The notes under the pieces: model-generated
The model's input: only the letters and a program-made list of their open reading frames with translations
The model's database searches: none
What the model was told of the DNA's origin: nothing
Program-made: the position numbers and the translations under genes
In this document: positions 1-64,000 of the stretch, one piece after another
Layout of the letters: each line of letters starts with the position of its first letter
Position numbering within the stretch: the stretch's first letter is position 1
From: Siphonodentalium dalli
Lineage: Eukaryota; Mollusca; Scaphopoda; Gadilida; Siphonodentaliidae
Length of the DNA: 64,000 nucleotides
Direction of reading: 5' to 3'
Assembly: GCA_032622095.1 (NCBI GenBank)
Contig: CP136065.1
Span: 100,137,343 to 100,201,342, forward strand

Positions 1-725
1 GTTCTTTAATATTGTGTCACAATAATCGCTTGTACCAAATTTCACAAATAAATTTCTGACAGATTTAATTTTGAGAAAATCCATTTTGAAATACCAGCAA
101 AACATGCGTCTGACCCTTAAACGATGTTAAATTTTGTTTAAATTTTGTTACTGTAACTAGATGTCTGGAACCCTGAATATATACATCTTTAAATAAAATA
201 AAACATTAATTTTGCAGATATACGAATTGAGATCGCTTTATATATTACATGTACCTGAATGAGGGAAGTCCGAGAGCTGTTACTTGCAGAAAATAGTTTG
301 CACAATTGGACACATGTTCGTTAAGATGTATCAGATGGTATAATCAGCCTCACACAACAGTGCGCGTGTTCGCTCAAAAGCATGATCGATCCACCACTTT
401 GGAGTAAGCATCAAGGCTATACGGTAATTCAGACGACACAATGTTAGTTTTACTACAAAAAGAGATTATAGGCAAACTGGTGTGCAAAATGGGCGTGAAT
501 CTTGAATGGTGTCGTGTACGTATATCCGATCGCAAACATGCAACGGATGATCGTTATGATATAATAACATAACACCATGTACTGGACGCGTAATGGATGT
601 GATCATTGACTAGCAATATTTCCTACCTTCGTGGAATATATAATTTTACCCCTATTTTATGAATCATCAGATAAACCTTTATTAATGTTTATAGTTATAC
701 CATGATCACGTACCCTACTATAGTA
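1..725. other. No gene seen
   Basis: AT-rich sequence without a convincing reading frame on either strand and without an obvious repeat. The next element begins at the TTAA at 726. Confidence 0.5.
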
Positions 726-729
726 TTAA

Positions 730-1198
730 AGGTACTCAACCCGTAAAGAGGGTCCCCATCTCAACAGATTCCAACAACAACAATCCGATCAGAGGGTCCT
801 ATATTACTATTTCTTTGGCTTTGGGGGTAAAAAATATTTGATTCGAGTCGAGGAACCCATCAAACAAAGCTCAGAGTTATTAGATATTGATTTTTCAAAT
901 TTGTTATGTTCTCGAGATGAGTACCAATAACTGCCGTAATCTGCTCTGGATGTGTACCTCAAATCTATTCAAACAGACAAGGATGAATAACTCTAAAATC
1001 AAGTGGTAATTTTAACGCAATTTTGACTGAGTTCTGGGCCAGATAGTATTCCCGATAATGAAAAATAATAGATTTATAAAATCGATATCTAACAAATCTG
1101 AGCTTTGATGGGTGACTTCCTCGACTCGAATCAAATATTTTTGACCCCCGAAGCCATTGAAATAGTAATTGAGAGGAGTTTTATCGGGTTGAGTACCT
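730..1198. mobile_element. TTAA-flanked inverted-repeat element (MITE-like), copy 1
   Basis: The ends are inverted repeats starting AGGTACTCAACCCG and finishing with its near complement, directly flanked by TTAA at 726-729 and 1199-1202. The inverted similarity runs inward for over 100 bp on each side and includes the shared words TTTGATTCGAGTCGAGGAA and its complement. TTAA duplication is typical of piggyBac-type and Kolobok-type DNA transposons. There is no transposase, so this is a non-autonomous copy. A diverged relative lies at 59311-59696. Confidence 0.65.
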
Positions 1199-1440
1199 TT
1201 AACGGTCATTGTGAGAAAAAAAGTTGTAAATCGCCACTGTGGGTATACAGGCACACTATTTTGAGTATAAACGTTTCCCATGCGTTTTGAACGGGAAAGT
1301 AATACCAACAGTAGGGACAACAATGTCGAGTTACAGTTACATCGGTATTAATGTTAATTCACACCGGGTGCGAGTGTGCGATTTTTACGCCGTTTCTGTC
1401 GTCCGTAGCGGTTCAAAGCCCGCGATTTTTATATTCGCAC

Positions 1441-2822
1441 CGAAAGCGATAGTCCAAGTCTTCTCGTACTAAAACCGGCTAAGATATTGGGATGGAGGTG
1501 CCGGTCTTTAGTCCGAGTTCCAGGCCCATGCATTCTTATGACACGACTTAAGCGTTTGTGACCCGCTCAAATAAAACCACAATTATATGAAATAAAATAT
1601 CACAATTGCGACAATAAACGGATATTTTCCGCAGAAGACATGCTATTTGATCTGAAACCCACATCAGTTGTGAATTGAAAGCGGTAATTTAATGCGAAAA
1701 GAGACATTTACCGCAATGTTTACAAATTTTTAAAAGTATGCGAACTCAGTTGACCTCGCGAACTGTGTTCGGCATTTTCCGTTGAAAATATTCCGTAGAT
1801 TTTCGACTGACCACGCAAATTACGATGAATTCTCCATTGTAATCGTAATTATGTGTGTCAATAAATAAAAAATAAATAGATTAATTAAACATTGAAGATA
1901 TAAATGTAATACATTAAATAAATTACGGGGAATTACAACCCTCTCAAAGTTTAAAACAGTGTAAACACAACGATCATTAGAATAAATAATATGGTGCTAC
2001 ATTTCCCACATTTGGTGGACTTCAGCGAAATTAAGATATATACTAAGCGAACAGAGCAATATACTGCTCTTGTTAAGCACACACAAAATCAAACAAAATT
2101 TGTATAAATTTTTAACCTTAAGTTTGAAAAGTCCCACTAAAACGGAAGAACTATATTTCGAAACTGTGTGATTCGGTTCTCCGATTATTTTATCAACACA
2201 AAAGTCAAAATGCACATGGATGAAAATCACACGCATGGCAAGTCAGACACAAGAGTTCTAATTTGCTCCAATTTTGACAAGTTGCTTGCGAAAATTGTCA
2301 ACAAAACTACCTTTCTGATCCTCCATTATGTCATTAAGTTTTTAGTGCGGGAATTGTTCTCAAAGCACATTGGAAACTGGACTTTGCGGCGATCGGGTTT
2401 CGCTATTTTGTTCGGAAAACCCCGCGCTATATATAGAAACGGAAACTAGAATACTCAGAACAAACACCGGACAATGCCGAAGTTCTTCGGAACCTGAGTT
2501 CGGCTTTCAGTTAAGTAAACAAACAGAAAAAACAGCGATGTTGGTGACAATCAACCGGAATATTCTATGCGTAATTTAACATGAAAGTTAGATTATTATA
2601 CACCATTATGACCATAAGATGTCTCTCTTTCCGATGTGTATAGCATCATGTATTGATTCATTAGGTAAATCGAGTAAAATACACCACAGATTCCCGCCAC
2701 AGATCGTGGGCGTAACTCGTGTGATAGGATTGGTATGCAAGCGGGCTTGGACTAAAAACAGCAAATCGCCATCCCAATATCTTAGCTGGTTTTAGTACAA
2801 GAAGACGTGGACTACGAAAGCG
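1441..2822. repeat. Inverted-repeat pair about 1.3 kb apart
   Basis: About 75 bp at 1441-1515 recur inverted at about 2743-2822. The shared core includes TACTAAAACCGGCTAAGAT and GATATTGGGATGG. The arms could be the ends of one 1.38-kb non-autonomous DNA element or two inserted copies of one short repeat. The interior (1516-2742) shows no supported gene. No target duplication was recognised. Confidence 0.45.
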
Positions 2823-3079
2823 AATGAGTCACTTCGTCGCACGCGATAGACAGGATAGACAATCGTTTGAGTTCATTATTTGCAGACAGGTCACAAATAC
2901 AATGTATATTGGAATTTTTGAACAGAATGTGTTCAACATATACATGTAATAATAATATCATTAATACCTCCTCAGTGGAGAGTGAGATTCTATACACTAT
3001 ACATGCACAGAAAATACAATATATATACACAGATACACAAGAAAGACAAGCGAAACACATGCGAAGGAACGCATTGCTT

Positions 3080-5390
3080 TAGACAAGAGTACCTCGCATA
3101 AGGTTGCACGCGCGTAGAAGAAAAAAAGCGGCGTCAAAGTTCAGTTCCCCAGAGTTAGAACAAGCATCTCTCCATTCGCAAAGGGTAGTACTTTCTAGAA
3201 TTAGCGCCGTTAAGTTCACAAATGAGAGGTATTGCATGCGATGAAAAACCCGGAACCGGAATACGTCAATGATTCTCTCCAAGAAGATATCGCGTAGATG
3301 TATTAGAATGCTAGCATTGCAGGAGAATAGCCCGTGAGTAATCTCATTGTCGTAGAATGAGCCACTTTGAGCACAACACAATCTAGTTGGATATGTGGTG
3401 TTATCTACAGAAGCACCAGATGACGCAGCTCTCTCGATCGGTATCGGTTGCGCGAAAGCAGAGACCACACTCGCCAAGAAGACAGAGAACCGGCGTGACA
3501 TTTCAGAAAGAAAGAGGAGGGATCAGTGTCAGATGAAACAGAGTTTAACCACTCCAGTCTGTTATGAGCTGCGACTGAAGCTTTCACGATTTTTTTCCAT
3601 TCCATTTAACCAGGACAGAATCCAGTATCCATGTATTGAAGGAGAACATTGAGAAGGTCGTACTGGCTGAACAAAGCCATGACATCTGCGACGAACCCAC
3701 AAGACTGGCGATTGAAGAACAAATATATTGGTGCAATTTCAGCAAGAATAGATGCAGTGTAAGATGAACTAGCTTCTGAACGAATAACAGTTTTTCACAT
3801 GTAGTTCTCTTGACATTTTCACATGTATTTCTCTTGACAAAGGCATAATGCAGAGAAGGCTTAGAGAAACATTTGCTCTGGTTCAAATGGTAGAGATTGA
3901 GATTTCTTTATGCATGATTGGAAATACTTCTCCATATTTTGCATGGCGGATTGATTGCCAAGTGGGGAAAGTTCCGCACCATATAGAGCTCTTGGTAGTA
4001 TAATTGATTTTGAAGAGCTTAATAATCTTTGTCGGTATGCAAGACTGCAATTTCTGTTTCCCTGATAAGGACAAATATGTGACATAGTTTTTGTGACATG
4101 AGTTATGCTCGTTTTGTCGGCGTTTTGAATTTGGTTTGGAGGATACCGATGTGGGTGCACTCCGTTCCCTCGTGGATAGGCATTCCACCGAGAGACCACG
4201 ATTTGTTAAAACGGTCGTGTTTCTGAATGGACTCGTTGAATATAACGGTTTGGCTCTTTGTAGAATAGAACTTGAATCTCCATTTCGCGGTATACTCAAA
4301 GCACTTAGACATCATCGAGTCCAACCCGCTCTTTGATACTGATAGTAGCGCTATATCACCAACGGTTGTGGGAGCAGCACACGAAATTCCATGCACTTTA
4401 AAGCCATCGGTTGTGAATGAGAGGTATTTGATTAGGTCATGCATATGCACTAGACAGAAAACGGCTATCACATCTCATTGTCGCGTTCCTTGACATATCT
4501 CCAGTGGTTCCGAAATGAATCCGTTAATTAGTCGTAACACGGCTGTTGCGATCAGTGTGTATACTGTGGATTGCCCGAAGCATTTTGTCTCCGATCCCAA
4601 GGTTTTGCAATTTCAATAAAAATGCAGAGTGCCATACCTTGTCAAAGGCTTTCTGTGAGTCTAAGAAGAGATAGATAGTCGCGGGAATCATTGTCTTTGA
4701 CGTATGCAACATATTCTGTAGTATGAAGGGTAGTCATCTCACAACTGATCCCTTTCTGGAACCCATTATGTAGCGAACGTGGGAATCCAGAAAAAAAATG
4801 GTGAGTTGATTTTTGTTTAGGAGGACGCTCTCATAAACTTTATATATCAAAGGTAACAATGTTATTGCACGTTAGCTGTCGGGTTTGGGTTCTCCTTTTT
4901 GATTGGAATAGTGACACCAAGTTTGAGTTTATATGGAATATATTTGATATCAAGCATGCTATTGTAGAAGAAGCAAATAATTCGCATGAAAGACTTATTG
5001 CAGAAAATGAGGTGCTCGTTCACTACACCGTCTGCTCCGTCCGCTTTACCCCTCTTAAGTGAGCGAACAGCTGCTCGTATCTCGGTCATAGAAATAGGTT
5101 CAGTTGGCACATGTTGGTTATCTCGGTTCGAAAGCAGTTCTTCAACAGTTCTCGCGACTTCTATTTCGAATTGAGTGTCATCGATCGTGCTCACTGTGAG
5201 AATAGATGTTTGCAAAATAGTCTCTCCAAACAGATACTATAGCACAAGGTTCGCGCACAATAGTGTCACGGAATTTCATTGCTGAGCTTGAGAGTGAAGA
5301 TTGCCAGTTGGATTGATTCAAAAGTTTCCAAAAAAGAAGCTTGATCGCATGTACGAGAACTATTGAGAGAGAGAGGTTTCCCATTGTTCC
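3080..5390 (-). pseudogene. Decayed LINE ORF2, reverse transcriptase to C-terminus
   Basis: Read on the minus strand from 5390 down to 3080, several frames match in order the reverse-transcriptase half of the LINE at 52786-55227. The pre-RT piece at 5384-5178 has FWK...RDYFANIY, matching FWK...QNYFAELY in the intact copy. An RT piece at 5215-4862 follows. Motif A (FLDSQKAFDKVWH) lies at 4712-4524. The motif C region at 4471-4103 reads PTTVGD where the intact copy has PTTADD, so the catalytic Asp pair is lost. The piece around 4199-3861 contains PRALYGAE, matching PKALYGCE. The C-terminal segment at 3501-3079 ends the relic. The frame changes many times and no endonuclease part is seen, so it is a 5'-truncated dead copy of the same or a closely related family. 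Confidence 0.85.
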
Positions 5391-7350
5391 TTTATCGATA
5401 AATACTTATCATCGTATTTTATTATCATGATGGTGGCAAACATCTCAAACATGATACTGAGATGTCTCTATATGCTGTCGGCATGATCTTTCGACGATAT
5501 GTTAACTCATCACATTTCTTAGACACAGAGTGAATTTTCTACTTGAAAGCATGCGATTTCACTGACGTCTTGGTTGCAGATTTCAACTTTTTGGAAAGTT
5601 CCATGACTATTTCATAAGATTCCTTGTTGCTAAAGATATCACCTTTCATGACCTTCAGTTGGCTTTTTAGCGATTCGATACCGAGGCATTTTTCATCGCG
5701 AAGTCGATCAACAGCCAAACTCAATTCGGTGTGTTGGTCGATGAATTCACTTGGCGACCCTGAGGTTGACAAACAAGCAGCAGGAAATGCAGGACTGGCG
5801 CACCGTTTGATCGACATCCACACCAGTACAGCAGTACACAATCCCGTTCGGCAGTTCAATTTGTACAGTTAAGCAATTTACTTCTAATTGACGAGGGTGT
5901 ACCGAAATAACACCACCACCACCACCACAAACTAGGTTGATATAATACAACGAGGTCATAAGAACATACTCATTGCGCTAATGCGAAAATCGTCTCGTCT
6001 CCTTTGAGATGTCGCGAGGTCTGACACGTGATCATGTGAGATCGGATTCAAAATGGCGGATAATTTGGAGGAACCTACCATAGTGCGCAAGGTCGTCAAC
6101 AATGGACGGTGCAGAAGACTTGTCGATTGATTTGTGCATATCCTCTATAGAAATTGTATTACAATGTTGAAGTTTCATGTTTTAATAATAGGGACAATCA
6201 AGTCCATGCATTTGCAGACTTGACACAACTTATCAATAGCATTGCAGTTGGCAGGTTGGTAGCCTGAAGGTTGTACTACTGTAGAGTTTATGCATATTAT
6301 AGGTCAACATGACCCCTTTCACAGATGACTGAACTAGTCTAGGTAACCTATGATATCCAAACTCCACTAAAACAATTTATAAACAAAGACACAATTAGGC
6401 TTTGGCAAAATTAATATTAGTTGAGTTTTTATTCTATATTTGTAGGGAAACTTGTTACATGCTATCACGTGATCGATCACGTGGATAACTTCGCCTGCGA
6501 TTTTTAATCGCAATCGGACACTCTACGTTTGTCGGCCACTATTGTTTTTGCATCTACGATGTTTCAAGTTTACATGTTAATTAAAATATTCCCAAAACCT
6601 CACTCTCATTATTCCTACTCGGTTCCACTGACACATGTATATATTCATAGTATTCATTCGGTATGTCGACCAAGTAGGTGCCTATACATATACGTATGAA
6701 CCACTATTCGTACCATCGCCCTAACAAAGCCTATTAAAACCCCAGTTTGCACACGATGAACGTAACCCAAAAAACAATCTCGGCCATTTACATCATATAA
6801 TCTGTCATCGCATTCAGGGGTGATAGGAAGACAGTCAGTCATGACTATATCACCCCTAACAATATACATGTATAGTCTATCAATATTATATTTATTTGTA
6901 ATTGTACTTTCCATGAGTGTATATTGTACAAAAATTATCCTATCCTATCATAATCGCAGTCGTGTGAGGTTACACTTAGTGTCCAATTCTAAATATTTAT
7001 TATTCACCAGTGAGTGTTGGTTGGTGACGAACATCTACTTGAGTGCAGGGTTGGATTTTTAATGATAGTGCTTCATACACATAAATGTCAGACAAGACAA
7101 CTGATCATGCAGATGGTTGTTCGAGTCATTTACAAACGAGGTTGTAAAACATAAACTCTAAGAAAATTTGAATTGGATTGAAGTCGGTACGACATACACG
7201 ATCAATGTAACTGCCTACCAGAATTTAGGATTTGAAATAGTTTCTTGTGATTCAATTCGTATGCATGCCTTCAATTCATATGACCTTTTGACATAAAAGA
7301 ACCAGATAACTAAAACTAAAGTTATAACCTTGAAACCGAAATAATCCGCA
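5391..7350. other. No supported gene
   Basis: Two suggestive pieces were seen but not called: a minus-strand frame at 5859-5539 with a coiled-coil-like, charged C-terminal half, and a plus-strand ATGGCGG start at 6053 opening only 25 codons (possible first exon). A CAC trinucleotide run lies at about 5912-5930. The rest, including 6131-7350, shows nothing recognisable. Confidence 0.4.
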
Positions 7351-7359
7351 AATTCTAAG

Positions 7360-7692
7360 TCGACAAGGACCATAACTCCGACAAAAAAGGGCGGGCGGAA
7401 CCCAAATTCGAACTTGACCTGTATTTTGGGCTATAATAAACTCACATACTAAATTTCATTCCTTTCAGTTCAGACTTACTAAAGTAATCATCCGGAAACG
7501 AAATTGAGTACAAATTCCAACAAACAGGGCCGCAACTGGTGAAAATTAGCGGGCGGAACTTGAATTCGAACTCAACCTGTATTTTGTGCTAGTAAACCCA
7601 CATACCAAATTTCACTCCATCCAGTTAAGATTTACTAAAGTTATCATCCGCAAACGAAAAAAGCGAACGGATATACGGACGGACGGACGGTT
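7360..7692. repeat. Dispersed repeat with CATCCGGAAACG words, two tandem units
   Basis: Two diverged units of about 170 bp share GGGCGGGCGGAAC, TTCGAACTTGACCTGTATTTT and AAAGTAATCATCCGGAAACG. The block ends in (GGAC)n at about 7676-7692. The same consensus reappears at 18475-18950, so this is a dispersed family. No coding capacity is evident. Confidence 0.6.
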
Positions 7693-7785
7693 GATGTATT
7701 ATATGGTATTATGACCAATAACATAATAGTTTCGTTTTTTTCAAAACTAGTGTATAAAACAAAATTAATTTACAATACAGTATGC

Positions 7786-7993
7786 AAAGAGTGTGCGATA
7801 AGCAAAACACCCAATATCGGGGATCCCCCACTAAAACTTTGGTTAAAACTGCCGACATATTGTTTACGATAGTCCGATATAGCGATCGTTAATCCTCGCC
7901 AGTCAAGATGTCGGCGTTGAGTGAGTCACCGCGAATCACTCTCCCAAAAAAAGTCGCCATGGTGGTGAGTGTTTTGCTTATCGCACACTCTTT
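7786..7993. mobile_element. 208-bp MITE, TIR AAAGAGTGTGCGATAAGC
   Basis: Terminal inverted repeats of about 25 bp (7786-7810 and 7969-7993) enclose a non-coding interior. A second copy with the same interior words (for example ACTTTGGTTAAAA) is at 26557-26753. Similarity between the two loci continues past the right TIR to about 8143 and 26895, so both copies sit inside a larger repeat. Confidence 0.7.
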
Positions 7994-8143
7994 ACGTGCT
8001 GTATATAAACAAAAGCTCGGCTCATACAAAGCGTGTTTTGGTGGATAATATCGCATTTGTACTATCATTATACTATACTATACTATTAGTATATTCTTGA
8101 GGAATTTTTCATAATTGGATAACTTATTTCTAAATTATAACCT

Positions 8144-9700
8144 AAACCAAGGCCATTGGTGCCTTTAAGTTCATGTCACCATAGGTTAGGTCCAGTCCAC
8201 AAACACTACACCATTACTTTCTCAATTCGATGACCATCAGGAATAACCACACAAACAAAAAATTAACATCGAGTCTTCAGCTTGGACTTTCAGTATATTG
8301 CAGCAATTATGATTTTTTCTATTGAAAAAGTTATAAATCAATTCTGTTCTTATTTGTTCTTGGTCATGTGGTATTTTTCGTACTCAAACTTGTGCAATGA
8401 AACTCCATTGGATTTTCTTTATTGACCTTTCTCTCACTTCAATTATGCCAAAACTCTTAAGTGGAACTAGTTGACGAGAAAGAATTGTTGCATATTGATC
8501 AGTGGGTTTTTAGAACCAATTTCCACGAAGACGAATCGATATCCACCACTACAAAAGCAACGGGTGTATTGAATTAATAAAACTCCACAGGGAATAAAAG
8601 ACGTCTATAGAAATACAGTAAGGGAAAACTGAAGTGTACTCAGTTTAAAACCATCGAAGGAAACAACAGCCACGATCAACTGTGACGTAAGCCAGTTAAG
8701 TATACATGTACACCGGGTGGTGATTCTGGTTGTATATTCAATGTATAGTGGGCATCAATTTTAATCTTCTACAAACGGTGAAGATGACACAGAAGGTAAC
8801 ATTCAGGTATTGTTCTATACCCACTTTAGGAATGGTCCCGAACACTTTGCATTGCGAAAAGTTGAAAAAGTTGAGCCAAAGAGGCATACAATTGTGAATA
8901 ATTATGTAGAGAGTATAAGAACAAGCTATTTCATTGTGAAACAACTTAGTGTAATAAAAAAGTATAAGACATGTATATCTTAGATATTATTACATATTTA
9001 ATGCAAATGGAGCGTCATAAATAAATAGAATTGTGTTCACAAAACAAAAAGACTTTTCTGTGACTTGCGAAGTTTGGGGTCAGAAATACACCTGGTTATT
9101 TCCTATTGGGAATTGTGCCCACTTTCGAGCCCTATAGTTGCCCAAACAATCCCAAATTCATAACCAAATATGACAAGGATGCATCTCCACACTACGGTCA
9201 CAACTCTGCAAAACACGAATTGACGAAACCCGGTTCCTTTCCCCGTGCTGGTCCAGGGGCACATAGATAATTCAAATCCGGAACATGCTGACTGAGATAT
9301 ATATAATGGGTGGAAGTCATTTCTGTATCCCAACCAAACTCCATCGGGGCATAATTATGTCCTCTCATTGGCACAGTGCGCCCCAAACTCTATCAGGGTC
9401 GCTGTCCTCTTGTGGATTACCAACGATGTTAAAGCACAAGGTTTTTGCAAGATTCGTGTAAATTCAGGAAAGCGCTCTATGATACGATTTTTGACAACAT
9501 CAATATTAGATGGTTACTGTCGTAATATTCTAACAGAATCGTGCATATAACAGCCGGAAAAAGTGATAAGTCCCCCAAATAAATAACCGACGTGCGAGGG
9601 GGTATATTTGCCTTCAATTTCCAATTCATTGTTTCAATGACCCCGCAAAGAGGACATTCAGTTTATAATATTAGGCAAGCAAACCATTTTTAATGCAGCT
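8144..9700. other. No supported gene
   Basis: AT-rich sequence. Open frames on both strands are under 80 codons and show no recognisable domain. No repeat structure was recognised. Confidence 0.4.
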
Positions 9701-9739
9701 AATACTCAGAGTTACCGGGAAATATCATGGATGCCTTAT

Positions 9740-10110
9740 TTGGATCTATAGTGAGGATGGGTCTATGATGTATGTTGTGTATGGAAAGTGTATATGCATG
9801 GTGGCACCCTGCAACTCCCTTTGCATCACCTAAATCGATCCAGCGGTTGAGAAATGACATGGGTCCAATATTTACACCATCTAGACGGCGGCCACTTTCG
9901 ATCGGAGTTCTATGTGTGGGGTTTATATTAAGAGTGTGTATGGTGGGTGGCACCATACACCACCCTTTGTTTACCTAAATTGGTCAAGCGGCCGAGTTAT
10001 GGTATGAGTCCCCTATTTGCACCCCTCTGGACGGCGGGCATTAAGAAAACGATGTAGGGTGTATGGAAAGGGTGTGTTGTACCACCCTTCAACACCCTTT
10101 ATTTGAGCGA
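9740..10110. repeat. Two diverged tandem units of about 150 bp
   Basis: Words such as GTGTATGG...GGTGGCACC, ACCTAAAT(C/T), CGG(T/C)...GAG and TCTAGACGGCGG / TCTGGACGGCGG recur about 150 bp apart, with a third partial start near 10060. It is a non-coding short tandem repeat. Confidence 0.5.
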
Positions 10111-10509
10111 CATATAACATTTTCGAAAAAAATAAAAGGAATAAGGAATGGAAGGCACCTTCGTGGTCGACGGTGTGTCTCGCGTTACAGGGATGAACAA
10201 CTACGAGAATCGTTAGTACATGGATTTGTCCCAGATTCGAGCATGTATGGGACTAAAAGTATTCCATTATACATTGATTATCACAAGCAACATAGAAATG
10301 TTGACTACTGTGTATTAATGACGAAGCAAAGATTTATGCATTGCATTAAGTGCGGGGGACTACTCATGGATTTATTTCCTCGCTTGACCTTCTTTGTGAC
10401 TTCTTATAGTATATAAACAATGACCAGATACTAAGAAGCATTATATGTCGACGTCAGCACAGCAGTACAAGTCTTAATTCATTTACCCCCCGATGAGCAT
10501 ACCCATTAA

Positions 10510-10716
10510 CCATTTCTATACTAAACACTCATTGACGGGCATTTATCCCGTATATGAAATGCTCAGGTAATTATCTGAACATTTCCCTCCAATATATATG
10601 ACGTCTTCTGTACTGTTATTATATTGTTTTCCTGAACACCCCTCCAGATGAATGATATACCATTCCAATGTATACTTTTATAATTTAGTGGGATAATCCA
10701 TTTAGTATAGAAATGG
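10510..10716. mobile_element. 207-bp TTAA-flanked MITE
   Basis: The 16-bp inverted ends CCATTTCTATACTAAA (10510-10525) and their complement (10701-10716) are directly flanked by TTAA at 10506-10509 and 10717-10720. The TTAA duplication points to mobilisation by a piggyBac- or Kolobok-type transposase. The interior is non-coding. Confidence 0.75.
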
Positions 10717-10720
10717 TTAA

Positions 10721-13379
10721 ATCAGCCCACGTGTAAGGTGTATTTGTGTGTATAGATTTAAACTCCTGCACAAGATCACCGTGTATATTCGACACTAGAA
10801 ATTGCGCAGAAATTTTGCCAATTTTATCGTCTTGATAGCATACCAGCGTTATAATTTCATTTATAATACGTAATAATAATGTGTTCGATATACAATGGCA
10901 TTGATGGATTATCGACGATTAGTTGAACAGTTCAATGCGCATGCCGAGTAATGTTTCATAATAGAGCGTTTCTGCACAGAAAATATCCATAATGAGATAT
11001 AAAACGCCCATTATATAATACACCTTATTAAATTTCCTCGAGGCACCAATATCTTCCTGATGAAATTTCATCAATAAAAACTGGTGCCATTTTTGCAGGG
11101 TATTTTTCAGCGCATTCACAAACAATCATACTTAAATGTTTGATGCTAGTGTACGGCAAATTGCAAATCACAATATATTTATTGTCGTGCGAATTGGTGC
11201 TGTCTCCATCCAGACAGAAGCAAATATGGAGTCACTCCTAGAATCAAAATAAGGGCGGTGATTGTTATATTGGGTTATAGCTAGTTTGGCTGCTCTGAAT
11301 TGACATTTCAACAAGTATTTGAGCAGCATATTTTCTGAATGTTTCATGTGGTGATAAACTAATGTATGCCTCAAGTCAACATCTTGGTACACATGTGCTC
11401 AAATAAGGACAATATTATTTTGTTCTCCATAAATTGTGATCTCAAACGTATAAATTGTTTTCTCCCATTCCTTGAGATTTGGGTCTCCTGGGTTGACTCA
11501 ATGTGGTTGTGTGTCTCTCCTATATTGTTTAACAACAGCCAGGCATACTGCATTCTAAATTCGCCATTTCTCCATCTGTGCGGAAGCGACCAAATTTTGT
11601 TTAATATCCTCCAAATGTTCTTAAATAATCATGGCAAAAAGGAGAAGTTGTCTCGGTCGATACGGTTAATTGAGCACCTGTTTAGATTTCATTTCCACTG
11701 CGGGATGAATTTATCATGAAGAAGAAAAAGCCGTTCGATGATGGCGACGCTGGTTCTCTTCCCGGTTCCCCAAATTTTGTATCCATATATGTACTTAAAG
11801 ATTGATCTGTATAAATGTATTAGTCGTTTAACGAGGGTCGCCAGTTTGTACGTAAAGTGTAGCTATTTTCATCTTCACGTACGGTACTCTCCCTCTTAAA
11901 ATAGAATATGAAACGACATACTGTAAGACTTGTTAGTTTTAACTTCATGACGCTATATATCTTTCAGTATATATGTTCTGTCTGGTTACCTTTGTCAGGT
12001 GAAAATAATAATACTATAATCACTACTATCTTTAATATAATTATTTACACGGTATCACGGATATGCCTACATTTATTTATTGGTGGGAATATGGGATATG
12101 TTTACCAAGTTTGGTATTATCTATCTTCCGGTCCCTGACCCGGACAACACCAGACAATTATATTCCTGGTAATCATGGAAGTTTCTACATTATAAAGTGA
12201 TGTGAGACACTCCGGTAGAGTAACCAAATAGAAGTGGAGAATAATCTTGCTCAAAGTAGTAATTTTTACAGATAGTATATCCAAATTGACAACACAGGCC
12301 ATCATTCTTATATATTAATTAAATGAAGTGACGCTCGATGGCGAAATCATTTTTGTTAGTTTATCACCGATAGATGCGTCCCGAATCGAGTAGTAAATAT
12401 CTACAATTGAGCGCAGTTCAGACGATGTTTTTAGACGATGGTAAGGTTGATTTGCTTCAAATTTTCAGTTATGTTAGTAGAATGTTCCATTCATCCAGTT
12501 GGTATAGCGCCTGAATACTAACTTATCAGCTTTAAGCACCGAACAAGTACATAATATAAGATATACCAAGTCAGGACACCAAGAAAAAGGTCAATTAGTT
12601 CGCATCACAGTTTATTGTGCATATGTGAAACCAGTGTTGGTGTGTGGTTTCCAACCATCTGTTCTGTTTTATGAAACAGATGTTTCATAAATGTTTGGTG
12701 TTTTTTGGGTGGAAATTGCATCATAACGATCGTCACATATGCTGGTATGTGTTGAGGTTCGAAGTGGCTGACAAGCTTCCGGCAAGATAATCCGCTCTGA
12801 TGTGATTTTAAAGCCCAAATATAAGTCACAATATAACGGACGAAACTGAAAGATGGTGCACCAATGAGATGGAAATTAACAAAATGGTCAATCGCCATCA
12901 CACTGATATGCAATGATAGGACTCAGTTGGCAGATATTTATTCCGACTTGCAATATGCCGTACAGGAACACACAGGCGATTGCAGTTTACATGACACTGC
13001 TCCTGCAATTAGCCGTACATCAGATAATTATCTCTTTTGTCAGTAATTTTACCAAACAGCCGAAAACAAATATGTTTGGCGCTACATAAACCTTTATGAA
13101 CCTTTCTGCGTAATGTGTATGGCAAAATTCAAGCATACATACGTTTTAAATGGGTACTGTATTCTAAATCTGCCATGTATGCGACCATCTCATTTTATAC
13201 TCAAACAGAATATATGCAACAAATGAATGATTTTGAGCCATTGATTAGCGCAAAATACACTTGTGCTCTATGGACGATGCAAACAACGTGGTAATTATAA
13301 TGAAAATTAATTTTTGACTCCAGTTGAGTATAAAAGGAGATGGTCCCATAAATGGCCGGATTTATATTACGGATTTATG
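10721..13379. other. No supported gene
   Basis: This long stretch has short unrelated open frames on both strands (the longest is about 117 codons at 11366-11719) and no recognisable domain, codon bias or paralogue elsewhere in the window. It may hold introns or intergenic DNA. Confidence 0.4.
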
Positions 13380-14700
13380 GTAATAGGGTCATAACTCTTG
13401 GATAAGGTCATAACTAAATCAGCCTGGATACATGGGCTGTCCATAGTGGTCCGTCTCAACATCCTACCTATATGAGCCTGTGTCCATGGCCAAGCTACAG
13501 TAATAGCACACGGCCTATCTAGGGACCCCCATCATATAGGGCGTTGGTCAAATGCTGTATACGGGCGAACGCACATGGTATGCATACATGTATATATACG
13601 TGGATCCATGCACATGCATTTTGTTTGGTCCATTACTTACCCGTAGAGGCCTGTGGTCCATGTGTATCCTATATATGTGGATCAGTCCATTGTCTATCAC
13701 TATATATGTGGATATATGAACTGACTAATAACGCCGGTTCCGTAGCTTATATTTAGGGACCTGTGTCCATGTCCTACCTAGGCACATGTGTCCAATACAT
13801 ACATAATTACAGTCACCTGGGTATTAGCGCTACTTAAACGTGTCTGGGTACTTGGTGTAGATATTTTATGTATAAGGGGATGGGTCCATATCCGACATAA
13901 ATACACCCTTATACCTGGGTACAATGATGTATGGCATACATACATAGATGCATGGGTCCATGGTATACACATATGGGCATGTGTCCATGGCATGGCCCTG
14001 TGTGTATGTACTATGTATAGGGGCCTCTATATATATAGGCTGGTCTGTCACATAACAGATGCATGGGTCCATGGTATACACATATGGGCATGTGTCCATG
14101 GCATGGCCCTGTGTGTATGTACTATGTATAGGGGCCTCTATATATATAGGCTGGTCTGTCACATAACAGTCCGATATGTTCATACCATATATATGGTCCT
14201 GAATCCATGGTGTACTAATGTAATGTACACTTGGTCTATGGTATCTGAGTATGTGGTCTACATATGTGAACTTGGATATTTGCACCATTTAACAGTGTCA
14301 TGGTCCTTGACCATGCAACTTAGACATCATACAACATGTGTAATGGGCTGAGTCCATCGCCAGAGAGTTTACTATTGTATTTCTATAACACGGCATCGTT
14401 CCATCGGCTTCGGTAACCAGGTATAACCCGTCCAACGTCGTGATTAAATGGTGTATGTCTAGTCTGTAGATGCCTGGATCCAAGATCCATAGAATATACA
14501 TATCCTACGTCCATATTCTATATGTATGGACATATGGGTCCTGCGACTACGTCTATGTGCATGGGTCCTAACCTAACTATTGTAGGCTAGGCACATGGCT
14601 AACATATTGGTGGCTGGCCCTATGTTCTTCATATATAGTAGAGTGGGTCCGTGACTTACATTACACATCTATGTGGGTCTATATGGCTTATAAAACTATT
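13380..14700. repeat. Degenerate minisatellite field rich in TGGGTCCATG / TATATGTGG words
   Basis: Words such as TGGGTCCATG, TGTGTCCATGGC and ATATATGTGG recur every 30-60 bp for about 1.3 kb, with TATA-rich spacers. The 187-codon frame across 13788-14351 consists of these repeats and is not credible as a gene. Confidence 0.65.
13947..14168. repeat. Exact 111-bp tandem duplication
   Basis: The block starting GATGCATGGGTCCATGG at 13947 is repeated from 14058 with no difference noticed. This indicates recent unequal exchange or slippage inside the older degenerate minisatellite. Confidence 0.85.
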
Positions 14701-14719
14701 ACTGTCATGCCTCATATTA

Positions 14720-15290
14720 AACATAAACAAAAAAGTTTCAACTCTCACTTTGAGTTCCCGATAATTGAACTGATAATGGAACATAACGGATAACTGTACC
14801 CATATGAAAACTAAAGTTGTAGTACATTATGGTTAGGATCACACTAACAATCTTTATGTTTTCACCATAAAAACGAGTTTTGTTAAAACTACCATAATAT
14901 CAGTCATGTGTATTTTTGTATCTCGGGTATGACCCTGACAACAGTTACCACTAATACAAGTAAGAATTATATGGTATTTTTGTTCAGTCAAATGTCAACA
15001 CTAACAACAACTATATTATAATTGTTTTCAACATGAAAGTGCTACTTGGTGTAGTTTAATTTGTTAAATCTACCATAATATTAGTCATATGTGCATTTTT
15101 AGATTATGGGTGTGTCCCTAGCAACAGTCAACTCCCCGATCTGTAAGTAAGAAATGTGGTAATTTGTCAGTCAGGTCAAAACTGACAACTTATAATTATT
15201 TTCACCATACAAATGCTACATGAGTTAGATTAGTTTGTTAGAACTAACATAATATCAGTCATATATGAATTACTTCTATGCTAGGTAGTT
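14720..15290. repeat. Three diverged tandem units of about 178 bp
   Basis: ACCATAATATCAGTCATGTG at about 14890 recurs as ACCATAATATTAGTCATATG near 15070 and AACATAATATCAGTCATATA near 15246. A GACAACAGTTAC / AGCAACAGTCAA / AGCAACCGTTTC word follows each. No coding function is seen. Confidence 0.65.
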
Positions 15291-16690
15291 GTCTAGCAAC
15301 CGTTTCTAAGAAGGGCCTGCCACGATTGTCGCCACATGTGGAAATGAGCATAAAAGGAACATATGTGATTTTATCACCTTTTCACAATTGTGGTGTTTTC
15401 TACAAGGTCTTGGACTAGTGGAAGAGCAAAATGTGACAAGGTCGACGAGAGCCAGTTTAGCGGGGAGGGTTATATTTTTACAAGTACTGGCTACTTATCA
15501 TAGGTATTGTCGCCACTTCAGCATATTATAATGAAGCCGGGTGTCTGTGCGGTTTTTAAAACAAATTGCTCGCCCCTACGTAATGAGAAGCCCGAGAAAT
15601 TTGACATCGAATACGACAGTTTGTCTGAAAACAAACGTCATTTTTTTGGGGTCATTATGTTATTTTATATCCATATCTGCGAAATTCATTCAAATCCCCC
15701 GTTGAATTGGTATCTCTGGTTCGAGTATTGTGTATTGAACAATATTGAGTATATTTGCTAAATGTTTCCGCTAAAAAAATGTTATAGCATCGCATTATTC
15801 CCATGATTCTGAACAATATAATAGTTGGGTTTTTTATATGGAAAAAATGGTGTAACTCAGGAAAGCTCAACTCTTCGTGACTCGTCCGCAATGTTATGGA
15901 CTAAATAATATAAAAAAACAGCTTTCCCCGATTTATTTCCTTACTTTTCCCATTTCGCGTCTAATGTGCCTGGACTATATACCACCCTATTCCATTAAAT
16001 TCAGCCCAGCAAAAAATCCACGATCGCCTCTTGAAAGAGCGTAAGCTTTTGGATGATTCTCTGGTTTTCGTGATGGCTATGTCATACGAATGATTGTGAT
16101 TGCAAGCATCTTTCATGATACTTCGTTTGCATGGTATATATAAGCTGACAAATTGGATTTGGACTAATTTTGTGTCAAAAGGGATTGTGGATCTTTAAGG
16201 ATCAGGGACCCGAATATTGTCCATGAAATTTGGTAACTTGTTTGTGCCACATGGAATTTGTTTTCTGTACTGTTGTGATATTTGTGTTTTGTGAACAATT
16301 TATGTTGCTCAATAACCCAATTCTACAGTGCATAGCTATTGAGCTAGAATGTGACAACGGTTCATCTACACGTAGCTGGGTTCACAGTCTGGAATTCTTG
16401 CGAAGAAACCTGGGACCTGCACTCTAAAACTTCGCGTCTCTCTTTGATGAACACGGGTTTGGTTAACGGATTAATCCATATTTAAGGTTGTTGTTTAAAT
16501 TAAGGAAAAGATGGTGTTAATATCCTTGGTGAATGAAGCGATAACACACCCTGGTAGAGTTGCTCTATCTCTTCCTGGCAACACTTCAGATCCCCCTCCA
16601 AAAACAAAAACAAAAACAAAACAAAACAACAACGCTGCCATTGGACCTTGCAGTACATGTTTTGGAATCTTTTGGTGGGTCAGTTATAAC
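15291..16690. other. No supported gene
   Basis: Short frames only, plus an A-rich AAACAAAAAC run near 16600-16632. Part of 16500-16690 could be more decayed LINE upstream of the relic beginning near 16700, but this could not be shown. Confidence 0.35.
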
Positions 16691-16699
16691 CTGTGTTGC

Positions 16700-17350
16700 T
16701 ATTTGTGATATATTGTCATTGGTACTTTACCAGTGGATCTCCAACTGCACATGCGGAAACTAATATTCCTGGCTGAACTTATCCTACTACTAAGGATACT
16801 GCGTTGAAGATTTTTCTTCACAACCTCTACAAGTACAAACTCTTCCAGAGCAACACATCTGGATATGTTCTTGAAGTCATCCAAATTCTTGAACAGTACG
16901 CCATTGACTCATTTCATACAGACTTTATTGAAAGTTGCTTCTTTCCAGAGAAGGTTATCTGGAAGCGCATCATCACATCCTCCATTCGAGATGCCTATTC
17001 TAAAAAATGGAATTATGATACGAACACAGATATTTATATGTACATATGTTGAACGTTCACAGCGACCCTCTCTCCACCAGGAGTATATGGAGATTACTTG
17101 CTGGCCACCCTGATAACTATCAGGAACTCAGAAATCTTGCGCCAAGAACAACTCGAATTGCGGTGCCCCCGGATCAACATATCACAACTAAATTGGACAC
17201 GTGTTATTTACATGTAATGCACCAGCCATGCATCAGTTGAGATACATTTTTTGGTCAATCATCATTGACTTCTTTGGAGTACAATGTCTTGTGTGTCTCG
17301 ATTCACTGTCACAAAATCGTCCACGTGACTTACTAATCGGCGGCACAGCC
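16700..17350 (+). pseudogene. Decayed LINE ORF2 C-terminal fragment
   Basis: Across several frames the plus strand matches the C-terminal third of the intact LINE ORF2 (52786-55227). LPVDLQLHMRKLIFLAELI corresponds to LPIQYELERRKLLFLGSLI. ILEQYAID...FFPEKVIWK corresponds to VLKEYDLY...SFPTILMWK. FWSIIIDFFGVQ...LLIGGT corresponds to FWYSIIDRFGIH...YFFGGC. Frameshifts and stops break it up. No RT catalytic part is present, so this is a 5'-truncated dead copy of a relative of the 40-55 kb LINE. Confidence 0.75.
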
Positions 17351-18170
17351 TTCATTCCTCCGCTCACTATCATATCACATTCGCCGCAAAATTCACGTAC
17401 AAAGTATGTCTGTCAACTTATACAAAACAATGTGAGTTCAGAGTATATCCGACTGCCTGCATGTGCATGCTGCCCGTTAGAAAAGCAAGTCTTGTTGACA
17501 TTAACATGGCTTAAGGGTGAAAAGGAGCATGACCTATTGAACATTCGATCTACATCCATACGCATGCGATATACACTTTCCAGATATAAATCTGCTCAAA
17601 CTCCAAAATGACTCAACGACCATATGGCTGTGATTTAGCGGAACTCAGTTTCATTACTTTTTGCCCCCATTCTCTATGCTCATATTGTTTGTATATATAC
17701 TATATATATATTGTGTGTAAATACCACAACACCGTTCTCAACTTTATGCTCCAATTCACAATGCATTGATGTATGCTCTCCATTATTGGAGGTTAATACA
17801 TATATTTTTAATATTACAAGCTATTCATGTTGGCTGCATTACTTGTTTGCATTGATGGCTGACACAATAGCGAGTTTGCGATTTCAAACCGGTACGGGTA
17901 CGTATATGGGTAGTTACCCGTACCGGTACACGTTTTGTTATCGCAAACTGTTTTACGGGTAGAATTAAGAATATCGACTTGCTAATGTATGGTGAGCCAA
18001 CTGCAACAAAATTTATATATAGTATTGGAAAATTGGTATTGGAATTTGTATACTGGGAAAATAGGTTATGATTGCTCAAATATACAATGACGTTATAGTT
18101 AAATTTTCCAACCAGTATTCGGTATAAAGTGTGTTGATTTTAAAACCAGGGACCGAGAATGTCCTAAATG
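17351..18170. other. LINE 3' side and unannotated DNA
   Basis: The open frame from the relic runs on to 17611 with unclear homology. After that no gene or repeat is recognised, apart from an (AT)n-like stretch near 17692-17712. Confidence 0.35.
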
Positions 18171-18474
18171 TTCTTTATGTCAGACTGGATACCGAATTTT
18201 GTGTTACACACCCCCCCCCCCCAACTTTGGATTTTTTTTTCAACAGTTGGAAATTTCATATACCTGCCACAACATCAGTTGGAAATTTCACGCAAACACT
18301 AAGTTGAAATTATTCCCGTATTTTGATTTTCCAATAAAGGGCCGTCCGGCCACAGTGTCCCCCGAAAAAGTTGCTTCATTGGGGGCATCAGCTTTTCTGA
18401 AAAAAAATAACAAGGACCCTATATCCGATACTAAATTTCAGAACAATCCAACAAGTGTCTCCTGAAATGGTGGA

Positions 18475-18950
18475 TAAACTATCATACTAAATTTGATTCA
18501 GATATGATCACACGAACTAAAGTTGTCATCCGGAAACCAGAAATTGACAGGATTCTAAGTCGAAAAAGGGCCATAACGCTCGCAAAAATGGGCGGAGCAA
18601 ACCCATATTCGAACTTGACCTGTATTTTGCACAGGTCCCTGGCACAATAGACCCCAACCACCCAAAGACGTCTTATATATATATAGATATATATATGTGT
18701 GTGTGTCTTTGTGTGGTTGGGGTCTATTGTGCCAGTTACAATATTCTAAGTCGAAAAAGGGCCATAACTCTCGCAAAAATGGGCGGAGCAAACTCATATT
18801 CGAACTTGACCCGTATTTTGGTCTGATAAATTCACCTATGAAATTTGTTTTTGATCTAATAACCGAAACTAAAGTTATCATCCGGAAACCATTTCCGGAC
18901 GCACGGGCGGACCGACGTGAGTATACTTGTGAGGTGCGATCTTTTGTTTG
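18475..18950. repeat. Dispersed CATCCGGAAAC repeat, second locus
   Basis: ACTAAAGTTGTCATCCGGAA, TCTAAGTCGAAAAAGGGCC, ATGGGCGGAGCAAAC and TTCGAACTTGACC occur twice (about 18500-18630 and 18750-18900) and match 7360-7692. The second unit ends in GACGCACGGGCGGACCGACG. The hairpin at 18641-18733 interrupts the pair. Confidence 0.6.
18641..18733. repeat. 93-bp hairpin with near-perfect 20-bp arms
   Basis: The arm beginning GGCACAATAGACCCCAACCA (18641) is matched by its exact complement ending at 18733. The inverted match continues through CAAAGAC, and the loop is an AT/GT microsatellite. It interrupts the tandem repeat, which suggests a small foldback insertion. Confidence 0.8.
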
Positions 18951-20045
18951 ATTGACTTGTGGGTTGCAACCCACAAGTGACTTACGGAAAATCCAATTTT
19001 CTATTGTCATGTTCAGAATTATAAACTTTCTCACATCGGACCGAACCATGGTCGACCTGGTGTGTCCTGGTCTGTCCCCAGTGGCCAGTCAAAAGCTGAT
19101 AATTAATTTAAAAAAAAAGGCAAATCGGGGTGTGAATTTGCCTGGCGGTAGATCACTAGATGTTATGATTTTGAAATTTTCAGGTTCATATATACAAATG
19201 TTCTCGTACTGGCCGACTCAGTGGACCCCCATGATTCATGTGAACAAGACTACTGGTCCATTTAGAACAGGCTACAATTCAGGCATGTGAAGGAACAGTT
19301 GGGAAAATCGAAGCCCAACGGGGTGCACAAATGGATTTACGCACAAACGTGTGAATTTCATGTGGTTCAAGGGGGTGTAGTTGGGAATTTGAAGGTGGAC
19401 ACCCTCTCCCAATGCGGAGACCCTCTATAATCACGTCACTTGGATTAGACTGGGTAAAGCACCACCAACTCACTCGCTTAACCATGAAATGTCATTACAG
19501 GAATCACTACAGTTGTTAGTGAAACATTGGGTGTTCCGTAGTTATCTGAGTGCTTGCAGACGCCTCGATAATTTGAACATAAAACATCGCTCAAATGACA
19601 AATTTATCAATGAGATGTGCCCATGAAATCTTGCAATAAATAGATTAATTCATAGCTGACTGATATTTCATAGAATTGTTTGTAGTTTTGAGCGAGAAAA
19701 TCTGTGGAAGATTACCGGTCAATGGGATACATCTACCAGTTCCAAATACATATCGCTGTATATGTGCTGTATTGAAAGCGCGCAAGTGACTGTTCATCGA
19801 TTTACCCGTACCCGTCGGACTAGTATCACGAACTCGGTAATATTGAAAGTCTTGAGTAAGAAACTCAATCAAATGCTGAAAGCAAGTACATTATTGATCC
19901 AAGTACCGGATATCATTTCCAAGGAAATTCCCACCCTTTGTCGTAAACGATATACACACTTTAGGGGACTTGTACTCGGATCATAACACATCTAGGACAC
20001 GTGGCCGATGGCTTCCGTTCACTGAAGAATTCCTCGTGAATTGTT
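18951..20045. other. No supported gene
   Basis: Short frames only. Around 19340-19420 lies one unit of the GGGTGTAGTTGG family also seen near 30240-30310 and 62080-62680. Confidence 0.4.
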
Positions 20046-20049
20046 TCAT

Positions 20050-20845
20050 ACTGACTGTCAGAAGCTTGAGTACATATTATCACATCGAGTGTGCATGCTA
20101 ATGTATTTATGCCATGTGTGACTATCAGAAGATTGAGTACATATTATCACATCATGGGTGCATGTTAATGGATTTATGCCACGTGTGACTGTCAGAAGCT
20201 TGAGTACATGGTATTATATTATGGGTGCATGTTAATGGATTTCTGTGATGTGCATGTGACTATGAGCGCTTGAGTACGTGTTATTATATTATGGGTGCAT
20301 GTTAATGGATTTCTGTGATGTGCATGTGACTATGAGAGCTTGAGTACGTGTTATTATATTATGGGTGCATGTTAATGGATTTCTGTGATGTGCATGTGAC
20401 TATGAGAGCTTGAGTATGTGTTATTATATTATGGGTGCATGTTAATGGATTTCTGTGATGTGCATGTGACTATGAGAGCTTGAGTACGTGTTATTATAGT
20501 ATGGGTACATGTTAATGGATTTCTGTGATGTGCATGTGACTATGAGAGCTTGAGTACGTGTTATTATATTATGGGTGCATGTTAATGGATTTCTGTGATG
20601 TGCATGTGACTATGAGAGCTTGAGTACGTGTTATTACATTATGGGTGCATGTTAATGGATTTCTGTGATGTGTACGTGACTGTCAGAAGCTTGTGTACAT
20701 GTTAGTATATTACCGCCACGTGTTAATATGAGAAGATTGAGTGACGCTTAAGTACATGTTATTACATTTAGGGTCCATGTTAATGGATTTCTGCAAAGTG
20801 CATGTGACTGTCAGAAGCTTGAGTACATATTATCACATTATGACC
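20050..20845. repeat. 70-bp minisatellite, about 12 units
   Basis: A unit containing TTATTATATTATGGGTGCAT and GTTAATGGATTTCTGTGATG recurs with a 70-bp period (for example 20281, 20351, 20421). Outer units are shorter and more diverged, with GACTGTCAGAAGCTTGAGT in place of GACTATGAGAGCTTGAGT. The homogeneous centre with worn edges is typical of arrays maintained by unequal exchange. Confidence 0.9.
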
Positions 20846-20959
20846 ACGACCTGTTCGATACAACAATATAGGGCAGCAATTGTGACTTTTAATTTGAAGA
20901 AAGACACCGAAGAGCCTTAATTGTGGTTAGAGACGAAACCCTGAAATATAATTTCCGAG

Positions 20960-21155
20960 CACAAAATCTTAAATTATTCATCTCAACATTTTTCATCCTG
21001 ATATTATCACGTGATATTGAAATCAACCCTGGTCCTGCCTCCAGTGAAATCAACCACACAATTTCAAATTTCCATTAAAACATCAGAAGTATTCGAAATA
21101 AACTAGAAAATATTGTTGATACCTTTAAGATGGATTATGTCTTTGAATAACAAAT
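20960..21155 (+). pseudogene. LINE 5' remnant with 2A-like DIEINPGP motif
   Basis: In one frame the plus strand reads a hydrophobic stretch (FFILILSR), then DIEINPGP at 21013-21036, and after a short gap an in-frame stop, followed by NIRSIRNKLENI. The second motif is the usual start of an APE-type endonuclease domain in CR1/L2-like LINE ORFs. The pattern D-x-E-x-NPGP is that of 2A ribosome-skipping peptides, which are reported upstream of the endonuclease in some invertebrate LINEs. Similarity stops at about 21155, so only the 5' edge of the ORF is preserved. It differs in sequence from the ORF2 start at 42160, which has no such motif. Confidence 0.6.
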
Positions 21156-21164
21156 TTGAAATAG

Positions 21165-21640
21165 TTGCGTGGGTATAAAATAATAAATATGAACTGAAGA
21201 CCCATGTCCGGAAAGGCTTCTATCAACTAATATTGATTTTATTTCGAATATTTTATTGGGACCGTTTATGTGTCTATTTTCAGAACAGACCATTCGGGTG
21301 ATACCATATAGCGATAGAGAGCATTCTATGGCTACGTACCGAACGTCAAATGTACCATATTGAACGGTTGTATTGTTTTATTCCACAGCTATAAGCGATA
21401 ATGAGTGTAATTAATGTTTATTTGCGACAAAATTACACCATAAAATTTCTGGTCTATGTTAACAGTAACCACTATTGTTCGTTAGCTAAACAACCACACC
21501 TTTTTAGGCCAGAAAATATTCGAAATAAAATGAATATTAATCGATAGAAGCATTTCCGGACAGGAGTCTTCGGTTGAGATCTAATATTTTATACCCCGGT
21601 ACCTATATAACACATGTTTACAAAGAGATAATCCACCTTT
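21165..21640. mobile_element. Inverted-repeat (MITE-like) element
   Basis: The left arm (about 21168-21255: GGTATAAAATAATAAATATG, GAAGACC, TCCGGA, AATATTGATTTTATTTCGAA) is mirrored on the right (about 21510-21600: TTCGAAATAAAATGAATATT, TCCGGA, GAGTCTTC, TATTTTATACCCC). The spacer is about 260 bp of non-coding DNA. One right arm with its flank (GAGATAATCCA) also occurs at 35045-35192, supporting a dispersed element. Confidence 0.6.
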
Positions 21641-23043
21641 AACGATTTTGATGTTCTGTGTTTTAGTGAAATAGTTTGGATAGTCTAAAAATTCCGGGTT
21701 ATTAAGACCTGTAAAATTAAATGGGCGCAAGGCTTAAACGGACATGGCGCATTCGAACCTCCAACTTCTATATACGTAGTTTAGAGGGACGGATGTGATA
21801 TGTCGATAAATAAAAACAATATTGATATAGTGGCTTCGTGTGCTCTGAAAAATAATTGCCAATGTCACAGCCATTTCCCAGCCGTTTGAAATGTTTCGCC
21901 AGAAGTTAGACAAACGCTCTTTTCTATTCTATGTCGTGCAAATGTTTTTGTTTGTTTGGGACCCAAACAAATGTTCATAGTTGTATTTTTCAATAACTCA
22001 ATGCGTCTGTTTTTGGTGGCAGAATACCCGTAGAAAGGTTTATCACGTTTATCTACTATTCGTGTGACAGAATCCACCGCACAAATAAGATATATGAAGT
22101 TAAAGTATTTATCGACCTATTTCGATACCAGGGAAAATTCGAAAGCGAATAATAGTATGTGTATTTTTGGAGCGGAACCCGCGATGTGGCTTTAAATCAA
22201 TACATGTAAACTAATTTAACTTAGCTCTTATTTTCAGTATTTTCATTTCTCCAATAATGAGATTCGCGTGTCTAATAAACTTTATTAAACTTCAACTGGC
22301 GCCTAGGCCAGCCACAAGGGAAATTTTCCTGAACAATGTTTTTCCCTATTAGCGCATTCGTGTTTTACTTTAAAAGCGCCTTCTCCGAATTTAGATACCA
22401 ATCCAGACCATATGCGCGTGACACTTACTCTATCTACAATATACGGAATCACACCATCGTGTGGTCATTTGCGTGTGACACACGGAACACATGTTGTCAA
22501 TTAGTCATTACGTACCTTTATATTTAAATACAAATTTGACAATTAGCATTCTAGATTTCTGGCCTGCTTATTTTGGAATTGCCTTCCATGTGAAATCAGG
22601 TGTCTGGACGAGATGGATAAATCTAAATATGATCATAAGACATTCCTATTTGCAGACGCTCACACACCTAATGCCTTACTGTACTATGCACATCTTGGGT
22701 GTTTCGGATATGGTGATTTCTCGCTGGGGCTTTCTTTGATTTTACTGTCCATATTCGTGTGATCTATGGCTTTTTCTTCTTGTTATTGATTGAAATTTCT
22801 CATTACTTTCAAGCGCACGGCCTTACTTACATTCTTTTTTATGTTTCCGTTGTTTTCCTTAATTATTTTTCAGTAATATTATGTTACACTCGCGTGGTCT
22901 TTATTGTTTGTTTACGAGTAGCAACTTATTGCTGCTCTCTATTTGATTTTAGTGTCCATATCGAAGTGATCTTGTGTTTTTTCAATGTATGGTTATGTAC
23001 TTCAATTCTAGCTGTGGTAACACGCATGTGGTCGAATTTGCTG
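21641..23043. other. No supported gene
   Basis: Short frames only. The plus frame at 22759-23160 is rich in Phe, Leu and Val from T-rich DNA and runs into the element beginning at 23048, so it is not called a gene. Confidence 0.4.
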
Positions 23044-23047
23044 TTAA

Positions 23048-24006
23048 CCCTTTACCCAACAGAACGGCCCTGTGCCAATGCATTCTCTTATATATGCGAG
23101 TCGACCATATATAGGTCGCCTCGCATATATAAGAGAATGCATTGGCTTAAAGGCACGTGAGGCCTTAGTTGTCGAAAATATTCATATTTGTTCCAATCAC
23201 CGTAAACAGAAAAACATTAAAATGCATACAGTTTCGTTCATATATACCATGACTATTGCGTAAACAGCATGTTATCATAAAGACCTACTATATTTTACCT
23301 AAGCAAGAGCCTGATTGTGTTACAGAAGACAGCACAATGCTACTGGCTAATCACACAAAAATGGCATGAACGCTCTTTATTTGTTCCATATCGGGGAATT
23401 CTCCAACAAAGAACGCTCTTTATGTTTACCATCATAATATAAACAAACACCAGAAAAGTTACTTTTTAAGCCTTTGTTTACATAACAATGGTCAAACAAA
23501 TGACAATAACATACTGTTTATGCGATATTTCTTATTTGAATACGGACAAAGTCTGTCTACATTTTGATGTTCTTTCTGTTTGTGGCGGTTTTTGACGGGT
23601 GGAAATATTTTTACAGGATACCCACCGCCAAGGCCAACCGTACCTTTAACACAAATTTAAAATGATAAAATTGTCAAAGAATGTAGAAAAATATTATAAA
23701 AATTGTTAAAAAATGTAAGAAAAAATTGTAAAATTGTTAAAGAATGTAAGAAAAAATGGTACAGTGTTAAAAAAAGAATTGTTTTTAGGCCACTGCATTC
23801 TCTTATATATGCGAGGCGACCTATGGTCGACTTGCATATATAAGAGAATGCAATGGCACAGGGCATAACTGTAACCATCACAATGTGGTCAATGAACCGG
23901 TTCCAATGATATCCATATTTGTATGGTGTTATTGAGACAGACCGACGATATTTTAGGCTGTTGAAGCTTTATTTGGGTGTTTTTGGCCGTTTTGTTGGGT
24001 AAAGGG
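23048..24006. mobile_element. 959-bp piggyBac-like non-autonomous element (TTAA) with internal hairpins
   Basis: The inverted ends CCCTTTACCCAACA (23048) and TGTTGGGTAAAGGG (to 24006) are flanked by TTAA at 23044-23047 and 24007-24010. CCC ends plus a TTAA duplication are the piggyBac pattern. Just inside each end is a hairpin with arms related to CCAATGCATTCTCTTATATA (about 23078-23150 and 23793-23856). Between them lie T-rich spacer and a 30-odd-bp A-rich tandem repeat (about 23660-23780). There is no transposase. The 363-bp copy at 31039-31401 is an inverted, shorter relative. Confidence 0.85.
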
Positions 24007-24146
24007 TTAATATTAGAAAATTATCTCTGCTGTCTTTTTGCTTAGTATCCCCCACTCGTGTGATTATAACTATTGTTCTTTCATGCTACTCATTCTATAA
24101 TACTCGTGCGCATGCATGTATGGTCCCAAATACTTTCCAAATTGAC

Positions 24147-24689
24147 CAGGGGGGGGTCGGAAAAAAATTTCAGGCACGTATGGCATTTTTTCCCTTTCGA
24201 TCATTTTTTGTACCCACCCACCCCCACCGCCAATTTTTTTTTCCGTTTTCGGCAGTTTTTTCCGACCATTTTTTGACACCCACCCCCCCCCTTTTAACAC
24301 TAAAACAGAGATTTGCGGGGGGAAATTCACTGTAAACAGCTGTATATGAATTTCTGTGCATACTATTTATCATGGATGTTAACATGGACATGTAAATAGG
24401 AATGAGTCATTTTGAGGTCATTCGGCCAAAAAAACATGGCTGCCAGCGGCCATCTTGGATTTCAAAATTTGCAACAAAATACAACACGATAACTGCCTGC
24501 AGTCAGTTTACAGTTAGAATTACATTATTTCTCTCATTCAAAGTGGGTTTGAAGCCCAACTCATTGCCAAAACACTAAAAAACAAGCAGGAATTTATTTT
24601 TTTAGTTGCGGAAAAAATTGCTTATTGGTGGCTTTGACCACCCACCCAGCATACGTGCCGGAATTTTTTTTTCACCCCCCCCCCCCCTG
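24147..24689. mobile_element. 543-bp hAT-like MITE
   Basis: The ends are CAGGGGGGGGTCGG and a complement ending in CCCCCCTG, each followed inward by a poly-A/T tract and (T)TCAGGCACGTATG or CATACGTGCCGGAA. A 7-bp direct repeat AATTGAC flanks it (24140-24146 and 24690-24696), close to the 8-bp duplication of hAT elements. The interior has C-runs and T-runs. The overlapping frames on both strands come from these runs and are not genes. Confidence 0.7.
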
Positions 24690-25043
24690 AATTGACCACA
24701 AATTTCGATTTTAGTATACTCACACCCGCATGGTCGTAACTGTTTCTTGTTGCCATAGATGTTTAAACTGTTAACACTAGCAGACATGTAGATGGTAATA
24801 TTTGGTGTCTTAATTTAAAATCACTTCTATCGCACGTGTTTACCTGCATTCACACATGAATCAAATAAATTATGTATTAGCATGGACCAATGCGATCGTT
24901 TCAGTGTGATATGGAATCAATGGCCCTTGGCTTAGATCATGCCACGAATCTCTACTTTACCTTCGGCGCAGATATCATATTCCATCAGTAAAAAATCTGA
25001 GAACTTTTTTTATACATTGTACCTGTTCCTTAATAATATAATT

Positions 25044-25233
25044 CACTGTAGGTGGAGGTCCCAACTCGGAATTGCACGATTTAAGCGACTTTGTGTGAGA
25101 TTTTGATTTGCGTCGCTTACACCCAATCATGCATTCATGAATGGAATTTCTCCAGGTAATTAAATCAATGTATATTGCAATATCGGAATCACAAAAAGCA
25201 TGCACTTTCGAGCTAGGACCACCCCCTACTGTG
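25044..25233. mobile_element. 190-bp MITE, TIR CACTGTAGG
   Basis: CACTGTAGGTGGAGGTC (25044) is mirrored by GGACCACCCCCTACTGTG (to 25233). Similarity inside the arms includes AACTCG and its complement CGAGCT. No clear target duplication was found. The interior is non-coding, and the 137-codon minus-strand frame across it is taken as chance. Confidence 0.6.
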
Positions 25234-25239
25234 AAGTAG

Positions 25240-26550
25240 ATTATTGAGAGATAAGTATTAACAAAGAAATATATGCTGTGCCTTGTTTTTCCAATGTTAT
25301 AAAGTTCCCTGCATGTATAAGATCGGTCAGAACATAAAAAAATTCCCAGGTTTTGGACGGGTGGAATATGAGAAGAGATGCATGGCATGATCTACAACTA
25401 GCGAAGAGAGGGTAATATCCAGGGCTGTGTTGAATTTTTGATATATGTTTCATGTTTGGGGAAATGGCCCAAAATTCCTATTGCTGGACACTATTCAGGA
25501 CACTATTTAGTCAACCTGACTTTTGAATTTTTCAAGGTAATGCCCTATAATTCAACAATATACTGCATGTGCAAATCCACACTGGTAAATCCTAAAGCAA
25601 AGCTACAATTACAATACAACCTTTAGTTGCATGTTCAAATGTCCATTCAGAAGTATGGAAATGGAAGACATCGACGTCACTTTGAAACTGGATTTTAAAA
25701 ATAAAAATCTTATCACTCATGTGACAAGATCGGGAAATATGGAATATTTCTTTAGAGAACATAATAATCAGTTATGCGATATGTCAGTCGGGTGTGTACT
25801 AAGCACAGAACCGCACATGTGCGTCACTCCATGGCCGATAGCTTATGCATGCACTCTTGCGATCTCTGAAGAATTAACTCAAGACCGAAATTCGAGGCTT
25901 TCGGCCTCTCGTGTTATCCTTCTCGTGTTAAGCCATCGCACCCGTGACGAACTTACGACCAGGGACACGCAAGTGAAGTGCGGTTATGTGTATATATGGA
26001 AATATCCGCAGCTGAAAAACAGGTGTCCCCCAAATTTTTCCGGATTCTTCACTGAAAGAAGGAGCTAATCAGTCCTACGAACGTTCACGGCCATATGCAT
26101 GGCGGGAGTTCCAGTTGCAGAAATCAGATCTGCAATGAACGCGCAGGCATGTAATTTAAATGAAGAAGACAACACAGTAACCATGAATGTAACAAGATGG
26201 TCTCTTTTATAGGTGTGTCTAACTTAGAATTTATAACAGCACTCCTTGTAGATTTTGGGAAACTTCTTTTGCGCCACCATCCCTCATATATACATAGACT
26301 TGGAATTTTCCAATGCAGACGTCAAACTTTCTAACTGGTTAGAATTCTTTAAACATACGGATGACCTTCGCGGTGGGTATTGCTGTTAAAATAGTCACAT
26401 CCGATCCGTTCAAACCGACATAACCAGAAAGAATATTAAAATATAGATATACTTGTTCTTATACTGATAATAAATATCGCGTAAATAGTATGTTATTGTC
26501 AAGTCCGTATGCTGTGTTAGTAAACACGAGACATGTTATATTACAGTACA
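25240..26550. other. Mostly unannotated; one hypothetical frame inside
   Basis: Apart from the 145-codon frame at 25631-26068 nothing recognisable was seen. 26069-26550 has only short frames. Confidence 0.35.
25631..26068 (+). CDS. Hypothetical 145-aa frame, doubtful
   Basis: An ATG-started frame of 145 codons ends in a stop at 26068. The product is of mixed composition, with no signal peptide, long hydrophobic segment or recognised motif. It contains five of the window's scattered Cys residues but no zinc-finger spacing. No relative exists elsewhere in the window and no splice pattern was established. In AT-rich DNA a frame of this length can arise by chance, so I list it as possible only. 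It could be an exon of an unrecognised gene. Confidence 0.2.
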   Translation: MFKCPFRSMEMEDIDVTLKLDFKNKNLITHVTRSGNMEYFFREHNNQLCDMSVGCVLSTEPHMCVTPWPIAYACTLAISEELTQDRNSRLSASRVILLVLSHRTRDELTTRDTQVKCGYVYIWKYPQLKNRCPPNFSGFFTERRS

Positions 26551-26556
26551 GTACAT

Positions 26557-26753
26557 AAAGATTATGCGATAAGCAACAAACTCAACACCGGGGAGACCCC
26601 ACTATGGAACTTTGGTTAAAATCGCCGCCAGGTTGTTTACAAGATACTGGTGTTAATCATTACCACTCAAGATTTCAGAGTTGAATGGGTCACCGTGAAT
26701 CACTCTCCTAAAAAATCGTCTAGGTGTTGGGTGTTTTGATTATCGCAGACTTT
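26557..26753. mobile_element. MITE copy 2 (TIR AAAGATTATGCGATAAGC)
   Basis: A diverged second copy of the element at 7786-7993, with the same ends and the interior words GGGGAGACCCCACTA and ACTTTGGTTAAAATCGCC. Similarity to the first locus extends to about 26895 (TATAAACAAACGCTCAGCTCA, TTCTTGAGGAA), so the larger host repeat was duplicated with the MITE inside it. Confidence 0.7.
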
Positions 26754-26899
26754 ACGTGTTGTATATAAACAAACGCTCAGCTCACAAAAAGTGATTTGTG
26801 GAAATAACGCATTCATACTATTATCATACTATACTATTTACTCTATTCTTGAGGAAATTTCCATAATTTGGAAACTTTTATTTCTAAATTATCACATAT

Positions 26900-27639
26900 T
26901 AGCAGGGTTACCCGGCGTTGCCTAGGTTAAAGTGATGTGAAACCCTCTGCATGTTGTGGATATTTGGTGGGAATAGAGATTACTCTTGCTCAAAGTGTTA
27001 CAGGTATTCTCATAAAATGTATATTCAAATAGCATCACGAAACATGATTCTTACACATGGAATGTACGTAGTTGCTCACCTTGTCCACTGTCATTTTGTT
27101 TATCGCGATTAATCCATTTCACCAATAAAGAAGTATTTATTTATTTTCTGCGTATACGTCAGACGTTATGGCATGAAACATGAACATCATAAACACATTA
27201 GTTCGCAAAAGACGACAATTGTATCAATCAATCTAGTTGGTTAGACTAAGATTTTGAGGACACCTGGCTATCATATCTCCATGAAGATACAGATGTTTTA
27301 AAGAAATTCCCAGGTGTTCCTCTGTTCATGGAGCTATCTATTGGCGAAATATTCTCAGTTTATAAGAAATGTTGCTGTGCATTTTATCAGCTACATGTGC
27401 CTGACACAGAGCGCGATTTTGAGTGGTGTATTGTATTTTGTGTGTGTGGAAACTTTATTGAATGGAACAGACTCAATTGTGTTATAATATATACATGATC
27501 CATTCTAATATGCAATCCCCTGACGGTTCGAGGTCTCTCAGTTTGCAAGAATATGCATATATGTTAAATAAAATGAGAAATATACGTTTAATGCTTTCTT
27601 TTATGTATTTGTTTTGCTAGCTCATTATACGTTTTTAAC
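26900..27639. other. No supported gene
   Basis: No frame above 70 codons and no repeat structure recognised beyond the end of the repeat at about 26895. Confidence 0.35.
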
Positions 27640-28880
27640 ACGCACGATTTGATTCCTCGTATCATTTGAGAAGAACTTGTATGAATTTGATGGTTATTGG
27701 CACTAAACATATTTTTTAACAGTTTTGGTGACCCTCCCGTCCCTTTTTCAGACAGAGGTGGTGCCTCTTTTATCATAATTAAACCACACACTTAGACTCA
27801 TTATGGAAATATTATAAAACTATATATAACATTTGTGAAAATTGGCGAGTATACAAATTCGTATCAAATTTAGGGCCCCATATCTCTCATCCAAACGGCA
27901 CCAATTTGGCGTATCTAAACCACACGATTAGATTTCTCATATCACGGAGAAGAATATGTATCATTCTGGTGGAAATCGGCGCTAAACATAATGTTCATTT
28001 TTTGCTATGTGTTCCTCTCACCCTCTATGCATCCTGACTCGAATGGTCCCACTTGTGACAACAGCTTGTGACATTCTTAAACCACACAATTAGACTCCTG
28101 ATATCATGGAGATGATTATTGATAAGTTTGGTACTAATCGGAAACTAAATCAATTTTGATCAAATTTAGTGCCCACTCACCCCCATCTCTCACCAAAACA
28201 GCACCAACGTGGCGTATTTAAATCACACGATCAGACTACTCGTATTATGGATAAGAATGCGTATCACTTTGGTGGAAATTGGCGCTAAATTTATTGCGTA
28301 TCAATTTTGGTGACCCGCTGCCTTTCAGTTCACCCCTGACTCAAATGACGCCACTTTTGACAGATTTAAGCCACACCATTAGACTCCTCATACCATGGGG
28401 ATTATATTGTATACGTGTGGTGGCAATAGGCGACCAAACCCATTCTAATCAAATTGAGTGCCTCTCCCACAATCTTTCATCCAAACGACAGCAATTTGGA
28501 GTATTTAAATCGCACAATTAGAGTCCCTGTATCATGGAGAAGAATTTATATCAATTTGGTGTAAATCGGCGCTAAAATTAGTTTGATAAATTTTGGTACC
28601 CATCTCCCCTTCATCACTGACTCGAACGGAGCCACTTTTGACATATTTAAACCACACCATCAGATTCCTTATATCATGGGGATGATTATATATAAGTTTC
28701 GTGGCAATCGGCGACAAAAAAATATTCTGCCCCTCCCACTTTTCTGCCCCTGACAACAACGGCGTCACTTTAGAAAATCCTAATACGCACCATTATCTTT
28801 CTCGTAAAAAGTTACCCCTAGTAGACCCATTTGGTGCCATCTAGGTGGTCGCCTGTGAATTTCTATAGAACACAGACAAT
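27640..28880 (-). repeat. Diverged, reversed copy of the internal tandem block of the 1.95-kb repeat
   Basis: Units of about 150 bp carry AACCACACGATTAGA, TATCA(C/T)GGAGAAGAAT, TTGGTGGAAAT(C/T)GGCG and CAAACGGCACCAATTTGGCG. Their complements form the tandem block at 38830-39440 and 56120-56730. The upper edge (about 28795-28885) matches the complement of 38700-38775 (TTCTATAGAA...GTAACTTTTTCCGAGAAAG). Divergence is far greater than between the two 1.95-kb copies, so this is an older member. Confidence 0.75.
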
Positions 28881-29021
28881 CTATAGTTTAGAAAATATGC
28901 AGTTCAGTGGCAAGTAGCTCATCCGCCCAAATTAATGGATAGCTAAAAACGTATATATCAGCTGGAAATAATTATATGCATAAAATAATAGATGTTAAAA
29001 TTCATGATGAATATAGGCTAA

Positions 29022-30046
29022 CCCTTCCATGAACGGATCTTCCTGAAATTTTGCGAAAACCCTGTGCCAATGCATTATTTTATATATGCGAGTCTCCCAT
29101 AGGGAGCCTAGCATATATAAGATAATACATTGGCCTAACAATATTTACCTTGACCTTGTAAGCCAGTGCATTTTTATACCCAGCGCAATGAAGTTAGGGG
29201 GGATATACTGGGATCAGCTTGTCCGTCCGTCGTCCGTCCGTGGACACAAATTTGTCCGGAGTTATTCTCAGTCGTTTTTTGATAAATTTTCGTGAAACTT
29301 GGCACAGACACCAACCACCATGGGAATACGTGCACCTGCGATTATGATGTATGTCGGACTTTTTTTTATGGTGTTTTCCCCCCTTTTTCGACTTAGAAAA
29401 TTTTCGCAAAATGTATAATTTTGTCCCGAGCTTTTATTCCTACATTTTTAGGTCAATTTTTTTTAAAACTTAGCACAGATATTAAGTACCATGGGAACCT
29501 GTGCACCTGCGATTATGACGTCTGTCCGACATTGTTTGGTGGAGTTATCCCCCTTTTTCGACTTAGAATTTTTTTTTCAACATGCATAATTTTGTCCAAG
29601 CTTTTATTCCTACATTTATAAGTCAATGTTTTTGAATCTTGGCACTGATATTTAGTGCCATGGGAACCTATGCACCTGCTATTATGATGTCTGTCCGACT
29701 TTTTTTGTGGAGTTATTCCCCTTTTCGACTTAAGAACATTTTCGCAACATGCATAATTTTGTCCGAGCTTTTATTCCTTCATTTTTCGGTCAATAGGTTT
29801 AAGATCAGGGTTAGGGATGTGCACCTGCAATGGGAACTGTTATTTAATTATTTTAACTAAATGTTTACTGACATGTGAAACATCTTAGTATTTTAAAAAC
29901 ACGGGGGTATCCTTAGTCCCATTGGGACAGTCACACCTCTAGTGTTTATATATGTGAGGCTCCCTATGGATGACTCGTATATATAAGAGAATGCGCTGGC
30001 ACGTGATATTTAATGCTGCACCAGTGCAGCTTCCATCATGAAAGGG
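29022..30046. mobile_element. Composite TTAA-type element with worn left end
   Basis: The ends CCCTTCCATGA (29022) and TCATGAAAGGG (to 30046) are flanked by CTAA (29018-29021, one change from TTAA) and TTAA (30047-30050). Just inside lie hairpins of the same CCAATGCATT...TATATATGCGAG type found in the 23.0-kb and 31.0-kb elements (about 29058-29135 and 29945-29997). The middle holds a 170-bp tandem repeat. No transposase is present. Confidence 0.65.
29265..29830. repeat. 170-bp tandem repeat, about 3.3 units
   Basis: CTTGGCACAGACACC (29298), CTTAGCACAGATATT (29468) and CTTGGCACTGATATT (29638) start equivalent units. Each continues with CATGGGAA, GTGCACCTGCGATTATGA, TTTTTCGACTTA, CATAATTTTGTCC and GCTTTTATTCC. 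The array lies inside the TTAA-type element. Confidence 0.85.
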
Positions 30047-30345
30047 TTAATATCGTTCTGATAGTTAAATTTCCATTCAATAATTAGTAAAAAGTATGTT
30101 GTTTTTGGACTGAGAGTAAAATATTTCAACAACAATTTTCGACTAATATTGCGCAAAAATGTTAAAGAATTTTCTAACAGCTGGAAGGCTTGAAGTACAT
30201 TACCAATTCTAACCAAATGATGGGGCGCATATAAAATTTATAACATTTGGTTTGAATGGGTGGGCAGGAGATGCAGCTGGAAATTTGAATCTGAACATCC
30301 CCTCCTCAAATAAGATCACTTACATTACCCCACCCCACATGTCCC

Positions 30346-30421
30346 TGACACAAAATTGGTCATAACACTAAAAGTACCTAGTATATAAGGTACTGTTAGT
30401 TTTATGACTAATTTTGTGTCA
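30346..30421. repeat. 76-bp near-perfect hairpin
   Basis: TGACACAAAATTGGTCATAA runs into GTACCTAGTATATAAGGTAC, followed by the mirrored arm TTATGACTAATTTTGTGTCA. Only a few mismatches and almost no loop are seen. A foldback MITE or a regulatory hairpin are both possible. No flanking duplication was recognised. Confidence 0.75.
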
Positions 30422-31034
30422 AGTACCTGTGCCCCACCCCGAATGAGTAAGCCAACTAGGTCATTGGCTTTATAGAGAACAGAGGTTTTTTTTGTATATA
30501 TTTTTCTTATGAATACATACATGCATGGATCCTTTCAGTCAAAACAAGTTTCAGCATTTGGATAACTAAATCAGCTTTTGGTGAAATACCATTGTTGTTG
30601 TAACTGGATCATACGGGGACTATCAAATTGGATTATGCACCTTTACATGGATGGAAAGACTTCGAAGTGGGTTCGTGTGCAATAACATAAATTTTCTAGT
30701 CTGTAAAACATCTACATGTATCATCAACAAGTACATGTAAACATTTATGGATGTTGTCCTTATTTTCATTATTAATTACTCTCCTAAATAATTATATTTC
30801 GCATATTGAAACCATTGTATGTAAACATTAAGGTTACAGTGACATTACAGATGAAAGTCCAATTAGATATCAAAGTTTAATAAAAACTTGATGGTAAACA
30901 TTGGAAAAGCTCAAAGCATTGAAAAATATTCTGAAAAATCAATTCATATTTAGACTAAGATATTTGAACTTATTACACGATCTGCAATATTTGTTGACAA
31001 ATCACTGTAACATGTTTGTTTACAAAACAATGGT
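30422..31034. other. No supported gene
   Basis: AT-rich, short frames only. Confidence 0.4.
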
Positions 31035-31038
31035 TTAA

Positions 31039-31401
31039 CCCTTTACCCAACAAACCGGCCAAAACCGGCCAAATAAAGCTTCAACAGCCTAAAATATCTT
31101 CGGTCTGTCTCAATAGAACCATACAAATATGGATATCATTGGAACCGGCTCATTGACCACATTGTGATGGTTACAGTTATGCCCTGTGCCAATGCATTCT
31201 CTTATATATGCGAGTCGACCATAGGTCGCCTCGCATATATAAGAGAATGCATTGGCCTAAAAAAATTGTTTTTAACACTTTTTACCATTTTTTCTTACAT
31301 TCTTTAACAATTTTATAATTTTCATTATGCGAGGCGACCTATGGTCGACTCGCATATATAAGAGAATGCATTGGCACAGGGCCCTTCTGTTGGGTAAAGG
31401 G
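31039..31401. mobile_element. 363-bp piggyBac-like MITE with internal hairpins
   Basis: CCCTTTACCCAACA begins at 31039 and TGTTGGGTAAAGGG ends at 31401, with TTAA at 31035-31038 and 31402-31405. Its left inner sequence (CCGGCCAAATAAAGCTTCAA) matches the complement of the right inner end of the 23048-24006 element, so the two lie in opposite orientations. A full hairpin lies at 31188-31254 and a clipped one at 31325-31374. Confidence 0.85.
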
Positions 31402-31735
31402 TTAAACATTTCAATATTGGAGAGCTATCAATAAAGTATGTTGATCTATTTCTCCAGTCCATGTTCTTCTTGGTGGTGATGTTTTTACTGAGTTTTATAA
31501 TTTTTGCACACTTACCCACTGTGAGTGCCTTGTGTCCCTTTAATTATTTATGTAAAATTATTATTGGGAGAAGGTAGGTACGGAGTGCATTATTCAGCAA
31601 AATAATAAATGAGGGAAAGATACTTAATCAGGCTGTGTGTCATCATATTTACCAATATGTACATCTTAAATAACTTCAAATTCACAGATTGGTAACCGAA
31701 TTTGTGAAAATACAGTATTACTCCAGTGATTACTT

Positions 31736-32009
31736 ATGAAATTATCAAGCCTTGAAATAGTGTATCTGTCATTTGCAGAATGAGGTCCCCATAGGGTGAA
31801 TTTAGTGATGCTACCCCACATAGCGGGCTAGCATCACCAAATTCACCCTTTGTGAACCTCATTCTGCTGAGGTGTAAGCAGAATGGGGTCCCCAGAGGGT
31901 GAATTTGGTTATGCTAGCCTGCTATGCGGGATAGCATCACTAAATTCATCCTCTGGGGACCTCATTCTACAAATGACAGACACACTATTTGAAGGCTTGG
32001 AAATTATGT
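31736..32009. repeat. Double hairpin nested inside a larger hairpin
   Basis: Outer arms (about 31738-31780 and 31968-32009) share AAATAGTGT(A/G)TCTGTCATTTG. Inside are two consecutive hairpins, each built from CAGAATGAGGTCCCC, then AGGGTGAATTT and GTGATGCTA, followed by its mirror. The module also occurs at the inner edge of both arms of the large palindrome (about 47645-47682 and 48208-48246). It lies just 3' of the zinc-finger gene. Confidence 0.85.
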
Positions 32010-32097
32010 GAGCTTAGTATAACTCCTCTCCCTTATGGTCATTTAGGTGGCGAGTGAGTACAGACTCATCATCAAATAAACTCAAGCAAATTTCACA

Positions 32098-33717
32098 TCA
32101 TGAAATCTCCATTGTCAATCCCATATTATCAGCACATGTTGACTCAAAGCGAACAGATTCATCCATATGTGTGCTATCCTCTTCGCCCACTGCTGTGAGA
32201 GGACAAGATGAATTCGAAACATTTTCAGAATAATCATTATCACTTTCACTACGATTTTTTAAGTTAGTATCTCTCTCTTTATGTGGAGGTACATGTAGGT
32301 TTTCCTCTTGATCATCCACTCCAGATCGAAAGATTCGAAACACATCAAACAAATTTCTTCCTGAATTCAAAACACTCTTATCATTCGTGTGACCTGTAAC
32401 ACTTGGTGTATCATTATCATCGTCATCATCTTTATAATCATCATCAAAACTCTGAGACACGTCATCTGAATTAATATCTTGGTCATTTGATATTGAATCA
32501 TCATCAGAATAATTTGGTGAATTCATTTCTTCAGGTACTGATTTCTGATGGGAATTGAATTCTTCTGCAGTGCAGCCGGTTGTTTCCAAATTTATATTTA
32601 TATCATTCCCATTTGTTTTTGTAAAATTTTGAGATGTAACAGTCGACACTTCACTCAAACAGGGCAAAGATGAAAGTTCGGAAACCATGGAACTGGCCTG
32701 TTTCTGTTTCTTGTTTGATTTAAGGTTTCTTATGCTATGCACACGTCGAGGTGGTGGATTCTTAAGTTCAATTCCATGAAGAGCTTTCATGTGAGATTTC
32801 AAAACTGGAAGAGTGGTGAACATCTTGTAACAGACAGAACAATGGGCAGTGCCCTTCTTATGAGACCGCATGTGCCTGTCATGCAATTTTTTATTGTGAA
32901 CCACGTAACCACAAATGCTGCATGTGAAAGTCCTGCCTTCTGGGTGCTGTAACAGATGTATATTGTGAACCCTTTTGGTTGGAGACTTCTTACCGCACAC
33001 CTCACATACAAATGGATATTGCCCGGTGTGCTCCCACATGTGCATACGAAGGCAACCAGCTGTTCTGAATTTTTTGTGACAAATTTCACATTCTTCTGGC
33101 CAGTTATCGGTATGTATCATCATGTTCCTCTTTAGACGAGATGACTGTGAGCATTTCTGGCCACACACTTTACATGGGAAGAGTCGAAGATCTTTGTGCG
33201 TCCTTTCATGAGTTCTCAAGTGTGTTGACTGGGTAAATGTTTTGAAACAAATATCACATTCATATGGTCTCTCACCCGTATGGGCACCTCTAATGTGTGT
33301 TTTCAGTTCTGACGATGATCTTGCTCTTTTATGACATACTTTACAAACATATTCCATTATCCCAGTGTGGACAACAGAATGTGACTTCAAACATGACAAA
33401 CTACCAAACATTTTATGACAATCAGGGCATTCATAGTTTCTGTCTCCGCTGTGAGTTACCATGTGAATTTTGAGCCCATTTTTACCACGGAAAGGTTTCA
33501 GACATATGCTGCATTTATAATGCATAGATCCAGAATGTAGTACCATATGACTCCTTAGAGATCCAGTGGTTTTGAATGGTTTCTTACAGATAGAACATTG
33601 GTGAGGTCTGTCGTCGGAATGTACAGTCAGGTGTGTCTGGTATTTATTGCGATTTGAGAACTCTTTCCCACAATCTTTGCAAATCCATACTTGCTTTCCT
33701 GTTTGAGAAGATTTCAT
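32098..33717 (-). CDS. C2H2 zinc-finger protein, 539 aa, single exon
   Basis: The start ATG at 33717 is preceded in frame by TAA two codons upstream, which fixes the start. The stop is at 32098. Residues about 13-320 hold eleven fingers, mostly C-x2-C-x12-H-x3-H, with TGERPY-like linkers in several places. Finger 7 has Asn where the first zinc His should be (RLKRNMMIH), so it may not fold. Fingers 5 and 11 have the longer H-x4-H spacing. The C-terminal 200 residues are low in complexity and acidic, with a run of Asp around KDDDDDNDT and many Ser. Proteins of this kind are nuclear DNA-binding regulators; target and partners cannot be read from sequence. The gene lacks introns and transposon marks. 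It could be a host gene, a retrocopy, or a lineage-expanded zinc-finger gene of the type that accompanies transposon control. Confidence 0.9.
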   Translation of the reverse strand: MKSSQTGKQVWICKDCGKEFSNRNKYQTHLTVHSDDRPHQCSICKKPFKTTGSLRSHMVLHSGSMHYKCSICLKPFRGKNGLKIHMVTHSGDRNYECPDCHKMFGSLSCLKSHSVVHTGIMEYVCKVCHKRARSSSELKTHIRGAHTGERPYECDICFKTFTQSTHLRTHERTHKDLRLFPCKVCGQKCSQSSRLKRNMMIHTDNWPEECEICHKKFRTAGCLRMHMWEHTGQYPFVCEVCGKKSPTKRVHNIHLLQHPEGRTFTCSICGYVVHNKKLHDRHMRSHKKGTAHCSVCYKMFTTLPVLKSHMKALHGIELKNPPPRRVHSIRNLKSNKKQKQASSMVSELSSLPCLSEVSTVTSQNFTKTNGNDININLETTGCTAEEFNSHQKSVPEEMNSPNYSDDDSISNDQDINSDDVSQSFDDDYKDDDDDNDTPSVTGHTNDKSVLNSGRNLFDVFRIFRSGVDDQEENLHVPPHKERDTNLKNRSESDNDYSENVSNSSCPLTAVGEEDSTHMDESVRFESTCADNMGLTMEIS

Positions 33718-35035
33718 TTTTTAGACTTCTAATTTAGCATTGGTGTTCATTTCAAAGGATAGTCATGAGACTGATATTAGTCAAAATATTTTCAAGTTAG
33801 AAAATTTGTTCTTGTGTTCTTTTATTGCAATTTGTCACACGAGAATTCTGCATTGTCACTAAGACTACATTGTCACCTGATCTTGAAGTGTACAGTGCTG
33901 GATCCAATGCTATGTAGGCTATTTTTCTGCACCAGGATACCTCCATTCTTCTAGACCCAGTTGAGTCAAATACATGATATACATATGTAAAGAGTGTAAA
34001 TCTTTCGAGTTTCCCCGGAACTACCATTCTTCCAAGTGTTTACATTTAATATAAAACCCTATTTATGGGTGCATAATTGTCGTTACGCGTGCAATATGAC
34101 CGTTGAAGGGATCAAATTTTGGTGTGTTGGGTACCCATCTTTACGAAAAATGGTTTTGGCCCGGGTAGCTGAGCTATTGTAATTCAGCGTCGATCAGTCT
34201 TTCAATTAATTCCTAGTTTCTAAATCCTGGTTTGCAAAGAAAAATATTGGTTCGCATCAACGGCAATCACATAAAAGCGTTGAGCCGCTAACGTAGTAAG
34301 GATGTTTGCAACTGTGTCTGTTGACCGGCGAACATTTATTCTCATCACTGACTAACATATAGAAAACAAATTATGTATATTGAATTTTTAAAAGTGTCCG
34401 ATATTAATTTCTGGATCACTTATTTATTGTTTCTGAAATCAATAGTTTTGAAGATTTTCAGGAAGATGACAAGTATATATAGCCTAGTACGTACCATAAT
34501 CCGAAAACAGATTAGGCCTATGTGACATTTGAGATTAGGATACTACTGCTTTGAAATTAATTGATGTTGGAACACAAACGATGTACATTGCATTTGAATT
34601 TGTTTATCATTATTTTTTGTATTGCTTATTGAGCTCCATGAAAACACTTTATTCAAAATAAACACTCTGGTCACTCTAACCCCTCAAAATATAAGACGAA
34701 TTGATCAACTTTTATTCACCACCAATTGCAATTTGTGACAACCCTTATAATATGTATTGATATGTATGTTATATTTCCATGTTTATGACCGAACAAAAAT
34801 TATTAACAAAAAAAAAAGAGTTCAACATGACAATTAGCCTAATTTGGAGTTCGTAGATCATGAAAGTGAATTGTCCGTTTATAAATTTGAAAACAGCAGT
34901 TTGTTTTGAAACAATTATATATTGACTCGGTCTAACATATTGATTTTTATTTTGAATGATTATATTGATTTTGTTTCGACTATATAGTTCTATTAAACGA
35001 CCGCTCATAATTCGTATCTATAAAGAACGATAAAG
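33718..35035. other. 5' side of the zinc-finger gene and unannotated DNA
   Basis: The first few hundred bases upstream of the minus-strand gene would hold its 5' UTR and promoter. No TATA box or splice acceptor could be assigned with confidence. 34080-35035 shows no gene or repeat. Confidence 0.35.
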
Positions 35036-35044
35036 TATACCATT

Positions 35045-35192
35045 TAATCATCTCATTTTATAATAAAATATTCGAAATAAAATCAATATTAATTGATCGA
35101 AGCGTTGCCGGGTTCTTCAATTCACATTTATTATTTTATACCCACGAAACTATTTCAAAATTGTTATATGAAGAGATAATCCATATTTAAGC
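35045..35192. repeat. Single arm of the 21.2-kb inverted-repeat element
   Basis: AAAATATTCGAAATAAAATC followed by AATATTAATTGATCGAAGCG, TATTTTATACCC and AAGAGATAATCCAT matches 21515-21640. It is a partial copy. Confidence 0.6.
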
Positions 35193-36014
35193 CTCCGACT
35201 CACTCGCTGATTCGTAGAATATGTCTGCCGATAATTATTTGATTGACAGCTCTGGAAAGGTCGATAAACCATTCCAATGTACAATGTTATAACTGGAGAA
35301 TTATAAATAGGAGAATCCTTTTAGTAAAGAACCATAAGAACTGGACATACCTACATATTTCTTTATTGCCTCCATCAGGGGAGAGTATATTATATACAAT
35401 ATTATTTACAAACACAGATAACATGAATGTCACAAGCATGTGGTTGAACAAATTATACCAATATGTGATATTATTATATACCAAAAAAAAACAATCAAAT
35501 TTAAAGGAAAAGAGGGGGGGGGGGAATAAATAAAAAATCTCCCCCAGCGGGAGAGTATTTACTAAACATAATTTTTACTGAGACACAGATCCTTATGAAT
35601 GTCACAAGCATATGACTGCACAATTTACACCAACGTCATATTATATTCGTAGAAAGTAGAAATGTTAAAAGAAATGAAAGGGGAAACAACGGCGGTTTAG
35701 TCATTACATTGAGTTATTGAGATACATGGATAATTAACACATATATCCTACAAAATGTTTTATACCTACATGTACAACTAAGAATATCGCATCCGTATGC
35801 TCGTTGAGCGCTACATACACAATCGAATATCTCACACGCGCGGGGATGTGAGGCGGAATTCACTATTATTGAAAACGCCAATCGTGTGGATGCTAGATAT
35901 GTTGTTTGTTTGTAATTAGTCTACACATAGCCACGAAATACGATGATGTTACATTAATTATCAAATTGTGGCATCACTGGATGGGTGAAGTGTGGGTCCT
36001 CTGAACCACGCCAC
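35193..36014. other. No supported gene
   Basis: A G-run (about 35511-35523) separates two similar AT-rich stretches that share GGGAGAGTAT and ATTTAC...ACACAGAT...ATGAATGTCACAAGCAT (about 35380-35460 and 35549-35630), which suggests a small old duplication. No gene seen. Confidence 0.4.
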
Positions 36015-37720
36015 CTTCTTCATCTGAAATGCCACCAAAAAGAAAGAAAGAAGAAGAAAAATTGTGTCAAAATTGTGTAAAATTTCATGGTTGTAAAATG
36101 GCTGGTATAGTGTGATGTGGCCAGGAATGAAACCGGACTGATGTATATATAGCCATATATTAATCCGTTGTTAAAGAAATGTTTGGAAAGGTATTTCAAT
36201 GCCACTATTTCAAAAATATTTCCAAGAACGGATAACAGTGAGATTGGTCGGTAATTGTCAGTAACGGATGGGTCATTTTTTATGAATTGGAATAACATTC
36301 GCCTGTATCCAAGAATCGGGAAAGCCTCCCGATTCAAAGGACATTAAAAATAAAATACGAAGAAGGACTACTATTCTGTTAATCGTTCCGTGTAACATAC
36401 GAACGGTAATTCCGTCGTGACCGTGTGCTTAATTTGGTTTGGTCGATTAGATGGCTTCAGTTATCTATCGTCGATCGTGACAGGCAAATCGGATGTTATT
36501 GTCACATTTGTTTTCGGAAAATAGGAAGGTTGCATTTAGAATTGTCGATATCTGAATTGGCAACACATTTTTCATTAAGGAGACAGGCTTTGGAATCGGC
36601 ATCAAACACTAAATTTCCGCTGCTGTTTCGCAGAGGTCGAATGCAAGTTCGGTGCATTATCAAGAAGCTCTTTGACAATGTGCCAGAATTTTTTTGCGGA
36701 TGGGTCGGACTTTATTGAAGTCTCCAGATCTTGATCAAATTTAGCTTTTGCATACTTTTTCATGTTGTTTACAGAATTTCTAATCTTTTTTGACCTATAA
36801 TCCAATCTTTCGGCCTCCCTGATTTATGGGCTATGCGGGGTAAACGATTTCTGCTGCTGCTGGCAGATCTTAGTTAAGAATTTAACCAATATTTGTCGTT
36901 TTTTTCGTATAAGAACTTTCTTTCTGGGAACTGTTTCTTTCATAATTGTAAGAACTTTTCTGGAGAATGCACAAGTCGCCGAAATAAGTGCTTGCAGCAT
37001 GTTATTCCAATCCACTTCAAACATCATTGACCGAGCCCGTTCAAAATCGGAATTTCGATACTGCCAAACAGTACTGTACGGTAAAATGACTTTTGGAGAA
37101 TATACTCAACGGCGACGTATGCATATACTGCATAGTGGTCTGATATACCGAGATCCAAAACATCGGCATGGTAAGATACAACATCTTCACTGACTAGAAT
37201 GGGGCCGAGGAGTGGGGAAACTCAATCAGGTTTCGTTCACGGCAGGCATCTTTTATGGTATTTATTTGGACCCGGGGTTGATCGCGTTTGAGATGAAATC
37301 TCCTGTGAGTATTATTAGCGGCAGTTTAAGATCCAATGCAATGCCGATAAACTCATCTAAGAGTTTCCAATAGTCATGATCGCAAAATTGATCAGATGTT
37401 AAGATATATGCACAATATATAGCTAGTTTGGGGCATATACATTCTGAACCACATGACCGAGTTATCGAATTCCAGTTCCGGTATATATACGCAAAAATGT
37501 ATATGGTTTGCAAAATAGACTGCAATGCCACCCCCCAGAGTTGGATCCATTATTTCTTATTGGTTCACAAAAGGATTGGATCAATATATTTTCGGATGGA
37601 AACGTATCATCAATGTGTGTTTCAGTAAAGCAAATCACATCATAATCATTTAGCAAGTAGGCAATTTTGGCGAGTTTGTCTCTTATGTTTAGATGAAAAA
37701 CCGAAATATGTGCAGCTCAT
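36015..37720 (-). pseudogene. Decayed LINE of a second family, endonuclease to early RT
   Basis: Reading down the minus strand, the order is: endonuclease start with LNIRDKLAKIAYL and VICFTETHIDD (about 37705-37590); a piece with PLIILTGDF (37531-37262); a pre-RT piece rich in Lys/Arg (37027-36824); KKFWHIVKELLDNAP (36805-36602); and the RT entry NDPSVTDNYRPISLLS (36337-36020). Several frame changes occur and the similarity ends before RT motif A, so it is a truncated dead copy. FTETHIDD and NYRPISLLS are typical of CR1/L2-like APE-type LINEs. The sequence differs clearly from the LINE at 40155-55490. Confidence 0.8.
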
Positions 37721-38200
37721 CCGAAGAGGAAGTCGAATTTGTCCAGGATGTGGATGGATGTCTCCCCAAATAATCAGGAGTATAGAGCTACAAGCAGCAT
37801 CAGTCGGACAGATGTTTTTAGTCCTGATACATGTATATTGATGGAGAAACTTTTTTTTCCAAAATACTTTCGGAGATCAAAGCCACAATTAGCGTAGGTG
37901 AAAAGCCCTATCGAAGCACGGTACTGTTGGATACAAATCCCCATGAGAGCTGGTACAGAGGTAAAGTTCCAATTTGTGCTTCGGAAAGGGAATCCCAAAC
38001 ATCAGAAGAATCAGCTCATCTATATAACATAGACCGGGGGTGATAAACTTGTATGCTATCAATATGAATTTGGTTTGGTAATTTGGATTACATTGTATAT
38101 TAGCATGTTGTGTAAAAACTTCATTCCTCGGTTTCGAAAAATACTCATTTACAAAAATATAAATGTTTAACAATAAATCGGACCTCCGACATCTTGTCTT

Positions 38201-40154
38201 GACTGTCGGCCTTTGCAAATTCGAGGGAGAATCTAATGGGCTTCATCAATGTGTGTAAAGTTAACAAAAGCGGTTCTCAGTGTTTCTGGACAGGTAACCT
38301 AATGGGGGATGAGTTGACATTAAGCGCTGCTGTAACGTGCAGGCAGACTCGAATGGGGGGGGGGGGCATCACTGGCGAGCCCATATATCATGTCATGTCA
38401 TTTGCACGAAGATGGGAGAGGCACGAGCCTACATGCCACGTCAGCTGAAGAAATTGAGATTTCTGTAGATTTAGTAGTCTTCACAGTGTATTCCGGTTCA
38501 CTTTTAGAGAACAATATTACAGTTTTAGACGCTAGATTTGCAAACACATATAATTTATTGCCCGAAAATTACCCTCAGAATTCAAGGCGACTACACTCCA
38601 CCATCTCGAGCAGGACACATCCCCAGTAATGGTCACACATAATTATGTAGTTTACCCAGGTTTACCCCATAACTTTCTTCTATGTCTCTCTGTCTGTGTT
38701 CTATAGAAATTCACGGGGGACCATGTAGACGGCACCAAAGGGGTTTCACAGCGGTAACTTTTTCCGAGAAAGATAATGGTCCGGATTGGATTTGTCTAAA
38801 CTGACGCTATTGTTGTCAGGGCAGAAAAGGGAGGAGGGGGCAGAACAACTTTTATCGCCGAAATCCACCAAAGTTATGCATAATGATCTCCATGGTATGA
38901 TGAATCTAATGGTGTGGTTTAAAGATGTCAAAACTGGCGCCGTTCGAGTCGGGGGTGCACGGAAGGGGAGAGGGGCACAAAAACTGACATTTTGAGCACC
39001 GATTTACACCGAATTGATACACGTTCTTCTCCATGACACGAGGAATTTAATCGTGTGATTTAAAGACGACAACTTGGTGCCGTTTGGGTGAGAGATAGGA
39101 GGGGGCACTAAATTTGATAAGAATTTGTTTAGTCGCGGATTACCACCAAACTTATAAATAATAATCTCCGTGATATCAGGAGTCTAATTGTGTCGTTTAG
39201 CGATGTCAAAAGTTCGAGTCAGTGTGCACGGACGGAGAGAGGGACACAAACAATTGATAACAACTATAGTTAGCGCCGATTTCCACCAAATTGTTACATA
39301 TTCATCTTCGTGATACGAGGAATCTAATCGTGTGGTTTAAATACGCCAAATTGGTGCCGTTTGGATGAGATGGGGGCACCAAATTTGATACGAAGTTAGT
39401 TAGTCGCCGATTTCCACCAATTTTATATATCTGTGCCACTAAATATATAATGAGAGGCCAGTAATCGTGTTTATGGATGCTGTGCGGGGAAATAGCTTTT
39501 CATAGTATACTGTATAAAAGGTTACTATATAAACGTGTTTGTCGATTGTCTTCGGGTGAACTGTTATAGGGTGAATTGCTTACAGGAGTCTTGAAGATGG
39601 AGTGAACATTGGGAGATAAGAAATTATTTGATGTACTGGGTGCACCGTCACACATCACTGCGCGGGTAGAACGTGGATCCAGCACTGAAGACACCACTAT
39701 AATTGTGGTCGATAAGTGGTGGGGATGATACAGTCTGGGTGAACGTCGACTCTATATTTGAAATATAGAGTCTGGAGCTAATGTCACCAAAATCATTTCT
39801 ATTCAGCGAAGAGCTTCCCCAAAATGACGTCACGGATTTTTAAAAATACATCGATGATTGACAGGTGTCCCCACGTGTTATTTGTTGTGCTTCGTAATAA
39901 CAAGGCCTGTGTCGCGACATAAACTTACAGAAGATAATATTTGTCGTGTGTGCGACTATTCTTTTTCGGGAGATGAACTCGCTGCATCAACGGGAAAGCT
40001 GCATCCGAGAGCAAAAAATAAGGTCGTCATCAAAAATGATGCTTTAGAACTATTTAAAAGCATAAAATTAAGTCATTTCCTCGGTGTTTAACTTTCAGAT
40101 GACTTTTTTAGTTTTACGACAAATAATTTGATTTGCAAACCATGTTACAATAAA
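38201..40154 (+). repeat. 1.95-kb direct repeat, left copy
   Basis: This block is repeated at 55491-57443 with only about ten differences noticed (single-base changes and one G-run length change). It begins GACTG(T/C)CGGCCTTTGC and ends TGTTACAATAAA. It contains a 150-bp tandem block (about 38830-39440), a short perfect hairpin (GACTCTATATTTGAAATATA region, 39746-39775) and an exon-like stretch at 39931-40154. The LINE starts immediately after it. The copies are not LTRs in the usual sense: there are no TG...CA ends, and the element between them is a LINE. Confidence 0.9.
39931..40154 (+). pseudogene. CxxC...CxxC exon-like fragment with in-frame stop (left copy)
   Basis: After the acceptor-like ACTTACAG (to 39930) one frame reads EDNICRVCDYSF, a basic stretch with GKLHPRAK, then SHFLGV, one TAA stop, LSDDFFSFTTNN and LICKPCYNK. 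Two CxxC pairs about 60 residues apart suggest a zinc-binding module of an unrecognised protein. The stop replaces one codon in an otherwise continuous frame. In this copy the LINE begins directly after the last Lys codon. The same stop is present in the right copy. Confidence 0.4.
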
Positions 40155-40589
40155 TGCCTACATGACGTGACGTTAAGATGTAAACACGATCAGCGATTGC
40201 TCTCCTGAAAATAATGTATTTCTTCTGTTTAAAAGAGTGTTCGGAAACACAATTCTCACGATCTTCAGTTTACATACCCTAGAATGGATTGAGGATATTA
40301 TATTTCTAAACTTTGTTCCTATTTCGCAGATGGGTATGTGACTTTTGATACTAATGCTTGTGCATTGTGCATGAACCCCTAAGTGCCAAATCTCGCCCAA
40401 AATAGTGCTCGTTTGAACATATTCCCACAAATTTTAAATTGAACATCTCCGCCCAATATGGAGTGATGTGGATCCAATATTGTGCAGGAGCCAGTTCGGG
40501 TCAATCGAAAATTGACAACAGTGTCTCGAGGCTTGGTCATCACTCACCAATCGACGGATTATTGTATTGAAGAACTGGTGATCAGCATT
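40155..40589 (+). other. LINE 5' UTR
   Basis: Non-coding lead from the direct-repeat boundary to the first in-frame ATG of ORF1. The ORF1 frame stays open upstream of that ATG to about 40482. An internal promoter is expected for a LINE here, but no motif was identified. Confidence 0.5.
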
Positions 40590-42167
40590 ATGTCGGATAT
40601 GCAGAGCAGCGCGAGTCCTTATCAAACGTGCTCACCAAACGTGCAGTTAATTGACGGACAGCAGTTCACCATACTCCGCAATGCGACAGAACCGCTAGAC
40701 ACCCACTCTAGCATTAACTTCGATGACCCCACCCCTCAAAGGAGTGAAGTGGTGTCTGCCAGTGACTTAATGACAATGTCTCATCTCCCAAAAGATAAGT
40801 TTGTGAACGAGCTGCTACTCAGTACTGCCTCTAATGTGTCTTGGCTGAAAACCATACGGCGAAATGTATTTTCTGAAGCACAGGTTTCAAACCCTGAAGT
40901 AGCCAACAGTGACCTCAAACAACGTTATCAACGGTCGGGTGGAGTGCCCGTAGAAAATAAGCTCGCATGTGACATCTTCCACTTAATTTTCTACCTCAGC
41001 GGTGGATCACTGACTGAGATTAAAGATATATTGACATCATCACCGGATCTGCAACCAGAGTCCTCTCAAACGCCCCGACCAGTACCAAGCCTGTGTCCCT
41101 GTGGGTCAATCTGCGTGCAGGATAAAATCATAGAGATACATTCTTCTATTACTCTTGTTAAAGCAGACATTACCCGCCTTACAGCTTCTATCGAGAATCC
41201 AGATGGTATCTTCGGTTCGAGGCTGAAGTCAATCGAATCAGATGTGAAGGAGACACGCACAGAAATCGAGACGTTGAAGTATGAAATTGGTGTAATTGCT
41301 ACCCAATCAGATTCTAATAAAACAATGCTTGAAGAACTGAGAAAAGCCTGTCCCAGTAAAACCGATTCCGGAAAACAAAATTCGTCCATAAATATGTCTT
41401 TCCTGGATGAAATAGAGAAAGTTATTGGATCTGCGGAAGTTGTGTGCAGTGCAACACTAAGTAAACTAACTGATATTAGTTCTTCTGTTGCTGTTACCGA
41501 GGAAGCAAGTGCTAGGATTGACAAACTCAACAATTCTGCTAGAGTTGCAATCGAGAAAACTGACAGAAATGTCGACTCAATGGGGAGCTACTTTGAGCAG
41601 TTGTTCCAGACGCTCATTGATAACTATGAGCCTCGACTTTTCTCTCTAGAACAGCAACACAAGGACAAGCCTGTGGAGCGTCAGCAGAACTTCAGTTGTT
41701 CCCGAGCTTCTTACGCTGACACTGCAAGCGCGAGTAAGAATTCTAGAGAATATGATGCCAATTTCTCTGCAAATTCCATTCCTGTTTCAATGGAATATGA
41801 TACGTCTTACCAACTCGGCTCCCCGATTCATTCTAGCTCAGCCATTGCCGGTCGGAGTCATGACAATCATTTCCAGGATACAGAATATCCACCAGACACA
41901 AAGAGTCTTTATGTAGGTGGTGTTGGACCCTACGATAACCAGAATATGATCCGCAAATACCTTGTGAATCGTGGGATAACCCCATCTTATGTGAAAGTCA
42001 TGGCATCTAAAACAGTTCCGGATGGTAAATCAGCCAGAATCACTATACCAACGGAGTCATGTTCTCTTATTGCTTCTTCCAATTTCTGGCCTCCAGGTGT
42101 ATATAGTCGCCCGTGGAGAGGCTCAACTGCCAAACCAAAAGACTCGTTCTACATTCATCATGGATGA
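40590..42167 (+). CDS. LINE ORF1 protein, 525 aa
   Basis: ORF1 proteins bind LINE RNA and form the ribonucleoprotein used in retrotransposition. The first ATG in the frame is at 40590; the frame is open to 40482 without an ATG. Residues about 60-160 look globular and helical (FVNELLLSTASNVSWLK...). A Cys cluster (CPCGSICVQDK) follows, and then a long heptad-like stretch rich in Glu, Lys, Ile and Leu (ITRLTASIE...TRTEIETLKYEIG) that should form a coiled coil. A Ser-rich linker leads to the C-terminal module YVGGV...VMASKTVPDGKSARITI...FWPPGVYSRPWRG. FWP-x-GV-x-x-R-x-W endings are typical of ORF1 in several invertebrate LINE families. No CCHC knuckle is present. Its stop overlaps the ORF2 start. 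Confidence 0.85.
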   Translation: MSDMQSSASPYQTCSPNVQLIDGQQFTILRNATEPLDTHSSINFDDPTPQRSEVVSASDLMTMSHLPKDKFVNELLLSTASNVSWLKTIRRNVFSEAQVSNPEVANSDLKQRYQRSGGVPVENKLACDIFHLIFYLSGGSLTEIKDILTSSPDLQPESSQTPRPVPSLCPCGSICVQDKIIEIHSSITLVKADITRLTASIENPDGIFGSRLKSIESDVKETRTEIETLKYEIGVIATQSDSNKTMLEELRKACPSKTDSGKQNSSINMSFLDEIEKVIGSAEVVCSATLSKLTDISSSVAVTEEASARIDKLNNSARVAIEKTDRNVDSMGSYFEQLFQTLIDNYEPRLFSLEQQHKDKPVERQQNFSCSRASYADTASASKNSREYDANFSANSIPVSMEYDTSYQLGSPIHSSSAIAGRSHDNHFQDTEYPPDTKSLYVGGVGPYDNQNMIRKYLVNRGITPSYVKVMASKTVPDGKSARITIPTESCSLIASSNFWPPGVYSRPWRGSTAKPKDSFYIHHG

Positions 42168-43215
42168 ACAACATAACATAAATTGTGAAACAATTGTATA
42201 TACCCCTCTTAACTTAATTTCGTGGAATGCAACCGGTATCCAATCCAGCGCTTCATATCTTACTTCACTGTTAAATGATCAAGTATATGACGTGGTTGGA
42301 ATTTCTGAACATTGGCTAGATCCAAACACTTTGACATTTCTAGATACGATCCACCCAAATTACACAAGTATATCTAAGTGTGGCAGAGTCATTGTAACGA
42401 AAACGGGTGGCAGCTACTGTCGGGATGGAGTAGCGTTTCTCATAAATAAATCTAAGTCCCAGAATACCTCAACAGTCAGCGTGGATAATGAACGAATCAT
42501 TGGGATTCGACTTAGACTTGAATACAACCAGTTCTTATTTATCTTCCAAGTGTATTTTCCTGGTACTAATCACCCAGACGAATTATACGCACAATGTCTG
42601 TCAGATATGACCGATCTAATTAATGTATTCTCGTCTCATGGCTCAATCGTTCTAATGGGTGATTTTAATGCCCATCTCGATAAATCAAACGCTCCTCCCA
42701 CTAGCCTGGGCTCAAAGCGATCCTCCAGATCGGCTGGGCTTAAACATTTCTTAAGTCAACATCAGATGATATCTCTGATGGTGTTACCCACTTGCAAAGG
42801 CCCAACTGTGTCATACGTACCTTATTCAGATGATTCATCATCTTCTCTTCTAGATCACATTATCATACATGAATGTAGAGTAGATCTTATATCTAATAAC
42901 GAGATATTAGATGACAGTGCTACCAACACATCGAATCATCGACCAGTGAGATGCAACACTCTCATTCCCTCTCTTACGAACAATAACTCCAAAAGCGACA
43001 ATCGAAAAACAATAAATTGGCAAAAGCTTGATGTTGAATTATATAAAAGCTATGTATTAGATAGTATCGCAAATATACCAAGCGCACTCAGTAACAAGAG
43101 TGAAGTGGATGCAGCTTACACAAGCCTAGTTAGCGCTATGTTGTCTGCTGCTCAAATGGCAAGTCCCACACCTCACAGTCGACAAAATTCCAAACCATAT
43201 TGGGGCCGTGACATT
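42160..43215 (+). CDS. LINE ORF2, 5' part: apurinic/apyrimidinic endonuclease domain
   Basis: The ATG at 42160 lies inside ATGGATGA, which also holds the ORF1 stop (8-bp overlap), so ORF2 is probably reached by termination-reinitiation. Residues about 18-260 form the APE-type nuclease that nicks target DNA: NLISWN (Asn18/Asn23), SEHWL with Glu50, GDFNAH with Asp168/Asn170, a LDHIIIHE region, and SNHRPV at about 258-263. The usual S-D-H of the last motif is S-N-H here. The coding sequence is broken after codon 352 by the 9.56-kb insertion. Beyond 43215 the frame runs into inserted DNA and stops at 43443, so any protein from here would lack reverse transcriptase. Confidence 0.9.
43210..43215 (+). 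repeat. 6-bp target-site duplication, left (GACATT)
   Basis: GACATT immediately precedes the AGAAGAATAGCC terminus and is repeated right after the other terminus at 52780-52785. In ORF2 it encodes Asp-Ile. One copy is the original LINE sequence, since the frame continues exactly across a single copy. Confidence 0.95.
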
Positions 43216-43246
43216 AGAAGAATAGCCGGCTCGTTACCCCCACATC

Positions 43247-43440
43247 TAAAAATAGAATTTGTGGGTCTAAAATTGGTTGTACTAAAATATTCCCAAAATA
43301 TCAAAACCCAAAAAAAAAATTCAAAACTTCCAAAATTTATTTTTTCCAAAAAATTTCAAAAACCCAAAACTTCCAAAAAATTTCAAAACCCCAAAATTTC
43401 AAAAAAAGAAAAAATTTCAAAACCCTCAAAATTATTTCTC
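43247..43440 (+). repeat. A-rich TTTCAAAACTTCC subterminal tract, left
   Basis: After CATCTAAAAATAGAATTTGT and a conserved stretch containing GTTGTACTAAAATATTCCC, repeated words of the type TTCAAAA, CTTCC and CCCAAAA fill nearly 200 bp. The same head and repeat type recur at the centre (47690-47880). The mirror tract is 52555-52748. Confidence 0.85.
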
Positions 43441-44213
43441 TAAAAAAACAGTTTAAATAAAAAATTTATAACGAGTTTTCGGTTTCTGATAATCTCGATA
43501 TTAAAAAATGTCGAATGTTAAATTATTTGCGCGTAATATCTTTCGTTATTTTTTTTGTTCAAATATTTTTCATGAAATTATTAATCGATGTTTAGAAATA
43601 GCTTTATTGGACATTGTGACCATCGGTATGAATGCATACATTCCAGTGTTTATCGGACGCAGTTCATACATATATAATTGTCATACCTGAAAATAGACAC
43701 CATTACTCTTACATAAATAATAAAGAGCGTTTATTCTTTACACTCTCTATCCCAGATGAAGTTATTGAGTATATGACAGGTGTGTATTATCGTGAATTAT
43801 TGGAAGTATTGAGATGTACTATCTTGAATCACGAGCGGACAACCCCCAGAATGAACTGTCATATTCGATGGAACATATTATGTACACGTGATCACACACG
43901 ACATTGTGGGTAACAATGTGTCTTTCACACCTTGCTTTACCAAATGAATTCTATTATATTCCCGTTCACAATTATATGCCATTCAGAAAACATATCGATT
44001 TAATGTCTGAGCAGAATTAGTTGTTTAACGGGTTAGTATCAATTAAGGTTGATAAACTGTGTCATTGTTAGCATTAACACGATAATTAGTTATCCAAAAC
44101 ATGCATACATATTACGTCCAGGTCGTGAGACACTCAATTATAGAAATTGCTTCGGTGTCATTGTTATAACAACATTACGTAATAACCACTTATCACTCCA
44201 TTCACACTTACGC

Positions 44214-46440
44214 TTTGGACATTTTATCAGTTTATCACGTGATCACTAAATGTGGCAATCGGGTATCCACCGATGCCTGCAATATATTATTTATAATAAT
44301 TGGACTCATTGATCTCACGTGAATAATACTCTTAGTTGTTCCAATAAAATAGTTATCAAATTCGATCACCAATAGATTTGACTGTGGAATGTAATGACCT
44401 TTAACTTATTTATCGATCTAAAGGGACACTCATTATGAATGAATGTTAACAATACAAGCGCACGAATGAAGAGCGTTGAACATATACGAAATTACTACAC
44501 GAATGAATTGAACCTTGAAATTTATATTTCACATCTTACCAACAACAGCTACAGACATAATCATAGTATTATACTGTCTTGCATGTACACACGCTATGAC
44601 ATCATTAAAGGCGGACAATCCACTCACGGTGTGACAACAGATACGAACATAGGCATAGTGTTATACAGTCTTCTATGTACCCACGCTATGACACCATTAA
44701 CGTACAATGGATGTTAGGTCTATGACTCTTGAGTATGCACCAATCAATGAGCAAATGAGCAAAAAAATGAGCAAATGAGCAAAAAAATGAGCAAATGAGC
44801 AAGAAAATGAGCAAATGAGCAAGAAAATGAGCAAATGAGCAAGAAAATGAGCAAATGAGCAATAAAAATGAGCAAATGAGCAAAAAAATGAGTAAATGAG
44901 CAAGAAAATGAGCAAATGAGCAAGAAAATGAGCAAATGAGCAAGAAAATGAGCAAATGAGCAAATGAGCAAGAAAATGAGCAAAAAAATGAGCAAATGAG
45001 CAAAAAATGAGCAAATGAGCAAAAAAATGAGCAAATGAGCAAGAAAATGAGTAAATGAGCAAGAAAATGAGCAAATGAGCAATAAAAATGAGCAAATGAG
45101 CAAAAAAATGAGCAAATGAGCAAAAAAATGAGCAAATGAGCAATACAAATGAGCAAATGAGCAAAAAAATGAGCAAATGAACAAAAAATTTAGCAAATGA
45201 GCAAAAAAATGTAATTCTGCTGTGGTTAAGCAGTCCATTATTTAGGGCATACCTGTATGTAGGCCTATCAGTGGATGAATAGTCTGCCGGAGAAGTACTG
45301 TGTAGACAGGTCTTGTCGGTAAGAGAGTCAGACGAGAAGTGAAGACTCGGCTATTAAAACATAGTAATGCGATAGCGAACATCAAACGAGTCTGCGCACG
45401 CATATCTGTCAAAAGGATACAATAGCAGTCATTGGTCAATTTATCCCCGGTGTCAGCTCAGTACCCAATCGGGACGAAGCCGAAGGTCAACTCATTTTTT
45501 TTTGCTCATTATAGTACGTCACTTGGACATTTTATCAGTTTATCACGTGATCACTAAATGTGGCAATCGGGTATCCACCGATGCCTGCAATTTATTATTT
45601 ATAATAATTGGACTCATTGATCTCACGTAAATAATACTCTTAGTTGTTCCAATAAAATAGTTATCAAATTCGATCACCAATAGATTTGACTGTGGAATAT
45701 AATGACCTTTAACTTATTTATCGATCTATGTTAGAACATGGTCTTAACAAAAAACTTGACCATAACAAAAATTACCTTACATTTATGCATGAATCTAATT
45801 AGACCATACGTAAATATTGTCAGCTTATCGTCTGATGAGCAAATCCGATGTTTATCAAAAATAGTACAACTTCCAGTTGGTAATTACTCTTACGAATGAA
45901 GAGCGTTGAACATATACGAAATTACTACACGAATGAACTGAAATTTATATTTTCACATCTTACCAACAACAGATATAGACATAGTCATAGTGTTATACTA
46001 TCTTACATGTACCCATGCTATGACATCATTCGAAGGGGCAATACACTCAAGGAGTTAAAGTGACACGAAACAAGGGACGTGATGTAATATTGGTGTTTGA
46101 ATCTTAAAGGAACACAAGACACTCTAAAGGGACACTCATTATGAATGAATGTTAACAATACAAGCGCACGAATGAAGAGCGTTCAACATATACAAAATTA
46201 CTACACGAATGAATTGAACCTTGAAATTTATATTTCACATCTTACCAACAACAGCTACAGGCATTATCATAGGGTTATACTGTCTTGCATATACACACGC
46301 TATGACATCATTAAAGGCGGACAATCCACTCACGGTGTGACAACAGATACAGACATAGGCATAGTGTTATACAGTCTTCTATGTACCAATGCTATGACAT
46401 AATTAAAGGGGGATAATACACGCACGGTGTGGAATGTTAA
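44214..46440 (+). repeat. Direct duplication within the left arm
   Basis: GGACATTTTATCAGTTTATC and about 200 following bases (44217-44420) recur at 45528-45728. The next block, starting GGGACACTCATTATGAATGA (about 44421-44700), recurs at about 46126-46400. Between the two copies sits the minisatellite. A shorter third echo of GAAGAGCGTTGAACATATAC is at 45898. The mirror arrangement is in the right arm. Confidence 0.85.
44746..45210 (+). repeat. (ATGAGCAAATGAGCAAAAAA)n minisatellite, left arm
   Basis: Alternating ATGAGCAA and ATGAGCAA(A/G)AAA words of about 9 and 12 bp run for about 465 bp. All frames on the complementary strand stay open, giving false proteins of HFFAHLLIFLLICSF type. The right-arm array is about 85 bp longer. 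Confidence 0.95.
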
Positions 46441-46535
46441 AGTGACACGTGGTAAGGGACGTGATGTAATATTGGTGAAACCCCCTCCCCAACTTATAGA
46501 TATATAACGAAGACGAGAATAACATGTTGATGAAG

Positions 46536-46541
46536 TTTATT
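46536..46541 (-). promoter_or_regulatory. Poly(A) signal AATAAA of the left zinc-finger ORF
   Basis: On the minus strand AATAAA lies 6 bp after the stop codon at 46547, giving a very short 3' UTR. The right arm has the same arrangement at 49373-49378. Confidence 0.6.
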
Positions 46542-46546
46542 GAAAT

Positions 46547-47116
46547 TTAATCATTGTCTGAATCTTCGACCGTTAGATTTACTTCTAAGAGTTTCTTGAA
46601 TTTTCTCATCGCTTCATCTGCAGCCCATTCATTATTATATCCGTGTTTGGTCAGTTTGACCATTTTCTTCATGATCATGGTATGTATGCGTGATGTTTTC
46701 AATCGATACTGGTATTCTATTAATCGTCTATAACTTTTGAGAAACAGAGCAAACTCTGTGTCGATGGTATCCTCTTTTCCCGACATGCTCTCATCTCCCG
46801 AAATGCTCTCTTCTTCTTTCACATCATTGGTGACGCGTTTCATCATACTTTTGAATGTGTCCATCTCGTTGACACATCGCGCAGCTTTCTTAAGACCGAA
46901 TACCGTTCTACTACCGACGACATTACCATCTTCTGAATCTGATAGCGTTCCCCGTTCATCTTCATCTGAATCTAGAACCGCTTCGTCAGATTCATCGGTA
47001 TCTTCTCCGAAGAGAGTTGGTTTTGTCTCGGACATAACTCCGTGTTTAATCTGTTTATGTCTTTGTAGATTGTAGTTCGTCGATAAAATAATGCCACATA
47101 AATCACACCTGTGCAT
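46547..47116 (-). CDS. C2H2/acidic protein of the palindromic element, left copy, 189 aa
   Basis: An N-terminal finger C-x2-C-x12-H-x4-H (Cys4, Cys7, His20, His25) is followed by a strongly acidic stretch at about residues 38-68 (Asp/Glu/Ser, with EDTDESDEAV and SDEDERGTLS). The C-terminal half is charged and probably helical, with a Lys/Met-rich part (HTMIMKKMVKL). A single finger plus an acidic segment suggests nucleic-acid binding or transcription control of the element; this is an inference. I do not recognise a named family. The first four codons overlap the end of the 64-codon frame upstream. The other copy differs noticeably only at residue 3 (Arg here, Gly there), so both arms keep an open gene. 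Confidence 0.7.
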   Translation of the reverse strand: MHRCDLCGIILSTNYNLQRHKQIKHGVMSETKPTLFGEDTDESDEAVLDSDEDERGTLSDSEDGNVVGSRTVFGLKKAARCVNEMDTFKSMMKRVTNDVKEEESISGDESMSGKEDTIDTEFALFLKSYRRLIEYQYRLKTSRIHTMIMKKMVKLTKHGYNNEWAADEAMRKFKKLLEVNLTVEDSDND

Positions 47117-47297
47117 TATCGCGAATTATTGGAAGAACCATCACTCTTATACGTAGCGATAAAAAGAGAGAATAAGGTGTGGTATACAACCGTCGCGCTA
47201 AGAGTACGTTCGTCCCGGGGCTAGGGTATAGATATTTGACCGCCGGTGATTCAATTAATGCCAATTTATCAGTATGGTACTCTATGTATTCATTCAT
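47103..47297 (-). CDS. 64-aa overlapping frame, left copy
   Basis: The ATG at 47297 lies 7 bp past the stop of the polyQ/basic frame, and its stop overlaps the zinc-finger start by 14 bp. The product begins MNEYIEYHTDKLALIES and ends with a hydrophobic Leu/Ile/Val-rich stretch (YSLFLSLRIRVMVLPII). It could be a small membrane-associated protein, or only leader sequence between two genes. The frame is also open upstream to 47360 in a different phase from the polyQ gene. Both arms keep it open. Confidence 0.35.
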   Translation of the reverse strand: MNEYIEYHTDKLALIESPAVKYLYPSPGTNVLLARRLYTTPYSLFLSLRIRVMVLPIIRDNAQV

Positions 47298-47304
47298 GAT
47301 TTGG

Positions 47305-47679
47305 CTAATCGTATGACACTGGTCTTTCCATTTTCTTCTTATTATTAGACAAACCTCCAACAGACACTCTCTTGCTGGTTTGTTTGGACGCTTTACGTGT
47401 GTTTGTCAACTTATTTGCTGCAACTTCGGCCTTAGCCATTTCAATCGCTTGAGCGATGGGTGTCACCACGTTAATATGTGGTTTTAGAACGTCTTCTTCA
47501 CTATCACTAGTTTTAGTTCTGTCAATAAAGTATCGACCCTGATTATCTGGTATTAACTTCCCATCAACCATATCTCTGAAATGTTTTCTCCACATTTCAA
47601 GATCTGCTGGTTGTTGTTGTTGTTGTTGTTGTTGTTGTAGCGGAGGTAGCATCACCAAATTAACCTCGGGGGACCTCAT
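47305..47679 (-). CDS. PolyQ/basic protein, left copy, 124 aa
   Basis: The first ATG is at 47679; the frame runs open further into the central repeat, but without an ATG. The N-terminus (MRSPEVNLVMLPPL) is encoded by the CAGAATGAGGTCCCC module shared with the double hairpin at 31736-32009. Then come 9 Gln (CAA repeat), a short conserved-looking core (DLEMWRKHFRDMVDGKLIP), an acidic TSDSEED stretch and a basic C-terminus (KASKQTSKR, NNKKKME). It may bind nucleic acid through the basic tail (inference). I do not recognise the family. The other arm has 17 Gln. Confidence 0.55.
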   Translation of the reverse strand: MRSPEVNLVMLPPLQQQQQQQQQPADLEMWRKHFRDMVDGKLIPDNQGRYFIDRTKTSDSEEDVLKPHINVVTPIAQAIEMAKAEVAANKLTNTRKASKQTSKRVSVGGLSNNKKKMERPVSYD

Positions 47680-47687
47680 TCTGTCAT

Positions 47688-48209
47688 CTAAAAATAGAAT
47701 CTGTGGGTCTAAAATTGGTTGTACTAAAATATTCCCAAAAACCCAAAACTTCAAAAATTTCAAAAAACTTCAAAAATTTCAAAAAACTTCAAAAATTTCA
47801 AAAACTTCAAAAATTTCAAAAATTTCAAAAACTTCAAAAATTTCAAAAAACTTCCAAAATTTCAAAAACTTCAAAAATAAGACCCCGGCGGCATTGCGGT
47901 ATTTTACTGCGGGGATCCGCCGGCGGCGGACCCCGGCGGCGGCGGCGGCGGCGACACCGCCGCCGCAGTAAAATACCGCAATGCCGCCGCCGCCGCCGCC
48001 GCCGGGGTCTTATTTTTGAAGTTTTTGAAATTTTTGAAGTTTTTTGAAATTTTTGAAGTTTTTGAAATTTTTGAAATTTTTGAAGTTTTTGAAATTTTTG
48101 AAGTTTTTTGAAATTTTTGAAGTTTTTTGAAATTTTTGAAGTTTTGGGTTTTTGGGAATATTTTAGTACAACCAATTTTAGACCCAAAGATTCTATTTTT
48201 AGATGACAG
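47688..48209. repeat. Nested central inverted repeat reusing the subterminal sequence
   Basis: The left half starts CATCTAAAAATAGAATCTGT and continues through GTTGTACTAAAATATTCCC into TTTCAAAAACTTC repeats. The right half is its mirror. The same head is found in the same orientation just inside the left terminus (43246 on) and mirrored inside the right terminus. The centre therefore looks like a short foldback copy of the element's own ends. The frames across it consist of KFQK-like repeats and are not genes. Confidence 0.9.
47881..48009. repeat. GC-rich central dyad
   Basis: GACCCCGGCGGCATTGCGGT, then ATTTTACTGCGG, is mirrored on the right as CCGCAGTAAAAT and ACCGCAATGCCGCC...GGGGTC. Between lie GGATCCGCCGGCGG and a (GGC)n run, and a (GCC)n run also lies in the right half. 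Local GC content is very high against AT-rich flanks. The left/right difference in the triplet runs gives the only real asymmetry at the centre. Confidence 0.9.
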
Positions 48210-48210
48210 A

Positions 48211-48251
48211 ATGAGGTCCCCCGAGGGTAATTTGGTGATGCTACCTCCGCT

Positions 48252-48303
<52 letters not shown>

Positions 48304-48609
48304 CCAGCAGATCTTGAAATGTGGAGAAAACATTTCAGAGATATGGTTGATGGGAAGTTAATACCAGATAATCAGGGTCGATACTTTATTGACAGAACTA
48401 AAACTAGTGATAGTGAAGAAGACGTTCTAAAACCACATATTAACGTGGTGACACCCATCGCTCAAGCGATTGAAATGGCTAAGGCCGAAGTTGCAGCAAA
48501 TAAGTTGACAAACACACGTAAAGCGTCCAAACAAACCAGCAAGAGAGTGTCTGTTGGAGGTTTGTCTAATAATAAGAAGAAAATGGAAAGACCAGTGTTA
48601 TACGATTAG
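48211..48609 (+). CDS. PolyQ/basic protein, right copy, 132 aa
   Basis: The start is the first ATG in frame (48211), inside GAATGAGGTCCCC. The run at 48253-48303 encodes 17 Gln against 9 in the other arm. Outside that run the noticed differences are a Val/Gly change near residue 6 and a Ser/Leu change near the C-terminus (VSYD against VLYD). The DLEMWRKHFRDMVDGK core and the basic tail are unchanged. Retention of the frame in both arms despite repeat expansion by whole codons suggests it is or recently was translated. Function unknown. Confidence 0.55.
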
Positions 48610-48616
48610 CCAAATC

Positions 48617-48811
48617 ATGAATGAATACATAGAGTACCATACTGATAAATTGGCATTAATTGAATCACCGGCGGTCAAATATCTATACCCTAGCCCCGGG
48701 ACGAACGTACTCTTAGCGCGACGGTTGTATACCACACCTTATTCTCTCTTTTTATCGCTACTTATAAGAGTGATGGTTCTTCCAATAATTCGCGATAATG
48801 CACGGGTGTGA
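48617..48811 (+). CDS. 64-aa overlapping frame, right copy
   Basis: It lies 7 bp downstream of the polyQ stop and overlaps the zinc-finger start (48798) by 14 bp. TTATAAGAG at about 48762, just upstream of the zinc-finger ATG, could be a TATA-like element for that gene, in which case this frame may be only leader. Noticed differences from the left copy are minor (Leu for Arg in the hydrophobic part, Arg for Gln near the end). Confidence 0.35.
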   Translation: MNEYIEYHTDKLALIESPAVKYLYPSPGTNVLLARRLYTTPYSLFLSLLIRVMVLPIIRDNARV

Positions 48812-49367
48812 TTTATGTGGCATTATTTTATCGACGAACTACAATCTACAAAGACATAAACAGATTAAACACGGAGTTATGTCCGAGACAAAACCAACTC
48901 TCTTCGGAGAAGATACCGATGAATCTGACGAAGCGGTTCTAGATTCAGATGAAGATGAACGGGGAACGCTATCAGATTCAGAAGATGGTAATGTCGTCGG
49001 TAGTAGAACGGTATTCGGTCTTAAGAAAGCTGCGCGATGTGTCAACGAGATGGACACATTCAAAAGTATGATGAAACGCGTCACCAATGATGTGAAAGAA
49101 GAAGAGAGCATTTCGGGAGATGAGAGCATGTCGGGAAAAGAGGATACCATCGACACAGAGTTTGCTCTGTTTCTCAAAAGTTATAGACGATTAATAGAAT
49201 ACCAGTATCGATTGAAAACATCACGCATACATACCATGATCATGAAGAAAATGGTCAAACTGACCAAACACGGATATAATAATGAATGGGCTGCAGATGA
49301 AGCGATGAGAAAATTCAAGAAACTCTTAGAAGTAAATCTAACGGTCGAAGATTCAGACAATGATTAA
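48798..49367 (+). CDS. C2H2/acidic protein of the palindromic element, right copy, 189 aa
   Basis: The ATG at 48798 starts MHGCDLCG, so the zinc ligands Cys4, Cys7, His20 and His25 are intact. The acidic middle and the charged C-terminal half match the left copy residue for residue apart from residue 3. The stop is at 49367. With the polyQ and 64-codon frames it forms a tightly packed, same-strand cassette reading from the centre outward, more like a viral or virus-derived element than a host gene. No relative of the eleven-finger protein at 32098-33717 beyond the finger fold itself. Confidence 0.7.
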   Translation: MHGCDLCGIILSTNYNLQRHKQIKHGVMSETKPTLFGEDTDESDEAVLDSDEDERGTLSDSEDGNVVGSRTVFGLKKAARCVNEMDTFKSMMKRVTNDVKEEESISGDESMSGKEDTIDTEFALFLKSYRRLIEYQYRLKTSRIHTMIMKKMVKLTKHGYNNEWAADEAMRKFKKLLEVNLTVEDSDND

Positions 49368-49372
49368 ATTTC

Positions 49373-49378
49373 AATAAA
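49373..49378 (+). promoter_or_regulatory. Poly(A) signal AATAAA of the right zinc-finger ORF
   Basis: AATAAA begins 6 bp past the stop codon at 49367. Confidence 0.6.
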
Positions 49379-49499
49379 CTTCATCAACATGTTATTCTCG
49401 TCTTCGTTATATATCTATAAGTTGGGGAGGGGGTTTCACCAATATTACATCACGTCCCTTACCACGTGTCACTTTAACATTCCACACCGTGCGTGTATT

Positions 49500-51780
49500 A
49501 TCCCCCTTTAATTTGTCATAGCATTGGTACATAGAAGACTGTATAACACTATGCCTATGTCTGTATCTGTTGTCACACCGTGAGTGGATTGTCCGCCTTT
49601 AATGATGTCATAGCGTGTGTATATGCAAGACAGTATAACCCTATGATAATGCCTGTAGCTGTTGTTGGTAAGATGTGAAATATAAATTTCAAGGTTCAAT
49701 TCATTCATGTAGTAATTTTGTATATGTTCAACGCTCTTCATTCGTGCGCTTGTATTGTTAACATTCATTCATAATGAGTGTCCCTTTAGAGTGTCTTGTG
49801 TTCCTTTAAGATTCAAACACCAATATTACATCACGTCCCTTGTTTCGTGTCACTTTAACTCCTTGAGTGTATTGCCCCTTCGAATGATGTCATAGCATGG
49901 GTACATGTAAGATAGTATAACACTATGACTATGTCTATATCTGTTGGTAAGATGTGAAAATATAAATTTCAGTTCATTCGTGTAGTAATTTCGTATATGT
50001 TCAACGCTCTTCATTCGTAAGAGTAATTACCAACTGGAAGTTGTACTATTTTTGATAAACATCGGATTTGCTCATCAGACGATAAGCTGACAATATTTAC
50101 GTATTGTCTAATTAGATTCATGCATAAATGTAAGGTAATTTTTGTTATGGTCAAGTTTTTTGTTAAGACCATGTTCTAACATAGATCGATAAATAAGTTA
50201 AAGGTCATTATATTCCACAGTCAAATCTATTGGTGATCGAATTTGATAACTATTTTATTGGAACAACTAAGAGTATTATTTACGTGAGATCAATGAGTCC
50301 AATTATTATAAATAATAAATTGCAGGCATCGGTGGATACCCGATTGCCACATTTAGTGATCACGTGATAAACTGATAAAATGTCCAAGTGACGTACTATA
50401 ATGAGCAAAAAAAAATGAGTTGACCTTCGGCTTCGTCCCGATTGGGTACAGAGCTGACACCGGGGATAAATTGACCAATGACTGCTATTGTATCCTTTTG
50501 ACAGATATGCGTGCGCAGACTCGTTTGATGTTCGCTATCGCATTACTATGTTTTAATAGCCGAGCCTTCACTTCTCGTCTGACTCTCTTACCGACAAGAC
50601 CTGTCTACACAGTACTTCTCCGGCAGACTATTCATCCACTGATAGGCCTACATACAGGTATGCCCTAAATAATGGACTGCTTAACCACAGCAGAATTACA
50701 TTTTTTTGCTCATTTGCTCATTTTTTTGCTCATTTGCTCATTTTTATTGCTCATTTGCTCATTTTTTTGCTCATTTGCTCATTTTTTTGCTCATTTGCTC
50801 ATTTTTATTGCTCATTTGCTCATTTTTTTGCTCATTTGCTCATTTTTATTGCTCATTTGCTCATTTTTTTTTGCTCATTTGCTCATTTTTTTGCTCATTT
50901 GCTCATTTTTATTGCTCATTTGCTCATTTTCTTGCTCATTTACTCATTTTCTTGCTCATTTGCTCATTTTTTTGCTCATTTGCCCATTTTTTTGCTCATT
51001 TGCTCATTTTTTTGCTCATTTTCTTGCTCATTTGCTCACTTGCTCATTTTCTTGCTCATTTGCTCATTTTCTTGCTCATTTGCTCATTTTCTTGCTCATT
51101 TGCTCATTTTTTTGCCCATTTGCTCATTTTTATTGCTAATTTGCTCATTTTCTTGCTCATTTGCTCATTTTCTTGCTCATTTGCTCATTTTCTTGCTCAT
51201 TTGCTCATTTGTTTGCTCATTTGCTCATTTTTTTGCTCATTTGCTCATTGATTGGTGCATACTCAAGAGTCATAGACCTAACATCCAATGTACGTTAATG
51301 GTGTCATAGCGTGGGTACATAGAAGACTGTATAACACTATGCCTATGTCCGTATCTGTTGTCACACCGTGAGTGGATTGTCCGCCTTTAATGATGTCATA
51401 GCGTGTGTACATGCAAGACAGTATAATACTATGATTATGTCTGTAGCTGTTGTTGGTAAGATGTGAAATATAAATTTCAAGGTTCAATTCATTCGTGTAG
51501 TAATTTCGTATATGTTCAACGCTCTTCATTCGTGCGCTTGTATTGTTAACATTCATTCTTAATGAGTGTCCCTTTAGATCGATAAATAAGTTAAAGGTCA
51601 TTACATTCCACAGTCAAATCTATTGGTGATCGAATTTGATAACTATTTTATTGGAACAACTAAGAGTATTATTCACGAGAGATCAATGAGTCCAATTATT
51701 ATAAATAATATATTGCAGGCATCGGTGGATACCCGATTGCCACATTTAGTGATCACGTGATAAACTGATAAAATGTCCAA
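49500..51780 (-). repeat. Direct duplication within the right arm
   Basis: The mirror image of 44214-46440: blocks at about 49520-49795 and 50190-50390 recur at about 51295-51580 and 51580-51780, with the minisatellite between. Confidence 0.8.
50701..51249 (-). repeat. GAGCAAAT minisatellite, right arm
   Basis: The same array as 44746-45210 in reverse orientation (TTTGCTCATTTGCTCA words), about 549 bp. Three overlapping plus-strand frames of 155-191 codons come purely from the repeat. Confidence 0.95.
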
Positions 51781-52554
51781 AGCGTAAGTGTGAATGGAGT
51801 GATAAGTGGTTATTACGTAATGTTGTTATAACAATGACACCGAAGCAATTTCTATAATTGAGTGTCTCACGACCTGGACGTAATATGTATGCATGTTTTG
51901 GATAACTAATTATCGTGTTAATGCTAACAATGACACAGTTTATCAACCTTAATTGATACTAACCCGTTAAACAACTAATTCTGCTCAGACATTAAATCGA
52001 TATGTTTTCTGAATGGCATATAATTGTGAACGGGAATATAATAGAATTCATTTGGTAAAGCAAGGTGTGAAAGACACATTGTTACCCACAATGTCGTGTG
52101 TGATCACGTGTACATAATATGTTCCATCGAATATGACAGTTCATTCTGGGGGTTGTCCGCTCGTGATTCAAGATAGTACATCTCAATACTTCCAATAATT
52201 CACGATAATACACACCTGTCATATACTCAATAACTTCATCTGGGATAGAGAGTGTAAAGAATAAACGCTCTTTATTATTTATGTAAGAGTAATGGTGTCT
52301 ATTTTCAGGTATGACAATTATATATGTATGAACTGCGTCCGATAAACACTGGAATGTATGCATTCATACCGATGGTCACAATGTCCAATAAAGCTATTTC
52401 TAAACATCGATTAATAATTTCATGAAAAATATTTGAACAAAAAAAATAACGAAAGATATTACGCGCAAATAATTTAACATTCGACATTTTTTAATATCGA
52501 GATTATCAGAAACCGAAAACTCGTTATAAATTTTTTATTTAAACTGTTTTTTTA

Positions 52555-52748
52555 GAGAAATAATTTTGAGGGTTTTGAAATTTTTTCTTTTTTTGAAATT
52601 TTGGGGTTTTGAAATTTTTTGGAAGTTTTGGGTTTTTGAAATGTTTTGGAAAAAATAAATTTTGGAAGTTTTGAATTTTTTTTTGGGGTTTTGATATTTT
52701 GGGAATATTTTAGTACAACCAATTTTAGACCCACAAATTCTATTTTTA
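52555..52748 (-). repeat. A-rich subterminal tract, right
   Basis: The mirror of 43247-43440, with T-rich words on the plus strand (GGAAGTTTTG, TTTGAAATTTT). Confidence 0.85.
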
Positions 52749-52779
52749 GATGTGGGGGTAACGAGCCGGCTATTCTTCT

Positions 52780-52785
52780 GACATT
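52780..52785 (+). repeat. 6-bp target-site duplication, right (GACATT)
   Basis: It directly follows the right terminus (...GGCTATTCTTCT). The LINE reading frame resumes right after it with CAA. Confidence 0.95.
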
Positions 52786-55227
52786 CAACACTTACATAAA
52801 GCTATGATAACACATAGGAAAATGTGGATTACTTCAGGGCGGCCCACAGATTTTAACAACGTAATTTATCGGGCCTATAGAGACCAAAAACGTTTCTTCC
52901 GAAGAGCCCATCGCTTAGCTGTAAAATCATATTTCAAGGACTCTATTTATAAAATAGAACGTCAAGCAGTTTCCGATCACAAAGGCTTCTGGAAATCCGT
53001 CCGTCCTAAAACTGGAAGCAGTGTGCGCCCAGGAACGGAAATGCTATTTAATGGCATTATGTATCGAGATCCTCTGGACATTGCTTTAGGATGGCAAAAC
53101 TATTTTGCAGAACTTTATAAATCTTCAACCCATAAAGATAAGGAGTTTGAGTTATTTGTCAAATCGAAAATAGAAGAATTTCTCGATTCCGATCAATTAA
53201 ATGAAGGAACTAATGATCTCACAGGGTCTGTCTCACTGGTCGAGATTAATAAAGCAATTGGAAATCTAAAACTAAACAAAGCAGGGGGAATTGACAACTT
53301 GTCGAATGAACACATTATAAATGCACCATTGAATGTTCGCACTGCTTTATGTTTGTTATTTTCAACCATGTTTAAGCTTGCTCACATCCCATCTGATATG
53401 AAGAAAGGTCTTGTTTTGCCAATATACAAAGGAGATCCGAAACCTATTCAAAACCCAGACAGCTACCGGGCAATCACGCTCCTTCCTGTATTATATAAGA
53501 TTTATGAGAATATAATTCTTCAAAGACTTAAGGAGAGCCATAATTTCAAACATTTTCCGAGTAGCCTACAAAATGGATTCCAGAAAGGAGTTGGTTGCTC
53601 GGTAACTGCCTTCGAACTTCAAGAAGGCATAGCCTATGCCAAATCGAATGGGTCTCGCTTATTCACAGCTTTTCTTGATTCGAAAAAAGCATTTGACTGT
53701 GTATGGCACGAGGGCCTAATTTACAAATTGCATGAGATGGGAATAAATGGTAACTTGTTCCAATTATTTATTGACATGTACTCAAATGTGGAGAGCTATA
53801 TATTGTACGAAGGAATTATAACACATTCAATCAAAATGGAGCAAGGTACCAGACAAGGAGGTGTTTTATCTCCCTTCCTGTACCTTATTTTTATTGATGA
53901 CCTTGTTAAGTCATTGTCTGACTCACCTCATGGTTTGCATATCAGCACGCTGACATGCTCGTGTCCGACCACTGCAGACGATATCACGATAACATCACTG
54001 ACAGAGCACGGTCTGCGAAAACTCATTGACATATGCTACAACTACAGTTTAAAGTGGAGGTTCCAATTTTCTCACGAAAAAAGTAAGATCGTTATCTTCA
54101 ACACCTCTCGCAAACCAGCAGCGCTCACAACAGATAAATCATTTGTAATGGGACCCTGTGCAATATCTGAATCCGATCAGGTAGCGCATCTGGGCATACT
54201 CCAGGATTCTAGAAGTTCCCATATCCCGAACATTGATCACGCTTCTCAAATGCTACGCAAATGCTTCTTTGCCGCTTGTCGCGCCCCGGTTTCGAAAGAT
54301 TTCACTCCTCTGACAAACCTTAAACTGTTTAGTCAGGTAGCTATTCCTAAAGCTCTGTATGGTTGCGAGATGTGGTGGAGCCTTTCATCTACGAATTACC
54401 TTAGCTTAGAACGAGCATATCGCATGTGCATTAAAAACATGCAACTTATCTCTCAGAGAAGTAGTACAATTCTTTCTCTCTCCTTGCTTGGTGTCTTGCC
54501 AATTCAGTATGAACTAGAGAGGAGAAAACTCTTGTTTCTGGGGTCGCTCATCAACTTGCCATACGGTCATAGACAAGCCTTAGAAATATTTTTGTTCAAT
54601 CTCCATGCGATGTTGTTATATGCCCGTCCACCCACGGGTTTTCTTGCGGAGATTACAAACGTTCTTAAAGAATATGACCTATATGATCACCTCTTACACT
54701 TTGCAACTACAGGGTCTTTTCCGACTATATTAATGTGGAAAATTACTATAAAGGAACGCCTCACTGCTGACTATTGTCGTGAAACTAGTTATTATGCACA
54801 AGGGGATATGCTATTCTTCTTTAAGGTCAAGCCTGATCCAATTTCCATTTGGAAACTCTGGGTTACATGTCGAGACGAACCAGCCTTTTTCGCCAACTGT
54901 GTTATCATGGCACGCACTCTGAACAGAACGACATATGATAATGCTTCTGTATGTTATCATTGCAAACTAAATTATTCGAATCAATTGTTTCATATGTATA
55001 GTAAATGCTCGTCTGAATTCGCTTTGATAACGCGGAACACATTCTGGTACTCCATAATTGATCGATTTGGAATACATGCGTTCAACTTCTTGGAAGCAAT
55101 GTCAGAAGAAACACTCTTAGCCTATTTCTTCGGTGGATGCATCAGCGCAGAAATTCACCTCATCTGCGACGAGAAGCAGCTATTCGGACAATGCGTCCGC
55201 TTCATTTGCGAATTATGCGCGGTCTGA
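52786..55227 (+). CDS. LINE ORF2, 3' part: reverse transcriptase and C-terminal region, 813 codons
   Basis: The reading frame resumes at 52786 in the phase required by the 5' part at 42160-43215; an in-frame ATG is at 52804. The RT spans about residues 150-470 of this part: PIYKGDPKPI...SYRAITLLP, motif A FLDSKKAFDCVWH with the catalytic Asp near 298, GTRQGGVLSPFLYL (motif B), and TADDITI with Asp398-Asp399 (motif C; Thr replaces the usual Tyr/Phe). The thumb and a long C-terminal region follow. At about residue 723 lies C-x2-C-x9-H-x4-C (CYHC...H...C), a knuckle that may bind nucleic acid. The stop is at 55227. The part alone lacks the endonuclease, so the copy should be unable to move, though the enzyme residues are intact. 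Confidence 0.9.
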   Translation, partial: QHLHKAMITHRKMWITSGRPTDFNNVIYRAYRDQKRFFRRAHRLAVKSYFKDSIYKIERQAVSDHKGFWKSVRPKTGSSVRPGTEMLFNGIMYRDPLDIALGWQNYFAELYKSSTHKDKEFELFVKSKIEEFLDSDQLNEGTNDLTGSVSLVEINKAIGNLKLNKAGGIDNLSNEHIINAPLNVRTALCLLFSTMFKLAHIPSDMKKGLVLPIYKGDPKPIQNPDSYRAITLLPVLYKIYENIILQRLKESHNFKHFPSSLQNGFQKGVGCSVTAFELQEGIAYAKSNGSRLFTAFLDSKKAFDCVWHEGLIYKLHEMGINGNLFQLFIDMYSNVESYILYEGIITHSIKMEQGTRQGGVLSPFLYLIFIDDLVKSLSDSPHGLHISTLTCSCPTTADDITITSLTEHGLRKLIDICYNYSLKWRFQFSHEKSKIVIFNTSRKPAALTTDKSFVMGPCAISESDQVAHLGILQDSRSSHIPNIDHASQMLRKCFFAACRAPVSKDFTPLTNLKLFSQVAIPKALYGCEMWWSLSSTNYLSLERAYRMCIKNMQLISQRSSTILSLSLLGVLPIQYELERRKLLFLGSLINLPYGHRQALEIFLFNLHAMLLYARPPTGFLAEITNVLKEYDLYDHLLHFATTGSFPTILMWKITIKERLTADYCRETSYYAQGDMLFFFKVKPDPISIWKLWVTCRDEPAFFANCVIMARTLNRTTYDNASVCYHCKLNYSNQLFHMYSKCSSEFALITRNTFWYSIIDRFGIHAFNFLEAMSEETLLAYFFGGCISAEIHLICDEKQLFGQCVRFICELCAV

Positions 55228-55490
55228 GCAATACATGGATGTCTTAACATCTTGTCTTGCAGTAATTATTTCAGCAATAAATTTATAATTATTATTATGT
55301 GAACTATTCTTCGGTCTTTGATATGGTGACTCTAAAGTCATCCGACCTCCTGGTGTCTCATTTGGTATTTGAGGAATTAAGTCATGTTAAATTATATTGT
55401 GTATGTATGTCAACAGTTTATTTGTGTATGTATATATTGTATCATATTGTCTCCATGTTTGGAGGAATAAACATCTCTCTCTCTCTCTCT
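55228..55490 (+). other. LINE 3' UTR and (CT)n tail
   Basis: About 260 bp from the ORF2 stop to the direct-repeat boundary. AATAAA (about 55466) is followed by ACATCT and a CT run to 55490. A simple-repeat tail instead of poly(A) is usual in several LINE clades. Confidence 0.75.
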
Positions 55491-57443
55491 GACTGCCGGC
55501 CTTTGCAAATTCGAAGGAGAATTTAATGGGCTTCATCAATGTGTGTAAAGTTAACAAAAGCGGTTCTCAGTGTTTCTGGACAGGTAACCTAATGGGGGAT
55601 GAGTTGACATTAAGCGCTGCTGTAACGTGCAGGCAGACTCGAATGGGGGGGGGGGCATCACTGGCGAGCCCATATATCATGTCATGTCATTTGCACGAAG
55701 ATGGGAGAGGCACGAACCTACATGCCACGTCAGCTGAAGAAATTGAGATTTCTGTAGATTTAGTAGTCTTCACAGTGTATTCCGGTTCACTTTTAGAGAA
55801 CAATATTACAGTTTTAGACGCTAGATTTGCAAACACATATAATTTATTGCCCGAAAATTACCCTCAGAATTCAAGGCGACTACACTCCACCATCTCGAGC
55901 AGGACACATCCCCAGTAATGGTCACACATAATTATGTAGTTTACCCAGGTTTACCCCATAACTTTCTTCCATGTCTCTCTGTCTGTGTTCTATAGAAATT
56001 CACGGGGGACCATGTAGACGGCACCAAAGGGGTTTCACAGCGGTAACTTTTTCCGAGAAAGATAATGGTCCGGATTGGATTTGTCTAAACTGACGCTATT
56101 GTTGTCAGGGCAGAAAAGGGAGGAGGGGGCAGAACAACTTTTATCGCCGAAATCCACCAAAGTTATGCATAATGATCTCCATGGTATGATGAATCTAATG
56201 GTGTGGTTTAAAGATGTCAAAACTGGCGCCGTTCGAGTCGGGGGTGCACGGAAGGGGAGAGGGGCACAAAAACTGACATTTTGAGCACCGATTTCCACCG
56301 AATTGATACACGTTCTTCTCCATGACACGAGGAATTTAATCGTGTGATTTAAAGACGCCAACTTGGTGCCGTTTGGGTGAGAGATAGGAGGGGGCACTAA
56401 ATTTGATAAGAATTTGTTTAGTCGCGGATTACCACCAAACTTATAAATAATAATCTCCGTGATATCAGGAGTCTAATTGTGTCGTTTAGCGATGTCAAAA
56501 GTTCGAGTCAGTGTGCACGGACGGAGAGAGGGACACAAACAATTGATAACAACTATAGTTAGCGCCGATTTCCACCAAATTGTTACATATTCATCTTCGT
56601 GATACGAGGAATCTAATCGTGTGGTTTAAATACGCCAAATTGGTGCCGTTTGGATGAGATGGGGGCACCAAATTTGATACGAAGTTAGTTAGTCGCCGAT
56701 TTCCACCAATTTTATATATCTGTGCCACTAAATATATAATGAGAGGCCAGTAATCGTGTTTATGGATGCTGTGCGGGGAAATAGCTTTTCATAGTATACT
56801 GTATAAAAGGTTACTATATATACGTGTTTGTCGATTGTCTTCGGGTGAACTGTTATAGGGTGAATTGCTTACAGGAGTCTTGAAGATGGAGTGAACATTG
56901 GGAGATAAGAAATTATTTGATGTACTGGGTGCACCGTCACACATCACTGCGCGGGTAGAACGTGGATCCAGCACTGAAGACACCACTATAATTGTGGTCG
57001 ATAAGTGGTGGGGATGATACAGTCTGGGTGAACGTCGACTCTATATTTGAAATATAGAGTCTGGAGCTAATGTCACCAAAATCATTTTTATTCAGCGAAG
57101 AGCTTCCCCAAAATGACGTCACGGATTTTTAAAAATACATCGATGATTGACAGGTGTCCCCACGTGTTATTTGTTGTGCTTCGTAATAACAAGGCCTGTG
57201 TCGCGACATAAACTTACAGAAGATAATATTTGTCGTGTGTGCGACTATTCTTTTTCGGGAGATGAACTCGCTGCATCAACGGGAAAGCTGCATCCGAGAG
57301 CAAAAAATAAGGTCGTCATCAAAAATGATGCTTTAGAACTATTTAAAAGCATAAAATTAAGTCATTTCCTCGGTGTTTAACTTTCAGATGACTTTTTTAG
57401 TTTTACGACAAATAATTTGATTTGCAAACCATGTTACAATAAA
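55491..57443 (+). repeat. 1.95-kb direct repeat, right copy
   Basis: Nearly identical to 38201-40154. It starts directly after the LINE's (CT)n tail and ends at ACAATAAA, after which the sequence (GTAAATCAAATAC) is unrelated to the LINE start following the left copy. Confidence 0.9.
57220..57443 (+). pseudogene. CxxC...CxxC exon-like fragment (right copy)
   Basis: The same sequence as 39931-40154, including the in-frame TAA. Here the last Lys codon is followed directly by GTAAAT, a good splice-donor sequence, and the frame also runs on for several codons (VNQIHGHE). An ancestral exon ending at 57443 would explain both. The protein is not recognised. Confidence 0.4.
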
Positions 57444-59300
57444 GTAAATCAAATACACGGACATGAGTGAGTTCTATTTATATTTATAGGGGGGCCAAGT
57501 TGGTACCATACGCATGCCTATCTATCAGGTCCAGCACATCCTTCAAATTAATCGGAATCGTACCGAATATATAATTTCGAAGCCATTTTTTCTGTCTGTT
57601 GTATTTGCAAGCGCCGCTCTGTTACTATATTTAGAAGTGACACTATGGGAGTCTCCGCCCACTAACACTTGTTTATTAACCCATACGGTTTCATTGGACG
57701 GAAAATAATTTACGCAATAAATCAGATTACGGAATCCCGAGGACTTGGAAATGAGATAGCGATGTTATCCGTCAGACCTAATATTCAATGTTGTAATGAA
57801 TATTTAGGTATGAGTTTACTCAGACTGGGGATGATACTGGTTAGAATGGATTAAAAGTAAACTGCGATCAATTGTACGATTCTGCAAAAGTAGTTTGCTA
57901 CCATTCGCTTGCGATCGAAGAAATCATAAAGAATATCACGACGACTTGAGTGATCTTCTAAAATTATGTCATTGCTCAGAACACACATCATGAGCGTTAA
58001 AATCGCACATAACAATGACAAGCCCATGCAGAGATAACGTCATGGAGATAACATCTTCTATTGCTCGGTGATACATTCTTTTTACACATCATCTTTATGA
58101 TTCGTGCTATATGTATGTAAACCTGTTTAACATTAAAAACCCATTTAATTTTCAGTCACCGATTATTTTTGTATAGTGCCAGAGAAATACGGTTTAATAA
58201 AAATCTATGACATAAACTATGATTAAAATACTATAACGCATCACCATTTGGAACGTCTGTATCTCAGAAGGTGTCCATAGAGTAATAGGAAATAGCTGAA
58301 ATACAGAAATTGCCCCCGTTTCGCTCCCATAGTGCAACATAATTCAAACTAAGACATAGAGTTGTCCCCCTTCACATGTTATTACACCGGATAAGTGGAT
58401 AATACAATGTTTTGGAGCTTCCTCTTTCAAATGGTATATGCTATGGCATATAATTTATAAAACGTGATCCGGGGTTTCGAAAACTAAGTGGATCTTTGAC
58501 ACAATGAGTGGCATTAAGTTTTAGTATGGTGCCATTTAGCATATTGTTCTCAATATTGACCACCGAAAACTTTTGTAAATTGATTTGTGCATGATGATTG
58601 CTGCACTGTGTGAATTTACTTCGTTCGTGTGGTGACAGTTCTGCCAGGTTTAGACATTTTATACTCCATTTGATTGTACTTTTTCGGGGGGCAATTTCAT
58701 GTCCGCGTGCGATATGTTACGCCCTCTGGTCAAAATTTAGCTTTGAATAATTATGTCACATGATTCATTTGTAGGCATTATAATTAAGGACGACTGACTG
58801 AGTTCCACAGATAGAGCTCGATACGTACATGTATCATTCTTATGAATGATGGGATCAGATTGCGTCATAACAAGTAGTCACCAAACTTTTGAGCAATCTT
58901 CCTCATTTGAGGATCTGCGTCCGAGAAAGAATTTCCGGGTTCCGTGTTCTGAATTGTAGTTTTATACGTCCTTTTAAAATAGCGTAACTGACGATAAGAT
59001 AACATATTATTACTTCAAAAATGTCGTATATTTTATACGACATTTCTGAACAAAGGATAGTGCCCAACCAGGGATACGATTTTTCATCACATGACTTAAA
59101 AGCTCATTTCTCATTGGATTAGAGCAGGGATAAGAATTTTTCTGGTGTAATCGACCGCACAGATTACGAATTTGCAATAAAAGATTTTCGCGCTAAAATG
59201 AGATTTTATCGGTTTTACGACATCTTTGAAGCGAACTGACGAAATGCTGCTTGAACTACCGAAGTTATAACTGTCCTGAATAAAATGCTATTTATTTAAG
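57444..59300. other. No supported gene
   Basis: Short frames only, including a 64-codon plus frame at 57514-57708 with one hydrophobic segment. No repeat was recognised except the small hairpin at 59020-59046. Confidence 0.35.
59020..59046. repeat. Perfect 12-bp-arm hairpin
   Basis: AATGTCGTATA, then TTT, then TATACGACATT. It could be a protein-binding dyad or chance; there is no gene nearby to judge by. Confidence 0.6.
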
Positions 59301-59310
59301 TTTTCTTTAA

Positions 59311-59696
59311 AGGTACACAATCTGACTCGATGGTCCCAGTATGATCAGATTCGAACAACAACAACAACAACAACAACATTTCTTCAAAAGACGCTTTAGT
59401 TATCAGAATCTATTAATTACCCGAAAATAATGCTAACAGCCGTCAACTCTAATATGTTTTATCTATCAACATTTCGTTCAACGTAATTTGGTATCGAGAG
59501 TATGTTGGTCAGTTCGTCGAATATTTGCTAGGCCGCCAAATATTCAAGGTGGTGACAAATAACAGATTTGAAAAAATCGATATATGATAACTCTGATCTT
59601 TTGTGGGTGGGTTCCTCGACTCGAATCAAATATTTTGACCCCCCCCCCAAGCCAAAGAAATAGTAATTTAGGAGATTTAATTCAGATTATGTGTCT
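59311..59696. mobile_element. TTAA-flanked element, copy 2
   Basis: TTAA at 59307-59310 and 59697-59700 encloses ends AGGTACACAATC and GATTATGTGTCT (imperfect inverted). Inner words (CCTCGACTCGAATCAAATAT, AGCCAAAGAAATAGTAATTT) match 730-1198. A CAA run lies at about 59354-59378. Confidence 0.6.
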
Positions 59697-59700
59697 TTAA

Positions 59701-60781
59701 GCTTGCTATGTTTATATAAAAAAAATAACAATAAATATGAAGGCTTGAGATTATATAACTCATGCTTATTTTTGGATTTTGTTCTGTAAAACATGTTAAA
59801 CGGACATGGCTCATTCGAGCGTCCAAATGTGTTCTACGTAATTTGGAAGGAGGTTGAAGATATGTTGACGAAATATTGATATACGGCTTCATATGCCCTG
59901 AAAATACTTTCCATGGTCACAGCCATTTTCCATCTGTTTTCAATTTATCGCTCAGAAGTGAAACAAACGCTCTTTATGTCTACCATATCAGGGATATACT
60001 AACACGGAACGCTCTTTTCTGTCAGCTAGATGCCGTGCACATGGATGTTGTTTGTTTTGCAATGGGACCCAAACACCCTGTTCATAGTTGTATTTGTCAT
60101 GTCTTCAATGGGTTGTTCTGGGACATACTGCGAGTACAAAGGTAGTTCCAAGTATTTAACGACCTATTTCGATACCGGGTAAAATTCAAAAGCGAATATG
60201 GCTTTAACTAATCCTATTTATTTTATTTAAGAAACCATTCGGAATGTGTGCTCTTCCTCCAACTCCCGCTAAAGAGAAGAGGAACGGTCATCAATAACTT
60301 AAGATCTCCAACCAAAGTCAGAGATCCAAGTCCGCTTCGCGCCCAGCAGAGCACGCTACGACTCGTCATCGTGGTTTACGATCCAGTCAGTATTACCTGA
60401 CGTATCGTCGATGCATACTATAGAAATGATCTTAACAGAAACATCGGCGAAGAGGCGATCAGTATTGAATAGAATAGAATAGTTTATTAACCAAAAATAA
60501 TGGACCATTGAGGTATACATGCAAAGCATTTGATGTGACATTGCATGAGGATAAACAATTTACAAAACAAACAAACAACATGTAACCAATTCAGCAGTAA
60601 CACACATACTTATTACTACTAAACATTTTACGTCATTGGTGCAGTGGTATGCTACATCAGCTAAACTGATATTGAATATATATACCAGTGGATGCATATA
60701 TATATACCGGTGGATGCATATCCCCTACTGACTATATATAGCTGTTAAGTTAGTACTATGTGGTGTCTACCTAACACAACT
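59701..60781. other. No supported gene
   Basis: Short frames only. An imperfect repeat of ATATATACCAGTGGATGCAT lies at about 60677-60720. No gene seen. Confidence 0.35.
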
Positions 60782-62941
60782 GGGGCATGTTTCATGAAGC
60801 AAGGTCATAAGATTATCTTAAGATGGACTTAATCTAAGATCTAAGGTGGATCTTATGATGTAACTTTTCCGTTTCAAGAACGCGTTTCACAAAACAAGAT
60901 TAACTCCTACTTAAGTAGTAAGTTAAGTTCCCGCTCATTTAGACTGGTTATCGACAATTTTCTACAGTCCGGAACAAAAAAATGTGGGCTTGTGCAATCT
61001 TTATGTACGGCATTGAGAGGTTATCGAGAAAGAGTCCGAGTTGACATTATTGTGTGACAGGGATGCTGGATAGCTGCTGGGGTGGGGTGGGCGAATCAGC
61101 GCATGTATATTTGTGTCTATATATAGTCAGTGGCCTTATATTCGCATATGGATCTTAGACTTGTATGAGTTCCACGATGTTAATTCGAACATGAGTACAT
61201 CACAGGCTCTTAAAATGACGAGCTTTGCGTTTACTGACGAGTGGCGGTGTCAGAAATAAGACAATATAATTATATAGATCGATGCATGACTGCGACCATG
61301 CATTCACGACGAGTTAATCCACTGAGAGCAATGGTCAGGCGGCGATTTTTTTTATGTGAGCCGACATAACTAGTTTATTCTCGACCACCGCTCTCTACGT
61401 GTAGTAATACTCAAAATAAATCGGCGGTGTAATCAGGACACACATCGGTCATTTTTCGATTCAAAGGGAAATGAAAAATATTTGTTAGAGTAACTTTTTT
61501 ATTATTTTTATGCAGATGTTTTATGCGGTTGTCATATACCATGGATATATATATAACTACGTTTTTCATTAGCACACTCGTATTAAGGGGTGTCATCGAT
61601 CGTTACGGGTGTGTATATCATATATACAGTATCATGTACAACGGTCATCCCACCCCTGCAAAAAAAAAAAAATTACACAAATTTGGACAGCCTTGAAAAT
61701 CACGACATATGGGAGTGGGCATAAACTCAATAAAAATTATATTCTCTATAGAAAATTGTCACTATTTCTAAAACATATTTTGATAAAGAGCGTTTGTGTT
61801 ACCTTTCCTATATGACATATCTGCTTTGTAAACAGCCGACGGAAATTTGGAAAGAGGAAAGAATCAATGCATTAATTGATCTCATTTTACCCCATGTCCC
61901 CACACACATATTGAATAACATAGAGGATATTGTGAGCTTTGAGCTAGGCCATAATCCTTATCAAAAGTTTAATTCGTGGGTAATACAATTTTATAATATA
62001 TATTATCTATAGGTCACATACACAGCTGATAATTGACTATATCCTACATTCGACGCGGCTCGGGGTGGCTAGTTGGTCTCTGTGGGGGGGGGGGGGGGTA
62101 CATCGTGAAATTTCCAACTGCACCCACCCCTTAATTGAACCGGGCCAAACTTCCATGTTCGCGAAATGCCATGTCCACCCCATCCGTTGGATTTAAACTT
62201 TCCAATTGGTATCTCAAATATTCCAACAGTTCGAAATTTCTAACCTGACGCCTCTAAAGTTGGTGGTTTTCGGTTGCTGCTGTCTGACTAAAACAACACA
62301 TTCCTTTACTAGTTAGAAATTCAAACAATTGAAACCTATATATAGTGTACGATTAAGGTTGTTGTCAGGCATGAAATTTCCAATTGCTAAACATTTTGAC
62401 CAAAGTGTGTGTGTTGGGGGGGGGGGGGGTAGACAACACACAAACCCCATTCGCCACGTCCCTAATGATAAGCCTGTGATTTGAATTGTTTTTACCAAAC
62501 TAACCCTATGGTTATACGGTGGGGGGGGGGGGGGTTGTCCTCTCCAAACTTTGGTTTTGGAAAGTTTGAGGTACCAGTTGGAATGTTTAAACCCAAAGAG
62601 AATTTGGTGTTGTTTAAGGGGGTGTAGTTGGACATTTCGAGGCGAACACCCCCTCTCACTCTGTGGCCACGACCCTGTATACCAGACGACGAATTGCCTA
62701 CCCAGACAATGTACAGATATCTATGTAATTGCAAAATAACATAGGCCGCCATACTTGTGATCGATATGCCACTTATCACGTGGGTCTTAACTTTAAGATT
62801 ATCTTATGACACCTCACGCAGTCTTAAAGTTAAGACCAAAGTTAAGACCTTGTTCGTGAAACGCACTTATGACTGAAGTTTGAACTTATGACCATCTTAA
62901 GTCCCAACTATGTCATAAGTTGCTTTCATGAAACAGGGCCC
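60782..62941. mobile_element. Inverted-repeat pair, ends GGGGCATGTTTCATGAA / TTTCATGAAACAGGGCCC
   Basis: The left 150 bp (60782-60930) and right 160 bp (about 62780-62941) are inverted relatives. Both carry GTTTCATGAA at the tip and a second GCGTTTCAC(A/G)A word about 100 bp in, with CTTAAGAT/CATAAG words between. They may be the ends of one 2.16-kb non-autonomous DNA element or two MITEs in opposite orientation. Inside, 61000-62040 has no supported gene (an A-run at about 61660). Confidence 0.5.
62080..62680. repeat. G-run repeats with GTTGGAAATTTC words, three units
   Basis: Long G-runs (about 62084-62098, 62416-62429, 62520-62535) are each followed or preceded by GAAATTTCCAA/GTTGGA words and CACCCC. 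Related units occur near 18205-18300, 19340-19420 and 30240-30310. Non-coding dispersed family. Confidence 0.5.
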
Positions 62942-64000
62942 TGGATCCTACATATAGGATAGGTCCAATGTGTATCCAGAGCAAACGGGATCATGTTAAA
63001 AATCCTAATATGGCCAGATAGGGCAAGCAATTATAGGCAATTCGATAGAAAATCCAACTGAATATAAATTAAGAGTGTATTTAACAGCTTGCAAGACCCA
63101 ACATCCATAAGTTGTAATGACTGAGTTACAATTATGAACAAGGCTTGGATTCAGCAACACGGGCGCCTTCCTGCGAGATGTACCACATGTAGATATCACG
63201 GACTTAATTACCCATTATTAATGGATAGTTGTATCTGAGATAACTCTGAGGTATTCCACAACAAGGGGCAGCAGACAAAACAACCGCCATTCATCGAACA
63301 CCATAGAGCAATCCCAGATACAATAGAAGCTCATTGACCTATAATTGAGGTCAAAAATCAAGTAACTATTATTACTGGTGAGTGTAACAAGGCACGGAAA
63401 CATGAGTAATATGCTCAACTTAATAGTTAATGACACATGTACTAGTAAATACCCCATGTTTAGCAGACTTATTTACGAGTATAGTGTTCTTTTGATGCAA
63501 TATAGCATTATAAAGATCCTACACGTATCCAGAGCAGAAATGACATGTATTATAAATCATGGTACTAGGAGGTTAATGAATACCAATTAAATGGTACTAC
63601 AGAGGTTAATGAAAACCCATTACGTCATGTTGAAAATAAGATGTTATAAATACTCCATTGAGGGCAGTAGGTTGCATTAAATTACAAGGTCGTCTAAAAG
63701 TGAAATACAACACAATACATTTCTGCAAAAGACACCATGGGTAGATACCATGGACTACATAACAAAATATGTGTATTACAATTGCTGCAAAATATATAAT
63801 GGAGATAACATGTAGATCACGATGACCCATTAAGCTTCACTGATCAGCATGCTACGAGTACTCGTATCATTAAACGTGACATCTAACATCACTGACAAGA
63901 ATTTTTTGAATAAATTTACTCAACTGAACAAATACATTTGGGTCTTCAGATGACATCAGCCAAATAAATTTATTATTTAGGTCTAACGTCGAGAAATTGT
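62942..64000. other. No supported gene
   Basis: Short frames only. A direct echo of GGTACTA(C)...AGGTTAATGAA(A/T)ACC occurs at about 63560-63620. Nothing else recognised. Confidence 0.35.

Follow-up and report, generated by a model that had tools for sequence, protein, structure and literature searches.

The insertion analyzed here occupies positions 43216 to 52779 of the 64,000-nucleotide Siphonodentalium dalli window (9,564 bp, with exact boundaries) and interrupts the endonuclease–reverse transcriptase (RT) ORF of a LINE (Table 1). Joining the flanks without it leaves this ORF in one uninterrupted frame, 1,211 codons long. The target-site duplication (TSD) is exactly 6 bp long, with no longer duplication around it. 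All 9,564 bases are covered by inverted self-matches, and the two arms differ at 27 of 4,673 aligned columns (99.42% identity), with indels mainly within a 20-bp tandem array and a run of glutamine codons. The initial annotation had described an insertion in a LINE between GACATT copies, consisting of an inverted repeat over nearly its whole length, with arms of about 4.7 kb that carry the same gene cassette around almost no core. This description is borne out by the exact coordinates, the restored LINE frame, the arm identity, an identical ORF set in both arms and an unmatched center of only 105 bp. Chance cannot produce an inverted repeat of 9.5 kb and 99% identity enclosed by an exact TSD, and further sites of the assembly show the same architecture with different TSDs; the palindrome is a real, confirmed observation.

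Table 1. Features of the palindromic insertion and its LINE flanks, in window coordinates
Feature	Position	Strand	Basis or remark
Host LINE, endonuclease part of the interrupted ORF	42022..43215	+	domain and frame reading
Left TSD, GACATT	43210..43215		flank comparison
Left arm of palindrome	43216..47892	+	self-alignment
997-bp terminal inverted repeat (TIR), common to canonical Polintons, starts AGAAGAATAGCC	43216..44212	+	sequence comparison
20-bp tandem array, 23 copies	44746..45211		left arm
189-aa zinc-finger ORF, left arm	46547..47116	-	left-arm copy
64-aa ORF, left arm	47103..47297	-	left-arm copy
Poly-Q ORF, left arm	47305..47679	-	left-arm copy
T' module	47685..47876	+	about 80% like TIR bases 28-216, same orientation; 9-bp A-rich repeats
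Hairpin core	47879..48011		also central in palindromes of other arm types
Central GC-rich unmatched spacer, 105 bp; hairpin tip with two side arms	47893..47997		self-alignment, folding
Right arm, reverse complement of left	47998..52779	-	self-alignment
T' module, right-arm copy	48011..48205	-	sequence comparison
Poly-Q ORF	48211..48609	+	66% aa identity to canonical Polinton ORF L018:2050-1745, just upstream of 420-aa ORF
64-aa ORF	48617..48811	+	first 20 codons match start of Polinton 420-aa ORF (85%)
189-aa ORF, C2H2-like zinc finger	48798..49367	+	C-terminal part of ATPase-zinc-finger ORF in L028/L024
20-bp tandem array, 27 copies	50699..51249		right arm
997-bp TIR, right end	51783..52779	-	sequence comparison
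Right TSD, GACATT	52780..52785		flank comparison
Host LINE, RT part of the interrupted ORF	52786..55227	+	domain and frame reading

Polinton ends and gene fragments

The ends of the palindrome, AGAAGAATAG...CTATTCTTCT, start with 5′-AG and finish with CT-3′, as is typical of Polinton/Maverick elements, and its TIR matches the loci L017, L018 and L023 of the same assembly at 93.8–95.4%. L017/L018 is a canonical 16.7-kb Polinton with genes for PolB (PF03175, 1e-51), rve pieces and a chromodomain, an ATPase and an adenovirus-type protease; its integrase is split over two frames and the rve scores lie under the curated cut-off, while PolB is clear. In the 10 kb read at L023 there are PolB, the protease and part of a 420-aa ORF. 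A PDB search with this ORF gave no match, so a capsid label would rest on position only. Canonical copies look young, as judged from the 40 scored among 234 candidates, which are 99–100% identical.

The ORFs within 43216–52779 include none for PolB, integrase or protease and none for a whole ATPase. Published accounts give Polintons a 6-bp TSD (PMC10045372) and describe their gene set (PMC6431247; PMC4028283). On sequence grounds, the palindrome is a non-autonomous Polinton/Maverick derivative, having the 6-bp TSD, the common termini and TIR and the AG...CT ends, with PolB and the RVE integrase absent.

The arm genes read as fragments of Polinton-type genes. Pfam and PHROGs scans of the arm ORFs gave weak matches at most, the C2H2-like zinc finger of the left-arm 189-aa ORF scoring 20.4 bits, under the curated 25.2. 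Among 59 candidates, none was a homologue of the 189-aa ORF at E 0.001, and viral-contig scans with this ORF and with the 132-aa poly-Q ORF yielded no relative. The dN/dS of the poly-Q ORF against L018 is 0.48; that of the zinc-finger ORF against L028 or L024 is 1.8, from just 8 changes. Some arm types carry a packaging-ATPase-like gene, giving two per element; no canonical Polinton that could be the parent of the ATPase-zinc-finger arm was found.

Other copies and the common hairpin core

Through the terminus of the palindrome we retrieved 17 other insertions in the assembly: 8 near-complete palindromes (at least 98% covered by inverted self-matches), 6 partial, interrupted or masked insertions with long inverted arms, 2 canonical elements and 1 unresolved case. 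Partial, damaged or masked forms thus make up 6 of the 14 palindrome-type insertions, and in all 6 the inverted arms extend past the TIR. No monomeric arm was encountered among the copies examined. Where both ends were seen, the TSD is exact in 14 of 15 insertions (L017/L018 is shifted by one base, as compared by eye), and the terminal 26 bp, also compared by eye, are identical between the two ends in 15 of 15 yet variable among copies. First-look candidates, mostly unscored and counting two per palindrome, number 1,017 for the palindromes vs. 234 for the canonical Polinton; on these counts the palindromic satellites may now outnumber their presumed helper.

The axis of the palindrome folds far more stably than its shuffled versions (47860–48036: −90.5 kcal/mol vs. 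−41.3 ± 3.3 over 200 shuffles, z −14.8). Within the core, the 23-mer GGCATTGCGGTATTTTACTGCGG occurs, with at most 4 substitutions, at 47890 (+) and 47963 (−); the assembly holds 446 exact occurrences of it and none of the reversed control. A single core is common to several arm types. It lies in symmetric surroundings at 20 of the 28 core sites examined, asymmetric or mixed-arm sites being L035, L051, L053, L054 and L055, with asymmetric forms at L051, L053 and L054. An intact core is absent from some palindrome-type insertions.

Equality of the two arms

In a comparison of the TIR tips of 12 insertions, each of the 24 is closest to the tip at the opposite end of its own insertion, but this equality is not special to palindromes because canonical L017/L018 shows it too. 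Outside the TIR, copies of the same arm type differ little (means of 0.4–1.2% in most segments), which is why an inner arm is strictly nearest to its own partner in only 0–6 of 15–16 tips, and in 8 of 17 nearest the center. In the inner segments of the arm type of the 9,564-bp element, shared variants stand on both arms in 48/50 copy-cells; 8 of the 20 shared sites are packed into 10 bp at the margin of a segment and may reflect a single event or the way the sequences were aligned; leaving them out, the count, made by hand, is 25/27. The second arm type gives 14/14, while in TIR segments 13/63 copy-cells carry a shared variant on one arm. At one shared site the arms disagree both in the 9,564-bp element and in L021; therefore, equalization may skip some cycles.

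Variants private to one copy are found on one arm in 65/86 inner copy-cells of the first type and on both in 21/86; the corresponding figures for the second type are 8/18 and 10/18. With shared variants on both arms and private ones mostly confined to one in the type of the 9,564-bp element, the arms were probably equalized before or at insertion. Alternatively, one founder palindrome could have spread as an ordinary long-TIR element, its arms kept alike by gene conversion in the chromosome after insertion. Long identical inverted repeats are known substrates of gene conversion, as in sex-chromosome palindromes; the private variants present on both arms could have arisen in this way, and since one core is common to several arm types, few founding events would be needed. 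However, the excess of one-arm private variants in the first type looks like equalization ending at insertion, as does the even spread of the arm differences of the 9,564-bp element outside the tandem array (16 of 17 used, KS p 0.88), and an insertion of about 4 kb in L024 is still confined to one arm. We consider this explanation unlikely. The ATPase frame ends at codon 88 on both arms of L030, and its end differs between the two arms in L010, L024 and L029, which fits mutation after insertion and not arm equality.

Proposed snapback origin and known systems

We hypothesize, with a probability of about three in four, that the insertion is a snapback (copy-back) defective Polinton, copied through a hairpin and integrated as an inverted dimer by Polinton enzymes acting in trans. 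The palindromes do present a mirror-image duplication of one genome end with near-complete self-complementarity. A deleted Polinton-type genome would have had one end doubled in mirror image around the GC-rich core, and the protein-primed polymerase would come in trans from a canonical Polinton. The displaced strand, itself palindromic, would then snap back on its own core or, alternatively, copying would run through the hairpin of a linear molecule that is protein-capped at one end and closed by that hairpin at the other. Arm mismatches would be removed while the strand is self-paired. The copied-out inverted dimer would bear two proper Polinton ends, and its insertion by the Polinton integrase would create the 6-bp TSD. 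Shortening of one arm beside the core would produce the asymmetric forms, and recombination at the core the mixed-arm forms. We infer the polymerase, the hairpin-ended form and the helper dependence of the palindromes.

The initial annotation had already proposed an inverted dimer made via a hairpin and still able to integrate, and had pointed to other palindromes with the same ends as a check. With those palindromes found, the apparent arm equality within the limits given above and the hairpin core at the axis, the proposal is still the best reading, the linear hairpin-ended element itself being a presumed form. The Polinton derivation, the gene-fragment arms, the several arm types and the asymmetric and mixed-arm forms lay beyond the reach of that single-window reading.

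It is very improbable that an inverted duplication arose anew at each site, whether in the chromosome or during assembly. False palindromes can come from assemblers and library methods, but the flanks beyond the TSD are non-palindromic and the LINE frame is restored, the arms differ by the 27 substitutions and several indels, and copies at separate loci repeat the axis and termini with TSDs that differ; we set both variants aside. Hardly credible at all is an origin outside the Polintons, as a foldback-type element (FB/MULE) or another DNA transposon with long TIRs: the 20-bp tandem repeats within long inverted arms recall FB elements, but the TSD is 6 bp and not the 9–10 bp of FB/MULE, the TIR is about 94–95% like that of PolB-bearing Polintons and the arms hold Polinton-type gene fragments, so that terminus and genes contradict the FB/MULE identity, which we reject.

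On the snapback reading, the palindromes form a large family of defective, self-complementary Polinton offshoots that apparently move as whole palindromes around a common hairpin. A more specific form of this idea is possible, and we offer it tentatively: the family would be a hereditary satellite replicon, a linear DNA with a protein-capped Polinton end and a closed Y-shaped hairpin end, whose core would be a conserved cis-acting element and which would be hairpin-copied into integrating inverted dimers. If the snapback reading is true, copy-back defective genomes, by-products of virus replication, can turn into an inherited, high-copy transposon family. To our knowledge, the copying of Polintons outside the chromosome has mostly been inferred so far, and the palindromes are sequence evidence bearing on it. 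With the palindromes and young canonical copies side by side in a single genome, direct tests can be made of helper dependence, of hairpin ends and of whether hairpin RNA might silence the helper.

A search by title and abstract of the open-licence PMC literature found no paper on palindromic, snapback or non-autonomous Polintons; as far as we found, palindromic copy-back genomes are known from viruses and are not reported as an inherited transposon family. From Polintons/Mavericks, with which it has the 997-bp TIR and 6-bp TSD of L017/L018 in common, the palindrome differs in its missing genes and in being an inverted dimer around a hairpin core. Foldback elements (FB, Galileo) also combine very long inverted repeats with tandem repeats inside them, but they belong to other superfamilies, with another TSD length and no Polinton genes. 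Protein-primed linear DNAs, too, give deletion derivatives that are palindromic or end in a hairpin: the F1/F2 hairpin and palindrome forms of pGKL1, a linear killer plasmid of yeast, and adenovirus genomes with inverted end duplications. These are cytoplasmic plasmid or virus-stock variants, however, and not a transposing genomic family. The snapback genomes of adeno-associated virus (AAV) are likewise self-complementary through duplication of one end of the genome, come in symmetric and asymmetric forms and replicate with functions supplied in trans (PMC8235507); they are subgenomes in virus particles, whereas the palindromes of S. dalli are integrated, inherited and high-copy, and have a common core.

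A palindromic insertion and its relatives

The two arms of the palindrome that interrupts the LINE are 99.42% identical (27 mismatches in 4,673 aligned columns), and the indels between them lie chiefly in a 20-bp tandem array and a run of glutamine codons. The insertion is flanked by an exact 6-bp target-site duplication (TSD), GACATT. Joining the LINE flanks opens a 1,211-codon frame again, the interrupted halves of which match PF03372 (endonuclease) and PF00078 (reverse transcriptase). Since this frame reads through without the insertion, the host LINE may have been intact when it was hit. When folded, the centre forms a long stem bearing two side hairpins, at -90.5 kcal/mol (z -14.8 relative to 200 shuffles).

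The window maps to G000:C5:100137343-100201342 in an assembly of 2.23 Gb. A 485-bp end query gave at least 42 matches genome-wide (best 40 of 2,331 candidates scored). Twenty stretches, a non-random sample drawn from the best-scoring matches, represent 17 other insertions, which we classed by coverage with inverted self-matches. Other palindromes with the same ends, which the initial annotation had proposed to look for in this genome, do exist: coverage reaches 98-100% in 8 of the 17 (L009, L011/L012, L013, L014, L015, L016, L021 and L022; L numbers denote fetched stretches, paired numbers two pieces of one insertion), and six more are incomplete, with inverted arms extending past the terminal inverted repeat (TIR; L010, L025, L026, L027, L019/L020 and L024).

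Features of the window and of fetched relatives (core, the GC-rich hairpin at the palindrome axis; coverage, by inverted self-matches)
Feature	Location	Size or coverage	Remark
LINE	40482-55227 (+)		first ORF 561 aa; second frame 1,211 codons, open with the insertion left out
Palindrome (insertion)	43216-52779	9,564 bp	
Left arm	43216-47892		
Right arm	47998-52779		
Unmatched centre	47893-47997	105 bp	
Degenerate TIR-like module	47685-47876 and 48011-48205		adjoins core; present in some arm types, absent from others
Zinc-finger frame	32098-33717 (-)	539 aa	open, by eye, many C2H2-like fingers; likely a host gene
U3 snoRNA match	60234-60447 (-)		105.7 bits, full model length
L010		72%	
L025		59%	without centre and much of one arm
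L026		whole unmasked part	
L027		65% of unmasked part	
L019/L020		35% and 66%	two pieces; kilobases between arms unlike the window's palindrome
L024		39% of 10 kb read	one arm carries an insertion of about 4 kb
L017/L018		12% and 16%	canonical Polinton; coverage is the TIR
L023			canonical Polinton; first 10 kb only
L028			one arm, then other DNA, within 10 kb
Additional arm piece	L011:4696-6404		partial inverted arm between two full arms, as if folded back twice

Polinton-type arms and a common hairpin core

The TIR of the palindrome matches that of canonical Polintons, i.e., ordinary PolB-bearing Polinton/Maverick elements, over 997 bp at 93.8-95.4%. In one of these, L017/L018, with ends 16.7 kb apart, we detected PolB (PF03175, 1e-51) and a PC4-like protein (42.5 bits against a cut-off of 25). 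Pieces of an integrase occupy two frames, the chromodomain scoring above its curated cut-off and rve below. Two more proteins score under the cut-offs, an AAA-type ATPase and one resembling adenovirus endoprotease (20.0 bits; cut-off 21.3). L023, read for 10 kb, carries PolB, the protease, a PC4-like ORF and a piece of a 420-aa ORF. The canonical 420-aa region is 99-100% identical in all 40 matches scored (best 40 of 234 candidates), and by its sequence the canonical element looks young.

The zinc-finger ORF of the palindrome is the C-terminal portion of a longer ORF, which joins ATPase and zinc finger (L028:2449-3951; Pox_A32, 25.9 bits, cut-off 22.8), its 64-aa ORF starts like the canonical 420-aa ORF (20 codons, 85%) and its poly-Q ORF has a 66% match to the ORF upstream of the latter. 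Since these ORFs are pieces of Polinton-type ORFs, the arm is, as judged from sequence, a deleted Polinton-type end. The arm-type ATPase shares only about 30% identity with the canonical one. A search with its DNA gave at least 41 matches and met no canonical Polinton carrying it (best 40 of 1,017 candidates scored). Thirteen head-to-head pairs account for 26 of the matches (paired by eye). For ten of the 15 unpaired matches the upstream region was fetched, and a second inverted copy was found in eight and none within 3 kb upstream in two; three further unpaired matches fall in L024, L028 and L029. In L024, L028, L058 and L063 the frame of one arm runs open for about 500 codons, and other arms have it broken; we therefore claim no function for this ATPase.

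Palindromes whose arms differ have the same GC-rich core at their axis, as folds also indicate. The 23-mer of this core occurs exactly 446 times (reversed control, 0), and the 54 hits on contig C1 form 40 places separated by over 3 kb (hand count). We compared the flanks of 28 core sites, eight hand-picked and 20 taken from further C1 places in coordinate order, skipping two within 10 kb of a taken site. Coverage by inverted flanks is at least 80% in 20 of the 28 (L029-L034, L037-L040, L042-L050, L056), while two are partial (L041, 0.43; L052, 0.59) and five asymmetric or mixed (L035, L051, L053, L054, L055). L035 joins an L009-type and an L014-type arm at the core; the core-adjoining part is missing from one arm in L053 and L054 and from the other in L051. 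The remaining site, L036, is a rearranged cluster with flanks too short for a symmetry call; five hairpin cores and short arm pieces stand in mixed orientation in L036:1-3101. Both flanks match family reference copies at 27 of the 28 sites; because one match is only 151-232 bp in five of those (L038, L043, L044, L047, L056), the arms concerned are of types otherwise undescribed here. Within three substitutions, the core is absent from the canonical pieces L017, L018 and L023, and likewise from L011, L013, L015, L019, L020 and L025-L028 (L026 and L027 being masked inside). Remnants are seen in L011 (shortened), L013 (A/T stem only), L015 (rearranged) and L020 (one side).

Equality of ends and arms

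Both ends were available for 15 insertions, the window's included; the 6-bp TSD is exact in 14 of them and shifted by one base in L017/L018 (by eye). In all 15, the two ends agree over their first 26 bases, with several terminal variants among copies (by eye). Among 29 TIR tips kept by an 85% length filter, ends differ by 0-1.3% within an insertion (12 insertions) and by 0.8-5.1% between insertions (median 3.1%), and all 24 tips of the 12 are nearest their own partner. One of the 12 is canonical, and equal TIRs are thus not peculiar to palindromes. TIRs of the palindrome L014 group with those of the canonical L017/L018 (SH-aLRT 97), a grouping that suggests that helper and satellite have exchanged ends.

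Inner arms were compared in ten insertions of the window palindrome's type, outside the centre and outside bases 998-1999, which hold the tandem array. The mean difference between copies is 0.4-1.2% in most segments, rising to 2.5% in two. Within a segment, no more than 0-6 of 15-16 tips are strictly nearest their own partner (8 of 17 in the last). The placement of variants is the more informative comparison. In 48 of 50 copy-cells a variant common to at least two copies is present on both arms, the two exceptions being one site, in the window's palindrome and L021; 8 of the 20 shared sites lie inside one 10-bp stretch, maybe one event or an alignment effect, and 25 of 27 remain without these (by hand). 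Of the 86 inner copy-cells with private variants, 65 have them on one arm. For TIR segments, shared variants are on both arms in 50 of 63 cells and private ones on one arm in 21 of 45; for a second arm type (six two-armed copies), the counts are 14 of 14 and 8 of 18, with 0-4 arm differences per 1,039-1,288 bases and copies differing by 0-1.5% (mean 0.8%). The ATPase frame stops at codon 88 on both arms of L030 and at different points on the two arms of L010, L024 and L029. Outside the tandem array, arm differences in the window's palindrome are evenly spread (KS p 0.88; 16 of 17 used, one in an A-rich repeat left out). Taken together, variant placement, arm differences and frame ends fit an equalising of the arms before or at insertion, with independent mutation afterwards; equalising by gene conversion in the chromosome is less likely.

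Proposed snapback replication and known parallels

A protein-primed polymerase and an integrase are among the proteins that Polintons encode (PMC6431247, PMC11071308). A palindromic strand displaced during protein-primed synthesis could pair with itself over its full length, the core forming the tip. If this self-paired strand were copied or repaired, the arms would become equal, and the copied-out dimer would bear two ends of the kind used by the Polinton integrase. The polymerase, a hairpin-ended monomer and dependence on a helper are what we infer here. The initial interpretation, an inverted dimer formed through a hairpin and still able to integrate, is supported and extended; we read the insertion as a non-autonomous Polinton by descent and a snapback genome by form. 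No paper on palindromic or snapback Polintons was found in the open-licence literature searched. Parallels exist in pGKL1, which has hairpin and palindrome derivatives, and in adenovirus genomes with inverted end duplications. A further one is AAV, whose snapback genomes replicate with functions supplied in trans and, like this family, have symmetric and asymmetric forms (PMC8235507).
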